This document shows positions 1 to 64,000 of a stretch of DNA of 64,000 bases, piece after piece. The translations under genes and the position numbers were made by a program. Each line of letters opens with the position of its first letter. Within the stretch, counting starts at the first letter, position 1. Source of the DNA: Ecdyonurus torrentis (Eukaryota > Arthropoda > Insecta > Ephemeroptera > Heptageniidae); contig OX439135.1 in assembly GCA_949318235.1 (NCBI GenBank), positions 23,328,957 to 23,392,956 on the forward strand, in the 5' to 3' direction. The notes under the pieces are model-generated. The model did no database searches. It had not been told where the DNA came from and worked only from the letters and a program-made list of their open reading frames with translations.

Positions 1-248
1 ACCCCAGTTTGTGAGGCTACAGAAGGGTTGAAGGATATAATATGTGTATGAATGACGGTCCCATCTCATGATTTTTACGTTTTTGGTGTCAATTGTTTGA
101 GGCCTGGAGCCCTTTATGATATTCTATAGTAGCTTAAAAGAATATAAAACAGAGAAAAACATAAGCATTTATTTGACAAAACACTTGATAAGATTTACAT
201 AAATAGCTTTAGTTTGTCTCAAAACTCAACTGTAGCTCCGTAGCTACA

Positions 249-521
249 CGTCATAAGTGGCTAAATAACATTGGCCGGTATAGGAAAATGGCACATTTTG
301 CCAGTTTAAAAATACTTCGCAATTTTTTTGAGAGCATTGATGCTGTTAGCAGATTGAATTAGTGTTTCAAGTATGCAAAAATAATAGTAACAAAAAAATT
401 GCTAATTTTCCAAAGAAAATAGCCAAAAACTACGTTTGTCCTATGCTGAGCAATATGTTATTCATTGCTCAAGAAGAGTATTGAAAAGCACTCAGAATGA
501 CGTCATGGGTACACACACTAT
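249..521 (+). mobile_element. MITE family B copy 1 (degenerate ends)
   Basis: The body matches the copies at 3744-4044 and 38823-39112: CATTGGCCGGTATAGG, AGAGCATTGATGCTG, TCCTATGCTGAGCAAT, and a terminal GACGTCAT near 497. The GGGTGTATGC ends have decayed. Family B has TA-flanked inverted ends, as in Tc1/mariner-type non-autonomous elements. Confidence 0.8.
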
Positions 522-1038
522 TAAACATAAACATGCAAACAGATGCATATACTTGTATTTAGTTTATGTAGAGCAGATCGATACATAGAAATTAACTCTA
601 TTTCAATACCATACAGCACCAAACTTGCATCGCATGATATATTATTGCATCTGGTTCAATATAATTGTCATGTTTATGGTCTTGCAAACTGTTTGGAAAC
701 AAATTTATAAAAAAAAAAATAATAAAAAAAAAAATTAAATTCTGACCAACGAACTAAAATATCTGTCATTTTGATTGACAATACCCTGAAAAAGGAATAA
801 AGTAGAGGAGGCTAGACAAAATATAATGTATAATTAGGTGTATATCATCTCCTTTTTGCTTACGAACCATGGTTTTTAACAATAAGTCAACCTTTAATAT
901 CTAGCTGTCACATTCAAAAAGTATCTAGATAAAGTATTAGATAAAGAGGTAGTTATAATAATTAGAAAAATATGAAAATTAAAGAATAAATTTTTGCAGA
1001 AACGCATTATTATATATGATTAAAATTTAAAATGAAAG
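522..1038. other. AT-rich intronic filler
   Basis: Low-complexity AT-rich sequence with A-runs (about 709-736) and no open frame, RNA gene or clear repeat boundary. It lies upstream of the first visible NUBPL exon and is presumably intron. Confidence 0.5.
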
Positions 1039-1318
1039 CAGGTATTTCATAGTAGAGTGGATGGAAGGAGAGATAGAGGCAGGCCTAAAACATCATGGTC
1101 TGAGGTGGTTGGAAGATGTTTGAAAAATAAGAATGTACGCAGTATGAAATGCAAAAGGAAATTTTGGAAACAAGGTATGAGACTGGAGGAAGCAAGTGAA
1201 GTATGTCAGGATAGCAAGTTGTGGAGGTCTATCACTGTGTCAGGATAAAACATCTGTGTTGTTGGCTTACCCCGAAAGGGATTTATAGCGTCATGATATG
1301 TATGTATGTATGTATTAA
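1039..1318 (+). mobile_element. LINE 3' end (RTE-like) with TATG tail
   Basis: An open frame ending at 1248 reads VDGRRDRGRPKTSW, then SEVVGRCLKN and a terminal WRSI. The GRPKxSWxEVV signature is typical of the C-terminus of non-LTR reverse transcriptase polyproteins. A short 3' UTR follows (CCCCGAAAGGGATTTATAGC), then a (TATG)n tail at 1298-1316, as expected for target-primed insertion with 5' truncation. The clade is inferred from the short UTR and simple-repeat tail; the catalytic domain is absent. Confidence 0.65.
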
Positions 1319-1502
1319 AATTTGAAAACGTGTAATACTTAAATTTTATCGTGAAATGAAAATTTAACAAACCAAGGAAAAAAGAGGAAGATGTGTGTTA
1401 CCTCTCTTTGTTTTGCAACCAAGGCATGTTAAAACTAAATTTTTGTACCTGCACTTTAGTTCGTTGGTCAGAGTATAATATGATTGTTTGTTTCCTATCC
1501 AG

Positions 1503-1628
1503 TAAATCTTGCTGTTGCTCTGAAAGCTCTCTACCCCAGCAAAGAAGTTGGTTTACTGGATGCAGATGTGTTTGGACCCAGCATACCTCTCATGATGAAT
1601 CTTGAAGAACCACCATTGTTAAATAAAG
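1503..1628 (+). CDS. NUBPL: NUBPL exon a (first visible)
   Basis: The exon follows acceptor TTTCCTATCCAG and ends at donor AAAG|GTACGT. It enters with two bases of a split codon (V if the previous exon ends in G) and leaves in phase 1. It encodes the segment after the P-loop, with [16 protein letters not shown], where the aspartates contact Mg-ATP in this family. Confidence 0.9.
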
Positions 1629-4600
1629 GTACGTAGCATAACTGTAAATAAAATGTCATATCCGCTATAATGTTTTTAATCCACCGCCTTCAAAATAAAA
1701 TATTTTCTAATTGACAGCAAATTTGAGAGAAATTTTAAATTTCTAAGCATTTGCAGGGGAAGAAGAGAGAGGGGAGGGAATAATAATAATAAAAGGAAAT
1801 AATAAATAAAAAAACTCAAATCTGATTTGTTTAAAATTAATATGTTTGTTTGTTAATTACCCTATGGGGTAAAATTTACCATGAGGACAGTACTTTTTTT
1901 GCTTTTAACTTTACATAACCTGGCTCGGTTTCTACAGAGCTAAAAGAGCGGCTAGTTTAAACCCTTGATTACATGCTATATGCGTTTTTCTGTTAAGGGG
2001 TCCCTGTACAGCTTAATGCTTGTTATCTCACATTCCCAATTTCTTATATGTATGTGTCTATCTGTAAATATTCTATCATATCTTTGATATCACTAATCAA
2101 GGCGAAATACGTTTTTTCCTAATAATATTTATTATAATGTTTACAAAAGTTTGTACAATTAGAAGAAATATTGTAACAAAGGTGTTATATTATGTTACAG
2201 CAAACATGATGATACCTCTTGTAAACTATGGAGTGAAATGGTAAGATTTCAACTGAAAAAGTTAACTTGGAATATCTACAGTTTAAAATTATGCAATATG
2301 TGAGAGTTATTTTTAATAAAGAATAACAAAAATGTGGTTTTAATAAGGGGTATATTTATTATGGTGAGAATTTAGCCATTTTAGAGTACTGAATAAAAAA
2401 TGAGTATTTAATTGTAGTAATCAAAGCATCGCAATAGTTCAAAAGTGTGCAATTTTTTTTAAATTCCTCTTTTACTTGACGGAAAAAAAATATGCATTAA
2501 AATTTGTTTTTGCTACCATTATCCTATAATTATAGCAACAAAAAAGTTTTAGCTGTATAAATAAAATACTAATGATCATTTATATTTAAAAGGCCAGGAG
2601 CAAACCAGCAAAGGCTTTACATAAAAGTGAAGAGAGTCCCATACTTCAGTGAAAATCTTGCTATCAGAGATAACGTGCTATAGCCTTTGCCACTAAAAAC
2701 AACATTAAAACCTGATTGCCTATAGCGCTTAAATCCCTTGTCAACTTACTTTTTTATCATTTAGAATACTAGATTGATAATTACCATACCTTATATTATC
2801 CATGAATTATACACTAACATATTGATTTTATTTTTATTTATTTTCTTTTTGACTCTTATATCACATATCTGAATTACTGCTGCCAATCACAGTCACCGCT
2901 CTGGTCACGTAATAAATTTAAGCCCCTCCCTCAAGTTCTTAATCCCTATCATGACCCCATTGGTACATTGTGACGTCAGATACGTGATATAACAGTCAAA
3001 AAGAAAATAAATACAAAATCAACGTGTTGGTGTCTAATTCATGGATAATAAGGTATGGTAATTATCAATCTAGTATTCTAAATGATAAAAAAGTAACTTC
3101 ACAAGGGTTTAAGACTTTACAAACTCAGAGAAAAACTAAAAAAAGTATTCAGAAGGTAGACAGACACAATGTTTTCTTTTTGAGTTTACTACTGAAATTA
3201 AGTTATCCCCAATGTGTTTATTAGCAAGATTTTCATTTAACTGAGTGACTGGCTCTATGGTAAGGCCGATCTGAAGGCCGATAGAAAAACACAGATGGAT
3301 TAGAAATAATTGGGGAATGGGAGATAATATGAGCTTACACTGTACAGAAATCTAACCCAGGCCAGAATATTTTCTCTATCTCGTGTCCTAAGCTCGTACT
3401 ATCTCCCATTCCCCAATTTTTTCTAATCTATAGATATCTATAGGGTGTATGCGGATGACGTCATATTTAGTGAGCTTGGAGGCCATACTGGAGTAGTGAA
3501 TAACATTGCTCAGCATAGGACAAACTTCAAAAAGGCAATTTTCTTTGGGAAATATGTTTAATTTGTGTTGATATTATTTTTCTCACATACTTGAGATACT
3601 AATTCAACATATTTACATCAATGCTCTCAAAAATATTGCATCATAGTGTTTTTAAACTGGCAAAATAAGTTATTTTCCTTTACCATCCATGTTATTGGGT
3701 TATCCAACATGGTATTGACTAACATGAATGCATACACCCTATAGGGTGGTTTCATTCATGTTAAAGTTGACGCCATAAGTGAGTACTAAATAACATTGGC
3801 CGGTATAGGAAAATGACACATTTTGCCAGTTTAAAAATACTTGGCAATTTTTTTTAGAGCATTGATGCTGTTAACAGCTTGAATTAGTACCTCAAGTATG
3901 CAAGAAAAATAATAATTACCAAAAAAAAGCTAATTTTTGAAAGAAAATACCCCAAAACTAGGTTTGTCCTATGCTGAGCAATGTTATTTATTGCTCAAAA
4001 AGAGCATTGAAAAGCACTTAGAATGACGTCATGCATACACACCCTATAGATATATCTATGTGTTTTTCTATCAAATCTTAATTATCATCTATCGTATAGA
4101 CAATTTTGACGCAATATTTATGAAATATTCTTACTTTTGTTGTCAGTATGTCCATGGGATTCCTGTATGATAAACATTCACCTGCTATCTGGCGAGGCTT
4201 GATGGTAATGAGTGCCATTGATAGATTAGTTAGACAAGTAGATTGGTCACCTCTAGATTGGCTAATTATTGATACACCACCAGGAACTGGAGATACTCAT
4301 CTATCATTGGTGCAAACTTTGCCCATTACAGGTAAATATGAAAAGCTATAAAATCTCTTGAGTTATACAATTTTAAAACAGTTCTGTTTTTGAGGAGAAG
4401 GAAAGATTTATAAGGGCATTTAGCAAAAACTGCTTTTGGCAATGATTAAATCCCTTGTCAACTTACTTTTTTTTTTTATTATTTAGAATACTAGATTGAT
4501 AATTACCATACCTTATTATCCATGAATTAGACACCAACACGTTGATTTTGTATTTATTTTTATTTAATTTCTTTTTGACTGTTAAATCACGTATCTGACG

Positions 4601-5316
4601 TCACAATGTACCGCCGCCACTCTGGTCATGTGATAAATTTAAGCCCCTCCCTCAAGTTCTTTACCCCTATCATGACCACATCGGTACATTGTGACGTCAG
4701 ATAAGTAATATAACCAAAAAAAGGAAAAAAAAAAAAAAAAAAAAAAAACGAAAATAAATACAAAATTAACGTGTTGGTGTCTAATTCATGGATAATAAGG
4801 TATGGTAATTATCAGTATATTATTCTAAATGACAAAAAAGTAAGTTTACAAGGGTTTTAAGTGTTAGAAAAAGAGCAAAAAAGTTATTTTAGTTCTAAAA
4901 AATTAATATGCCATATTTCTCAGGAGTGCTACTAGTAACTACCTCACAAAATGCTGCTTTACAAGTTGCTAGACGAGGTGCTGAGATGTTTCGTAAACTT
5001 CATGTTCCTCTAGTTGGTATTGTCAACAACATGGCAGCTGTACAGTGTCCTCAGTGTGGTCACAATGTTCCTGTGTTTGGTTCTCATACTCAAGGATCTG
5101 CAAATCTGGCTGCAGAATTAGGTAAGGAATAATTATACAAATAAATATTTTGTCTTTATTTAAATAATAAAAGAAAGGATAAGAGAAATACAGCAAGGAG
5201 CCTTTACCATAGTGAAGAGACTCCATATAGTTTGGTGAAAATACTGCTAGCACAAGATTAAAATAATAATAATAATAATTTTAAAATTTACATTCATGAA
5301 ACCCAATGATTTATAG

Positions 5317-5402
<86 letters not shown>

Positions 5403-5810
5403 TTTACATATTTATTTATTTTTAAATAAATTGCCAACTAAAGCACTCAAAAAATTCCTAATTATTGATAAAATATACCGTCAGTCGGATATGCAAAGCT
5501 CGGATTAGGAATTTGAGTGTTTCTGAAGTTTGAATCGTTATAATTCAAAAATAAAAAGTCACAAAAAATTGGAATTATTTTTGTCGTGCGGCTTATATAT
5601 CTGACAATACATTGTATTAATTTCGTATTTTTATTTGAAATAGTTCGCTCACAATTCATCAATTAGTAAACTAAAACACAGTGGCGGTCCTACAGGGGGG
5701 ATTGAGGGGCGGATATCCCCGGGCCCACTAGGATTGGGGGGCCCGGAACGAGGCCTACATGTAAAAAATTCAAAGCTAACAAAAAAAAGAAAAAGAAAAG
5801 AAAAAACAAA

Positions 5811-5845
<35 letters not shown>

Positions 5846-8800
5846 TTAAGGGACAGTAAGAAGAGAGAGAGAGAGAAGTTTATGAACCAATTTAATGATT
5901 TTCTTTAATAAAATTATCCCTAACAAATTGTCCAAACAAATTTATAATAATAATAATAATATATATAATAAAAAAATTAAAGCATATAAATTTACAGATA
6001 AAATATAATATCTCTTAATTTACTAGTGATAATTACAACTTTATTCAGTATTTTTTTATCTTTTTAAATAAGGGCTGCCCTGGATTAAAAAGGTAAAATA
6101 AAATACTTACGAGAATTATATAATGAAGACTAAAATATTTTCAGGGTGTTATTTTATTGCATTTTTATTCTAAAAGATGGCAATGTCCTAAGTCCTAAGA
6201 TACGTATGGACATTTCTAATTTTTGAGTTCATTGAGAATTTATAATTAATTTTTAAAAGTCTTAAAATGACGTTACAGTCGTTAATTTTTTCCTATGCCC
6301 ACATGCATAGGTATTGCGTATCGACATTTTTCGATTTTTTTTAATAGAAATACTTAATGAACTTAATAATTAGAATTTTCAAATAAATCGATTCAGGACA
6401 ATGTCTTCTTTTAGAATATGGAATAAAAATTTACCCTGAAAACATTTTTAGTCGTCCTCCTTGGCCTGGCGTAGGTGAAAAAATTTCAATTATAAATAAA
6501 CGCTAGCTCAATCTTCCTAAATTTTCTCTCTTTCTATTCATCAAATCGACCCTGTCCTCGGCTCCTAAAATGATGATGACGATCAACTTTGATTATTCAA
6601 ATGGAATATGTGCTTTTTTTTTTTTTTTTTTTTTTTTTTTGCCAGAGAACAGGGTTTATGAACAACACTTTTGTTTTGGAATTATGAAAATAATTCTAAT
6701 AGAAAAAAAAAGCTTTTTGAAAATATGAACGAAGCATTTTTTTTCCATTTGCTTAATCTGGCCTAAATCTGCAAAGTAATAAAAAAATAAGTGATTTTCC
6801 ATTATGAATTTTTCATACTTTTTTTTTCTTTTTTTTAATATTTCACTCTAAAATAAAATTTAGCAGTTCCCCCCTCTATTAAAAAAAAAATCATAAAATA
6901 AAAAGAACATTATTTTTTTCTTAAAAAGCTATCTGCACTGACAATTATACTGAATTACCTGTAAATAGTCACGTGGTAAAAAAAAATCGCGCCTGCGGCG
7001 GGCTATTGGCGCTTCGCGCGTCTATTGAGGGGGCCCAGTCAGATTTCTGTCCCCGGGCCCAAAATACGTAGGACCGCCACTGCTAAAACACCCTGTTTTT
7101 GCACTCTGTTCAAAAAAGTGAAATTAAAATTATTATTCCCTTGCAACAGTAAGCAATAAAAATTTCAAATTAATATCATACAGTCAAGAAATTTTGCTTA
7201 TTCTTAATGTACAGTTGAAATATTTTTGCAAGCGACCCCTTTGCCGAAATTTGCAAAAAACAGATCTTGCGTTCTTTTAATGTTTTGAAGCTCAAAATTA
7301 TTTTAGGGGCGCAATTTTGTATTCTTAAAAGATTTCTTTGCAATATACAAAGTTATTTTGAAATTAACTAAAATTTATGAATTAATTAACTTATAGCCCC
7401 TGTAGTTACGCAAAAAGCAGTACATAAAATGCCTGATGACCGCAACCAGCAGTACATTAAATTTTTAAAAATTCATTTAATATCATAGAAATAAGATATT
7501 TACATTATTAGCAAAAGACCATTTAAGAGATTCAAAATTGCACCCCGAAAATAATTTTGAGCTTCAAAACATTAAAAAAACGCGAGATCCGTTTTTTTGC
7601 AAATTTTGGCAAAGGGGTCGCTTGCAAAAAAATTTCAACTGTATATTAAGAATAAGCAACATTTATTGACTCTATGATGTTAATTTGAAATTTTTATTCC
7701 TAACTGTTGCATGGGAATAATAATTTTAGTTTCACTTTTTTGCACAGAGTGCTAAAACAGGGTGTTTTAGTTTACTAATTGATGAATTGTGAGCGAACTA
7801 TTTGAAATAAAAATATAAAATTAATACAATATATTGTCAGATATATAAGCCGCACGACAAAAATAATTCCAATTTTTTGTGACTTTTTATTTTTGAATTA
7901 TGACGATTCAAACTTCAGAAACACTCAAATTCCTAATCCGAGCTTTGCATATCCGACTGACGATATACAGAAAAAAAAAATATAAGAAAAACAATTGTAT
8001 ATATTTTTAGTTAGAAAATACACCAAAAAAGTTGATTTAATTTCATTTTATTGAAATTTTTTTACTTAAATATTCTGATTTATAAATTAGAGAATCTTTG
8101 TGTTTTCTTAGTTTTCAAATAAAATGTGCGCAGATTTTAAATCTCTGACCTATTTTCTTAAAATAAATAAATAAAACTTTTTTTTTCTTCTTCTTTTTTT
8201 TTTTCTTTCTTTTTTTTTTTTTTTTTTCTTCTTCTGATTTTCTGATTTATATTAATTTTTCCAGGATTAGAACTTCTTCAGGACATCCCTTTATCTTCAG
8301 AAATCACTGAAGGTGCTGATACAGGAAAACCTGTGATTTTAACTCACCCTAATTCTACTCAGGTAAATAAACAGAAAAAAAATAGTATAAAATTTCAAGA
8401 CATTTTATTTTAAGACTATGCTTTTAACTGGTAATGGTAACCCATCACTTTAGGGTTACCCCTGCAAATATTGAAGGTTCACATTTATTTTTTTTCTTTG
8501 TCGCATGAAGTTGCATACTTTACAGGCGCGCAGTATTTTTCTTCCCTCCTCGAGGCTATTTATTTATGTATTTTTTGTTGTTATTATTATTGTAGCGCGT
8601 CTTTCTTTCAAACAGCTTATAAAATACTTATTTTAATATGCTTTGGTGGAGCAAATATCAGTTTTTGACTTAATTTAACATCTTTTATATATAAATTAGA
8701 CATGTATTTACGGCACTTTTCTATGTATTAAATTTCGTTATAGCGAATTTTCTTATATCAATATTATTCCCGAGATCTCTTGAATTTCGTTATAACAAGA

Positions 8801-8974
8801 TTTTACTGTATTGCTAAATTTGACTGTTTTTAATCAATACTAATAATAATCGTGATAGAATTACGAATGTTATCCTAAAATATACTTTTTATTTTACAGA
8901 CTGCTGCTTATAGAAATCTAGCTGAAAAAGTTGCTGCTTTCTTAAACTCAAATAAAGACAAATCCACCTCATGA
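1503..8974 (+). CDS. NUBPL: NUBPL/Ind1 Mrp-family iron-sulfur P-loop protein, 3' six exons (5' partial)
   Basis: Joined exons 1503-1628, 2201-2240, 4147-4331, 4924-5121, 8265-8362 and 8900-8974 give 240 residues plus TGA, in frame through every GT-AG junction. NUBPL (Ind1) is a mitochondrial Mrp/NBP35-family ATPase that helps deliver Fe-S clusters to respiratory complex I. Visible family marks, numbered from the first visible residue: the switch-like [12 protein letters not shown] (18-29), CMSMGFL (56-62), [18 protein letters not shown] (72-89), the Walker-B-like [11 protein letters not shown] (95-105), [19 protein letters not shown] (136-154), and the metal-binding CPQC pair (159-162). The Walker A exon is not in the window: the first visible exon opens mid-codon with VNLAVAL, which follows GGVGKSTTA in the family. 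Known animal homologues are about 320 residues, so roughly the first quarter is missing. It could only be confused with another Mrp paralogue; the C-terminal part fits NUBPL best. Confidence 0.93.
1629..2200 (+). other. NUBPL intron with a decayed retrozyme-related segment
   Basis: A GT-AG intron of 572 bp. About 1995-2140 aligns by eye with 62570-62700 of the hammerhead repeat: GGGGTCCCTG, then AGCTTA, TTATCTC, CATTCCC and a final TTTTTTCCTAAT. No ribozyme core is kept here. The remainder is AT-rich. Confidence 0.55.
2201..2240 (+). CDS. NUBPL: NUBPL exon b (40-bp microexon)
   Basis: This short exon lies between acceptor TATGTTACAG and donor AAATG|GTAAG. It encodes [13 protein letters not shown] plus two bases of the cysteine codon completed in the next exon (C-MSMGF). 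It is too short to appear as an open frame and was found by phase and family alignment. Confidence 0.88.
2590..3270. repeat. Inverted repeat element split by MITE C copy 1
   Basis: About 2590-2665 is repeated inverted at 3223-3270 (GCAAGATTTTCA against TGAAAATCTTGC, with matching flanks around GACTC). A further partial copy lies near 5195-5260. A TTAA-flanked MITE C sits between the arms. Confidence 0.5.
2733..3108 (+). mobile_element. MITE family C copy 1, TTAA target duplication
   Basis: TTAA flanks both sides (2729-2732 and 3109-3112). The inverted ends read ATCCCTTGTCAACTTAC and extend over GAATACTAGATTGATAATTACC, making long palindromic arms. The inner part holds a TGACGTCA octamer near 2970. 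TTAA duplication with a CCCTT end resembles piggyBac-type elements. No coding capacity. Confidence 0.85.
3290..3440. repeat. Decayed retrozyme-related fragment
   Basis: It contains TATCTCCCATTCCCC in both orientations (inverted near 3311-3325, direct near 3400-3415), as in the hammerhead repeat at 62595. It is continued at 4045-4115 after two MITE B insertions, where TGTGTTTTTCTATC and AATTATCATCTATCG match 62635-62675. Confidence 0.5.
3443..3739 (-). mobile_element. MITE family B copy 2
   Basis: GGGTGTATGC/GCATACACCC inverted ends flanked by TA. It lies in the opposite orientation to its direct neighbour at 3744. GACGTCAT lies just inside one end. Confidence 0.87.
3744..4044 (+). mobile_element. 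MITE family B copy 3, abutting copy 2
   Basis: TA-flanked with ends GGGTGGTTTC and GCATACACACCC. Copies 2 and 3 are head to head with only TATA between them, suggesting that one inserted into the TA target of the other. Confidence 0.85.
4147..4331 (+). CDS. NUBPL: NUBPL exon c (Walker-B region)
   Basis: The acceptor is TTGTTGTCAG and the donor ACAG|GTAAAT. It encodes [25 protein letters not shown] and [18 protein letters not shown], the most conserved stretch of the Mrp/NBP35 ATPase fold. It leaves in phase 1. Confidence 0.93.
4450..4856 (+). mobile_element. MITE family C copy 2, TTAA target duplication
   Basis: TTAA at 4446-4449 and 4857-4860. Same long palindromic arms as at 2733, with an internal poly(A) expansion (about 4727-4748). 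It fills most of the intron between exons c and d. Confidence 0.87.
4924..5121 (+). CDS. NUBPL: NUBPL exon d (CPxC metal site)
   Basis: The acceptor is ATATTTCTCAG and the donor ATTAG|GTAAGG. It encodes [31 protein letters not shown] and [14 protein letters not shown]. The two cysteines of CPQC are the residues that bind a bridging cluster at the dimer interface in the family. Confidence 0.93.
5321..5398. repeat. (CT)n microsatellite
   Basis: About 38 perfect CT units in the intron between exons d and e. Confidence 0.98.
5679..7082. mobile_element. Non-autonomous hAT element (hAT-A), 8-bp target duplication
   Basis: Exact target duplication CTAAAACA at 5671-5678 and 7083-7090. Inverted ends read CAGTGGCGGTCCTAC and GTAGGACCGCCACTG. 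An 8-bp duplication with CAGTGGCGG-type ends is diagnostic of the hAT superfamily. There is no transposase frame. Inside are (AAAG)n at about 5808-5845, MITE L at 6144-6445 and a poly(T) at 6616-6640. Relatives of its right end (GCTATCTGCACTGAC, GTGGGAGGAA) flank most core palindromes in the window. Confidence 0.93.
6144..6445. mobile_element. MITE family L
   Basis: Imperfect inverted ends CAGGGTAAATTTTTATTCC and TTCTAAAAGAAGACATTGTCC, with TTAATTTTTAAAAGTC and a GACGTTAC inside. Relatives lie at 9302-9872 (split by MITE A) and 24084-24150. Confidence 0.6.
8265..8362 (+). CDS. NUBPL: NUBPL exon e
   Basis: The exon follows a long T-rich pyrimidine tract (about 8178-8264) and acceptor TTTTTCCAG. 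It encodes [20 protein letters not shown] and [12 protein letters not shown], matching the family block IPL-x3-IREASDTGQP. It ends at codon phase 0 before GTAAAT. Confidence 0.9.
8363..8899 (+). other. NUBPL last intron
   Basis: A GT-AG intron of 537 bp, AT-rich. I see no recognisable repeat and no credible coding frame in it. Confidence 0.8.
8900..8974 (+). CDS. NUBPL: NUBPL terminal exon
   Basis: The acceptor is TTTTACAG. It encodes [15 protein letters not shown] plus a lysine/serine-rich tail of nine residues and TGA at 8972-8974. Candidate poly(A) signals downstream (9731 and 10161 regions) lie in or next to repeats, so the 3' end of the transcript is not fixed here. Confidence 0.88.
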   Translation, partial: TAAYRNLAEKVAAFLNSNKDKSTS

Positions 8975-9300
8975 AATGATTGTACACTCTGGCCAAAACA
9001 AGGTTATTCCCGCCAAAAACTGTATCCGCGTGGTGCTAAACCAATCAGAGAGCGTGTGTTATAAACCTACTAGCCAATCACAGTTGACTTTACATCGTTA
9101 ATTACACTGTATCCGCTCAAACTAGTATTGGGAGAAGTGTATATTATCAAGGAAATGAATAGGGCTACAAATAAGCAGCGGTATAGTCCATAGTCGGTGG
9201 AAATTAAAATGTATACTCTGAGCAACTAAAAAACAGTGCTGTCGCCCTCTCGTAACGTTTTAATTAATTTTTTGTCAATGAGGAAGACTACACAATTTTA
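8975..9300 (+). other. Presumed NUBPL 3' untranslated region
   Basis: Non-repetitive, less AT-rich sequence directly after the stop codon. No AATAAA before the MITE L/A cluster begins. The transcript end may therefore use a signal supplied by a MITE. Confidence 0.45.
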
Positions 9301-9301
9301 G

Positions 9302-9872
9302 GGGTTAATTTTATTTCATATTATGAAGAGAAAAAAAAAGTCCTGAATACATATGTAAATATCTAATTTTTTAGTTCATTAAGTATATTTTTAATTAATT
9401 TTTAAAAGTCGCAAAATGACGTCACAGGCCGAAACTTTTTCCTATATGCCCACATGCATAAGGTGCAGCCTGTGATGTCATTTAGTGACTTTTAAAATTT
9501 ATTTAAAACTACCTAAAGGCGTAGAACACCTTGAACAAAAAAAAAAGTTGCCTAATAAACCTGAAAATCAACATTGATTTGGCCGTAGTCATTGATTTCT
9601 AATTTATATTTTCCATTCACAAAATGACTCTGGCGGTCAATGACGTCATGCTCAGCTCGCCTGGTCCACGCGCGCGTAAACCTGGTGAGCTGTGACGTCA
9701 GTGACCGCCAGTGTCATTTTGTGAATGGAAAATAAATGACTCCGTCCAAATCAACGTTGATTGTCAGTTTGTTAGGATATTACATTACGCAACTTTTTTG
9801 TTCAAGGTGTTCTACGCAATCGGGCAATGCAGGACAATGCTCTCTTTTAGAATATGAAATAAAATTAACCCC
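9302..9872. mobile_element. MITE L copy split by MITE A
   Basis: GGGGTTAATTTTATTTCATA at 9301 is inverted at 9848-9876 (TATGAAATAAAATTAACCCC). Between the arms sits MITE A at 9517-9817. Confidence 0.65.
9517..9817. mobile_element. MITE family A copy 1
   Basis: Inverted ends AGGCGTAGAACACCTTGAAC and GTTCAAGGTGTTCTACGC. The palindromic interior has TCAACGTTGATT and two TGACGTCA-type octamers (about 9641 and 9693). The right TTAA flank is mutated. Confidence 0.85.
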
Positions 9873-10110
9873 TATTTTTATATATTTATTATTTTGCTAT
9901 TTTCTTTCTTCTTTTTCAACACCAACACCGGAATCGTACTTGATTCAAAGTGAAGGTGAGAGTGATTCACCAGTATTACTATTATTATTATTTTTTTATT
10001 CTTTTCTCATTGTGCTGTCCAGATCTTCACCTAGCATTGAACTTCATCATGGGCACAGAAACCTTTTTCCCTGTTCATTTCTTGGACAATATATTCAAAC
10101 TAAAATAGTT
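9835..10110 (+). repeat. Dispersed repeat M (inverted copy at 23870-24145)
   Basis: About 250 bp match the reverse complement of 23870-24145, including CACCAACACCGGAAT and ATCTTCACCTAGCATTGAAC. A plausible donor AAG|GTGAGA (9955/9956) and acceptor CTGTCCAG (10022) would join two open segments in frame to a stop at 10106-10108, reading PESYLIQSE-DLHLALNF. No family is recognised, no upstream acceptor is visible, and the second copy lost its acceptor. A gene 3' end captured by a repeat, or pure noise, are both possible. Confidence 0.45.
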
Positions 10111-10353
10111 TTCATAGATTGATTTTACTATTTTGTTATAATTGTATTTTTTTTCTTTTCAATAAATATATCTCATTTCCAATTTAAAATGTTTTAAATT
10201 ATTATTATTATTTTGTTGCTTGTATTTTTTTGTACTTTTTTTGTCTACTCGTTTTGTGAGTAGTTTTTCTTATTTTTGTAGCTAAATTTATTGTTATCAA
10301 TGCTTTGATGCTATTCTCAACTTTTTTTAATATAACTTGTTTAGAACTGTTAA

Positions 10354-10667
10354 AGGCGTAGAACACCTTGAACAAAAAAGTTGCATAATATCCTAACAAA
10401 CCTAAAAATCAACGTTGATTTGGCTCGAGTCATTGATTTCTAATTTATATTCCATTCACAAAATGCCGCTGCCGGTCACTGACGTCACAGCTCGCCTGGT
10501 CCACTCGCAAGTAAACCGGGCGAGCTGTGACGATGTCAGTGACCGGCAGCAGCATTTTGTGAGTGGAAAATAAATAAGAAATCAATGACTATATCGGCCA
10601 AATCAACCTTGATTTTCAGGTTTGTTAGGATATTACGCAACTTTTTTGTTCAAGGTGTTCTACGCCT
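10354..10667. mobile_element. MITE family A copy 2, TTAA target duplication
   Basis: TTAA at 10350-10353 and 10668-10671. Inverted ends AGGCGTAGAACACCTTGAAC. Near-palindromic throughout, centred near 10510. Confidence 0.93.
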
Positions 10668-10794
10668 TTAATCTATAATATATGTATTTTTTGTATCGAT
10701 AATCAAATCATTTATGTAATCCAAAAATTGTATCGTAATCGTAAATACGATATAATTGTACCCGGTTGTTTGTCTACATACTGCGAATATGTTG

Positions 10795-13700
10795 TTTAAA
10801 AGCTAATTGAAACAGCTATATACCTGTGTATGATTAATTTTTAACAACCAGTGATGATAGAAAAGAGAAAATAATTATTGAAATTAACATGGGCTCTTAT
10901 TTGACTTATACTTCCAAAAATTATAATTTATAATCTAGCATGGTGACCCTTCTCCCCTAATATATATATTTTTAACATTTTTTAAGAAACCATAAAATCC
11001 TAATGTATCAGTTATCAGTGTGCAAAAATTCAGATTTTTCTTTCTTTATAATTTTTAAGTGAAATCCCGCAGTGCCTGATTTTCCTGCCTTAATGGAATA
11101 GACCAGAGAAAATGATAAGCATTTATATCACAAAACTCTTGGGATTTACATAGCAGTGATGAGAAATTTCAATTTATGCAACTTGCACAACATTTTTATA
11201 CTAATTTTTGCATGTTTCTGACGTCTTAAACATGAATTTTCACGCAAATTGCATACTTAACAGTTTTTTCACGCTCTCTTGTGGGACTATACATTAACAT
11301 TTTGGATAAAATTGTTAACAGTTTTGAAGATCCCATTTCGTGTTTATTTATTAAAAAGCATTATGTTGTTTTATGTGCTCTATGGTATTAAGTAAGAAAA
11401 TTAGTTACAACATATATCAAATTAATTTTAAAAAATAATATTTATTATATTATTGCATCAACGTGTATATACTGAAATTTCAACTTTTAATAAATATGAT
11501 TTTTTTTTTTAAGATTTATAGTGCCGTAAGAGCTCATGTTATTTTTAATAATATTTTCTCTCTTATCTAATGGTTGTTTTGAAAATTTTATCATACTTTT
11601 AGCGGTTAATATCATGTTTTAAGTAGCAATTTACAGTTTGGAAGTTTTCTTTTTAGATATTGAGAAGTCATCTGAATGTACGACCTTTAAAATATATATT
11701 ATATCAATTATAGGTTCACCTTAAAGAACACCTTAAACAAAAAACTTGGCTGCTCATATTATCCTAACATACTAAACATCAACGTTACTTAGGCCGATGG
11801 TTGGGATAGGTTCCTTTGAAATATTTTTGGCCATAAATATTTCATGTAAATATAAAATTTAGAATTTCCTCCCACTAATTTTGAAAAATAATTAAAAATA
11901 ATAATAAAAATAAAAAGGTCATTAATTTTTTTTTCTTAAAGCTATCTGCACTGACCTACTGAATTTATACACTAAATTGCCTATAAATAGTCATTTTTTT
12001 TAGTAAAAAAAAAAAAAAAAAAAAAAAAATCAAGCCTGCGGCGGGCTATTGACGCTTTGCGCGTCTATTGAAGGTGCCCACACAGATTTCCAAAATACGC
12101 CGGACCGACTTTGGGTGCAAAAGAAATATTAAAAAAAAGTTTATATATCAGGTGGAGAGATATATAGATAAACAGAACGCTCTGCAAGTCTTTACTTATA
12201 TACCGTAGCTTCTAACCTTAGGAAAAGCGTGGACTCATGATAATATGGTGAACTTAACTCCAGTTGTGGTCCCTTATATATATAAAACCCTCTAGTACCA
12301 TCGTAATAATACCTAGCACTCCTGTCTCACAGTGCTGATCACCAGTGCTAGGTCGAAGTGCCAGTAAGCACCGCCCGGGGATGTACTGATCAACTTATCA
12401 TTACGATTGGCTTCACCTTCTGTTCTGCAAGGGTCATTAACCTAATTGGCTTATATATATGTCAAAATCTTTCTGCATAGCAAATGTGTATAACATTTGA
12501 TTTTGACATATATAACTCAATTAGGTTAATGACCCTTGCAGAACAGATGGTGAAGCCAATCGTAATGATAAGTTGATCAGTACATCCCCCAGCGGTGCTT
12601 ACTGACACTTCGATCTAGCACTGGTGATCAGCACTGTGAGACAGGAGTGCTAGGTATTATTACGATGGTACTAGAGGGTTATATATATATAAGAGACCAC
12701 AACTGGAGTTAAGTTCACCATATTATCATGAGTCCACGCTTTTCCTAAGGTTAGAAGCTACGGTATTAAGTAAAGACTTGCAGAGCGTTCTGTTTATCTT
12801 TATATCTTTCCACTGATATAAACCTTTTTTTTAATATTTCTTTTGCACCCAAAGTCGGTCCGGCGTATTTTGGAAATCTGTGTGGGCACCTTCAATAGAC
12901 GCGCAAAGCGTCAATAGCCCGCCGCAGGCTTGATTTTTGTTTTTTTTGTTTTGTTTTGTTTTGTTTTTTTTTTTTTTTTTACCAAGTGATTATTTATAGG
13001 CAATTTAGTGTATAAAGTCAGTATGTCAGTGCAGATAGCTTTAAGAAAAAAATTAATGCCCTTTTATTTTATTTATTATTATTATTTTTTGAATTATTTT
13101 TCAAAAATAGTGGGAGGAAATTCTAAATTTTATTTTTACATGAAATATTTATGGCCAAAAATATTTTAAAAGGAACCTAATTATTCCCAACCATCGGCCT
13201 AAGTAACGTTGATATTTAGTATGTTAGGATAATTTGAGCCGCCAAGTTTTTTGTTTAAGGTGTTCTTTAAGGTGAACCTAATTGATATAATATATATTTT
13301 AAGAGTCGTACATATTCAGATGACTTCTCATTATCTAAAAAGAAAACTTCCAAGCTGTAAATTGCTACTTAAAAGTTGATATTAACCACTTACAATATCA
13401 TAAAATTTTCAAACAAACATTAGATATAAGAGAGAAAGTATTATTGAAAATAACCTGAGCTCTTACGGGACTAAATCTAAAAAAAATAATAATAATAAAA
13501 ATAAAAAAAATAATCATATTAAAAGGTATAATTTCAGTATATACGTTGATGCAATAATATAATATAAATTTTAAAATTAATTTAAAATATGTTGTAACTA
13601 ATTTTTTTACTTAAGGCAGGAAAATTAGGTACTGCGGGATTTGACTTAAAAATTATAAAGAAAGAAATATCTGAATTTTTGCACAGTGATACATTAGGAT

Positions 13701-13910
13701 ATGGTATCTTAAAAAATGTAAAAATATATATTATAGGGGAGAGGTGGGTCTCCTTGCTAGATTATAAATTATGATTTTTGGAAGTGTAATTTAAGTCTTA
13801 TCAGAACCCATGTTAATTTCAATAATTATTTTCTCTTTTCTTTATTATTGGCCAGGGTTCTCAAAAATTTATCATCTGGTATATATAGCTGTTTTAATTA
13901 GCTTTTAAAT
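10795..13910. repeat. 3.1-kb giant inverted repeat E, locus 1
   Basis: The left arm from AAAAGCTAATTGAAACAGCT (about 10798) is matched inverted by AGCTGTTTTAATTAGCTTTT (about 13888). Matching pairs continue inward: GAAATCCCGCAGTGCCTGAT/GCAGGAAAATTAGGTACTGC, AGAACACCTT/AAGGTGTTCT and CCGATGGTTGGGA/CCCAACCATCGG. The centre is the core palindrome at 12142-12820, flanked on both sides by hAT-A-type ends (GCCTGCGGCGGGCTATT and its inverse). Confidence 0.85.
12142..12820. repeat. Core palindrome copy 1
   Basis: A 679-bp near-perfect inverted repeat with ends TATATATCAGGTGGAGAG, arms through CAGAACGCTCTGCAAGTC and GGAAAAGCGTGGACTCATGA, and a short loop TTCTGCATAGCAAATGTG near 12480. The arms are less AT-rich than their surroundings. 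No frame or known RNA motif was recognised. It is probably the compact non-autonomous element from which all other cores derive. Confidence 0.92.
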
Positions 13911-13959
13911 GTCATCATAAAGTTTTTAAGTTTTCTTTTAAAATTTTAAGATATTAGTT

Positions 13960-14643
13960 ATATCTATATATCGTCAGTGGGATATAGAAACCTCGGATTA
14001 GGATTTTGAGTGTTTCTAAAGTTTGAATCGTCATAATTCAAAAATAAAAAGTTACAAAAAATTGAAATTATTTTTGTCATGCGGCTTATATTTCTGACAA
14101 TACATTGTATTAATTTTCTATTTTTATTTCAAATAGTTCGCTCACAATTCATCAATTAGTAGACTAAAACACCCTGTTTTCGCACTCAGTTAAAAAAAGT
14201 GAAATTAAAATTATTATTCCCATGCAACAGTCAGCTATAAAAATTTCAAATTAATATCATAGATTCAAGAAATGTTGCTTATTCTTAATGTACAGTTGAA
14301 TTTTTTTTTGCAAGCAACCCCTTTGCCAAAATTTGCAAAAAACGGATATCGCGTTCTTTTAATGTTTTGAAGCTCAAAATTATTTTAGGGGTGCAATTTT
14401 GAATTCTTAAAAGATTTATTTGCAATATACAAAGTTATTTTGAAAATAACTAAAATTTATAAATTAATTAACTTATAGCCCCTGTTTTTACGCAAAAAGC
14501 AGTACATAATGCCTGATGACCGCAACCAGCAGTACAATAAATTTTTAAAAATTCATTTAATATAATAAAAATAAAATATTTACATTATTAGCAGATGAAC
14601 ATTTAAGAGATTCAAAATTGCACCCCTAAAATAATTTTGAGCT
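13960..14643. repeat. Half of foldback element F
   Basis: It matches the left arm of F (5480 onward: TCGGATTAGG, GTTCGCTCACAATTCATCAA, CTAAAACACCCTGTTTT) and stops at GCACCCCTAAAATAATTTTGA, where the D palindrome follows. The hAT insertion of the 5.5-kb copy is absent, giving an empty-site control. Confidence 0.85.
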
Positions 14644-14877
14644 CCGGCCAAATCAACGTTGATATTTAGTTAGGGTATGACTATAATAAAGGAACAACTG
14701 TTTTGAAGCCGACTATAAGTGATTTCGGTCACATCTGCTTCCGTTTTGACTTACTGCGCATGCGTAGTAAGGAGAAACGGAAGCGGATGTGACCGAAATC
14801 GCTTATAGTCGGCTTCAAAACAGTTGTTCCTTTATTATAGTCATACCCTAACTAAATATCAACGTTGATTTGGCCGG
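14644..14877. repeat. D palindrome with extended arms
   Basis: A 234-bp palindrome. The outer arms CCGGCCAAATCAACGTTGAT resemble the inside of MITE A. The inner 14679-14842 is MITE D (GGAACAACTGTTTTGAAGCC), centred on TGCGCATGCGTA. Confidence 0.9.
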
Positions 14878-15004
14878 AGACGTTATAAATTAACCCTGAA
14901 CTTACTCTAAACTTATATAAACACAAATCAAACTCAAGTAAAGCCCTACGTTTAATACGAGTTATTTATTTAAAAAAAATGGTACAGTATAAATAAAAAA
15001 AGTT

Positions 15005-15690
15005 TATATATCAGGTGGAGAGATATATAGATAAACAGAAACGCTCTGCAAGTCTTTACTTATATACCGTAGCTTCTAACCTTAGGAAAAGCGTGGACTC
15101 ATGATAATATGGTGAACTTAACTCCAGTTGTGGTCCCTTATATATATATAAAACCCTCTAGTACCAACGTAATAATACCTAGCACTCCTGTCTCACAGTG
15201 CTGATCACCAGTGCTAGATCGAAGTGTCAGTAAGCACCGCCCGGGGATGTACTGATCAACTTATCATTACGACTAGCTTCACCTTCTGTTCTGCAAGGGT
15301 CATTAACCTAATTGGCTTATATATATGTCAAAATCTTTCTGCATAGCAAATGTGTATAACATTTGATTTTGACATATATAACTCAATTAGGTTAATGACC
15401 CTTGCAGAACAGAAGGTGAAGCCAATCGTAATGATAAGTTGATCAGTACATCCCCCCGCGGTGCTTACTGACACTTCGATCTAGCACTGGTGATCAGCAC
15501 TGTGAGACAGGAGTGCTAGGTATTATTACGATGGTACTAGAGGGTTATATATATATAAGAGACCACAACTGGAGTTAAGTTCACCATATTATCATGAGTC
15601 CACGCTTTTCCTAAGGTTAGAAGCTACGGTATATAAGTAAAGACTTGCAGAGCGTTCTGTTAATCTATATATCTCTCCACCAGATATATA
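15005..15690. repeat. Core palindrome copy 2
   Basis: Same ends, arms and loop as copy 1, 2863 bp downstream of it. This makes locus 1 a monomer of the type found in the 41.6-58.4 kb array. Downstream sequence (15691-16010) matches 58354-58690. Confidence 0.92.
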
Positions 15691-16013
15691 ACATTTTTGT
15701 ATGATATGCAAGGTAGTATTGTTTAAAATAACCACTAGTTTGAAACGTAGTACTTTAATTGAGCTTGACTTGTGACTATATAAATTTTAAGAGTATAAGT
15801 TAAGGGTTTTTATACAAAATATGGCATCTTCAATAGCATCTTCAGTAGTAAGAAATTAACATAATTTACAAACTTAGCATAATGAGATGACCCAATGGCT
15901 AAGATCTATTTACATATAAATTATAATTAATAAAATATATATAAAACTTTTAGAGAATAAATTTGACCCAAAAATAAAAATTGTAAAAAAAGAGGTCATC
16001 ATTTTAATCTTTT

Positions 16014-16978
16014 ATCAAACTGATTTAGACCCCTGATAAGTTAAGCTTTTCAGAAATTATGTGAACTTTACCCTTAAAATAATTTCAAGGCCCACCACCG
16101 GGGGTTGAAAATTCAAAACGCATATTTGACCAAGTTTGGCATTTTTGGGAATTTTTATTTTTAGGTTAAAAAGTAGGTTATAATATGTCTAACATGTGTA
16201 CCAAGTTACAACTTGGGTGCTTTGTAACTTTAGGAGGAAAGTCCGGAAAAGTATGTCCGCCACCTATATTGTGAAAAAAGAGTAAATTTTAAAAATTCAT
16301 AAAAAATCGAAAAATGAAGCAAATGCAATGAAATTTGGTATATAGGTTCATATAAAATTATCAAAAATTTATAAATTTTTTGAAAAATTTTTGGTGCGAG
16401 ATTTGAATTTAAAAAAAGCCATCATAATAAAAATTAAATTAAATACAATTGTTTAGTTTATTTTTAAAAAAATATTAATAAAAAGTACTGAACAGTAATT
16501 TTAAGTGTATTAGATATGTATACTGACATTTTGAACAACAAATTGCAATCAACTTCATTTTTTAGTAGCATGACTTTTTTTTAATTCAAATTTCGCGCCA
16601 AAAAATTTTCAAAAAATTTCTAAATTTTTGATAATGTTATATGAACCTATATACCAAATTTCATTGCAGTTGCTTCATTTTTCGATTTTTTATGAATTTT
16701 TAAAATTTACTCTTTTTTCACAATATAGGTGGTGGACATACTTTTCCGGACTTTCCTCCTAAAGTTACAAAGCTCCCAAGTTGTAACTTGGTACACATGT
16801 TAGACATATTATAACCTACTTTTTAACCTAAAAATAAAAATTCCCAAAAATGCCAAACTTGGTCAAATATGCGTTTTGAATTTTCAACCCCCGGTGGTGG
16901 GCCTTGAAATTATTTTAAGGGTAAAGTTCACATAATTTCTGAAAAGCTTAACTTATCAGGGGTCTAAATCAGTTTGAT
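16014..16978. repeat. Foldback P, about 965 bp with 400-bp arms
   Basis: Left arm ATCAAACTGATTTAGACCCC is inverted at the right end (GGGGTCTAAATCAGTTTGAT). Further pairs include GGCCCACCACCGGGGGTTGA and AAGTCCGGAAAAGTATGTCC against their complements. Spacer of about 130-160 bp. Fragments recur at 22440-22600 (left arm) and 58690-58790 (right end). Confidence 0.88.
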
Positions 16979-17635
16979 TGGATTTTCTAACTTACATCAT
17001 TTTACGAGTAATTGGCAATTTTTAACACCTCCTCTACCAAAAGGTAAAAAATAGCAAGTGGCGTCTTTCCCGGAATTTTCCGATTTTTCCAAAATAAATT
17101 GTGGGGTGTTTTAAGGTATCCTAAGCATTAGTTTTTATATTTGGGTTCCGATGGTCGGGACTATTAGGTACCGGTCATTTATATTTGGCCCTCTGCAAAA
17201 AATTCAAAAATACAAAGTATACCGTGTTTCCCGAAAATTTTCAAATTTTCCAAAAAAAAAAAAAAATGTAAGATTTTTTGAGGTAGTCCTTAAGCATAAT
17301 CAAATGGCATAGTTTATAACTTAAGGTGCCGATGGTTGGGAATAATTAGCTTCCTTCGAAATATTTGAGCCATATATATATTTCATTCAAAAAATTTACA
17401 ATTTCCTCCCGCTATTTTTGAAAAATAATTATATATGTATATAAAAAAAGAAATAAAAAGAACATTATTAATTTTTTTCTTAAAGCTATCTGCACTGACA
17501 TACTAAATTTAAACACTAAATTGCCTATAAATATGGTGCTATTGGCGCTTTGAGCGTCTATTGAAGGGGCCCACACAAATATGCCCAAATATGACGGACC
17601 GCCTTTGGGTAAAAAAGAAATAATAAAAAAAAGGT
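16979..17635. repeat. Imperfect duplication plus hAT-A end
   Basis: About 17010-17170 and 17185-17340 are diverged copies of one segment (TTTCCCG, AATTTTCC, GAGGTA/AAGGTA, CCTTAAGCAT-like, CGATGGT). From 17330 to 17620 a hAT-A-type end follows (CTCCCGCTATTTTTGAAAAA, GCTATCTGCACTGAC, GACGGACCGCCTTTGGGT). Confidence 0.6.
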
Positions 17636-17999
17636 TATATATCAGGTGGAGAGATATATAGATAAACAGAACGCTCTGCAAGTCTTTACTTATATACCGT
17701 AGCTTCTAACCTTAGGAAAAGCGTGGACTCATGATAATATGGTGAACTTAACTCCAGTTGTGGTCACTTATATTATATATAACCCTCTAGTACCATCGTA
17801 ATAATACCTAGCACTTTTGTCTCACAGTGCTGATCACCAGTGCTAGGCTAGATCGAAGTGTCAGTAAGCACCCCGGATGTACTGATCAACTAATTAAACT
17901 TATCATTACGACTCTGGCTTCATACCTTCTGTTCTGCAAGGGTCATTAACCTAATTGGGTTATATATGTCAAAATCATATGTTACACATTTGTTATGCA
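17636..17999 (+). repeat. Core palindrome copy 3, left arm only
   Basis: The left arm is complete to GTCAAAATCA, then the loop segment is in reverse orientation (ACACATTTGTTATGCAG) and the right arm is missing. The following 18000-18300 is an inverted match to 60050-60395, next to the isolated right arm at 60393. The two halves may be one rearranged copy. Confidence 0.8.
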
Positions 18000-18500
18000 G
18001 AATAACTAATGATAACATGTAAAATTAGAATAAAATATAACGAAAAAAAATTTAGAAGTTTTCATATTCGATTATAGAACACAGATAGATAAAAATTAAA
18101 CAAAGGAGCTAGAAAACTCTAAAATAAGTGCTGTAATTTAAATTTTATATTTTTCACTATCCTGAAGGACTAAATTTTGATTTCATAAACCACACTATTA
18201 TTTAGTTACCTTTTTATTTATTTTTTTTTTTTTTACGCTTTAGTCTTATTTTAATCGTTGACTTATCTCATAAAAATTGAATTGCTCAACTTAATCATCG
18301 ATATTTGACATTCTCTCATAATACGTATCAACTATACCTTTTATTTTAATTTTACTATTATCAGTCATATAAAACATTAAAAAAATTTATATTCAATTTT
18401 TTTTTAAATAAAAAAAAAATAATTTCTTAAAATAAAAAATTACACAAATTTATATTACGCGGTTATACAAATATTATGTAATATTTCTATATTTCTAATT

Positions 18501-18660
18501 GACTGATAAAGGAACCACTGTTTTGAAGCCGACTATAACCAATTTCGCTCACATCCGCTTCCGTTTCTCTTTACTGCGCATGCGTAGTAAAGAGAACCGG
18601 AAGCGGATGTGACTGAAATCGCTTATAGTTGGCCTCAAAACAGTTGTTCCTTTACTAGTC
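18501..18660. mobile_element. MITE family D (solo)
   Basis: A 160-bp near-perfect palindrome with outer GACT/AGTC and TAAAGGAAC ends, centred on TGCGCATGCGTA. It is free of the MITE-A-like arms seen in the array. Confidence 0.92.
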
Positions 18661-19101
18661 AATATGTAATATAAAAATACATATTTCTTATATAATATAT
18701 GTCAGTAATTTTTTTTAAAAGCAGAAATGTGTTTTATTGACTATATTGTAAGGTGAGAATTCTTGGACAGTTCAATCAGTACTGTGAAATTGGACTAAAA
18801 AAGTGTAAAGAGAGAAAATCTAAAATTATGCAGTGCAATGTTATTTTTAAATAAAAATAATAAGTAAGGATTAACCTTGCTAGATTTTAAATTATGATTT
18901 TTTAAGATTTAGTCCCGTAAGAGCTCACGTTATTTTCAATATTTTATCCTTTATCTAATGGTTGTTTTGACAATTTTACTATATTTTTAGCGGTTAATAT
19001 CAACTTTTAAGTAGCAATTTTAAGTTTAGAAGTTCTCTCTTTAGATAAATTGAGAAGTCATCTAAATGTACGACTCTTAAAATATATATTATATCAATTA
19101 G
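18661..19101. repeat. AT-rich DNA and fragment of repeat E
   Basis: 18890-19100 matches the E arm (TTAGTCCCGTAAGAGCTCAC, GAGAAGTCATCTAAATGTAC). The rest is unassigned AT-rich sequence. Confidence 0.6.
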
Positions 19102-19419
19102 TTTAACCTTAAAGAACAGCGCCTTGAACAAAGAACTTGTCTGCTTATATTATCCTAACATACTAAATATCAACGTTAGTTTGGCCGGAGTCATTGATTT
19201 TTTATTTATTTTACATTCACAATATATCAGATGCGGGTTTATGACGTCATAGCTCGATTGTTTTTGTGTGCGTGGACCAGTTAGCTGTCGTCGTTAACCC
19301 GGCATCTGATAATTTGTGAATGGAAAATAAATTTGACTCCGGGCCAATTATAACGTTGTTATTTAGGTACGTTAGGATACATTGTATAGGTAAAATTATT
19401 GTTTAACGTATTTTATGCC
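19102..19419. mobile_element. MITE A relative
   Basis: The left end is a hybrid of E and A (TTAAAGAACAGCGCCTTGAA), with TTTGGCCGGAGTCATTGATT inside and a decayed inverted right end (TTTAACGTATTTTATGCCT). The GACGTCAT octamer lies near 19240. Confidence 0.65.
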
Positions 19420-19546
19420 TATAAGATTTGATTGATAAACTTTTTGATTATATAGCACCAAATTTTTTTACAAATTTGCTAAAAATAATAATAATAATAA
19501 TAATTAAAAGAAAAAATCTCTGCGCTGTTGCCGTAGTTAATATATA

Positions 19547-19850
19547 GGGTGTATGCATTCATGTTAAAGTCTACGCCATGTTGGAAACTCAATAACATAG
19601 GCCGCATAGGAAAATGATTCATTTTGGCAATTTAAAATTTAAATTTAAAAAAATTTTGAGATCATTGATGCTGTAAATATGTAGGATTAGTATATCAAGT
19701 ATGTGAGAAAAATAATAATAAATATTAATTAACTGACATATTTTGCAAAGAAAATGCCAAAAATGAAGTTTGTCTTATGCTGAGCAATTTCATTCAATAC
19801 TCAGGTATGGCGACCAAGTGCATTAAATATGACGTCATCCGCATACACCC
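19547..19850 (+). mobile_element. MITE family B copy 4
   Basis: TA-flanked GGGTGTATGCATTCATG and GCATACACCC ends, with GACGTCAT near 19831. Clean boundaries. Confidence 0.92.
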
Positions 19851-20004
19851 TATTGAAAGGGAAATAATTACGTGCTTTGGAATATATTTTTTATTTGACA
19901 TGACGTTGATCTATTTCATAAATTATGCAGGTTTATTTCCCCCCTATACATTTCTAATATCCTTTTGCATATAAATAGTATTGATAATTGATATCACATT
20001 TTAA

Positions 20005-20344
20005 GGGAGTAGGGTACCGACGTCGGCCATTAGACTAAAATTTTGAACGTTAAAAAAATATACAATTTTTCTCTATGATACCTCAGATTGAGACAATTAC
20101 AAATACATGTATAAACATTTGGAGAGGCTACCGTGCAAATAATTTTACATGGATTTTTTTAAACTTTATTTAAGCCCATAATACGCAATGTTAATTTCAA
20201 TAAGTTTTTTCTTTTTCTCAGGACCTGCAATTATTTTGATATTTTATCACGGCTAGGTGTGACCCTTATAGAGCTACACAGTTACACTAAATGTAGACCC
20301 AAAACACTTCTAGTTTGTGAGATATAAGGTCAGCACCCTACTCC
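20005..20344 (+). mobile_element. MITE family H copy 1, TTAA target duplication
   Basis: TTAA at 20001-20004 and 20345-20348. Inverted ends GGGAGTAGGGTACCGAC. Internal marks are TCACGGCTAGGTGTGACCC and ACTTCTAGTTTGTGAGATAT. Confidence 0.9.
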
Positions 20345-20579
20345 TTAAATAACAAATTGATTTTGTTCTTTCTCTGTATAATGATGTTAGCAATAAAAAT
20401 ACTAATTTTTTTATATATTTTAGCAGATAATGTATCTTATATAAAATTTATAAATTTATAAAACTCTAAAAAAAAATAATAATAACAATAATAATAATAA
20501 ATAATAAAATTAAAGCTTTTTAAGAATATGAAGAAAGCTCTTTTTTGCATCTGGTCTGTTTGCAAAGTAATTAAACATA

Positions 20580-20815
20580 ACTGATTTTTCAGTTATACTT
20601 TTTTTCTTATATATATAATATATATTTATTTTATTCAAAAATAAAATGTAACATTTCCTCCCACTATTTTTGAAAAATTATCATAAAAAACAAACATTAA
20701 ATAAAAAGAACATTATTTATTTTTTCTTAAAGCTATCTGCACTGAAATACTGAATTTATACGCTGAATTGCCTATAACTGATAGTGACTCTAACACTGAG
20801 AGCCACTTGGTAAAA

Positions 20816-20896
<81 letters not shown>

Positions 20897-21236
20897 AAAC
20901 TTGTTATAGACAACATTATGGAAGTCTGCTAAATTTGACTCCATAAGAAAACATTGCAAACCAGAGCTCGTTGTAGTTTTTCAAATTTATCTCCAAAACT
21001 TGAATCTAACTCTTGCATATAAAATAATACTTTTTTTTAATTGTAAGACAGATTTAGTGATAAAATATTTAATTGTACTTAAACGACGCAGTTAAAGAGC
21101 AGTTAAAGAGCGACGCCTTTGTTTGAAAAAAAAAATCGCTCAAAAAAATTAATAATGTGCATTATAAAAAAAAAATATACCACACCGCGTCTGTCCCCGG
21201 GCCCATGATTACGCAGGACCGCCTTTGGATGCAAGA
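20580..21236. mobile_element. hAT-A relative with (TAAA)n
   Basis: It carries TCCTCCCACTATTTTTGAAA, GCTATCTGCACTGAA, CCCCGGGCCCATGATTACG and GGACCGCCTTTGGATGC. An (AAAT)n microsatellite occupies 20817-20896. The right end abuts core copy 4, consistent with the core having inserted in this element. Confidence 0.7.
20817..20896. repeat. (AAAT)n microsatellite
   Basis: About 20 nearly perfect tetranucleotide units. Open frames seen here in other phases are artefacts. Confidence 0.97.
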
Positions 21237-21251
21237 TAAATATAAAAAGTT

Positions 21252-21918
21252 GATATATCAGGTGGAAAGATATAAACAGAACGCTCTGCAAGTCTTTACT
21301 TATACCGTAGCTTCTAACCTTAGGAAAAGCGTGGACTCATGATAATATGGTGAACTTAACTCCAGTTGTGGTCACTTATATATAAAACCCTCTAGTACCA
21401 TCGTAATAATACCTAGCACTCCTGTCTCACAGTGCTGATCACCAGTGCTAGGTCGAAGTGCCAGTAAGCACCGCCCGGGGATGTACTGATCAACTTATCA
21501 TTACGACTGGCTTCACCTTCTGTTCTGCAAGGGTCATTAACCTAATTGGCTTATATATATGTCAAAATCTTTCTGCATAGCAAATTTGTAACATTTGATT
21601 TTGACATATATAACCCAATTAGGTTAATGACCCTTGCAGAACAGATGGTGAAGCCAGTCGTAATGTTAAGTTTAGTTGATCAGTACATCCGGGGTGCTTA
21701 CTGACACTTCGATCTAGCACTGGTGATCAGCACTGTGAGACAGGAGTGCTAGGTATTATTACGTTGGTACCAGAGGGTTTGTATATAAGGGACCACAACT
21801 GGAGTTAAGTTCACCATATTATCATGAGTCCACGCTTTTCCTAAGGTTAGAAGCTACGGTATTAAGTAAAGACTTGCAGAGCGTTCTGTTGATCTATATA
21901 TAACTCCACCAGATATAT

Positions 21919-21919
<1 letters not shown>
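21252..21919. repeat. Core palindrome copy 4
   Basis: 668 bp. The right arm carries a variant not seen in the array cores (GTTAAGTTTAGTTGATCAGT and CATCCGGGGTGC). This variant is shared with copy 5 and the 60.4-kb arm. Confidence 0.9.
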
Positions 21920-21952
<33 letters not shown>

Positions 21953-22370
21953 ATCCAAAAGTGGTCCTGCGTATTTGGGCCCGGGGAAAGAAAACTATGT
22001 GGATCCCTTAAATTCACTTTACCAAGTGACTATAGGCAATTTAGTGTATAAATTCAGTATGTCAGTGCAGATAGCTTTAAGAAAAATATTAATTTAATTT
22101 TTTTTATATTTATTTTTCACAAATAGTGGGAGGAAATTCTAAATTTTATTTTTAAATGAAATATATATGGCCACAAATATTTCAAGGAACCTAATTATTC
22201 CCAACCATCGGAACTCAAAATTATAAACTATGCCATTTGATTATGCTTGGGCTACCTCAAAACAAACCACAATATTTTTTTTTTGGAAAATTCTAAAATT
22301 TCCGGGAAATCTGTTACTTTGTATTTTTGAGTTTTTTTGCAGAGGGTGTGTTAACAGTGGCAAATTACAT
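21590..22370 (+). repeat. Direct duplication, first copy
   Basis: It covers the core right arm, a poly(T), the hAT-A end and GTTCCGATGG-type sequence. It is essentially identical to 23100-23875 at an offset of about 1510 bp; the main visible difference is the poly(T) tract (about 21921-21950). Confidence 0.9.
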
Positions 22371-22755
22371 ATAAAGTTAATTGAGTTATCATTTTGAACT
22401 AAATAAATTGAGTTAAAAATTTGAACCTTACTGTTTCAGATACTAGATGAATTGAACTTTTCAGAAATTATGTGACCTTTGCCTTAAATTATTTCCAAGG
22501 CCCACCACCGAGGGTAAAAAGATTTAAATGCTGATTTGACATTGTTTGGCATTATTTACAATTATTTTTTTACGTTAAATGTAGATTAAAATTTTTTCCT
22601 TCGTCATATATTCTCATATTTGTATATAAACCCTTAACTTATACTCTTAAAATATATAGTCACAAGTCAAGCTCAAGTAAAGTACTGCGTTTAAAACTGT
22701 GGTTATTTTAAACAATACTACTTTGCGTATCATACAATAGAAATATAAAAAGAAT
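22371..22755. repeat. Foldback P fragment and core flank
   Basis: 22440-22600 matches the left arm of P (TTTTCAGAAATTATGTGACC, AAGGCCCACCACCG). 22620-22740 is an inverted match to the core downstream flank at 15690-15800 (CAAGTCAAGCTCAAGTAAAG). Confidence 0.65.
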
Positions 22756-23432
22756 ATATATCTGGTGGAGAGATATATAGATCAACAGAACGCTCTGCAA
22801 GTCTTTACTTAATACCGTAGCTTCTAACCTTAGGAAAAGCGTGGACTCATGATAATATGGTGAACTTAACTCCAGTTGTGGTCCCTTATATACAAACCCT
22901 CTAGTACCAACGTAATAATACCTAGCACTCCTGTCTCACAGTGCTGATCACCAGTGCTAGATCGAAGTGTCAGTAAGCACCCCGGATGTACTGATCAACT
23001 AAACTTATCATTACGACTGGCTTCACCATCTGTTCTGCAAGGGTCATTAACCTTCCTTAGTTATATATGTGAAAATCTTTCTGCATAACAAATGCGTAAC
23101 GTTTGTTTTTGACATACTGTATATAACCCAATTAGGTTAATGACCCTTGCAGAACAGATGGTGAAGCCAGTCGTAATGTTAAGTTTAGTTGATCAGTACA
23201 TCCGGGGTGCTTACTGACACTTCGATCTAGCACTGGTGATCAGCACTGTGAGACAGGAGTGCTAGGTATTATTACGTTGGTACCAGAGGGTTTGTATATA
23301 AGGGACCACAACTGGAGTTAAGTTCACCATATTATCATGAGTCCACGCTTTTCCTAAGGTTAGAAGCTACGGTATTAAGTAAAGACTTGCAGAGCGTTCT
23401 GTTGATCTATATATAACTCCACCAGATATATA
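22756..23432. repeat. Core palindrome copy 5
   Basis: 677 bp. Its right half is identical by eye to that of copy 4 because it lies in the duplicated segment. Its left arm differs and carries the complementary variant (CCCCGGATGTACTGATCAAC). Confidence 0.9.
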
Positions 23433-23875
23433 ACTTTTTTTTTCTTTTTTTTTTTTTTTTGCATCCAAAAGTGGTCCTGCGTATTTGGGCCCGGGGAAAG
23501 AAAACTATGTGGATCCCTTAAATTCACTTTACCAAGTGACTATAGGCAATTTAGTGTATAAATTCAGTATGTCAGTGCAGATAGCTTTAAGAAAAATATT
23601 AATTTAATTTTTTTTATATTTATTTTTCACAAATAGTGGGAGGAAATTCTAAATTTTATTTTTAAATGAAATATATATGGCCACAAATATTTCAAGGAAC
23701 CTAATTATTCCCAACCATCGGAACTCAAAATTATAAACTATGCCATTTGATTATGCTTGGGCTACCTCAAAACAAACCACAATATTTTTTTTTTGGAAAA
23801 TTCTAAAATTTCCGGGAAATCTGTTACTTTGTATTTTTGAGTTTTTTTGCAGAGGGTGTGTTAACAGTGGCAAAT
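23100..23875 (+). repeat. Direct duplication, second copy
   Basis: Second copy of 21590-22370, joined at 23875 to the inverted copy of repeat M. Confidence 0.9.
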
Positions 23876-24170
23876 TATGGGAAAAAGGTCTTGTACCCAG
23901 CATGATGAAGTTCAATGCTAGGTGAAGATCATGATAGCACAATGAGAAAAACTACAAAAAAAAAAATGTAAATAAAAAATAATAGTAATACTGGTAATCA
24001 CTCTCACCTTCACTTTGAATCAAGTAGAATTCCGGTGTTGGTGTCGAAATAGAAGAAAGAAAAGAGCAAAATAATAAATAAATAAATAAAAATAAGGGTT
24101 AATTTTATTTCATATTCTAAAAGAGGGCTTTGTCCTGCATTGATACATATTTGAATTTCTAATTGTGGAG
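23870..24170 (-). repeat. Repeat M, inverted copy, plus MITE L end
   Basis: Reverse complement of 9835-10070. On the minus strand the acceptor candidate reads ATCATG instead of GTCCAG, so the reading possible at 9.9 kb is broken here. 24084-24150 is the end of MITE L. Confidence 0.6.
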
Positions 24171-24171
24171 T

Positions 24172-24340
24172 TAGGCGTAGAACAACTTAGAAAAAAAAAG
24201 TGTAAAATATCTTAAAAAACCCTGAAAATCAACGTTGATTTGGCCGGAGTCATTGATTTTTAACTTATTTTCCAATCACAAAATACCGCTGGCGGTCACT
24301 GACGTCACAGCTCGCACGGTTTACGCGCGCGCAAAACAAA
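24172..24340 (+). mobile_element. MITE A, left half only
   Basis: AGGCGTAGAACAACTTAG, then TCAACGTTGATTTGGCCGGA and CACTGACGTCACAGCTCGC, ending near the palindrome centre at GCGCGCGCAAAAC. Confidence 0.8.
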
Positions 24341-25100
24341 GCTCTTTGTAGTTTTTCAAATTTATCTCTAAAACTTAAAACTTAAATGCCCAATGATACT
24401 TCAGCTTAAGACAAAAATTTTAGGGGGACACCGTGGAAATTAACTTGTATATGATTTTTTGAAATTTTAAACCCATAAGGCCCAATGTTAATTTCAATAA
24501 TTATTTTCTCTCTAATCTGATGGTCACGGGTTCTGAAAATTTTACGATAGTAAGTACTATTAACTAACTAATTAGTATCATTCATTATTAATTAGTAGTT
24601 TTATTTAAATGACCTCTAAATTTAAGAAGATATCTCTCTATATTTTGAGATACAAACCATCTAAATACAGCTCTTCATTTTATTATTTAACAAAAGCAAT
24701 CATATGCTCTACGTTTAAATATTTAAATTTAACAAAATTTTATGTAAGCAAAATTAAATAATTGTTTTAAAAAGACATTTTTATAATTTTTATTTGTTAA
24801 TATTACTAATAAAAATATTTATAATATTTTAAAATATAATATTATAAATAATTTATGAAATTAAATTATACGACAAATAATAATTTTAATAAATATGATA
24901 ATACTTTTATATAAAAAATAAAAAATATTTAAAAAATATTATATTTATAAATTAATATTTGACAAATTTGAAGTATGTGTGCAATGAAAGTTCATATTTT
25001 ATTTTCTATAAATTCGAGTTTATAAATGAACTAACTACTAATTATCATAAATATTTATAAAAGTGATTAATCATGATTAATGAATGAGCTTTATCATTAA
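24341..25100. other. MITE H fragment and AT-rich DNA
   Basis: 24380-24500 matches the centre of MITE H (CAATGATACTTCAGCTTAAG, ATAAGGCCCAATGTTAATTT). 24500-24730 matches 26490-26735 (TTTGAGATACAAACCATC and CTCTTCATTTTATTATTTAA). From 24730 on, AT-rich with no recognised unit. Confidence 0.5.
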
Positions 25101-25441
25101 GGTTATAAGGTACCGACTTTGACCATTAGACTTCAACTTTTCACGTCAAAAAAAATCTGAAATTTTGCACAATGATACTTCAGCTTGAGATAATTTCAAA
25201 TATATAAAAATTTGTGGGGGGGGGGGGGGGGGGGTTACCGTGCAAACTAATTTTATATGCTCTTTTGATATTTTAAGACCATAAGGCCCAATGTTAATTT
25301 CAATAAAAAAATTTTTTCGGAAGAGTCAAACATCATGAAATTTTCATCACGGCTAGGTGTGACCCTTAGCTACACAATGACACCAAATTTAGACCCAAAA
25401 CACTTTTAGTTTTTGAGATATAAGGTCGGTAACCTACTTTT
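25101..25441 (+). mobile_element. MITE family H copy 2 with 19-G run
   Basis: TTAA flanks (25097-25100 and 25442-25445). A run of 19 G at 25216-25234 replaces the 5-6 G found at this place in other copies. Confidence 0.88.
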
Positions 25442-25940
25442 TTAATAATTGTGCAATAATAAATCACCTCAAATCCTGATCAATACGTTGAGTTGTGGTT
25501 GCATATCTAGCCAGAACCTTGGTTAACAAACATAAAGTTCCAATCTGCACCATGCTGTACACTCAAGAACTGAGTTTGAAAACTAAATTAGTCAAAATTT
25601 GACATTCTTGACATTTAATGAAATCCAGGCTTTAAAATATGTGCACAGTCCCACCTATTATTTTTTATTATTAATAATTATTATTATAACTTTTTTAATT
25701 AAAGCCATGATTTCTTTCATTGATCTACATAAAATCCATTTATTATCTTACGTGCGTGGTGAATAAAAACTGGAAGTCAATTTTTGTTTTTGTTACATTA
25801 TTGTATTTTATATTAGACTTAAAATATGGCTTAATTTTGGCACATTAAGGTTCAGAAATAATTGTTGGAATATTTTGTTTATTTATTATTATTTTGTTAT
25901 TCTAAATTATTTATTTGCAAAAACTATTATGAGTCAAATC

Positions 25941-26040
<100 letters not shown>

Positions 26041-26297
26041 AAAAAAGAAATAAAAAAAGCATTTTATCAATTTCATTAGCATAAAATATAAATATTTACA
26101 ATTCTTTTCTAAAAATCATTTAATTTTTATTTTATGTTTTTATATATAATTATGTAAATTATTTTATTTCATATTTTTTAGGAATATATTAAATAATGAA
26201 TTATTTATTTCATTATATTTCAAAATATTAGATACATTGAATTCTATATTACGTACATCATCTAGTTGTCACTTGGAATAAAAATGTTTTTCCTTAA

Positions 26298-26515
26298 TGG
26301 AGTAGGGGATTGATGACGGCCAGTAGACTCGAATTTTACTAGTCCAAAAAAATCTGAAATTTTGCACAATGATACTTTAGCTTGAGACAATTTCAAATAT
26401 ATAAACATTTGGGGGGGGGGGGGGGGGGGTTACCCTGCAAATTAATTTTATATGATTTTTAAAAATTTTAAACACCTAAGGCCCAATGTTAATTTCAATA
26501 ATTATTTTCTCTCTT
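26298..26515 (+). mobile_element. MITE family H copy 3, truncated, with 19-G run
   Basis: TTAA then TGGAGTAGGGGATTGATGAC. Run of 19 G at 26411-26429. The right half is replaced by sequence shared with 24500-24730. Confidence 0.8.
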
Positions 26516-27284
26516 TTCTGATGGTCATGAGTCATGAGTTCTGAAAATTTTATCATAGTAAGTACTATAAACTCACTAATTAGTATCACTCATTATTAAT
26601 TAGTATTGCTATTCAAATGACCTCTAAATTTAAGAAGATATTTCTCTATATTTTGAGATACAAGCCATCTAAATACAGCTCTTTATTTTCTTATTTAACA
26701 AAAGCAATCATATGCTCTTTGTTTAAATATATGTAAAAATAACATAATTATATTTAAGCAATAATACATATAATTGGTCTAAAAACACTACTTTTAATTT
26801 TTATTTGTTAATAATACTAATAAAAATATTAACAAATATTTAAAATATAATGTTATAAATAATTTATGAAATTATATTATTTAATAGAAATTGTGTAAAT
26901 TCATCGTTATGGATGACTAAGATGACTAGTATGTCTTTGATATGTTAAATAATATTAGCAATGAAATTTAGGTAATAGGGTTAGCACGCGGGGGTGACAA
27001 TGGAAAAGCTACGGGTCTCCTAATTTAACATTACACTTATGGGGATAACACGTTTTTTTGCAATTTTTGAGAAAACTACTCCGCTGATTTCGGAGTCACT
27101 TAAGTAATTATTGCTAGTCACGTCATCTTAAAACACATCAGTATGTCTATATCATCAATTTAATGATTAATATCAGCAAAATTTAATATCGTAACTTCAT
27201 AATTATAGTACGTTATAAATCAAATTCAAGTTAATTATTATTATTATTTAATCTTGTTTTATTAAGAATTAGTGATAATGCAAC
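26516..27284. other. AT-rich DNA with a conserved 110-bp block
   Basis: 26975-27110 resembles 48995-49110 inside the 48.3-kb hAT element: GCACGCGG/GCGCGCGG, CTAATTTAACATTACACT, TTTTTGAGAAAACTACTCC. Otherwise AT-rich and unassigned. Confidence 0.5.
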
Positions 27285-27286
27285 TT

Positions 27287-27290
<4 letters not shown>

Positions 27291-27354
<64 letters not shown>
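27291..27354. repeat. (CT)n microsatellite
   Basis: About 32 perfect units. The corresponding place in copy 2 (about 31225) has no expansion. Confidence 0.97.
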
Positions 27355-27358
<4 letters not shown>

Positions 27359-27372
27359 TTACATTATATTAA

Positions 27373-27520
27373 TTAAAGGCGTAGAACACCTTAAACAATA
27401 ACAAAATAAAACTTTCCTAATATCCCTTTATACCAAGGTTTATATATATAAACCTTGCCTTTATACCTAAAAATCCACGTCGATTTGGACGTTGGCAGTA
27501 GTCATTCTTTTTTTATTCCT
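27373..27520 (+). mobile_element. MITE A, left end only
   Basis: TTAA then AGGCGTAGAACACCTTAAAC, TAAAAATCCACGTCGATTTG and GTAGTCATTC. Truncated before the palindrome centre. Confidence 0.75.
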
Positions 27521-27614
27521 TTTTTTTTATTATTATTAAGGAGGTTTACATGAAAAAATTTGCCGGTTAATGAACTCTGTTCTAAATTTGAAACTATAAC
27601 ATAATGGTAATTAA

Positions 27615-27924
27615 AGGCGTAGATCACCTTCAACAAAACTTTACTAATTTTCCTTGCATACCTAAAAATTGACGTTGATTTTGCAAGGGTCATTGATTTC
27701 TAATTTATTTCCCATTCACAAAATGATACACGAGGTCACTGACGTCGCAGCTCGCTTGTATTACGCGTGTGTGGACCATACGAGCCGTGACGTCATTGTC
27801 CGTACAAACCATTTTGTGAATGTAAAAATAAATTAAAAATCAATGACTCCGGCCAAATCAACGTTGATATTTAGGTATGTTAGGATATTATGTAAAATTT
27901 TTAAGTAAAACGTGTTCTGCGCCT
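27615..27924 (+). mobile_element. MITE family A copy, TTAA target duplication
   Basis: TTAA at 27611-27614 and 27925-27928. 310 bp. Orthologous by position with 31309-31616, so it was present before the segmental duplication. Confidence 0.93.
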
Positions 27925-28098
27925 TTAAGTGACATTTACAAGAACAAAGAACGAACCTTTAAAAGTGGTAATTATGTGTTGTTTACTTCACAGTTCAGTG
28001 CACCAGTGACGTCATAAAAATTTCGCTTCAAGAATCTCTTGCTTGCTTACCAAATATTTGTCACATATCAAATACAACCAGATACACCGACAATATAT

Positions 28099-28427
28099 TT
28101 TGTCACTGCCAACTGTACATACTTACATTGCAATTTTGTCACTGCCAACTGTACATACTTACATTGCAATTTTGTCACTGCCAACTGTACATACTTACAT
28201 TGTAATTTTGTCACTGCCAACTGTACATACTTACATTACAATTTTGTCACTGCCAACTGTACATACTTACATTGTAATTTTGTCACTGCCAACTGTACAT
28301 ACTTACATTACAATTTTGTCACTGCCAACTGAACATAGTCACATTACAATTTTGTCACTGCCAACTGTACATACTTACATTACAATTTTGTCACTGCCAA
28401 CTGTACATACTTACATTGCAATTTTGT
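28099..28427 (+). repeat. 36-bp minisatellite, short array (about 9 units)
   Basis: The unit contains TTTTGTCACTGCCAACTGTA and CATACTTACATTACAA. Nine tandem copies with GCAA/ACAA/GTAA variants and one GAACATAGTCACATT variant. Thirty-six bases equal twelve codons, so stop-free phases persist and create spurious frames. Confidence 0.98.
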
Positions 28428-28822
28428 TGAACTTTTTGCATATTTGAAGTTTTCTTAAATCTTATTTATCTATCTAAATATTTTTAATGTAAATCAATTT
28501 TAGATCATAAATAAATGGTTTTCAAAATTTGCAAAAACTTAAATTATGTATTAAGAATTAATATTTAATTTTAAGTAATATACAATCTTTTAATTTTTTA
28601 TTTATTATACTAAAAGTAATGATTTTAATAAATACAAAACATTTAACAAATAATAAAATACTAAAAATAGTTTAAAAAGTTATTTTATTTATATATTAAA
28701 ATTTGGGTACTGACAATAAGATGTGCAAATATAATTTTAATTTGTCCATATAAATACTTGTCTTGTAAGTTTTTTTAAGAAGTTAGATCAGTAACTAATA
28801 AGATAATTAATTAAAAATGTGA
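28428..28822. other. AT-rich flank of the short satellite
   Basis: It starts with GTTGAACTTTTTGCATATTT, shared with the end of the long array (34095). The rest is AT-rich with no feature seen. Confidence 0.6.
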
Positions 28823-28826
28823 TTAA

Positions 28827-29187
28827 AGTAGGAGGGTACCGAAGTACCGACGTCGGTCATCAGACTCAAACTTATACGGTCAAAAAAAATCTGAAATTTT
28901 GCACAATGATTCTTCAGCTTGAGACAATTTCAAATAAATACTTTTTTTTTTTGGGGGGGGGGGGGGGGGGGTGTCACGGTATAAATCAATTTTATATAAT
29001 ATTTTGAAATTTTAAGCCCCTAATGCCCAATGTTAATTTCAATATACTTTTTTTCCTTTTTTTCTGGACGTTAAAACATCATGAAATTTTTATCACGGCT
29101 AGGTGTAACCCTTAGCTACACAATGACTTCAATTTTAGAACCAAAACACTTCTAGTTTTTGAGATATAAGGTCGGTATCCTACTTCC
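28827..29187 (+). mobile_element. MITE family H copy 4 with 19-G run
   Basis: TTAA at 28823-28826 and 29188-29191. Run of 19 G at 28953-28971 preceded by a T-run. A small duplication of the TACCGA end (GGTACCGAAGTACCGAC). Confidence 0.9.
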
Positions 29188-29224
29188 TTAATAATTGTTC
29201 AATAAAAATTCAACTCAAATCCTG

Positions 29225-29916
29225 TAGAGAGCGGAGAGTGCCTAAAAAAGAAGAAGAAGAAAAAAAAAAGATGTTCAAGATTTAAAAAAAAAAAAAAAAA
29301 AAATACGTCAGTCTAAAATTGCACTGTCTAAATAATATATTATATAAAAAAAAATCTTCAGAGATCTCGTGAAACACGATCAAATATATTTAAATTATTC
29401 CACTTTAAAGATAACATGTACATGTGGTAATGCAAATTTGAGTGGAAATTTGTAGTCAAATAAGAAACTTTTTTAAAATTAAAATTATTATTGAATTAAA
29501 ACTTTTTTCGAATAAGAAAATTAAAATAAAAAATAAAAAAATTTAAATTTGCTCAATTATATTTGAAAATTATAGTGTTCCATCAAAACATGTTGAAAAT
29601 TAATAATGCATGTAAAAAAAAAATTATTGTGAAAATATGGTTCACTTTTAGCGATTTCCAGTCCAAGTCGTTCACGTTCTACGTTAATTTTACGTTATTT
29701 TTTGTCAGAAATAGCGAAAAACATCGAAATAAGGCAAAATAGTCCGAAAAGTCTGGAAAGTCCAAAATAATCTCGGAGACTATAAAATAGCCGCTAAATA
29801 GTCTTTTTTAAATGTTGTACATAGGCTTGAAATCGTGTGATTCATGGACATTTTTAGTAAAAACCCCAATAGTCTCAATATTGACAATAGTCTAAAGACT
29901 ATTTTTCCGCTCTCTA
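29225..29916. mobile_element. Unclassified 692-bp DNA transposon-like insertion
   Basis: Inverted ends TAGAGAGCGGA and TCCGCTCTCTA, flanked by CTG on both sides (29222-29224 and 29917-29919). The paralogue at 25.47 kb has a single CTG in AAATCCTGATCAATAC, so the empty site is visible. Inside is a set of AGTC/GACT-rich motifs (AATAGTCCGAAAAGTC, GGAGACTATAAAATAG). No frame. The 3-bp duplication argues against hAT. Confidence 0.8.
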
Positions 29917-30212
29917 CTGATCAATACTTCAATTTGTGGTTCAATATCTAGCCAGAACCTTGGTTAACAAACATAAAGTTCCAATCTGCACCTTGCTGTA
30001 CACTCAAGAACTGAGTTTAAAACTAAAATAGTCAAAATTTGAAATTCTTGACATTTGATGAAATCCAGGCTTTAAAATATGTGCATAGTCCCACCTATTA
30101 TTTTTTTTATTGTTATTATTACTTTTTTAATTAAAGCCATGACTTCTTTCATTAATCTACATAAAAATACATTTACTATATTACGTGCGAAGTGAAGGAA
30201 AAAATGGCAGAC

Positions 30213-30475
30213 TATATCGATCTTGTTGCAAAAAAATAGGCCTATCTCATTTTTTTGTCAGTGGAAGCAAAAGGCCTATCTCTTATTTTGTCAGTGTAAG
30301 CAAAAGGCCTATCTCGTATTTTGTCAGTGGAAGCAAAAGGCCTATCTCGTTCCCGAACGTTATGTAGATGGCACTCGAGATAGACCTTTTGCTTCCACTG
30401 ACAAAATAAGAGATTGACTTTTGCTTCCACTGACAAAAACGAGATAGGCCTTTTTTTCGCAACAAGATCAATATA
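30213..30475. repeat. Foldback K built of a 33-bp repeat
   Basis: The left arm has four copies of AGGCCTATCTC at 33-34 bp spacing (30239, 30273, 30306, 30339). The right arm has three inverted copies. Ends GATCTTGTTGC/GCAACAAGATC. It is absent from the paralogue near 25.79 kb. Each unit includes TTTTGTCAGTGGAAGCAAAA. Confidence 0.88.
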
Positions 30476-30638
30476 TTTTTTACATTATTGTATTTTATAT
30501 TATAACTCACTATATGGCTTATTTTTGGCACATTAAGTATTAAGGTTCGAAATAATTATTGGAATATACTTTTTATTTATTATTATTTTGTTCTAAATAA
30601 ATGATTTATTTGCAAAACCTATTATGAGTCAAATCACG

Positions 30639-30655
30639 TAGAGAGAGAGAGAGAG

Positions 30656-30730
<75 letters not shown>
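30639..30730. repeat. (GA)n microsatellite, copy 2
   Basis: About 45 units with one ATTG interruption near 30656. Positional counterpart of 25943-26037. Confidence 0.97.
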
Positions 30731-30733
<3 letters not shown>

Positions 30734-30905
30734 AAAAAAAGAAATAAAAATAGAATTTCATCAATTTGTTTAGCATAATATATAAATATTTACAATTTCA
30801 TTTCTAAAAATTATTTAATTTATATTTTAAGTTTTTAAAGATATAATTTTATAAATTATTTTATTTCATATTTTATAGCAATGTTATTAAATAATAAATT
30901 ATTTA

Positions 30906-31304
30906 TTTTATTGTGTATTCATGGACTACAAGATAAGTTACAAACTATAACTTTTAAACAGCCCAGGCGGCCAAGGTGTCGAGAACTCAATAAAATAAAA
31001 TATTTTAAATTAGGAAAAGATGTTTAAAAGTAAAACTGAGAAATATGATAAAGTAATAACGAGAACTATGATTACGTACTGATAGCATAAATTTATATAA
31101 TATTATCAGCATCTAGGTTAAAACTTTGGGCATTGTAAAAAATAACTTCTGAAATTTCAAATAGAAACACAATTTTTTTTTGTTTTTTTATTAAGAACCA
31201 GTGATAATTTAACTTTACATCTCATTTAATTTTTAAGGACATTAACTTTAAAATCACCGGTTAATAAACTCAATCCTAAATTAGAAGCAATTATATTATG
31301 TTAA
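30906..31304. other. AT-rich DNA before MITE A
   Basis: 30906-31160 has no match I recognise in copy 1. 31160-31304 aligns loosely with 27250-27610 without the CT tract. No gene. Confidence 0.5.
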
Positions 31305-31308
31305 TTAA

Positions 31309-31616
31309 AGGCGTTTAACCTCTTAAGAAACAAATTCCTAATATTCCTATATACTTAAAAATCAACGTCGATTTGGCCTTAGTCATTGATTTCTAATTTA
31401 TTTCCCATTCACAAAATGATACATGAGGTCACTGACATCACAGCTTGCTTGTATTACGCGTGTGTGGACCAGGCGAGCTGTGACGTCATTGACTGCCCAA
31501 ACCATTTTGTGAATGAACAATAAATTAGAAATCAATGACTCTGGCCAAATCAACGTTGATATTTAGGCATGTTAGGATATTATGCAAGATTTTTTAGTTG
31601 AACGTGTTCTATGCCT
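31309..31616 (+). mobile_element. MITE family A copy, TTAA target duplication
   Basis: TTAA at 31305-31308 and 31617-31620. Positional counterpart of 27615-27924; the left end has drifted (AGGCGTTTAACC). Confidence 0.92.
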
Positions 31617-31790
31617 TTAAGTGACATTTACAAGAACAAAGAACGAACTTTAAAAGTGGTAATTATGTGTTGTTTACTTCGCAGTTCACTGCACCAGTGA
31701 CGTCATAACAATTTGCTTCAACAATCTGTTGCAGGCTTACCAAATATTTGTCACATCATATCAAATACAACCAGATACACCGACAATATA

Positions 31791-34094
31791 TTGTCACTGC
31801 CAACTGTACATATTTACCTTGCAATTTTGTCACTGCCAACTGTACATACTTACATTACAATTTTGTCACTGCCAACTGTACATATTTACCTTGCAATTTT
31901 GTCACTGCCAACTGTACATACTTACATGGCAATTTTGTCACTGCCAACTGTACATACTTACATTGCAATTTTGTCACTGCCAACTGTACATACATTACAA
32001 TTTTGTCACTGCCAACTGTACATACTAACATTACAATTTTGTCACTGCCAACTGTACATACTTAGATTACAATTTTGTCACTGCCAACTGTACATACTTA
32101 CATTACAATTTTGTCACTGCCAACTGTACATACTTACATTACAATTTTGTCACTGCCAACTGTACATACTTACATTGCAATTTTGTCACTGCCAACTGTA
32201 CATACTTACATTACAATTTTGTCACTGCCAACTGTACATACTTACATTACAATTTTGTCACTGCCAACTGTACATACTTAGATTACAATTTTGTCACTGC
32301 CAACTGTACATACTTACATTACAATTTTGTCACTGCCAACTGTACATACTTACATTACAATTTTGTCACTGCCAACTGTACATACTTACATTACAATTTT
32401 GTCACTGCCAACTGTACATACTTAGATTACAATTTTGTCACTGCCAACTGTACATACTTACATTACAATTTTGTCACTGCCAACTGTACATACTTACATT
32501 ACAATTTTGTCACTGCCAACTGTACATACTTAGATTACAATTTTGTCACTGCCAACTGTACATACTTACATTACAATTTTGTCACTGCCAACTGTACATA
32601 CTTACATTACAATTTTGTCACTGCCAACTGTACATACTTACATTACAATTTTGTCACTGCCAACTGTACATACTTACATTACAATTTTGTCACTGCTAAC
32701 TGTACATACTTACATTACAATTTTGTCACTGCCAACTGTACATACTTAGATTACAATTTTGTCACTGCCAACTGTACATACTTACATTGCAATTTTGTCA
32801 CTGCCAACTGTACATACTTAGATTACAATTTTGTCACTGCCAACTGTACATACTTACATTACAATTTTGTCACTGCCAACTGTACATACTTACATTACAA
32901 TTTTGTCACTGCCAACTGTACATACTTACATTACAATTTTGTCACTGCCAACTGTACATACTTACATTACAATTTTGTCACTGCCAACTGTACATACTTA
33001 CATTGCAATTTTGTCACTGCCAACTGTACATACTTACATTACAATTTTGTCACTGCCAACTGTACATACTTACATTGCAATTTTGTCACTGTCAACTGTA
33101 CATAGTCACATTACAATTTTGTCACTGCCAACTGTACATACTTACTTTACAATTTTGTCACTGCCAACTGTACATACTTACATTACAATTTTGTCAATGC
33201 CAACTGTACATAATTACATTGCAATTTTGTCACTGCCAACTGTACATACTTACATTACAATTTTGTCACTGCCAACTGTACATACTTACATTACAATTTT
33301 GTCACTGCCAACTGTACATACTTACATTGCAATTTTGTCACTGCCAACTGTACATACTTACATTACAATTTTGTCACTGCCAACTGTACATAGTCACATT
33401 ACAATTTTGTCACTGCCAACTGTACATAGTCACATTACAATTTTGTCACTGCCAACTGTACATACTAACATTGCAGTTTTGTCACTGCCAACTGTACATA
33501 CTTACATTACAATTTTGTCACTGCCAACTGTACATACTTACATTACAATTTTGTCACTGCCAACTGTACATACTTACATTACAATTTTGTCACTGCCAAC
33601 TGTACATACTTACATTACAATTTTGTCACTGCCAACTGTACATACTTACATTACAATTTTGTCACTGCCAACTGTACATACTTACATTACAATTTTGTCA
33701 CTGCCATCTGTACATACTTACATTACAATTTTGTCACTGCTAACTGTACATACTTACATTACAATTTTGTCACTGCCAACTGTACATACTAACATTACAA
33801 TTTTGTCACTGCCAACTGTACATACTTACATTACAATTTTGTCACTGCCATCTGTACATACTTACATTACAATTTTGTCACTGCCAACTGTACATACTTA
33901 CATTACAATTTTGTCACTGCCAACTGTACATACTTACATTACAATTTTGTCACTGCCAACTGTACATACTTACATTGCAATTTTGTCACGGCTAACTGTA
34001 CATACTTACATTACAATTTTGTCACTGCCAACTGTACATACTTACATTACAATTTTGTCACTGCCAACTGTACATACTTACATTGCAATTTTGT
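31791..34094 (+). repeat. 36-bp minisatellite, long array (about 64 units)
   Basis: About 2.3 kb of the same unit as at 28099. Most units are identical. Variants include CTTAGATT (near 32062, 32278, 32422, 32530, 32746, 32818), AGTCACATT (33106, 33390, 33426) and one 4-bp-shortened unit (31986). Recurrence of the variants at multiples of 36 bp indicates block amplification. The long open frames here (up to 427 codons) are not genes. Confidence 0.98.
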
Positions 34095-34499
34095 TGAACT
34101 TTTTACATATTTGAAGTTGTCTTAATTCTTATTTATCTGCCAAAATATTTTTAATGTTAATCATTATTAGTTCATAAATAAATGGTATTCAAACAATTGC
34201 AAATACTTATTAAATGTATTAACAGTTTATATTAAATTTTATATAATATAGATATTTTTTCTTTTTTATTTATTATACTATACAACTAATAATTTTAATA
34301 TATTATATAAAATATTTAATGGATAAATAAAATATTTAAAAATTAATTTATTTATGTATTAAAATTTGACTACTATGAATCAAATAAAACATACAAATTA
34401 TATTTTACACATTTATTGTTGGTCTAGTAAATTGTTCTGTAAAGAGTTAAATCGAGTACTATTAAAATAGGTAATTTTAATGTGATTAAAGGATGTTTG

Positions 34500-35040
34500 A
34501 TTTATTATCATTAACATTTTTCAACAATAAGTCAATTCAATAAATGATTATTACGTGGATTTGTGGTTGAATGTCTTGCCGGAACCATTGGTAAAGTCCT
34601 TGTCAACTTACTTTTTTATCATTCAGACTAATAGACTGATAATTACCATACCTTATTATCCATGAATTAGACACCAACACGTTGATTTTGTATTTATTTT
34701 CATTTTGATGGTTATTTCTCGCATCTGACGTCACAATGTACCACGTCCAATCACAGCGCTTTGGTAATGTGATAAATTTAAGCCCCTCCCTCAAGTTTTT
34801 TACCCCTATCACCGTCCCTTCGGTACATTTTGACGTCAGATACGTGAAATAACCGTTAAAAGGAAAATAAATACAAAATCAACGTGTTGGTGTCTTATTC
34901 ATGGATAATAAGGTATGTTAATTATCAATCTAGTATTCTAAATGATAAAAAAGTAAGTTGACAAGGGCTTTAACAAACAAATAATTCAAATCTGTACCAT
35001 ACCATGCTGTACTCAAGAACTGGATGAAAACACTAAACAG
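34500..35040 (+). repeat. J segment, partial third copy, split by MITE C
   Basis: TTGTGGTTGAATGTCTTGCC and AACAAACAAATAATTCAAAT, then CATGCTGTACTCAAGAACTG, align with 25480-25570 on either side of the MITE. Confidence 0.7.
34595..34969. mobile_element. MITE family C copy 3
   Basis: Ends AGTCCTTGTCAACTTAC and GTAAGTTGACAAGGGCT. TTAA follows on the right and GTAA (mutated) precedes on the left. The J paralogue reads TTGGTTAACAAAC at the empty site. Confidence 0.9.
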
Positions 35041-35417
35041 GGCGGTTGCATTCATGTTCAAGTCGACGCCACAGAACGAGCTATGGTACGATTATATTAA
35101 ACATGGCGATATTTGTGGTAGCGAAATAAGAAATATCTTGGGACACATTTCTTCTTTGCTTTGTGTTCCGAGCACAATTCATGTCAAGCAACTACAAGTC
35201 TTTCGACTACGATAATTTCTTGAAGATTTAACTATATTTATATTCAATTATATAAAAATATTATGAAATTTAATAAATATATTGTAAATCTGTAGATAAA
35301 AATACAATCAACTGTACTTTTTTAAACACTTTTAATTTTTTTTTATAACAAAATAGAAAATTTTTGAAATTATTCTGCTTTTTTTTTTTGTTTCCCTAAT
35401 ATGTTAATACAACTTAA
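35036..35417. other. MITE B end fragment and AT-rich DNA
   Basis: 35036-35070 resembles the B left end (GGCGGTTGCATTCATGTTCA, GTCGACGCCA). The rest is AT-rich, no gene. Confidence 0.5.
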
Positions 35418-35744
35418 GAGGAGGGTACCGGCCTTATATCTAAAAAACTAGAAGTGTTTTGGGTCTAAATTTAGTGTCATTGTGTAGCTATGGGTCACAC
35501 CTAGCCGTGATAAAAATTTCAAGATGTTTGACCATCTCGAAAAAAAGAAAAAAAATTGAAATTAACATTGGGCCTTAATGGCTTCAAATTTTAAAAAACC
35601 ATATAAAATTAATTTGTACGTTAACCCCACTAAAATTTTTATGTATTTGAAATTGTCTTAAGCTGCAGTATCACTATGCAAAATTTTAGATTTTGTGGAC
35701 GATAAAAGTTTTATTCTAATGGCCGACTTTGGTACCCTACTCCC
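35418..35744 (-). mobile_element. MITE family H copy 5
   Basis: TTAA on both sides (35414-35417 and 35745-35748). Reverse orientation: ACTAGAAGTGTTTTGGGTCT near its left end. Confidence 0.9.
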
Positions 35745-36100
35745 TTAACCCACAGATTAATTTTTGCTACAAACAAGTTCGCTAATATCATCATGAATTC
35801 AAGTTTGGTAACAATTTAAAAGATTTTGAAGTAGTTACATCTTAATTGTTACTTTAAATGTATATTGATATTATAATCTTATTTATATTTATTTATAAAT
35901 CAACAGTAAATGAAATGATAAACATAATAATAACATTATTTTATTATATATTAGTTATATTTTATGTTAATATAATACATTAGTTGTTTGTTTATAAAAA
36001 ATAATATATGATGGTTTTATTAATATAATATAACAAATTATTTATAAATATTACTACACTATTACAATATTATGTGAAAATTTATATTATGTTCTTATAA
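35745..36100. repeat. AT-rich spacer, copy 1 of 3
   Basis: AACCCACAGATT, then TCGCTAATATCATCATGA and TATAAATCAACAGTAAATGA. Related to 36427-36850 and 40552-40990. Confidence 0.75.
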
Positions 36101-37179
36101 TAGGCCTTGTATCTAAAACACTAGAAGTGGTTTGGGTCTAAATTTGGTATCATTGTGTATAGCTAAGGGGCACACCTAGCCGTGATAAAAATTTCATGAT
36201 GTTTGACGTTTGACCGTCCCGAAAAAAAACAAAAAATATTAAAAATACTATTGGGCCTTATAGGCTTTAAATTTCAAAAAATCATATAAAATTAATTTGT
36301 ACGTTAACCCTACTAAAATGTTATACATTTGATATTGTCTCAAGCTGAAGTATTATTGTGCAGAATTATAGATTTTGTTGACGAAAAAAATATGAGTATA
36401 ATGTCCGATGTAGGTCACTTACTTCCTTAACCCACAGATTTAATTTTCTACAGAAAAGTTCTCTAATATCATCAATACTTCCAAGTTTATTGACAATTTA
36501 AAATATTTTGAGGTAGTAACATTTTGTTTTTCAATAAATATTGATATTATAATCTTATTTATATTTATTTATAAATCAACAGTAAATGATATAATAAACA
36601 TAATAATAAATTTATTTTATTATATACGCAGTTATATTTTATATTATTATAATATATAAATTGTTTGTTAATAAAAAAATATAATATATTGTTGTTGTAA
36701 TATAATTTTAAAAATTATTTATAAATATTATTAAATTTTTATAATATTATGTATCAATATATAATATGTATAATTGTTGTGGTGGGACACACGTGTATGT
36801 AAGAGCATACTATAAAGTCGATTAAAAGTTAACTTTATTGATTGAATACGGTTTAAGGGAGTAGGGTACCGACGTCGGCAATTACGCTCAAATTTTAACC
36901 GTCAAAAAAATCTGAAATTTTACACAATGATACTTCAGCTTGAGACAATTTAAAATATATAAAAATGTTGGGGGGTGAACGGGCTAATTAATACTGTATG
37001 ATTTTTTGACATTTTAAGCCCATAAGACTTAATGCTAATTTTAATAATTTTTTTTCGGGACGGTCAAACATCATGAAATTTTTATCATGGCTAGGTGTGA
37101 CCCTTAGCTACACATTGACACACAATTGAGACACAAAACAATTCTAGTTTTTGAGATATAAAGTCGGTACCCTACCCCT
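36101..37179. mobile_element. Composite element N: two inverted MITE H arms around an AT-rich spacer
   Basis: H arm inverted at 36101-36426, spacer, H arm direct at 36857-37179 (TTAA at 36853-36856 and 37180-37183). The same layout and nearly the same length occur at 40216-41321, so the pair appears to be one unit. Confidence 0.75.
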
Positions 37180-38658
37180 TTAAAGTTTACATGAAACATG
37201 TGATAAAGGAATGTCATTAATAACGAGAACTATGATTACATAAATTTAAATAATATTTTCAGTATCTAGTTTAAAACTTTAAAGATTGTAAGAAATAAAA
37301 AGAAATTACAAACAGAAACTCTATAGTATTGCACATGACCCGTGTTTACTTTACAAAAAATGCGCAATACATTTCATTAACCATAGTTGATCTTCATTTT
37401 TAGAACAGAAACCAGGGGTTATGAACAGCATCATTAGGGAAATATATTTTCAACAATGTAAAATAATTTGGGGGTCACCATGCTTGATTTAGAGGCTAGA
37501 GTTGCGCAATCAAATTCTTTATTTGTACCAAAAATTGCAAATAGATTCAGCGAAAGATTAAATAACTATATTTTGAATCAGATTCCAGGAAATTTGAAAA
37601 TATTAAATTAAAGTAAAAAAGGAGTTAACACATTATTTTTTATCCTGTTTAGATTGATAATAAAATCTTTGTGTTTAAATTTTAATTTGGTGATAAATCT
37701 AAAAATATCAACATTATATTGTAAAAAAAAAAAAAAAAAAAAAAAGATTCTATGTTTTTGTTCCTATATAAGAAAGAACGTTTTATTCTATTAATTAAAA
37801 TAAAATTTGTATGTGTAAAATGAATGAAAATATTAATTGAAACGACCGATAATTCCTATATATGTAGGCCTTGGTTGGATTTCTGTATATGAGTGTTATA
37901 TAATTAAAAATAAATTAAATTATGTTAATAATAAAAATATATTTCATTGGCCCAGGCAGTTCATAGTAACAAAGCATAGGTCTAGTCATTATTGACAATA
38001 ACATTAATAAAAATATATATTTATGGCTACAATTATCAATTTTCAATACAGTTCCTGTACAGTCTTATGTTTTAACAACCATAATACTGATGTTATCAAG
38101 ATGTGATATTTTAAACATCAGTTAATTGTTACAAATTGGAGTGTCTGGTTAATTAACATTTAGTACCATAAGAGCCCATGTTAATTTCAATAATTATTTT
38201 CTCTCTAGAAGTTTTCTCTCTAGATTTTGAGATACAAGCCACCTAAATACAGCCTTTTAATGTCTTATTTTACAAGAGCAATCATTTGTTCCACGTTTCA
38301 GAATAAGAAAATAACAAAATTATATTTAAGCAATATTAAATATTTTGTTTTAAAAACATTTTTATTTTATATATTTTATTACTTAATATTATTAACAAAA
38401 ATAATAACAATTAATTAAAATATAAAACTATAAATAATTTATAAAATACTTTTAAGAAGTTATATATTAATTGTAAATATTAAATTTATTTCAACTTTTA
38501 TTGTGAGGGTGTAAGATTGAAAACGTAATTTTATGCTGAGGCTGATCTGGCTGATTGTATGTGCACGGTATGTGTAGTGAGAATTATACTACAGTCATGA
38601 GGAATTAGAATTTATTGTACAACAGTAAAATAAAATATTTTTAAAGTATATAAGTATT
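37180..38658. other. AT-rich DNA, few landmarks
   Basis: Poly(A) at about 37721-37745. 38160-38330 matches 24500-24730 (CATGTTAATTTCAATAATTA, GAGATACAAGCCACCTAAAT). No credible gene or RNA. Confidence 0.5.
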
Positions 38659-38818
38659 GACTAGTAAAGGAACAATGGTTTTGAGGCTGACTATAAGCGA
38701 TTTCAGTCACACCCGCTTCCGTTTCTCCTTACTACGCATGCGCAGTAAGGCAAAACGGAAGCGGATATGAGCAAAATTGCTTATAGTCGCCTTAAAAACA
38801 GTTGTTACTTTATCAGTC
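38659..38818. mobile_element. MITE family D (solo)
   Basis: 160 bp, outer GACTAGTAAAGGAAC, centre TACGCATGCGCAGTA. More diverged arms than the array copies. Confidence 0.9.
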
Positions 38819-38822
38819 ATAT

Positions 38823-39112
38823 GGTCTATGCATTCATGTTAAAGTCGACGCCATGTTGGATAACTCAATAACATGGGTGGCATAGGACAAAAAATAATTT
38901 TGCCAGTTTAAAAACACTATGCAATATTTTTGAGAGCATTGATGCTGTAAATATGATGTATTAGTATCTCAAGTATATGTAAGAAAAAAAAAATTAACCA
39001 ATTTCCCAAAGAAAATTGACTTAAATGAAGTTTGTCGTATGCAGAGCAATGTTATGCACTACTCCAGTATGGCCTCCAAGCGCAATAAATATGATGTCAT
39101 CCGCATACACCC
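38823..39112 (+). mobile_element. MITE family B copy 5
   Basis: TATGCATTCATGTTAAAGTC to GCATACACCC. The octamer is mutated to GATGTCAT. It directly abuts an inverted copy. Confidence 0.88.
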
Positions 39113-39117
39113 TTATA

Positions 39118-39363
39118 GGGTGTATGCATTGCGCAGCATAGGACAAGATTACTTTATTCCCATTTTCATTGGTTAATAAATTTAATATTTTGTTATTGTT
39201 ATTTTTCTCACATACTTGAGATACTAATTCAACATATTTACAGCACCAATGCTCTCAAAAATATTGCATAAAATTAAACTGGCAAAAAGATTTATTTTTG
39301 TATGCCACCTATGTTATTGAGTTATCCAACATGGCGTCGAATTTAACATGAATGCAAGCACCC
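39118..39363 (-). mobile_element. MITE family B copy 6, shortened
   Basis: TA-flanked GGGTGTATGCATT and AATGCAAGCACCC. About 50 bp of one subterminal part is deleted. Confidence 0.85.
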
Positions 39364-39436
39364 TATATGGTGGAGAGAGTGGAAGTCAAAGAAACTTCAA
39401 TAAGATTCTAGCTCGTGTTATACATATGTCAATATA

Positions 39437-39710
39437 GGGTGCTTCCATTCATGTTAAAGTCAACGCCATAAGTGAGGACAAAACAACGTGGGCTGGTATG
39501 GGAATATAGCACATTTTATACCTGTTTACAATATAACAATTCCTTTGAGAGAATTTGTGCTATTAACAAGTAGAATTTAAATTTCAAATATGCAAGAAAA
39601 ATAAATACATATTTTCCACAGAAAAAAGTGAAAACCCAAGTTTGCCCTATGCTAAGCCGTGATGTTCATTGCTCAATGATGGCATCAAAGCGCATTTATT
39701 GTGACGTCAT
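39437..39710 (+). mobile_element. MITE family B copy 7
   Basis: GGGTGCTTCCATTCATGTTA at the left; the right end is lost after TGACGTCATC. Confidence 0.8.
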
Positions 39711-40215
39711 CGAATTAAAAAAATCTTCATCAGAATATTTTCTGTGGCTTAAAACACGAAAAAATATTTCTCTTCAAATTTATTTATTATTTTATTTTTT
39801 TTATTATTTGTCCCATAATTATAAGAGCACATGTTAATTTCAATAATTATTTTCTCTCTTATCTGATGGTCATGGGTTCTGAAAAATTTATCATAGGACG
39901 TTTTTTTTTTTTTTAACTTTCAGAAGTCATTATTAAGTATTGAAGATTTATATTTTGAGATACAAACGATCTATATAAAATATTTAATTAAATAATATCA
40001 ATAATAAATATAGACATTATACTGTATATGAACATTATTGTATAATTTCATTTTAAGTTGTTTTATTAATTATTTTAAAATAAATTTTCAATATAAAAAA
40101 ATTATTTATAAATTTAATTAACTTCTATGGTAATTAATTTGTTAAAAGCACTTAAAAATTGTTGTTATTTTTACTTTTCAATTAAGAAAAAAAAAGTAAG
40201 TTCAATGATATTTAA
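39711..40215. other. AT-rich DNA
   Basis: 39820-39975 holds the dispersed CATGTTAATTTCAATAATTA segment. The remainder has no recognised unit. Confidence 0.5.
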
Positions 40216-41321
40216 AGACCTTATATCTCAAAAACTAAAAGTGTTTTGGGTCTTAATTTGGTGTCATTGTCATTATGTAGCAAAGGGTCACTCTTAGCTG
40301 TGATAAAAATTTCAAGATGTTTGACCGTCCCGAAAAAAAAAAGAAAAAAAAATTGAAATTAATATTGTGCCCTTATAGGTTTAAAATGTCAAAAAAATAA
40401 AATAAAATTATTTTGCACGGTGACCCCCCAAAATTTATATATATATATATTTGAAATAATCTTAAGCTGAAGTATCATTGTGCAAAATTTTAGATTTTTT
40501 TGACGATAAAAGTTTGAGTGTAATGGCTGACGTCGGTCACTTACTCCCTTAATAAAGCCACAGATTTAATTTCCTACAGACAAGTTCGCTAATATCATCA
40601 TGACCTCCAAGTTTATTGACAATTTAAAATATTTTGAAGTAGTAACATCTTCTTACTTTAAATCTATATTGATATTATAATCTTATTTATATTTATTTAT
40701 AAATCAACAGTAAATGATATGATAAACATAACTATAAAATTATTTTATTATTTATCTAGTTATATTTTATATTATTATAATATATTAGTTGTTTGTTTAT
40801 AAAAAACATATTGTTTAATTATTATAATGTAATAAATTATTTATAAATATTATTACATTTTTATAATAATAAGTACCAATGTATATTATATCTGTTCCTT
40901 TCTTTGCACACATTAGTATGAAATAGTATACTATAAATTCGTTTATTACTTGACATTGTTGATTGATGAGTAAAAATTGTGTATAGTATGGTTTAAGGTA
41001 TAGGGGACCGACGTCAGCCATGGGACACTAGACTACTCGTTGACAAAATCTGAAATTTTGCACAATGATACTTCAGCTTGAGATAACTTCAAATATTTAA
41101 AATTTTGGGGGGTCACCATGCAAATAAATTTTATATGATTTTTTGATATTTTAAGCCCATAAGGCCCAATGTTGATTTCCATAAATTTTTCTTTTTTCGG
41201 GATGGTCAAACACATTGAAATTTTTATCACGGCTAGGTGTGACCCTCAGCTACATAATGAAACCAAATTTAGACCCCAAATACAATATAGTTTTTGAGAT
41301 ATAAGGTTGATACCCTACTCC
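40216..41321. mobile_element. Composite element N, copy 2
   Basis: H arm inverted 40216-40548, AT-rich spacer 40549-40990, H arm direct 40997-41321 preceded by TTAA. The right TTAA has become TTGTAA. Confidence 0.78.
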
Positions 41322-41393
41322 TTGTAACAGCTGGTTATGACGTCATTACCTGTTTACTACGTTTATACATATGGTCGATCATTGTTATTTCTT

Positions 41394-41593
41394 NNNNNNN
41401 NNNNNNNNNNNNNNNNNNNNNNNNNNNNNNNNNNNNNNNNNNNNNNNNNNNNNNNNNNNNNNNNNNNNNNNNNNNNNNNNNNNNNNNNNNNNNNNNNNNN
41501 NNNNNNNNNNNNNNNNNNNNNNNNNNNNNNNNNNNNNNNNNNNNNNNNNNNNNNNNNNNNNNNNNNNNNNNNNNNNNNNNNNNNNNNNNNNNN
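41394..41593. other. Assembly gap (200 N)
   Basis: Exactly 200 N at the left edge of the tandem array, inside the first core palindrome. The round number suggests an arbitrary gap size; the array may be longer. Confidence 0.99.
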
Positions 41594-42299
41594 AGCGTGG
41601 ACTCATGATAATATGGTGAACTTAACTCCAGTTGTGGTCCCTTATATATATAAAACCCTCTAGTACCATCGTAATAATACCTAGCACTCCTGTCTCACAG
41701 TGCTGATCACCAGTGCTAGATCGAAGTGTCAGTAAGCACCGCCCGGGGATGTACTGATCAACTTATCATTACGATTGGCTTCACCTTCTGTTCTGCAAGG
41801 GTCATTAACCTAATTGGCTTATATATATGTCAAAATCTTTCTGCATAGCAAATGTGTATAACATTTGATTTTGACATATATAACTCAATTAGGTTAATGA
41901 CCCTTGCAGAACAGAAGGTGAAGCCAATCGTAATGATAAGTTGATCAGTACATCCCCCCGCGGTGCTTACTGACACTTCGATCTAGCACTGGTGATCAGC
42001 ACTGTGAGACAGGAGTGCTAGGTATTATTACGATGGTACTAGAGGGTTATATATATATAAGAGACCACAACTGGAGTTAAGTTCACCATATTATCATGAG
42101 TCCACGCTTTTCCTAAGGTTAGAAGCTACGGTATATAAGTAAAGACTTGCAGAGCGTTCTGTTTATCTTTATATCTTTCCACTGATATAAACCTTTTTTT
42201 TAATATTTCTTTTGCACCCAAAGTCGGTCCGGCGTATTTTGGAAATCTGTGTGGGCACCTTCAATAGACGCGCAAAGCGTCAATAGCCCGCCGCAGGCT

Positions 42300-42337
<38 letters not shown>

Positions 42338-44360
42338 AAGTGATTATTTATAGGCAATTTAGTGTATAAAGTCAGTATGTCAGTGCAGATAGCTTTAAGA
42401 AAAAAATTAATGCCCTTTTATTTTATTTATTATTATTATTTTTTTAATTATTTTTCAAAAATAGTGGGAGGAAATTCTAAATTTTATTTTTACATGAAAT
42501 ATTTATGGCCAAAAATATTTTAAAAGGAACCTAATTATTCCCAACCATCGGCCTAAGTAACGTTGATATTTAGTATGTTAGGATAATTTGAGCAGCCAAG
42601 TTTTTTGTTTAAGGTGTTCTTTAAGGTGAACCTAATTGATATAATATATATTTTAAGAGTCGTACATATTCAGATGACTTCTCATTATCTAAAAAGAAAA
42701 CTTCCAAGCTGTAAATTGCTACTTAAAAGTTGATATTAACCACTTACAATATCATAAAATTTTCAAACAAACATTAGATATAAGAGAGAAAGTATTATTG
42801 AAAATAACCTGAGCTCTTACGGGACTAAATCTAAAAAAAATAATAATAATAAAAATAAAAAAAATAATCATATTAAAAGGTAAAATTTCAGTATATACGT
42901 TGATGCAATAATATAATATAAATTTTAAAATTAATTTAAAATATGTTGTAACTAATTTTTTTACTTAAGGCAGGAAAATTAGGTACTGCGGGATTTGACT
43001 TAAAAATTATAAAGAAAGAAATATCTGAATTTTTGCACAGTGATACATTAGGATATGGTATCTTAAAAAATGTAAAAATATATATTATAGGGGAGAGGTG
43101 GGTCACCTTGCTAGATTATAAATTATGATTTTTGGAAGTGTAATTTAAGTCTTATCAGAACCCATGTTAATTTCAATAATTATTTTCTCTTTTCTTTATT
43201 ATTGGCCAGGGTTCTCAAAAATTTATCATCTGGTATATATAGCTGTTTTAATTAGCTTTTAAATGTCATCATAAAGTTTTTAAGTTTTCTTTTAAAATTT
43301 TAAGATATTAGTTATATCTATATATCGTCAGTGGGATATAGAAACCTCGGATTAGGATTTTGAGTGTTTCTGAAGTTTGAATCGTCATAATTCAAAAATA
43401 AAAAGTTACAAAAAATTGAAATTATTTTTGTCATGCGGCTTATATTTCTGACAATACATTGTATTAATTTTCTATTTTTATTTCAAATAGTTCGCTCACA
43501 ATTCATCAATTAGTAGACTAAAACACCCTGTTTTCGCACTCTGTTAAAAAAAGTGAAATTAAAATTATTATTCCCATGCAACAGGCAGCTATAAAAATTT
43601 CAAATTAATATCATAGATTCAAGAAATGTTGCTTATTCTTAATGTACAGTTGAATTTTTTTTGCAAGCAACCCCTTTGCCAAAATTTGCAAAAATCGGAT
43701 ATCGCGTTCTTTTAATGTTTTGAAGCTCAAAATTATTTTAGGGGTGCAATTTTGAATTCTTAAAAGATTTATTTGCAATATACAAAGTTATTTTGAAAAT
43801 AACTAAAATTTATAAATTAATTAACTTATAGCCCCTGTTTTTACGCAAAAAGCAGTACATAAAATGCCTGATGACCGCAACCAGCAGTACAATAAATTTT
43901 TAAAAATTCATTTAATATAATAAAAATAAATTATTTACATTATTAGCAAATGAACATTTAAGAGATTCAAAATTGCACCCCTAAAATAATTTTAAGCTCC
44001 GGCCAAATCAACGTTGATATTTAGTTAGGGTATGACTATAATAAAGGAACAACTGTTTTGAAGCCGACTATAAGTGATTTCGGTCACATCTGCTTCCGTT
44101 TTGACTTACTGCGCATGCGTAGTAAGGAGAAACGGAAGCGGATGTGACCGAAATCGCTTATAGTCGGCTTCAAAACAGTTGTTCCTTTATTATAGTCATA
44201 CCCTAACTAAATATCAACGTTGATTTGGCCGGAGACGTTATAAATTAACCCTGAACTTACTCTAAACTTATATAAACACAAATCAAACTCACGTAAAGCC
44301 CTACGTTTAATACGAGTTATTTATTTAAAAAAAAATGATACAGTATAAATAAAAAAAGTT
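41594..44360. repeat. Array monomer 1 (core truncated by gap)
   Basis: The core runs to 42190, the E arm with hAT-A end to about 43320, the F half to 43998, and the D palindrome is at 43999-44232. The core has GATCACCAGTGCTAG (no ATC insertion). Confidence 0.93.
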
Positions 44361-45156
44361 TATATATCAGGTGGAGAGATATATAGATAAACAGAACGCT
44401 CTGCAAGTCTTTACTTATATACCGTAGCTTCTAACCTTAGGAAAAGCGTGGACTCATGATAATATGGTGAAATTAACTCCAGTTGTGGTCCCTTATATAT
44501 ATAAAACCCTCTAGTACCAACGTAATAATACCTAGCACTCCTGTCTCACAGTGCTGATCACCATCAGTGCTAGATCGAAGTGTCAGTAAGCACCGCCCGG
44601 GGATGTACTGATCAACTTATCATTACGACTAGCTTCACCTTCTGTTCTGCAAGGGTCATTAACCTAATTGGCTTATATATATGTCAAAATCTTTCTGCAT
44701 AGAAAATGTGTATAACATTTGATTTTGACATATATAACTCAATTAGGTTAATGACCCTTGCAGAACAGAAGGTGAAGCCAATCGTAATGATAAGTTGATC
44801 AGTACATCCCCCCGCGGTGCTTACTGACACTTCGATCTAGCACTGGTGATCAGCACTGTAAGACAGGAGTGCTAGGTATTATTACGATGGTACTAGAGGG
44901 TTATATATATATAAGAGACCACAACTGGAGTTAAGTTCACCATATTATCATGAGTCCACGCTTTTCCTAAGGTTAGAAGCTACGGTATATAAGTAAAGAC
45001 TTGCAGAGCGTTCTGTTTATCTTTATATCTTTCCACTGATATAAACCTTTTTTTTTTAAATTTTTCTTTTGCACCCAAAGTCGGTCCGGCGTATTTTGGA
45101 AATCTGTGTGGGCACCTTCAATAGACGCGTAAAGCGTCAATAGCCCGCCGCAGGCT

Positions 45157-45191
<35 letters not shown>

Positions 45192-47215
45192 AAGTGATTA
45201 TTTATAGGCAATTTAGTGTATAAAGTCAGTATGTCAGCGCAGATAGCTTTAAGAAAAAAATTAATGCCCCTTTTATTTTATTTATTATTATTATTTTTTT
45301 AATTATTTTTCAAAAATAGTGGGAGGAAATTCTAAATTTTATTTTTACATGAATATTTATGGCCAAAAATATTTTAAAAGGAACCTAATTATTCCCAACC
45401 ATCGGCCTAAGTAACGTTGATATTTAGTATGTTAGGATAATTTGAGCAGCCAAGTTTTTTGTTTAAGGTGTTCTTTAAGGTGAACCTAATTGATATAATA
45501 TATATTTTAAGAGTCGTACATATTCAGATGACTTCTCATTATCTAAAAAGAAAACTTCCAAGCTTTAAATTGCTACTTAAAAGTTGATATTAACCACTTA
45601 CAATATCATAAAATTTTCAAAAAAACATTAGATATAAGAGAGAAAGTATTATTGAAAATAACCTGAGCTCTTACGGGACTAAATCTAAAAAAAATAATAA
45701 TAATAAAAATAAAAAAAATAATCATATTAAAAGGTAAAATTTCAGTATATACGTTGATGCAATAATATAATATAAATTTTAAAATTAATTTAAAATATGT
45801 TGTAACTAATTTTTTTACTTAAGGCAGGAAAATTAGGTACTGCGGGATTTGACTTAAAAATTATAAAGAAAGAAATATCTGAATTTTTGCACAGTGATAC
45901 ATTAGGATATGGTATCTTAAAAAATGTAAAAATATATATTATAGGGGAGAGGTGGGTCACCTTGCTAGATTATAAATTATGATTTTTGGAAGTGTAATTT
46001 AAGTCTTATCAGAACCCATGTTAATTTCAATAATTATTTTCTCTTTTCTTTATTATTGGCCAGGGTTCTCAAAAATTTATCATCTGGTATATATAGCTGT
46101 TTTAATTAGCTTTTAAATGTCATCATAAAGTTTTTAAGTTTTCTTTTAAAATTTTAAGATATTAATTATATCTATATATCGTCAGTGGGATATAGAAACC
46201 TCGGATTAGGATTTTGAGTGTTTCTGAAGTTTGAATCGTCATAATTCAAAAATAAAAAGTTACAAAAAATTGAAATTATTTTTGTCATGCGGCTTATATT
46301 TCTGACAATACATTGTATTAATTTTCTATTTTTATTTCAAATAGTTCGCTCACAATTCATCAATTAGTAGACTAAAACACCCTGTTTTCGCACTCTGTTA
46401 AAAAAAGTGAAATTAAAATTATTATTCCCATGCAACAGTCAGCTATAAAAATTTCAAATTAATATCATAGATTCAAGAAATGTTGCTTATTCTTAATGTA
46501 CAGTTGAATTTTTTTTGCAAGCAACCCCTTTGCCAAAATTTGCAAAAAACGGATATCGCGTTCTTTTAATGTTTTGAAGCTCAAAATTATTTTAGGGGTG
46601 CAATTTTGAATTCTTAAAAGATTTATTTGCAATATACAAAAATTTATTTTGAAAATAACTAAAATTTATAAATTAATTAACTTATAGCCCCTGTTTTTAC
46701 GCAAAAAGCAGTACATAAAATGCCTGATGACCGCAACCAGCAGTACAATAAATTTTTAAAAATTCATTTAATATAATAAAAATAAAATATTTACATTATT
46801 AGCAAATGAACATTTAAGAGATTCAAAATTGCACCCCTAAAATAATTTTGAGCTCCGGCCAAATCAACGTTGATATTTAGTTAGGGTATGACTATAATAA
46901 AGGAACAACTGTTTTGAAGCCGACTATAAGTGATTTCGGTCACATCTGCTTCCGTTTTGACTTACTGCGCATGCGTAGTAAGGAGAAACGGAAGCGGATG
47001 TGACCGAAATCGCTTATAGTCGGCTTCAAAACAGTTGTTCCTTTATTATAGTCATACCCTAACTAAATATCAACGTTGATTTGGCCGGAGACGTTATAAA
47101 TTAACCCTGAACTTACTCTAAACTTATATAAACACAAATCAAACTCAAGTAAAGCCCTACGTTTAATACGAGTTATTTATTTAAAAAAAATGGTACAGTA
47201 TAAATAAAAAAAGTT
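44361..47215. repeat. Array monomer 2
   Basis: Core 44361-45044, D palindrome at 46854-47088. It has the ATC insertion GATCACCATCAGTGC and the spacer variant ACAAAAATTTATTTTG, both shared with monomer 3. Confidence 0.93.
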
Positions 47216-50200
47216 TATATATCAGGTGGAGAGATATATAGATAAACAGAAACGCTCTGCAAGTCTTTACTTATATACCGTAGCTTCTAACCTTAGGAAA
47301 AGCGTGGACTCATGATAATATGGTGAACTTAACTCCAGTTGTGGCCCCTTATATATATAAAACCCTCTAGTACCATCGTAATAATACCTAGCACTCCTGT
47401 CTCACAGTGCTGATCACCATCAGTGCTAGATCGAAGTGTCAGTAAGCACCGCCCGGGGATGTACTGATCAACTTATCATTACGACTAGCTTCACCTTCTG
47501 TTCTGCAAGGGTCATTAACCTAATTGGCTTATATATATGTCAAAATCTTTCTGCATAGCAAATGTGTATAACATTTGATTTTGACATATATAACTCAATT
47601 AGGTTAATGACCCTTGCAGAACAGAAGGTGAAGCCAATCGTAATGATAAGTTGATCAGTACCCCCGGGCGGTGCTTACTGACACTTCGATCTAGCACTGG
47701 TGATCAGCACTGTGAGACAGGAGTGCTAGGTATTATTACGATGGTACTAGAGGGTTATATATATATAAGGGACCACAACTGGAGTTAAGTTCACCATATT
47801 ATCATGAGTCCACGCTTTTCCTAAGGTTAGAAGCTACGGTATATAAGTAAAGACTTGCAGAGCGTTCTGTTTATCTTTATATCTTTCCACTGATATAAAC
47901 CTTTTTTTTTAAAATTTTCTTTTGCACCCAAAGTCGGTCCGGCGTATTTTGGAAATCTGTGTGGGCACCTTCAATAGACGCGCAAAGCGTCAGTAGGCCG
48001 CCGCAGGCTTGATTTTTTTTTTTTTTTTACCAAGTGATTATTTATAGGCAATTTAGTGTATAAAGTCAGTATGTCAGTGCAGATAGCTTTAAGAAAAAAA
48101 TTAATGCCCCTTTTATTTTATTTATTATTATTATTTTTTTAATTATTTTTCAAAAATAGTGGGAGCTAGGAAATTCTAAATTTTATTTTTACATGAATAT
48201 TTATGGCCAAAAATATTTTATAAGGAACCTAATTATTCCCAACCATCGGCCTAAGTAACGTTGATATTTAGTATGTTAGGATAATTTGAGCAGCCAAGCA
48301 AGGGCGGATCTAGGAATTTTGTTTGGGGGGGGCGATACCAGGGAAACTTTTCCAGTGTGGGGACGGGGGCAGGGGGCAGCCCGCCGCAGGCTAAAAATTT
48401 TTTAGGGACACGCCCCTTTTTGGGAAAAACACAAAATTAGTATACTTGAGAAAATAATTTTAAAATTATTTTAGTTTAATTTTTTATTTTTTTTATCGTG
48501 TTTTTTTTTTCACCCTTATTTAATGAATAATGACATTGAAAAATATGTGCAAACTGAAACCTTAAAAAAAAAAAAAATTAAATACTGCTTTTTTTTTTTT
48601 TTCTTCCTTCTTCTTTTTTTTTTGGTATTTCATATTTTTAAAATTCCAAATCTCTTTTAAATTTTATCTTATTACAGAGTAACCACAAGAGTTTTATATG
48701 CTTAATAAACGATTAGCAAGTTGTTAAATTTTAAATGACAAAAATAATTCACCTCAATTAATTTAAAAATTGAGCTCATAAGAATGAAAAAATTTTATTA
48801 AAAAAGTTTTATCCATAGGGCCTAATTTTTATCATGCAACTGAAATTTTTGCATAACAATTTTAATTGAGACTGAATTTGTCACCTATACAGAATTTTAA
48901 GAACCTTATAAAATAATAAGACTTTTGAACAAATTGGTTCAAAACAATAAACATAAAATTATAAAAGCAAGAACATGAAACATTAAATTTAATGGAGCTC
49001 ATCGTGGTTTAGCGCGCGGAAAAAGCTAAGAGTCCCCTAATTTAACATTACACTGATGAGGAAAAACACGTCTTTTGCGATTTTTGAGAAACTACTCCAC
49101 CGCGCGATCCTGGAGAAATTAGACATACTTTTGCATGTGTTTTTAGATATATCAATGTCAAAGAAATTTTTAACCCAATATAGCCTTTAATCTGTGATCA
49201 TGAGTAAGATTTATAAAAATAATAATAAATAAAATATAAAACGCAGAACTCCTTGAAAAGTTCAAATTTATTTTAAGGAGTTCGTTTCTTACAAGTGGTC
49301 CATTCTTGTTATTTTGCTAAATTTTCCTCAACAAATTGGTTTATTAGGGAGGGATGCGTGGGGGGGGGGGGGGCGAAGAAAGTAAAATAATTATAAGGTA
49401 CTATACTTTGCAGTGGTGTATTTTTATTGTTATCATTTTTATTAAGTTCAGGTTGCTGTACCCAAAAATGAAATTAAAAAAATTATATCTCAAAAACTAT
49501 CGTTACAATTGAACATAGCATCAAAGTGTTGGAAAATCTCCTTTGCTAATGCGAATTTACTGTGGTTTAAGAAAATACTAAAGATAAACTTTTAATGAAA
49601 AATAACTTTCATATTTTTTCCAGAACGCATTTGCCGAGAAAAAAAAAATCACAAATTGGCCCATTTTAAATATTTAATATATGCAATCTTCAATATTTTT
49701 TTCTTTGTAAAAATGTTAACTTTGTTTTAAATCTCAAATTCATTAAAAGAATAGATCTGCAGATTACGCTGGTATTTTGTTAAGAAGTTGATCAATTTAA
49801 TTTTGCACACGGTGAGCTTGAAATTTCGTATCTATACACGCTTAAGGGGGTTTATTTGCGAAAGATTTAATTTGAGCTGAAACTTGGAGTTTAGAGAATT
49901 AATGTTCTTTGGTTCATTTAAGCTAAAAAATGTCATAATTGAGTGTTACGACAAAAATGCTACCCTAAAGTACGGCCTTAAAAAATAAAATGAATCATGT
50001 ATTATATAGGTAAAAAAGAAATGCATTGTAGCTACGATTTTTATTTCATTTTTTTGGAGATCATCTTTCTTTCCTTTCCTTTTTTTTTTTTTTTTTTTTC
50101 TTTTTTTTTTTTTTTGCTTTCTTTCTTTTTTTTTTTTTTTTTTGCTTTCTTTCTCTTTTTTTTCCTCTTTTTTTTCCGCCCACGTGGGCCGTTTGGGGGG

Positions 50201-52001
50201 GGCGATCGCCCCCCCCCCCCTGGATCCGCCCTTGCAGCCAAGTTTTTTGTTTAAGGTGTTCTTTAAGGTGAACCTAATTGATATAATATATATTTTAAGA
50301 GTCGTACATATTCAGATGACTTCTCATTATCTAAAAAGAAAACTTCCAAGCTGTAAATTGCTACTTAAAAGTTGATATTAACCACTTACAATATCATAAA
50401 ATTTTCAAACAAACATTAGATAAGAGAGAAAGTATTATTGAAAATAACATGAGCTCTTACGGGACTAAATCTAAAAAAAAAAATAATAATAAAAATAAAA
50501 TAATAATCATATTAAAAGGTAAAATTTCAGTATATACGTTGATGCAATAATATAATATAAATTTTAAAATTAATTTAAAATATGTTTGTAACTAATTTTT
50601 TTACTTAAGGCAGGAAAATTAGGTACTGCGGGATTTGACTTAAAAATTATAAAGAAAGAAATATCTGAATTTTTGCACAGTGGTACATTAGGATATGGTA
50701 TCTTAAAAAATGTAAAAAAATATATTATAGGGGAGAGGTGGGTCACCTTGCTAGATTATAAATTATGATTTTTGGAAGTGTAATTTAAGTCTTATCAGAA
50801 CCCATGTTAATTTCAATAATTATTTTCTCTTTTCTTTATTATTGGCCAGGGTTCTCAAAAATTTATCATCTGGTATATATAGCTGTTTTAATTAGCTTTT
50901 AAATGTCATCATAAAGTTTTTAAGTTTTCTTTTAAAATTTTAAGATATTAGTTATATCTATATATCGTCAGTGGGATATAGAAACCTCGGATTAGGATTT
51001 TGAGTGTTTCTGAAGTTTGAATCGTCATAATTCAAAAATAAAAAGTTACAAAAAATTGAAATTATTTTTGTCATGCGGCTTATATTTCTGACAATACATT
51101 GTATTAATTTTCTATTTTTATTTCAAATAGTTCGCTCACAATTCATCAATTAGTAGACTAAAACACCCTGTTTTCGCACTGTGTTAAAAAAAGTGAAATT
51201 AAAATTATTATTCCCATGCAACAGTCAGCTATAAAAATTTCATATTAATATCATAGATTCCAGAAATGTTGCTTATTCTTAATGTACAGTTGAATTTTTT
51301 TTGCAAGCAACCCCTTTGCCAAAATTTGCAAAAAACGGATATCGCGTTCTTTTAATGTTTTGAAGCTCAAAATTATTTTAGGGGTGCAATTTTGAATTCT
51401 TAAAAGATTTATTTGCAATATACAAAAATTTATTTTGAAAATAACTAAAATTTATAAATTAATTAACTTATAGCCCCTGTTTTTACGCAAAAAGCAGTAC
51501 ATAAAATGCCTGATGACCGCAACCAGCAGTACAATAAATTTTTAAAAATTCATTTAATATAATAAAAATAAAATATTTACATTATTAGCAAATGAACATT
51601 TAAGAGATTCAAAATTGCACCCCTAAAATAATTTTGAGCTCCGGCCAAATCAACGTTGATATTTAGTTAGGGTATGACTATAATAAAGGAACAACTGTTT
51701 TGAAGCCGACTATAAGTGATTTCGGTCACATCTGCTTCCGTTTTGACTTACTGCGCATGCGTAGTAAGGAGAAACGGAAGCGGATGTGACCGAAATCGCT
51801 TATAGTCGGCTTCAAAACAGTTGTTCCTTTATTATAGTCATACCCTAACTAAATATCAACGTTGATTTGGCCGGAGACGTTATAAATTAACCCTGAACTT
51901 ACTCTAAACTTATATAAACACAAATCAAACTCAAGTAAAGCCCTACGTTTAATACGAGTTATTTATTTAAAAAAAATGGTACAGTATAAATAAAAAAAGT
52001 T
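47216..52001. repeat. Array monomer 3 (carries hAT insertion)
   Basis: Core 47216-47899 with variant GTACCCCCGGGCGG, D palindrome at 51641-51874. A hAT element at 48299-50234 interrupts the E arm. Confidence 0.93.
48299..50234. mobile_element. Non-autonomous hAT element, 8-bp target duplication
   Basis: CAGCCAAG at 48291-48298 is repeated at 50235-50242. Inverted ends are CAAGGGCGGATCTAGG and CCTGGATCCGCCCTTG. The other monomers show the uninterrupted site GAGCAGCCAAGTTTT. 1936 bp, no transposase; the only frame (about 49997-50254) is a poly(T)-driven run of F and L. Internal G/C runs near both ends (49361-49373, 50194-50220). Confidence 0.96.
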
Positions 52002-54843
52002 TATATATCAGGTGGAGAGATATATAGATAAACAGAAACGCTCTGCAAGTCTTTACTTATATACCGTAGCTTCTAACCTTAGGAAAAGCGTGGACTCATG
52101 ATAATATGGTGAACTTAACTCCAGTTGTGGTCCCTTATATATATAAAACCCTCTAGTACCAACGTAATAATACCTAGCACTCCTGTCTCACAGTGCTGAT
52201 CACCAGTGCTAGATCGAAGTGTCAGTAAGCACCGCCCGGGGATGTACTGATCAACTTATCATTACGACTAGCTTCACCTTCTGTTCTGCAAGGGTCATTA
52301 ACCTAATTGGCTTATATATATGTCAAAATCTTTCTGCATAGCAAATGTGTATAACATTTGATTTTGACATATATAACTCAATTAGGTTAATGACCCTTGC
52401 AGAACAGAAGGTGAAGCCAATCGTAATGATAAGTTGATCAGTACATCCCCCCGCGGTGCTTACTGACACTTCGATCTAGCACTGGTGATCAGCACTGTGA
52501 GACAGGAGTGCTAGGTATTATTACGATGGTACTAGAGGGTTATATATATATAAGAGACCACAACTGGAGTTAAGTTCACCATATTATCATGAGTCCACGC
52601 TTTTCCTAAGGTTAGAAGCTACGGTATATAAGTAAAGACTTGCAGAGCGTTCTGTTTATCTTTATATCTTTCCACTGATATAAACTTTTTTTTTAATATT
52701 TCTTTTGCACCCAAAGTCAGTCCGGCGTATTTTGGAAATCTGTGTGGGCACCTTCAATAGACGCGCAAAGCGTCAATAGCCCGCCGCAGGCTTGATTTTT
52801 TTTTTTTTTTTTTTTTTTTCACCAAGTGATTATTTATAGGCAATTTAGTGTATAAAGTCAGTATGTCAGTGCAGATAGCTTTAAGAAAAAAATTAATGCC
52901 CCTTTTATTTTATTTATTATTATTATTTTTTTAATTATTTTTCAAAAATAGTGGGAGGAAATTCTAAATTTTATTTTTACATGAATATTTATGGCCAAAA
53001 ATATTTTATAAGGAACCTAATTATTCCCAACCATCGGCCTAAGTAACGTTGATATTTAGTATGTTAGGATAATTTGAGCAGCCAAGTTTTTTGTTTAAGG
53101 TGTTCTTTAAGGTGAACCTAATTGATATAATATATATTTTAAGAGTCGTACATATTCAGATGACTTCTCATTATCTAAAAAGAAAACTTCCAAGCTGTAA
53201 ATTGCTACTTAAAAGTTGATATTAACCACTTACAATATCATAAAATTTTCAAACAAACATTAGATATAAGAGAGAAAGTATTATTGAAAATAACCTGAGC
53301 TCTTACGGGACTAAATCTAAAAAAAAAAATAATAATAAAAAAAAAAAAAAATCATATTAAAAGGTAAAATTTCAGTATATACGTTGATGCAATAATATAA
53401 TATAAATTTTAAAATTAATTTAAAATATGTTGTAACTAATTTTTTTACTTAAGGCAGGAAAATTAGGTACTGCGGGATTTGACTTAAAAATTATAAAGAA
53501 AGAAATATCTGAATTTTTGCACAGTGATACATTAGGATATGGTATCTTAAAAAATGTAAAAAAATATATTATAGGGGAGAGGTGGGTCACCTTGCTAGAT
53601 TATAAATTATGATTTTTGGAAGTGTAATTTAAGTCTTATCAGAACCCATGTTAATTTCAATAATTATTTTCTCTTTTCTTTATTATTGGCCAGGGTTCTC
53701 AAAAATTTATCATCTGGTATATATAGCTGTTTTAATTAGCTTTTAAATGTCATCATAAAGTTTTTAAGTTTTCTTTTAAAATTTTAAGATATTAGTTATA
53801 TCTATATATCGTCAGTGGGATATAGAAACCTCGGATTAGGATTTTGAGTGTTTCTGAAGTTTGAATCGTCATAATTCAAAAATAAAAAGTTACAAAAAAT
53901 TGAAATTATTTTTGTCATGCGGCTTATATTTCTGACAATACATTGTATTAATTTTCTATTTTTATTTCAAATAGTTCGCTCACAATTCATCAATTAGTAG
54001 ACTAAAACACCCTGTTTTCGCACTCTGTTAAAAAAAGTGAAATTAAAATTATTATTCCCATGCAACAGTCAGCTATAAAAATTTCAAATTAATATCATAG
54101 ATTCCAGAAATGTTGCTTATTCTTAATGTACAGTTGAATTTTTTTTGCAAGCAACCCCTTTGCCAAAATTTGCAAAAAACGGATATCGCGTTCTTTTAAT
54201 GTTTTGAAGCTCAAAATTATTTTAGGGGTGCAATTTTGAATTCTTAAAAGATTTATTTGCAATATACAAAGTTATTTTGAAAATAACTAAAATTTATAAA
54301 TTAATTAACTTATAGCCCCTGTTTTTACGCAAAAAGCAGTACATAAAATGCCTGATGACCGCAACCAGCAGTACAATAAATTTTTAAAAATTCATTTAAT
54401 ATAATAAAAATAAAATATTTACATTATTAGCAAATGATCATGTAAGAGATTCAAAATCGCACCCCTAAAATAATTTTGAGCTCCGGCCAAATCAACGTTG
54501 ATATTTAGTTAGGGTATGACTATAATAAAGGAACAACTGTTTTGAAGCCGACTATAAGTGATTTCGGTCACATCTGCTTCCGTTTTGACTTACTGCGCAT
54601 GCGTAGTAAGGAGAAACGGAAGCGGATGTGACCGAAATCGCTTATAGTCGGCTTCAAAACAGTTGTTCCTTTATTATAGTCATACCCTAACTAAATATCA
54701 ACGTTGATTTGGCCGGAGACGTTATAAATTAACCCTGAACTTACTCTAAACTTATATAAACACAAATCAAACTCAAGTAAAGCCCTACGTTTAATACGAG
54801 TTATTTATTTAAAAAAAATGGTACAGTATAAATAAAAAAAGTT
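52002..54843. repeat. Array monomer 4
   Basis: Core 52002-52683, D palindrome 54483-54716. No ATC insertion; spacer variant ACAAAGTTATTTTG. Confidence 0.93.
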
Positions 54844-57682
54844 TATATATCAGGTGGAGAGATATATAGATAAACAGAAACGCTCTGCAAGTCTTTACTT
54901 ATATACCGTAGCTTCTAACCTTAGGAAAAGCGTGGACTCATGATAATATGGTGAACTTAACTCCAGTTGTGGGCCCTTATATATATAAAACCCTCTAGTA
55001 CCAACGTAATAATACCTAGCACTCCTGTCTCACAGTGCTGATCACCATCAGTGCTAGATCGAAGTGTCAGTAAGCACCGCCCGGGGATGTACTGATCAAC
55101 TTATCATTACGACTAGCTTCACCTTCTGTTCTGCAAGGGTCATTAACCTAATTGGCTTATATATATGTCAAAATCTTTCTGCATAGCAAATGTGTATAAC
55201 ATTTGATTTTGACATATATAACTCAATTAGGTTAATGACCCTTGCAGAACAGAAGGTGAAGCCAATCGTAATGATAAGTTGATCAGTACCCCCGGGCGGT
55301 GCTTACTGACACTTCGATCTAGCACTGGTGATCAGCACTGTGAGACAGGAGTGCTAGGTATTATTACGATGGTACTAGAGGGTTATATATATATAAGGGA
55401 CCACAACTGGAGTTAAGTTCACCATATTATCATGAGTCCACGCTTTTCCTAAGGTTAGAAGCTACGGTATATAAGTAAAGACTTGCAGAGCGTTCTGTTT
55501 ATCTTTATATCTTTCCACTGATATAAACCTTTTTTTTTAATTTTTCTTTTGCACCCAAAGTCGGTCCGGCGTATTTTGGAAATCTGTGTGGGCACCTTCA
55601 ATAGACGCGCAAAGCGTCAATAGCCCGCCGCAGGCTTGATTTTTTTTTTTTTTTACCAAGTGATTATTTATAGGCAATTTAGTGTATAAAGTCAGTATGT
55701 CAGTGCAGATAGCTTTAAGAAAAAAATTAATGCCCCTTTTATTTTATTTTTTATTATTATTTTAATTATTTTTCAAAAATAGTGGGAGGAAATTCTAAAT
55801 TTTATTTTTACATGAAATATTTATGGCCAAAAATATTTTAAAAGGAACCTAATTATTCCCAACCATCGGCCTAAGTAACGTTGATATTTAGTATGTTAGG
55901 ATAATTTGAGCAGCCAAGTTTTTTGTTTAAGGTGTTCTTTAAGGTGAACCTAATTGATATAATATATATATTTTAAGAGTCGTACATATTCAGATGACTT
56001 CTCATTATCTAAAAAGAAAACTTCCAAGCTGTAAATTGCTACTTAAAAGTTGATATTAACCACTTACAATATCATAAAATTTTCAAACAAACATTAGATA
56101 TAAGAGAGAAAGTATTATTGAAAATAACATGAGCTCTTACGGGACTAAATCTAAAAAAAAAAATAATAATAAAAATAAAAAAAATAATCATATTAAAAGG
56201 TAAAATTTCAGTATATACGTTGATGCAATAATATAATATAAATTTTAAAATTAATTTAAAATATGTTGTAACTAATTTTTTTACTTAAGGCAGGAAAATT
56301 AGGTACTGCGGGATTTGACTTAAAAATTATAAAGAAAGAAATATCTGAATTTTTGCACAGTGATACATTAGGATATGGTATCTTAAAAAATGTAAAAATA
56401 TATATTATAGGGGAGAGGTGGGTCACCTTGCTAGATTATAAATTATGATTTTTGGAAGTGTAATTTAAGTCTTATCAGAACCCATGTTAATTTCAATAAT
56501 TATTTTCTCTTTTCTTTATTATTGGCCAGGGTTCTCAAAAATTTATCATCTGGTATATATAGCTGTTTTAATTAGCTTTTAAATGTCATCATAAAGTTTT
56601 TAAGTTTTCTTTTAAAATTTTAAGATATTAGTTATATCTATATATCGTCAGTGGGATATAGAAACCTCAGATTAGGATTTTGAGTGTTTCTGAAGTTTGA
56701 ATCGTCATAATTCAAAAATAAAAAGTTACAAAAAATTGAAATTATTTTTGTCATGCGGCTTATATTTCTGACAATACATTGTATTAATTTTCTATTTTTA
56801 TTTCAAATAGTTCGCTCACAATTCATCAATTAGTAGACTAAAACACCCTGTTTTCGCACTCTGTAAAAAAAAAGTGAAATTAAAATTATTATTCCCATGC
56901 AACAGTCAGCTATAAAAATTTCAAATTAATATCATAGATTCAAGAAATGTTGCTTATTCTTAATGTACAGTTGAATTTTTTTTGCAAGCAACCCCTTTGC
57001 CAAAATTTGCATAAAACGGATATCGCGTTCTTTTAATGTTTTGAAGCTCAAAATTATTTTAGGGGTGCAATTTTGAATTCTTAAAAGATTTATTTGCAAT
57101 ATACAAAGTTATTTTGAAAATAACTAAAATTTATAAATTAATTAACTTATAGCCCCTGTTTTTACGCAAAAAGCAGTACATAAAATGCCTGATGACCGCA
57201 ACCAGCAGTACAATAAATTTTTAAAAATTCATTTAATATAATAAAAATAAATTATTAACATTATTAGCAAATGAACATTTAAGAGATTCAAAATTGCACC
57301 CCTAAAATAATTTTGAGCTCCGGCCAAATCAACGTTGATATATTTAGTTAGGGTATGACTATAATAAAGGAACAACTGTTTTGAAGCCGACTATAAGTGA
57401 TTTCGGTCACATCTGCTTCCGTTTTGACTTACTGCGCATGCGTAGTAAGGAGAAACGGAAGCGGATGTGACCGAAATCGCTTATAGTCGGCTTCAAAACA
57501 GTTGTTCCTTTATTATAGTCATACCCTAACTAAATATCAACGTTGATTTGGCCGGAGACGTTATAAATTAACCCTGAACTTACTCTAAACTTATATAAAC
57601 ACAAATCAAACTCAAGTAAAGCCCTACGTTTAATACGAGTTATTTATTTAAAAAAAATGGTACAGTATAAATAAAAAAAGTT
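54844..57682. repeat. Array monomer 5
   Basis: Core 54844-55526 with both the ATC insertion and the GTACCCCCGGGCGG variant of monomer 3, D palindrome 57320-57555. Spacer as in monomers 1 and 4. Confidence 0.93.
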
Positions 57683-58353
57683 TATATATCAGGTGGAGAG
57701 ATATATAGATAAACAGAAACGCTCTGCAAGTCTTACTTATATACCGTAGCTTCTAACCTTAGGAAAAGCGTGGACTCATGATAATATGGTGAACTTAACT
57801 CCAGTTGTGGTCCCTTTATATATAAAACCCTCTAGTACCAACGTAATAATACCTAGCACTCCTGTCTCACAGTGCTGATCACCAGTGCTAGATCGAAGTG
57901 CCAGTAAGCACCGCCCGGGGATGTACTGATCAACTTATCATTACGATTGGCTTCACCTTCTGTTCTGCAAGGGTCATTAACCTAATTGGCTTATATATAT
58001 GTCAAAATCTTTCTGCATAGCAAATGTGTATAACATTTGATTTTGACATATATAACTCAATTAGGTTAATGACCCTTGCAGAACAGAAGGTGAAGCCAAT
58101 CGTAATGATAAGTTGATCAGTACATCCCCCCGCGGTGCTTACTGACACTTCGATCTAGCACTGGTGATCAGCACTGTGAGACAGGAGTGCTAGGTATTAT
58201 TACGATGGTACTAGAGGGTTATATATATATAAGAGACCACAACTGGAGTTAAGTTCACCATATTATCATGAGTCCACGCTTTTCCTAAGGTTAGAAGCTA
58301 CGGTATATAAGTAAAGACTTGCAGAGCGTTCTGTTAATCTATATATCTCTCCA
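57683..58353. repeat. Last array core
   Basis: Ends the array. It is followed by the same flank as core copy 2 (CAGATATATAACATTTTTGT against TAGATATATAACATTTTTGT), so the right boundary is conserved between both loci. Confidence 0.92.
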
Positions 58354-59288
58354 CTAGATATATAACATTTTTGTATGATACGCAAAGTAGTATTGTTTAA
58401 AATAACCACTAGTTTGAAACGTAGTACTTTAATTGAGCTTGACTTGTAACTATATAAATTTTAAGAGTATAAGTTAAGGTTTTTTTTACAAAATATGGCA
58501 ACTTCAATAGCATCTTCAGTAGTAAGAAATTAACATAATTTACAAACTTAGCATAATGAGATGGCCCAATGGCTAAGCTCTATTTACATATAAATTATAA
58601 TAAATAAAATATAATTAAAACTTTTAGAGAATAAATTTGACCCAAATATAAAAATTGTAAAAAAAGGTCATCATTTTAATCTTTTATCCCTCGGTGGTGG
58701 ACCTTGAAAATGATTTTAGGAAAAAAAAAGTCACATAATTTCTTAAAAGTTCAATTTATTTAGTATCTAAATCAGTTTTTTGCAAATTTCTAATTTAATT
58801 AATTATAAATATATAATTTGCCACTTTTAACACACCTCTGCAAAAAATTAAAAAATACAAAGTACCGTGTTTCCCGAAAATTTTTAAATTTTCCAAAAAA
58901 AAAAAAAAAAAAATGTAAGATGTTTTGAGGTAGTCCTTAAGCATAATCAAATGGCATAGTTTATAACTTAAGGCCCGATGGTTGGGAATAATTAGCTTCC
59001 TTCGAAATATTTGAGCCATATACATTTCATTCAAAAAATTTACAATTTCCTCCCACTATTTTTGAAAAATAATTATATATTTATATATATAAAAAAAAAG
59101 AAAGTAAAAAGAACATTATTAATTTTTTTCTTAAAGCTATCTGCACTGACACACTAAATTTAAACACTAAATTGCCTATAAATATGGTGCTATTGGCGCT
59201 TTGAGCGTCTATTGAAAGGGCCCACACAAATATGCCCAAATATGACGGACCGCCTTTGGGTGAAAAAAGAAATAATAAAAAAAAAGTT
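58354..59288. repeat. Array right flank, duplicate of 15.69-17.63 kb
   Basis: 58354-58690 matches 15691-16010. Foldback P is reduced to its right end (58690-58790). 58850-59270 matches 17215-17620, with the hAT-A end. Confidence 0.8.
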
Positions 59289-59550
59289 TATATATCTGGT
59301 GGAGAGATATATAGATAAACAGAACGCTCTGCAAGTCTTTACTTATATACCGTAGCTTCTAACCTTAGGAAAAGCGTGGACTCATGATAATATGGTGAAC
59401 TTAACTCCAGTTGTGGTCACTAATATTATATATATATAAGTTATATATATATATATAACCCTCTAGTACCATCGTAATAATACCTAGCACACCTGTCTCA
59501 CAGTGCTGATCACCAGTGCTAGGCTAGATCGAAGTGTCAGTAAGCACCCC
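59289..59550 (+). repeat. Core palindrome, broken left arm
   Basis: It starts TATATATCTGGTGGAGAG and stops at CAGTAAGCACCCC. It is followed by an E-arm fragment (59560-59700) and AT-rich sequence related inverted to 18000-18300. Confidence 0.85.
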
Positions 59551-60392
59551 GTTTTATATGGCTTTTACCACTTACAATATATAGTAAAATTGTCAAAACA
59601 ACCACTAGATAAGAGAGAAAATATTATTGAAAATAACATGAGCTCTTACGAGACTTAATCTTTTAAAAATCATAATTGAAAATGTAGCAAAGGTGAACCC
59701 TTGATTATTATTTTTATATAAAAATAATCTTACACTGCAAAATTTAAGATTTTCTTTCTTTATAACCTTATTCGTCTAATTTCGCAGTAGTGACTGAACC
59801 AGGAGTTCTCACTATAAAATATAGTCAATACTCACACTCCTGCTTTCAAAAAATTACTGATTGTTAGTTTGGAAACATGTAGTTTTATAAATTGCATATT
59901 AGTAAATATTACATAATATTTGTAACTGCATAATATAATTTTACAATTTTTTTTTATTTTAACAAATAATTATTTTTATTAAAAAAAATTATATATATAA
60001 ATTGAATATTTTGATTAAGACTTTATGTGATAAAACTCTACTTTATTTTAAGATACCTCAGAGTCAAATATATCATAGATGGTCAAAAATGTATGAGTAA
60101 GTTGAGCAATGCGACTTCTAACTCTTCTAAGATAAGTAAACAAGTATGTAATAAGACTAAATCGTAAAAAAATAGTAATAATCAAAGGTAACTAAATAAT
60201 AGTGTGGTTTATGAAATTAAAATATAGTCCTCGAGAATAGTCAAAAATATAAAATTCAAATTACAGCACTTATTTTAGATTTTTCTTCTTTGTTTAATTT
60301 TATCTATGTATGTTCTATAATAATTAAATATGAATATGAGTACTTTTTGTGTGTGTAATCTGTTATTCCAATTTTACATGTTATCATTAGTG
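59551..60392. other. E fragment and AT-rich DNA
   Basis: 59560-59700 is an E-arm piece (CATGAGCTCTTACGAGACTT). 60050-60392 is the inverted counterpart of 18000-18400. No gene seen. Confidence 0.6.
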
Positions 60393-60716
60393 TTTCTGCG
60401 TAACAAATGTGTAACATTTGATTTTGACATATACAAGCCAATTAGATTAATGACCCTTGCAGAACAGAAGGTGAAGCCAGTCGTAATGATGAGTTTAGTT
60501 GATCAGTACATCCGGGGTGCTTACTGACACTTCGATCTAGCACTGGTGATCAGCACTGTGAGACAGGAGTGCTAGATATTATTACGATGGTACTAGAGGG
60601 TTATATATAAGTGGCCACAACTGGAGTTAAGTTCACCATATTATCATGAGTTCACGCTTTTCCTAAGGTTAAAAGCTATACGGTAAGTAAAGACTTGCAG
60701 AGCGTTCTGTTTATAT
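60393..60716 (+). repeat. Core palindrome, right arm, split by a hAT element
   Basis: Loop and right arm from TTTCTGCGTAACAAATG to GCGTTCTGTTTATAT. The last bases of the core resume at 61246-61273 after the hAT insertion. Confidence 0.88.
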
Positions 60717-61245
60717 TAGAGCTGTAAAAAACTCGAAATATTTTTAACCCGGGCTGAAATTTTTTGGCCCGGTTTGACTCGAAACCCGGGTTTAGCTTGA
60801 AATCGAGCTTAAACTCGAAAAACGAGCCAAAGCTCGGAAAGCTCGATAATTGAGCCAAAGTTTAAAAACGAGTTTTTGAGCCTATGAAGCAAAAAGCTCG
60901 ATTTTCATTATGAAAAAATTGTTTTTTAGATGATAAAAGTCATAAATAAAATAAAATAATTTTTAAAAATATTTTAAACAACTTATTTTGCATGATAGAA
61001 TACTAAAAACACCATTTTAAACAAAAATTACAAACTTTTTTTCTTTTCTTTCTTCAAAAAATTTTCTTTAGCTCGATTTATTTTCAAAAGCTCGTTTTTT
61101 TTTACGAGTTATTCACGAGCTCAACTCGAAAAAGCTCGTTTTCGAGCTCAAAGCTCGAAACCCGGGTTGACCATTTTCAAAAAAACGAGCACCCGAAGAT
61201 TTTGACCCGGGCGGGTGCTCGACCCGGTTTAAATTTACAGCTCTA
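60717..61245. mobile_element. Small non-autonomous hAT element, 8-bp target duplication
   Basis: GTTTATAT at 60709-60716 is repeated at 61246-61253. Ends TAGAGCTGTAAA and TTTACAGCTCTA. The interior is a set of inverted AGCTCG/CGAGCT and CCCGGG motifs, concentrated in both subterminal regions. 529 bp, no frame. Confidence 0.95.
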
Positions 61246-61273
61246 GTTTATATCTCTCCACCTGGTATATATA

Positions 61274-62376
61274 TACCCGGATAAAAAATATTCATTTCTA
61301 TATAAATTCTTTTTAAAAAAATAAACATTCAATGAGAAGCGCTTCTAAATAATTTTTTTTTGTTTCAATAAAAAAATCTTTTAGAACTGTTTTTATTTTT
61401 ATTAATTTTTATGTTTTTAGAACTCTTTTAGAACTTTTTTCTCACGGTAATTATATTTACAGCCCCTGATGCTTTCTATATTTGAGTTCTTTTTAAATAA
61501 AAATTAAAAGCGTTCTTTTTCAGTTCTTTTTGAATAAAAAAAATTTAAAAAGCTTTTTGAGTTCCTTTCTTATAGTATATATATTTTTTTTTATACCTCC
61601 CCTCCCTGCCTTTTATATAATATAGTCCAAAATATTTAAGCTCGTGTAGCTCGTGCTCGTGCTACATTCCCAGCGGAACGTATCTGATCTTAGAATCATC
61701 TTTCGATTTCCTGTCGTTTGGCGCTAATTTTGAGGCCCAATCTTTAATAATTTCCGAGATAATTGTAATTTTTGGACCAGATTTCAGGTTAAAGGGGTGA
61801 AGGAGGCGTTATTTTAAAATTCTGACGAGTTACTCCAGTTTAGATCTCGACGAGATATAATCGTGTCTAAAATATATGAAACTGATCGTTTAAAAATTGG
61901 AGGAGTGGCAGCTCCAAAACCATTTCATAGGGTCGATTTTCCTTTATAACTAAAGTTTTTTTTGTCCGATTTGAATTAAATTAAATATGTAGTACTCCCT
62001 TTTAATTAACATGCGAAAGAATTGCTACTTAAAAAAAACGTTGAAATGTTTTCTGTTCCTACATAAAATGCAAAAAAACGGCAAACGATTCTTTTAAGAC
62101 GATTTTTTTTACTACACAAAGTCTGAAACGCAATTTATTTAAAATCACGTTAAAAAAGCTAAAAATTTTTTTTATTAATTGAACAAATAAATTATTATCA
62201 AATTTTAAAATTACGCGCATTTATAATAAAAATATTAAATGAATGGCAATTATTTAGAAATCATTTTTATAAAATAATTTAGTGGAACTCTTGTGGAATG
62301 CATTTTATTTAAAAAGAACTCACAAAGAATTGTTTAAAAATTTACCAAATAATATTAACTAATATTAACTATTAAT
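61274..62376. other. AT-rich DNA with recurrent AGAACT motifs
   Basis: 61280-61590 and 62280-62345 are dominated by AGAACT/AGTTCT words in A/T runs; the pattern resumes at 63333-63779 after the retrozyme, so it was probably one region. 61630-61960 is more complex and looks unique; no frame or RNA is recognised there. Confidence 0.5.
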
Positions 62377-62669
62377 GTCCATGGTTAGAGAGAGTCGCGC
62401 CGAGTATTTTGGTGTGACGTTTTTGCTAATTAATTTACTTTTGTAAGCCAAAAAACTAATTAACTAATCTCTATTTGCTTACGAGCTGCTAGTTCATACC
62501 ACCGTGCATACGATGCACTATGTGTCATATTTCGGCCTGGGTTTGAATATTTTTTTCTCTCTCTTTTGCGGGGTCCCTGAACTAACAAAGCTCATTATCT
62601 CCCATTCCCCAAAAATCTATCACCCCTCTTTTTTATGTGTTTATATCTATCTTTTAATTATCAATCTAT
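62377..62669 (+). repeat. Retrozyme direct repeat, upstream copy
   Basis: It begins GTCCATGGTTAG, i.e. at the hammerhead cleavage triplet and the 3' strand of stem I. The upstream half of the ribozyme is absent from this copy. Confidence 0.93.
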
Positions 62670-62875
62670 CGCAAAGTCGATTTTTTCCTAATTATATATT
62701 TATATCTATCGCAATGTCGATTATTTTTTCCTTTTCCTCTCTTTTGTGTTGTCCATATCTTTACCCTCTATTTTATCCCGCTATCTTTCTATTTTTCTAC
62801 TCCCTGGCTTACATAAAGTTAATTTTTTGGTATATTCGTTGCATTTCAAATATTTGGCGCGCCTCGGAGTAGCAG

Positions 62876-62924
62876 CCAATCCGCGGTGGAAGCTAAGCGT
62901 CCACCGAGGCTGCGGGTATATAAG
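62876..62924 (+). promoter_or_regulatory. CCAAT and TATA boxes of the retrozyme
   Basis: CCAAT at 62876-62880 and GGTATATAAGG around 62917-62924, about 40 bp apart in a locally GC-rich stretch. A start about 30 bp further down would place the stem-loop and ribozyme at the 5' end of the transcript. Inferred from motif and spacing only. Confidence 0.6.
62884..62906 (+). other. Hairpin before the TATA box
   Basis: CGGTGGA (62884-62890) pairs with TCCACCG (62900-62906) around the nine-base loop AGCTAAGCG. Confidence 0.6.
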
Positions 62925-62946
62925 GCCGCGCAGTCTATGCTACTCC

Positions 62947-62991
62947 AGCAGTCGATCTCTGACCAGGGCTACTCTCTGGTAGATCACTGCT
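62947..62991 (+). ncRNA. Stem-loop just upstream of the hammerhead
   Basis: AGCAGT pairs with ACTGCT, GATCT with AGATC, and ACCAG with CTGGT, giving 16 pairs with a 1-nt and a 3-nt bulge and a nine-base loop GGCTACTCT. It ends one nucleotide before the outer stem I of the ribozyme. Function unknown. Confidence 0.75.
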
Positions 62992-62992
62992 T

Positions 62993-63057
62993 CTCTCTCC
63001 TCACCATGCTGATGAGGCCCAGCAGGCCGAAACAGCGTTGTCCATGGTTAGAGAGAG
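62993..63057 (+). ncRNA. Type I hammerhead self-cleaving ribozyme
   Basis: The complete motif reads: stem I 5' strand ACCATG (63003-63008); CTGATGA core (63009-63015); stem II GGCC-CAGCA-GGCC (63016-63028); GAA (63029-63031); stem III ACA-GCGT-TGT (63032-63041); cleavage nucleotide C63042; stem I 3' strand CATGGT (63043-63048). Stem I extends outward: CTCTCTC (62993-62999) pairs with GAGAGAG (63051-63057) across an internal loop, as in natural hammerheads where this loop contacts loop II. All invariant core bases are present. The 3-bp stem III is short, as in Penelope-type ribozymes, which are thought to act partly as dimers. Predicted cleavage is after 63042. Confidence 0.92.
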
Positions 63058-63332
63058 TCGCGCCGAGTATTTTGGTGTGACGTTTTTGCTAATTAATTTA
63101 CTTTTGTAAGCCAAAAAACTAATTAACTAATCTCTATTTGCTTACGAGCTGCTAGTTCATACTACCGTGCATACGATGCACTATGTGTCATATTTCGGCC
63201 TGGGTTTGAATATTTTTTTCTCTCTCTTTTGCGGGGTCCCTGAACTAACAAAGCTCATTATCTCCCATTCCCCAAAAATCTATCACCCCTCTTTTTTATG
63301 TGTTTCTATCTATCTTTTAATTATCAATCTAT
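63040..63332 (+). repeat. Retrozyme direct repeat, downstream copy
   Basis: It differs from the upstream copy at two visible places (CATACTACC for CATACCACC; TTTCTATC for TTTATATC) and ends at ATCAATCTAT, where AGAACT-rich host DNA resumes. Confidence 0.93.
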
Positions 63333-63779
63333 TTTAGAACTCTTATAGAATTTAACATGATTTATAGAACTTATTTTAAAAATAAAAAAGAACTCGAAAA
63401 GAACTCGGTTGAAAATTATTATTTAATATTATTTTTAAAAATTCAATTGGAATTGTTTTTCAAATAAAAAATTCATTTAGAACTGCGAGCAAAATAAATA
63501 ATAAATTAAAAAAAACTTATAGATTTCATTATAAAAGTAGGCTTTATTTAGAATTGTGTCATTTTATTTTATTTTGATTTATTTATTTTAGAGAATTTAT
63601 ATAGAAGTGTAAAATATAAAAAGAAATTAAATAGAATGGTGCTGAAAAGTTCTATTTAATGGTAGAACTGTTTAGAACTGCTTTTTTAATAAAAAAATGT
63701 AAAAGAATTCAAATTTATTCAAAAAAACTTCAAAGAATTCATTTAAAAATTATATAGAACTGGAATATTTTTATGCGGT
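63333..63779. other. AT-rich AGAACT-motif DNA, right of the retrozyme
   Basis: Same low-complexity texture as 61280-61590 and 62280-62345 (AGAACT words, A/T runs). No gene. Confidence 0.5.
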
Positions 63780-64000
63780 AACTTTTTTTTTATTATTTCT
63801 TTTTCACCCAAAGGCGGTCCGTCATATTTGGGCATATTTGGGTGGGCCCCTTCAATAGGCGTCTGTCACCTCTGCAGATCCGATGGTTCCGATGGTTGGG
63901 AATAATTAGCTTATTATGAAATATTTGTGGCCTATAATTTCATTCAAAAATAAAATTTTAAGGAATTCCTCCCACTATTTTTGAAAAATAATTAAAAAAA
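63780..64000. mobile_element. hAT-A-type fragment, rearranged, cut by window end
   Basis: CACCCAAAGGCGGTCCGTCA and GGGCCCCTTCAATAGGCGTC are in one orientation; CCGATGGTTGGGAATAATTA and TCCTCCCACTATTTTTGAAA are in the other. It joins parts of both sides of an E/hAT-A composite with no core between. Confidence 0.65.

Follow-up and report, generated by a model that had tools for sequence, protein, structure and literature searches.

A 663-bp repeat joined by a hammerhead ribozyme

Towards the end of the window, by which we mean the whole 64,000-nucleotide stretch of Ecdyonurus torrentis DNA that was analysed, a 663-bp repeat unit is followed by a partial second unit, and a type I hammerhead ribozyme lies across the junction between the two (Table 1). 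The sequence common to both copies begins at 62376 and, counted from 63039, the two are identical at 292 of 294 positions, in keeping with the young age that an earlier reading of the letters alone (the sequence-only reading) had ascribed to the repeat. The unit has a GC content of 41%, and its TATATAA box sits where GC is locally high (0.59 in the 150 nt preceding ribozyme C3), the strong hairpin at 62947-62991 lying near the start site that would be expected from this box.

Table 1. Features of the 663-bp unit and of its junction ribozyme (window positions; u numbers count from the ribozyme cut)
Feature	Position	Strand	Details
Repeat unit, between successive ribozyme cuts	62380..63042	+	663 bp; u1 = 62380
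First 3'-end site	62664..62682	+	ATCTAT/CGCAAAGTCGATT; putative reverse-transcription start
Second 3'-end site	62704..62722	+	ATCTAT/CGCAATGTCGATT; duplicated motif 40 bp on
CCAAT box	62876..62880	+	sequence box
TATATAA box	62917..62923	+	92 nt before ribozyme C3
Strong hairpin immediately 5' of ribozyme	62947..62991	+	45 nt, z -4.1
Type I hammerhead ribozyme	62993..63057	+	across unit junction; predicted cut 63042/63043
Outer stem I	62993-62999/63051-63057	+	7 bp, evaluated pairs
Stem I internal loop	between outer and inner stem I		CUC/UA, evaluated pairs
Inner stem I	63003-63008/63043-63048	+	6 bp, evaluated pairs
24-codon ORF	63006..63080	+	MLMRPSRPKQRCPWLERVAPSILV; begins within stem I (CACCATG)
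Core CUGAUGA	63009-63015	+	sequence
Stem-loop II	63016..63028 (stem 63016-63019/63025-63028)	+	4 bp; GGCC-CAGCA-GGCC
Core GAA	63029-63031	+	sequence
Stem III	63032..63041 (63032-63034/63039-63041)	+	3 bp, loop GCGU
Cleavage triplet GUC	63040-63042	+	predicted cut after 63042
Partial second unit, u1-u290	63043..63332	+	ends in first 3'-end cluster
Hairpin immediately 3' of ribozyme	63058..63080	+	z -4.1

No reverse transcriptase was seen in the unit or in the 64-kb window. The longest stop-to-stop open stretches of the unit have 134, 96 and 85 codons, and a Pfam search with these three returned nothing better than E 0.17. The 24-codon ORF is possibly the remnant of the start of an ORF from a Penelope-like element (PLE). 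The ORF with reverse transcriptase and GIY-YIG by which a PLE is recognised is thus lacking, so that the element can only be a non-autonomous derivative of this class. Two further classes were considered: an LTR or solo LTR was set aside (the window copy has no target-site duplication, TSD, and the unit lacks a terminal CA), and a tRNA-derived SINE was rejected, there being a B-box-like stretch near 62540 but no tRNA found by ARAGORN (bacterial settings).

Elsewhere in the window two NUBPL exons lie at 4124-5129 and match animal NUBPL, a stick insect giving the best organism-named match, followed by beetles and a thrips, which agrees with the animal origin proposed beforehand. A 36-bp satellite occupies 31791-34094 (about 64 copies) and 28097-28427 (about 9 copies) with 95-96% matches. 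Long near-identical repeats, spaced by about 2.85 kb, are found at 12132-16016, 41594-48298 and 50234-58688; their internal palindromes are scored by Rfam as microRNA look-alikes, below the gathering score.

The hammerhead at 62993-63057 is real. Sequence and pair evaluation show the core CUGANGA/GAA/NUH with three stems, open at stem I, and every core base and stem is confirmed, as the sequence-only reading had claimed in assigning all invariant bases to a type I ribozyme; also its further helix, extending stem I through an internal loop, is found as the outer stem I, and its cut position after 63042 agrees with the site predicted from the GUC triplet. The stem I internal loop and loop II are potential partners of a loop-loop contact, and the fourth base of loop II is C or T among copies (T in 18/50). 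The same stem-loop II, GGCC-CAGCA-GGCC, occurs in two hammerhead cores of viral contigs (L008 and L027). When the RNA is folded to minimum energy without constraints, a non-catalytic structure comes out as more stable by 4.3 to 6.4 kcal/mol, according to the stretch taken, in a model that contains neither tertiary contacts nor protein.

The chance that such features co-occur at random had been judged very small, and the estimates obtained here support this judgement. The spaced core alone is present in 4 of 100 shuffled windows; core, stems II and III and NUH together occurred five times in 20 Mb of first-order Markov sequence, equivalent to 0.016 per 64 kb. With the factors for an inner stem I of at least 6 bp (0.0036) and an outer helix of at least 7 bp (0.026), the full hammerhead has a combined probability of about 1.5e-6 per window, assuming independence.

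The Rfam covariance scan that the sequence-only reading had put forward as a check went against it: the best model, HH9, scores 27.1 bits against a gathering score of 52 (E 5.8e-5 over 251 bases), and a scan of the whole 64-kb window reported no hammerhead. A scan of 18 out of the 32 viral-contig loci that match a strict hammerhead core pattern served as control; none of the 18 reached any hammerhead gathering score, so that the miss at 62993-63057 is weakly informative; since only 5/18 have at least 6 contiguous stem I pairs, some of these control loci may themselves be non-working ribozymes. Given that all 18 fall below threshold, Rfam was set aside as a judge of the ribozyme either way. Around the core, the viral-contig sequences are unrelated to the 663-bp unit as far as their flanks were examined, and the 25-nt heart of the ribozyme had no match in the genome contig collection.

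Copies, ends and target duplications in the host genome

Evidence on copy number and mobility is new here, as the sequence-only reading rested on one copy. A query spanning 62370-63340 gave 69 matched pieces in the 503-Mb host assembly, a search that copies made solely of cut RNA would escape, and the 40 best-scoring of 554 first-look candidate loci were all fetched. Old or rearranged copies are for this reason under-represented, and the sample is biased to junction-bearing copies because the query contained the junction. Each of the 40 loci has at least one unit junction, 52 in total; the core descriptor matched at 46 of these, and at 39 stems II and III and the 6-bp inner stem I are kept as well. 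Among the 49 ribozymes alignable over the full 65 nt, the window's included, 43 have all tested core bases intact and 23, counting the window itself, are identical to the window ribozyme. Where the core is altered, this is most often by a G12-to-A change at a CpG (5/50 in the substitution survey, 5 among the 49 full-length ribozymes), as expected from decay. Across the genome the exact 34-nt heart of the ribozyme has 84 matches, and its reversed control none.

The survey of substitutions, from which the window copy (L033) was excluded, evidences an uneven divergence along the unit. The rates are 0.4% at u1-15, 1.5% at u614-663 and 0.75% in the 5' hairpin (62947-62991), and 4.1%, with 6% gaps, at u41-330. 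The lowest 30-bp bins, at 0.7-1.1%, are those from u541 to u630 and u1-30; the bin u631-660, in the ribozyme, has 2.1% substitutions, more than half of them from a single site in loop II. Low divergence is also observed outside the ribozyme, at u331-420 (1.6-1.8%) and u151-180 (1.3%). The low values of leader and ribozyme would fit selection on both, short of proof, and exchange between copies could likewise homogenise such stretches.

The outer 3' ends in the fetched loci number 65: 29 fall at u270-290, another 29 at u313-331 and 7 elsewhere. Two clusters, some 40 bp from each other, account for 58/65; this count omits a remote piece of locus L034, with which the clusters become 28 and 30 (the piece counting as an end at u324). 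The peaks coincide with the two copies of ATCTAT/CGCAAWGTCGATT, spaced 40 bp, which agrees with the optional 30-40-bp tail and the two internal start sites characteristic of PLEs. Two opposed outer 3' ends, that is, head-to-head copies, are found at 25 of the 40 loci, and the PLE arrangement of a promoter-bearing pLTR, a partial tandem and an adjacent inverted copy is recovered, the promoter being recognised by its sequence boxes only.

Flank words of 12-18 bp are shared at 18/40 loci, against 2/1560 mismatched flank pairs, and are read as target duplications, the short TSDs being a further trait of PLEs. These words may take in a few bases of the element, and low-complexity ones (e.g. at L038) were dropped; ends were defined by BLAST and are uncertain by a few bases, with HSPs below 25 bp dropped. 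The remote L034 piece was left out of the flank and orientation analyses, and a piece of L050 about 650 bp away was kept as an end. The window copy stands in a single orientation.

Insertions starting at u1, the footprint of a cut RNA, were sought in the 40 loci, and only the window copy starts there, the GTC in the three bases before its u1 also matching the unit. Other 5' starts are at u8 (L039) and u13 (L037), the remainder being scattered. Pieces that stop within the tail are also present in inverted partners and are uninformative on template cutting.

Penelope-like enzymes and a second hammerhead family

With a PLE reverse-transcriptase probe, 524 candidates in the host genome yielded 142 matches, many of them in open frames of about 850 aa (longest, 915 aa). 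One such element, PLE A (L106), has an 873-codon frame that begins in one copy of a 213-bp direct repeat and extends into the second, with RVT_1 above the Pfam cut-off and GIY-YIG below it, and its relatives include an 836-aa protein of Anolis carolinensis (42% identity). The 213-bp repeat carries CCAAT, TATATAA and, at the start codon, a hammerhead-like motif that was found by eye, has one extra base beside the core and is unrecognised by Rfam. A second element, PLE B (L105, G000:C12:32151500-32157500), has an 846-codon frame in a head-to-tail 2775-bp tandem whose units are 99.97% identical, suggestive of recent copying or amplification of PLEs. A search of the genome with the GIY-YIG family returned two matches, read as an SLX1-like gene and another protein and not as PLEs; this miss means little because PLE A scores below the cut-off of that family.

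DNA of the 663-bp unit gave no blastn hit at E 0.01 in 30 of the reverse-transcriptase loci, PLE A and PLE B have only 11-16-nt matches with it, and its end motif is absent from all 32 fetched PLE loci. No autonomous partner was thus found among these 32 loci, and its existence is inferred.

The genome holds a second hammerhead family, whose ribozyme pattern (stem II GUCC) has 1105 matches genome-wide and none in the reversed control, a number to be read next to the 84 given above with the different strictness of the two patterns in mind. In the array that was read the unit is of 901 bp and its copies stand in tandem and head-to-head; the loci considered were L107-L109 and L078, and some of the matches form head-to-head tandems. 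The family resembles the 663-bp one in the order of CCAAT, TATATAA, hammerhead and tail, in these arrangements and in the end motif TATCGCMAAGTCGATYTTTT, and differs from it in a loop-less stem III (ACCGGU) and in its body sequence; its ribozyme scores 30.0 bits with the Rfam model Hammerhead_1, against a gathering score of 34, which likewise lessens the weight of the Rfam miss at 62993-63057. One array (overlapping loci L108/L109) ends at u318, directly before TATCGCCAAGTCGAT, which aligns with the end motif of the 663-bp family (20 nt, 90%; E 0.002, ranking first among the matches listed). The ends of the copies at L107 and L078 are at u261-262, within a run of T that makes their alignment uncertain. 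The ATG inside the ribozyme of this family reads, by eye, M-S-P-R and then stop, and the PLE B frame near its start also reads M-S-P-R, a resemblance that is possibly due to chance.

The end motif common to the 663-bp and 901-bp families points, from few ends, to one enzyme that would read it. We hold the chances to be about even that the genome contains hammerhead-bearing PLE satellites, represented by these two families, which would have nothing in common but ribozyme core, promoter order and the start signal TATCGCMAAGTCGATYTTTT; the odds are lowered because the second family ends at the signal in one array only and two copies end elsewhere. If true, such satellites would count as evidence from the genome that animal retrozymes are moved by PLE enzymes which recognise a short signal, and would also imply that the copied template is RNA in which the hammerhead is uncut or closed again.

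Proposed mode of movement and relation to known elements

The 663-bp element is PLE-like in its ends and arrangement and retrozyme-like in that its units are non-coding and have type I hammerheads at their joins. We consider it likely that it is a non-autonomous PLE or, equivalently, a retrozyme mobilised by PLEs, which is copied in trans. As it fails both the PLE coding test and the size range of retrozymes, it was classed as a PLE derivative that is non-autonomous and has retrozyme character. The kinship with PLEs and retrozymes proposed from the single copy is strengthened by the two-site 3' ends, the head-to-head copies, the TSDs and the presence of PLE reverse transcriptases in the genome.

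A course of events can be proposed on this basis. To judge from the CCAAT and TATA boxes, a Pol II-type promoter would start an RNA some tens of nucleotides before the ribozyme, and in this RNA the 5' hairpin and hammerhead would be followed by a tail of some 290-330 nt. The enzyme, a PLE reverse transcriptase encoded elsewhere in the genome, would cut both strands of AT-rich DNA, and the cDNA would start internally at either of the duplicated tail motifs, as suggested by the clustering of ends at two sites and by the head-to-head arrangement, insertion then yielding the 12-18-bp target duplications seen at 18/40 loci. By analogy with known retrozymes, the hammerhead may cut tandem transcripts to units, maybe ligated to circles. 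From the order of the parts, inserted copies that cross a junction would derive from RNA uncut at that point or closed again: copying being taken to start downstream and to run back through the ribozyme, each inserted junction would report such a template. The low divergence suggests that both leader and ribozyme are needed, and the ribozyme could act in unit release and circle formation or in making 5' ends.

Several parts of this scheme are described for PLEs, whose reported traits include two adjacent internal start sites with an optional 30-40-bp tail, as well as the extension of both strands of the target and partial copies in inverse orientation (PMC11167929; PMC3846280). According to the account of the Poseidon element of Anolis carolinensis, PAc, in PMC11167929, it resembles the 663-bp element in having a hammerhead at the junction of pLTR and ORF start and copies arranged as tandems or partial tandems. 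Further shared points are two neighbouring internal sites at which reverse transcription starts, with a tail as the outcome, the extension of both target strands and AT-rich targets. PAc differs in encoding RT and GIY-YIG in one ORF, and its main start sites are 111-118 bp into the ORF, whereas the 663-bp element ends about 270-331 bp past the cut. The PAc hammerhead cut in vitro only with protein added; ribozyme mutants left insertion in vitro unchanged, and unprocessed RNA was proposed as the main substrate (PMC11167929). The Adineta vaga elements Pen2a and Pen3a, as presented in PMC3846280, likewise have a pLTR with a TATA box, an optional 31-bp tail and an adjacent inverted pLTR; unlike the 663-bp element they have or had an ORF, and the TSDs of Adineta vaga Penelope are of 8-10 bp as compared with the 12-18-bp shared words found here. 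Pen3a pLTRs moved a foreign gene in trans (PMC3846280); the term hammerhead is absent from the main text of that paper. As to the ribozyme itself, stem III of the 663-bp element, with 3 bp, exceeds the minimal helix III given for PLE ribozymes (PMC7761336, PMC6155905).

The reading that comes next is that of a classical animal non-LTR retrozyme, in which tandem transcripts are cut to monomers, these are circularised by RtcB and any available non-LTR machinery copies the circles, specific PLE signals playing no part. The metazoan retrozymes of PMC7229834 are indeed alike in their non-coding tandem units with type I hammerheads, in a GC content below 50%, in target duplications of more than 4 bp and in the PLEs of the host genome, and the 663-bp element, with hammerheads at its junctions, no coding gene seen and 41% GC, shares this character. 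Its unit is nevertheless of 663 bp against the 150-450 bp stated there, it has a CCAAT-TATA promoter-like leader, and its two end sites and 25/40 head-to-head loci are not predicted by a randomly primed circle, all of which makes the classical mode unlikely. Far less probable is that the unit is a solo or partial pLTR remnant of a full PLE, its coding part lost or unassembled and itself not independently mobile. The order of promoter, ribozyme and start codon is that of PLE pLTRs, and partial tandems are normal for PLEs; against this, all 40 fetched loci join unit to unit with no intervening ORF and 18 have TSDs, indicating that the short form itself inserts, in a sample fetched by match to the short form, from which ORF-bearing copies could have escaped.

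The reading as a PLE-mobilised, non-autonomous element bears on a proposal already made, as PLEs are named as strong or likely candidate movers of animal retrozymes on account of shared hammerheads, tandem copies and co-existence (PMC7229834; PMC7761336). Ribozyme-bearing elements that encode no protein here carry PLE-type ends, opposed copies and TSDs in a genome with open PLE frames, so that the suspected link of retrozyme-like elements to PLE reverse transcriptases gains evidence from ends and arrangement. Also, the unexplained role of the hammerhead in PLEs becomes testable on a 663-bp non-coding template, and the duplicated start motif, now named, is directly testable. No published description of the element was recognised in the literature listings searched. 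Finally, that a chance hammerhead match sits in a repeat spreading by DNA-level amplification is scarcely credible: the Rfam score under the gathering threshold and the more stable alternative fold would agree with it, but the probability per window estimated above, the intact core in 43/49 copies, the TSDs and the defined ends speak against it.
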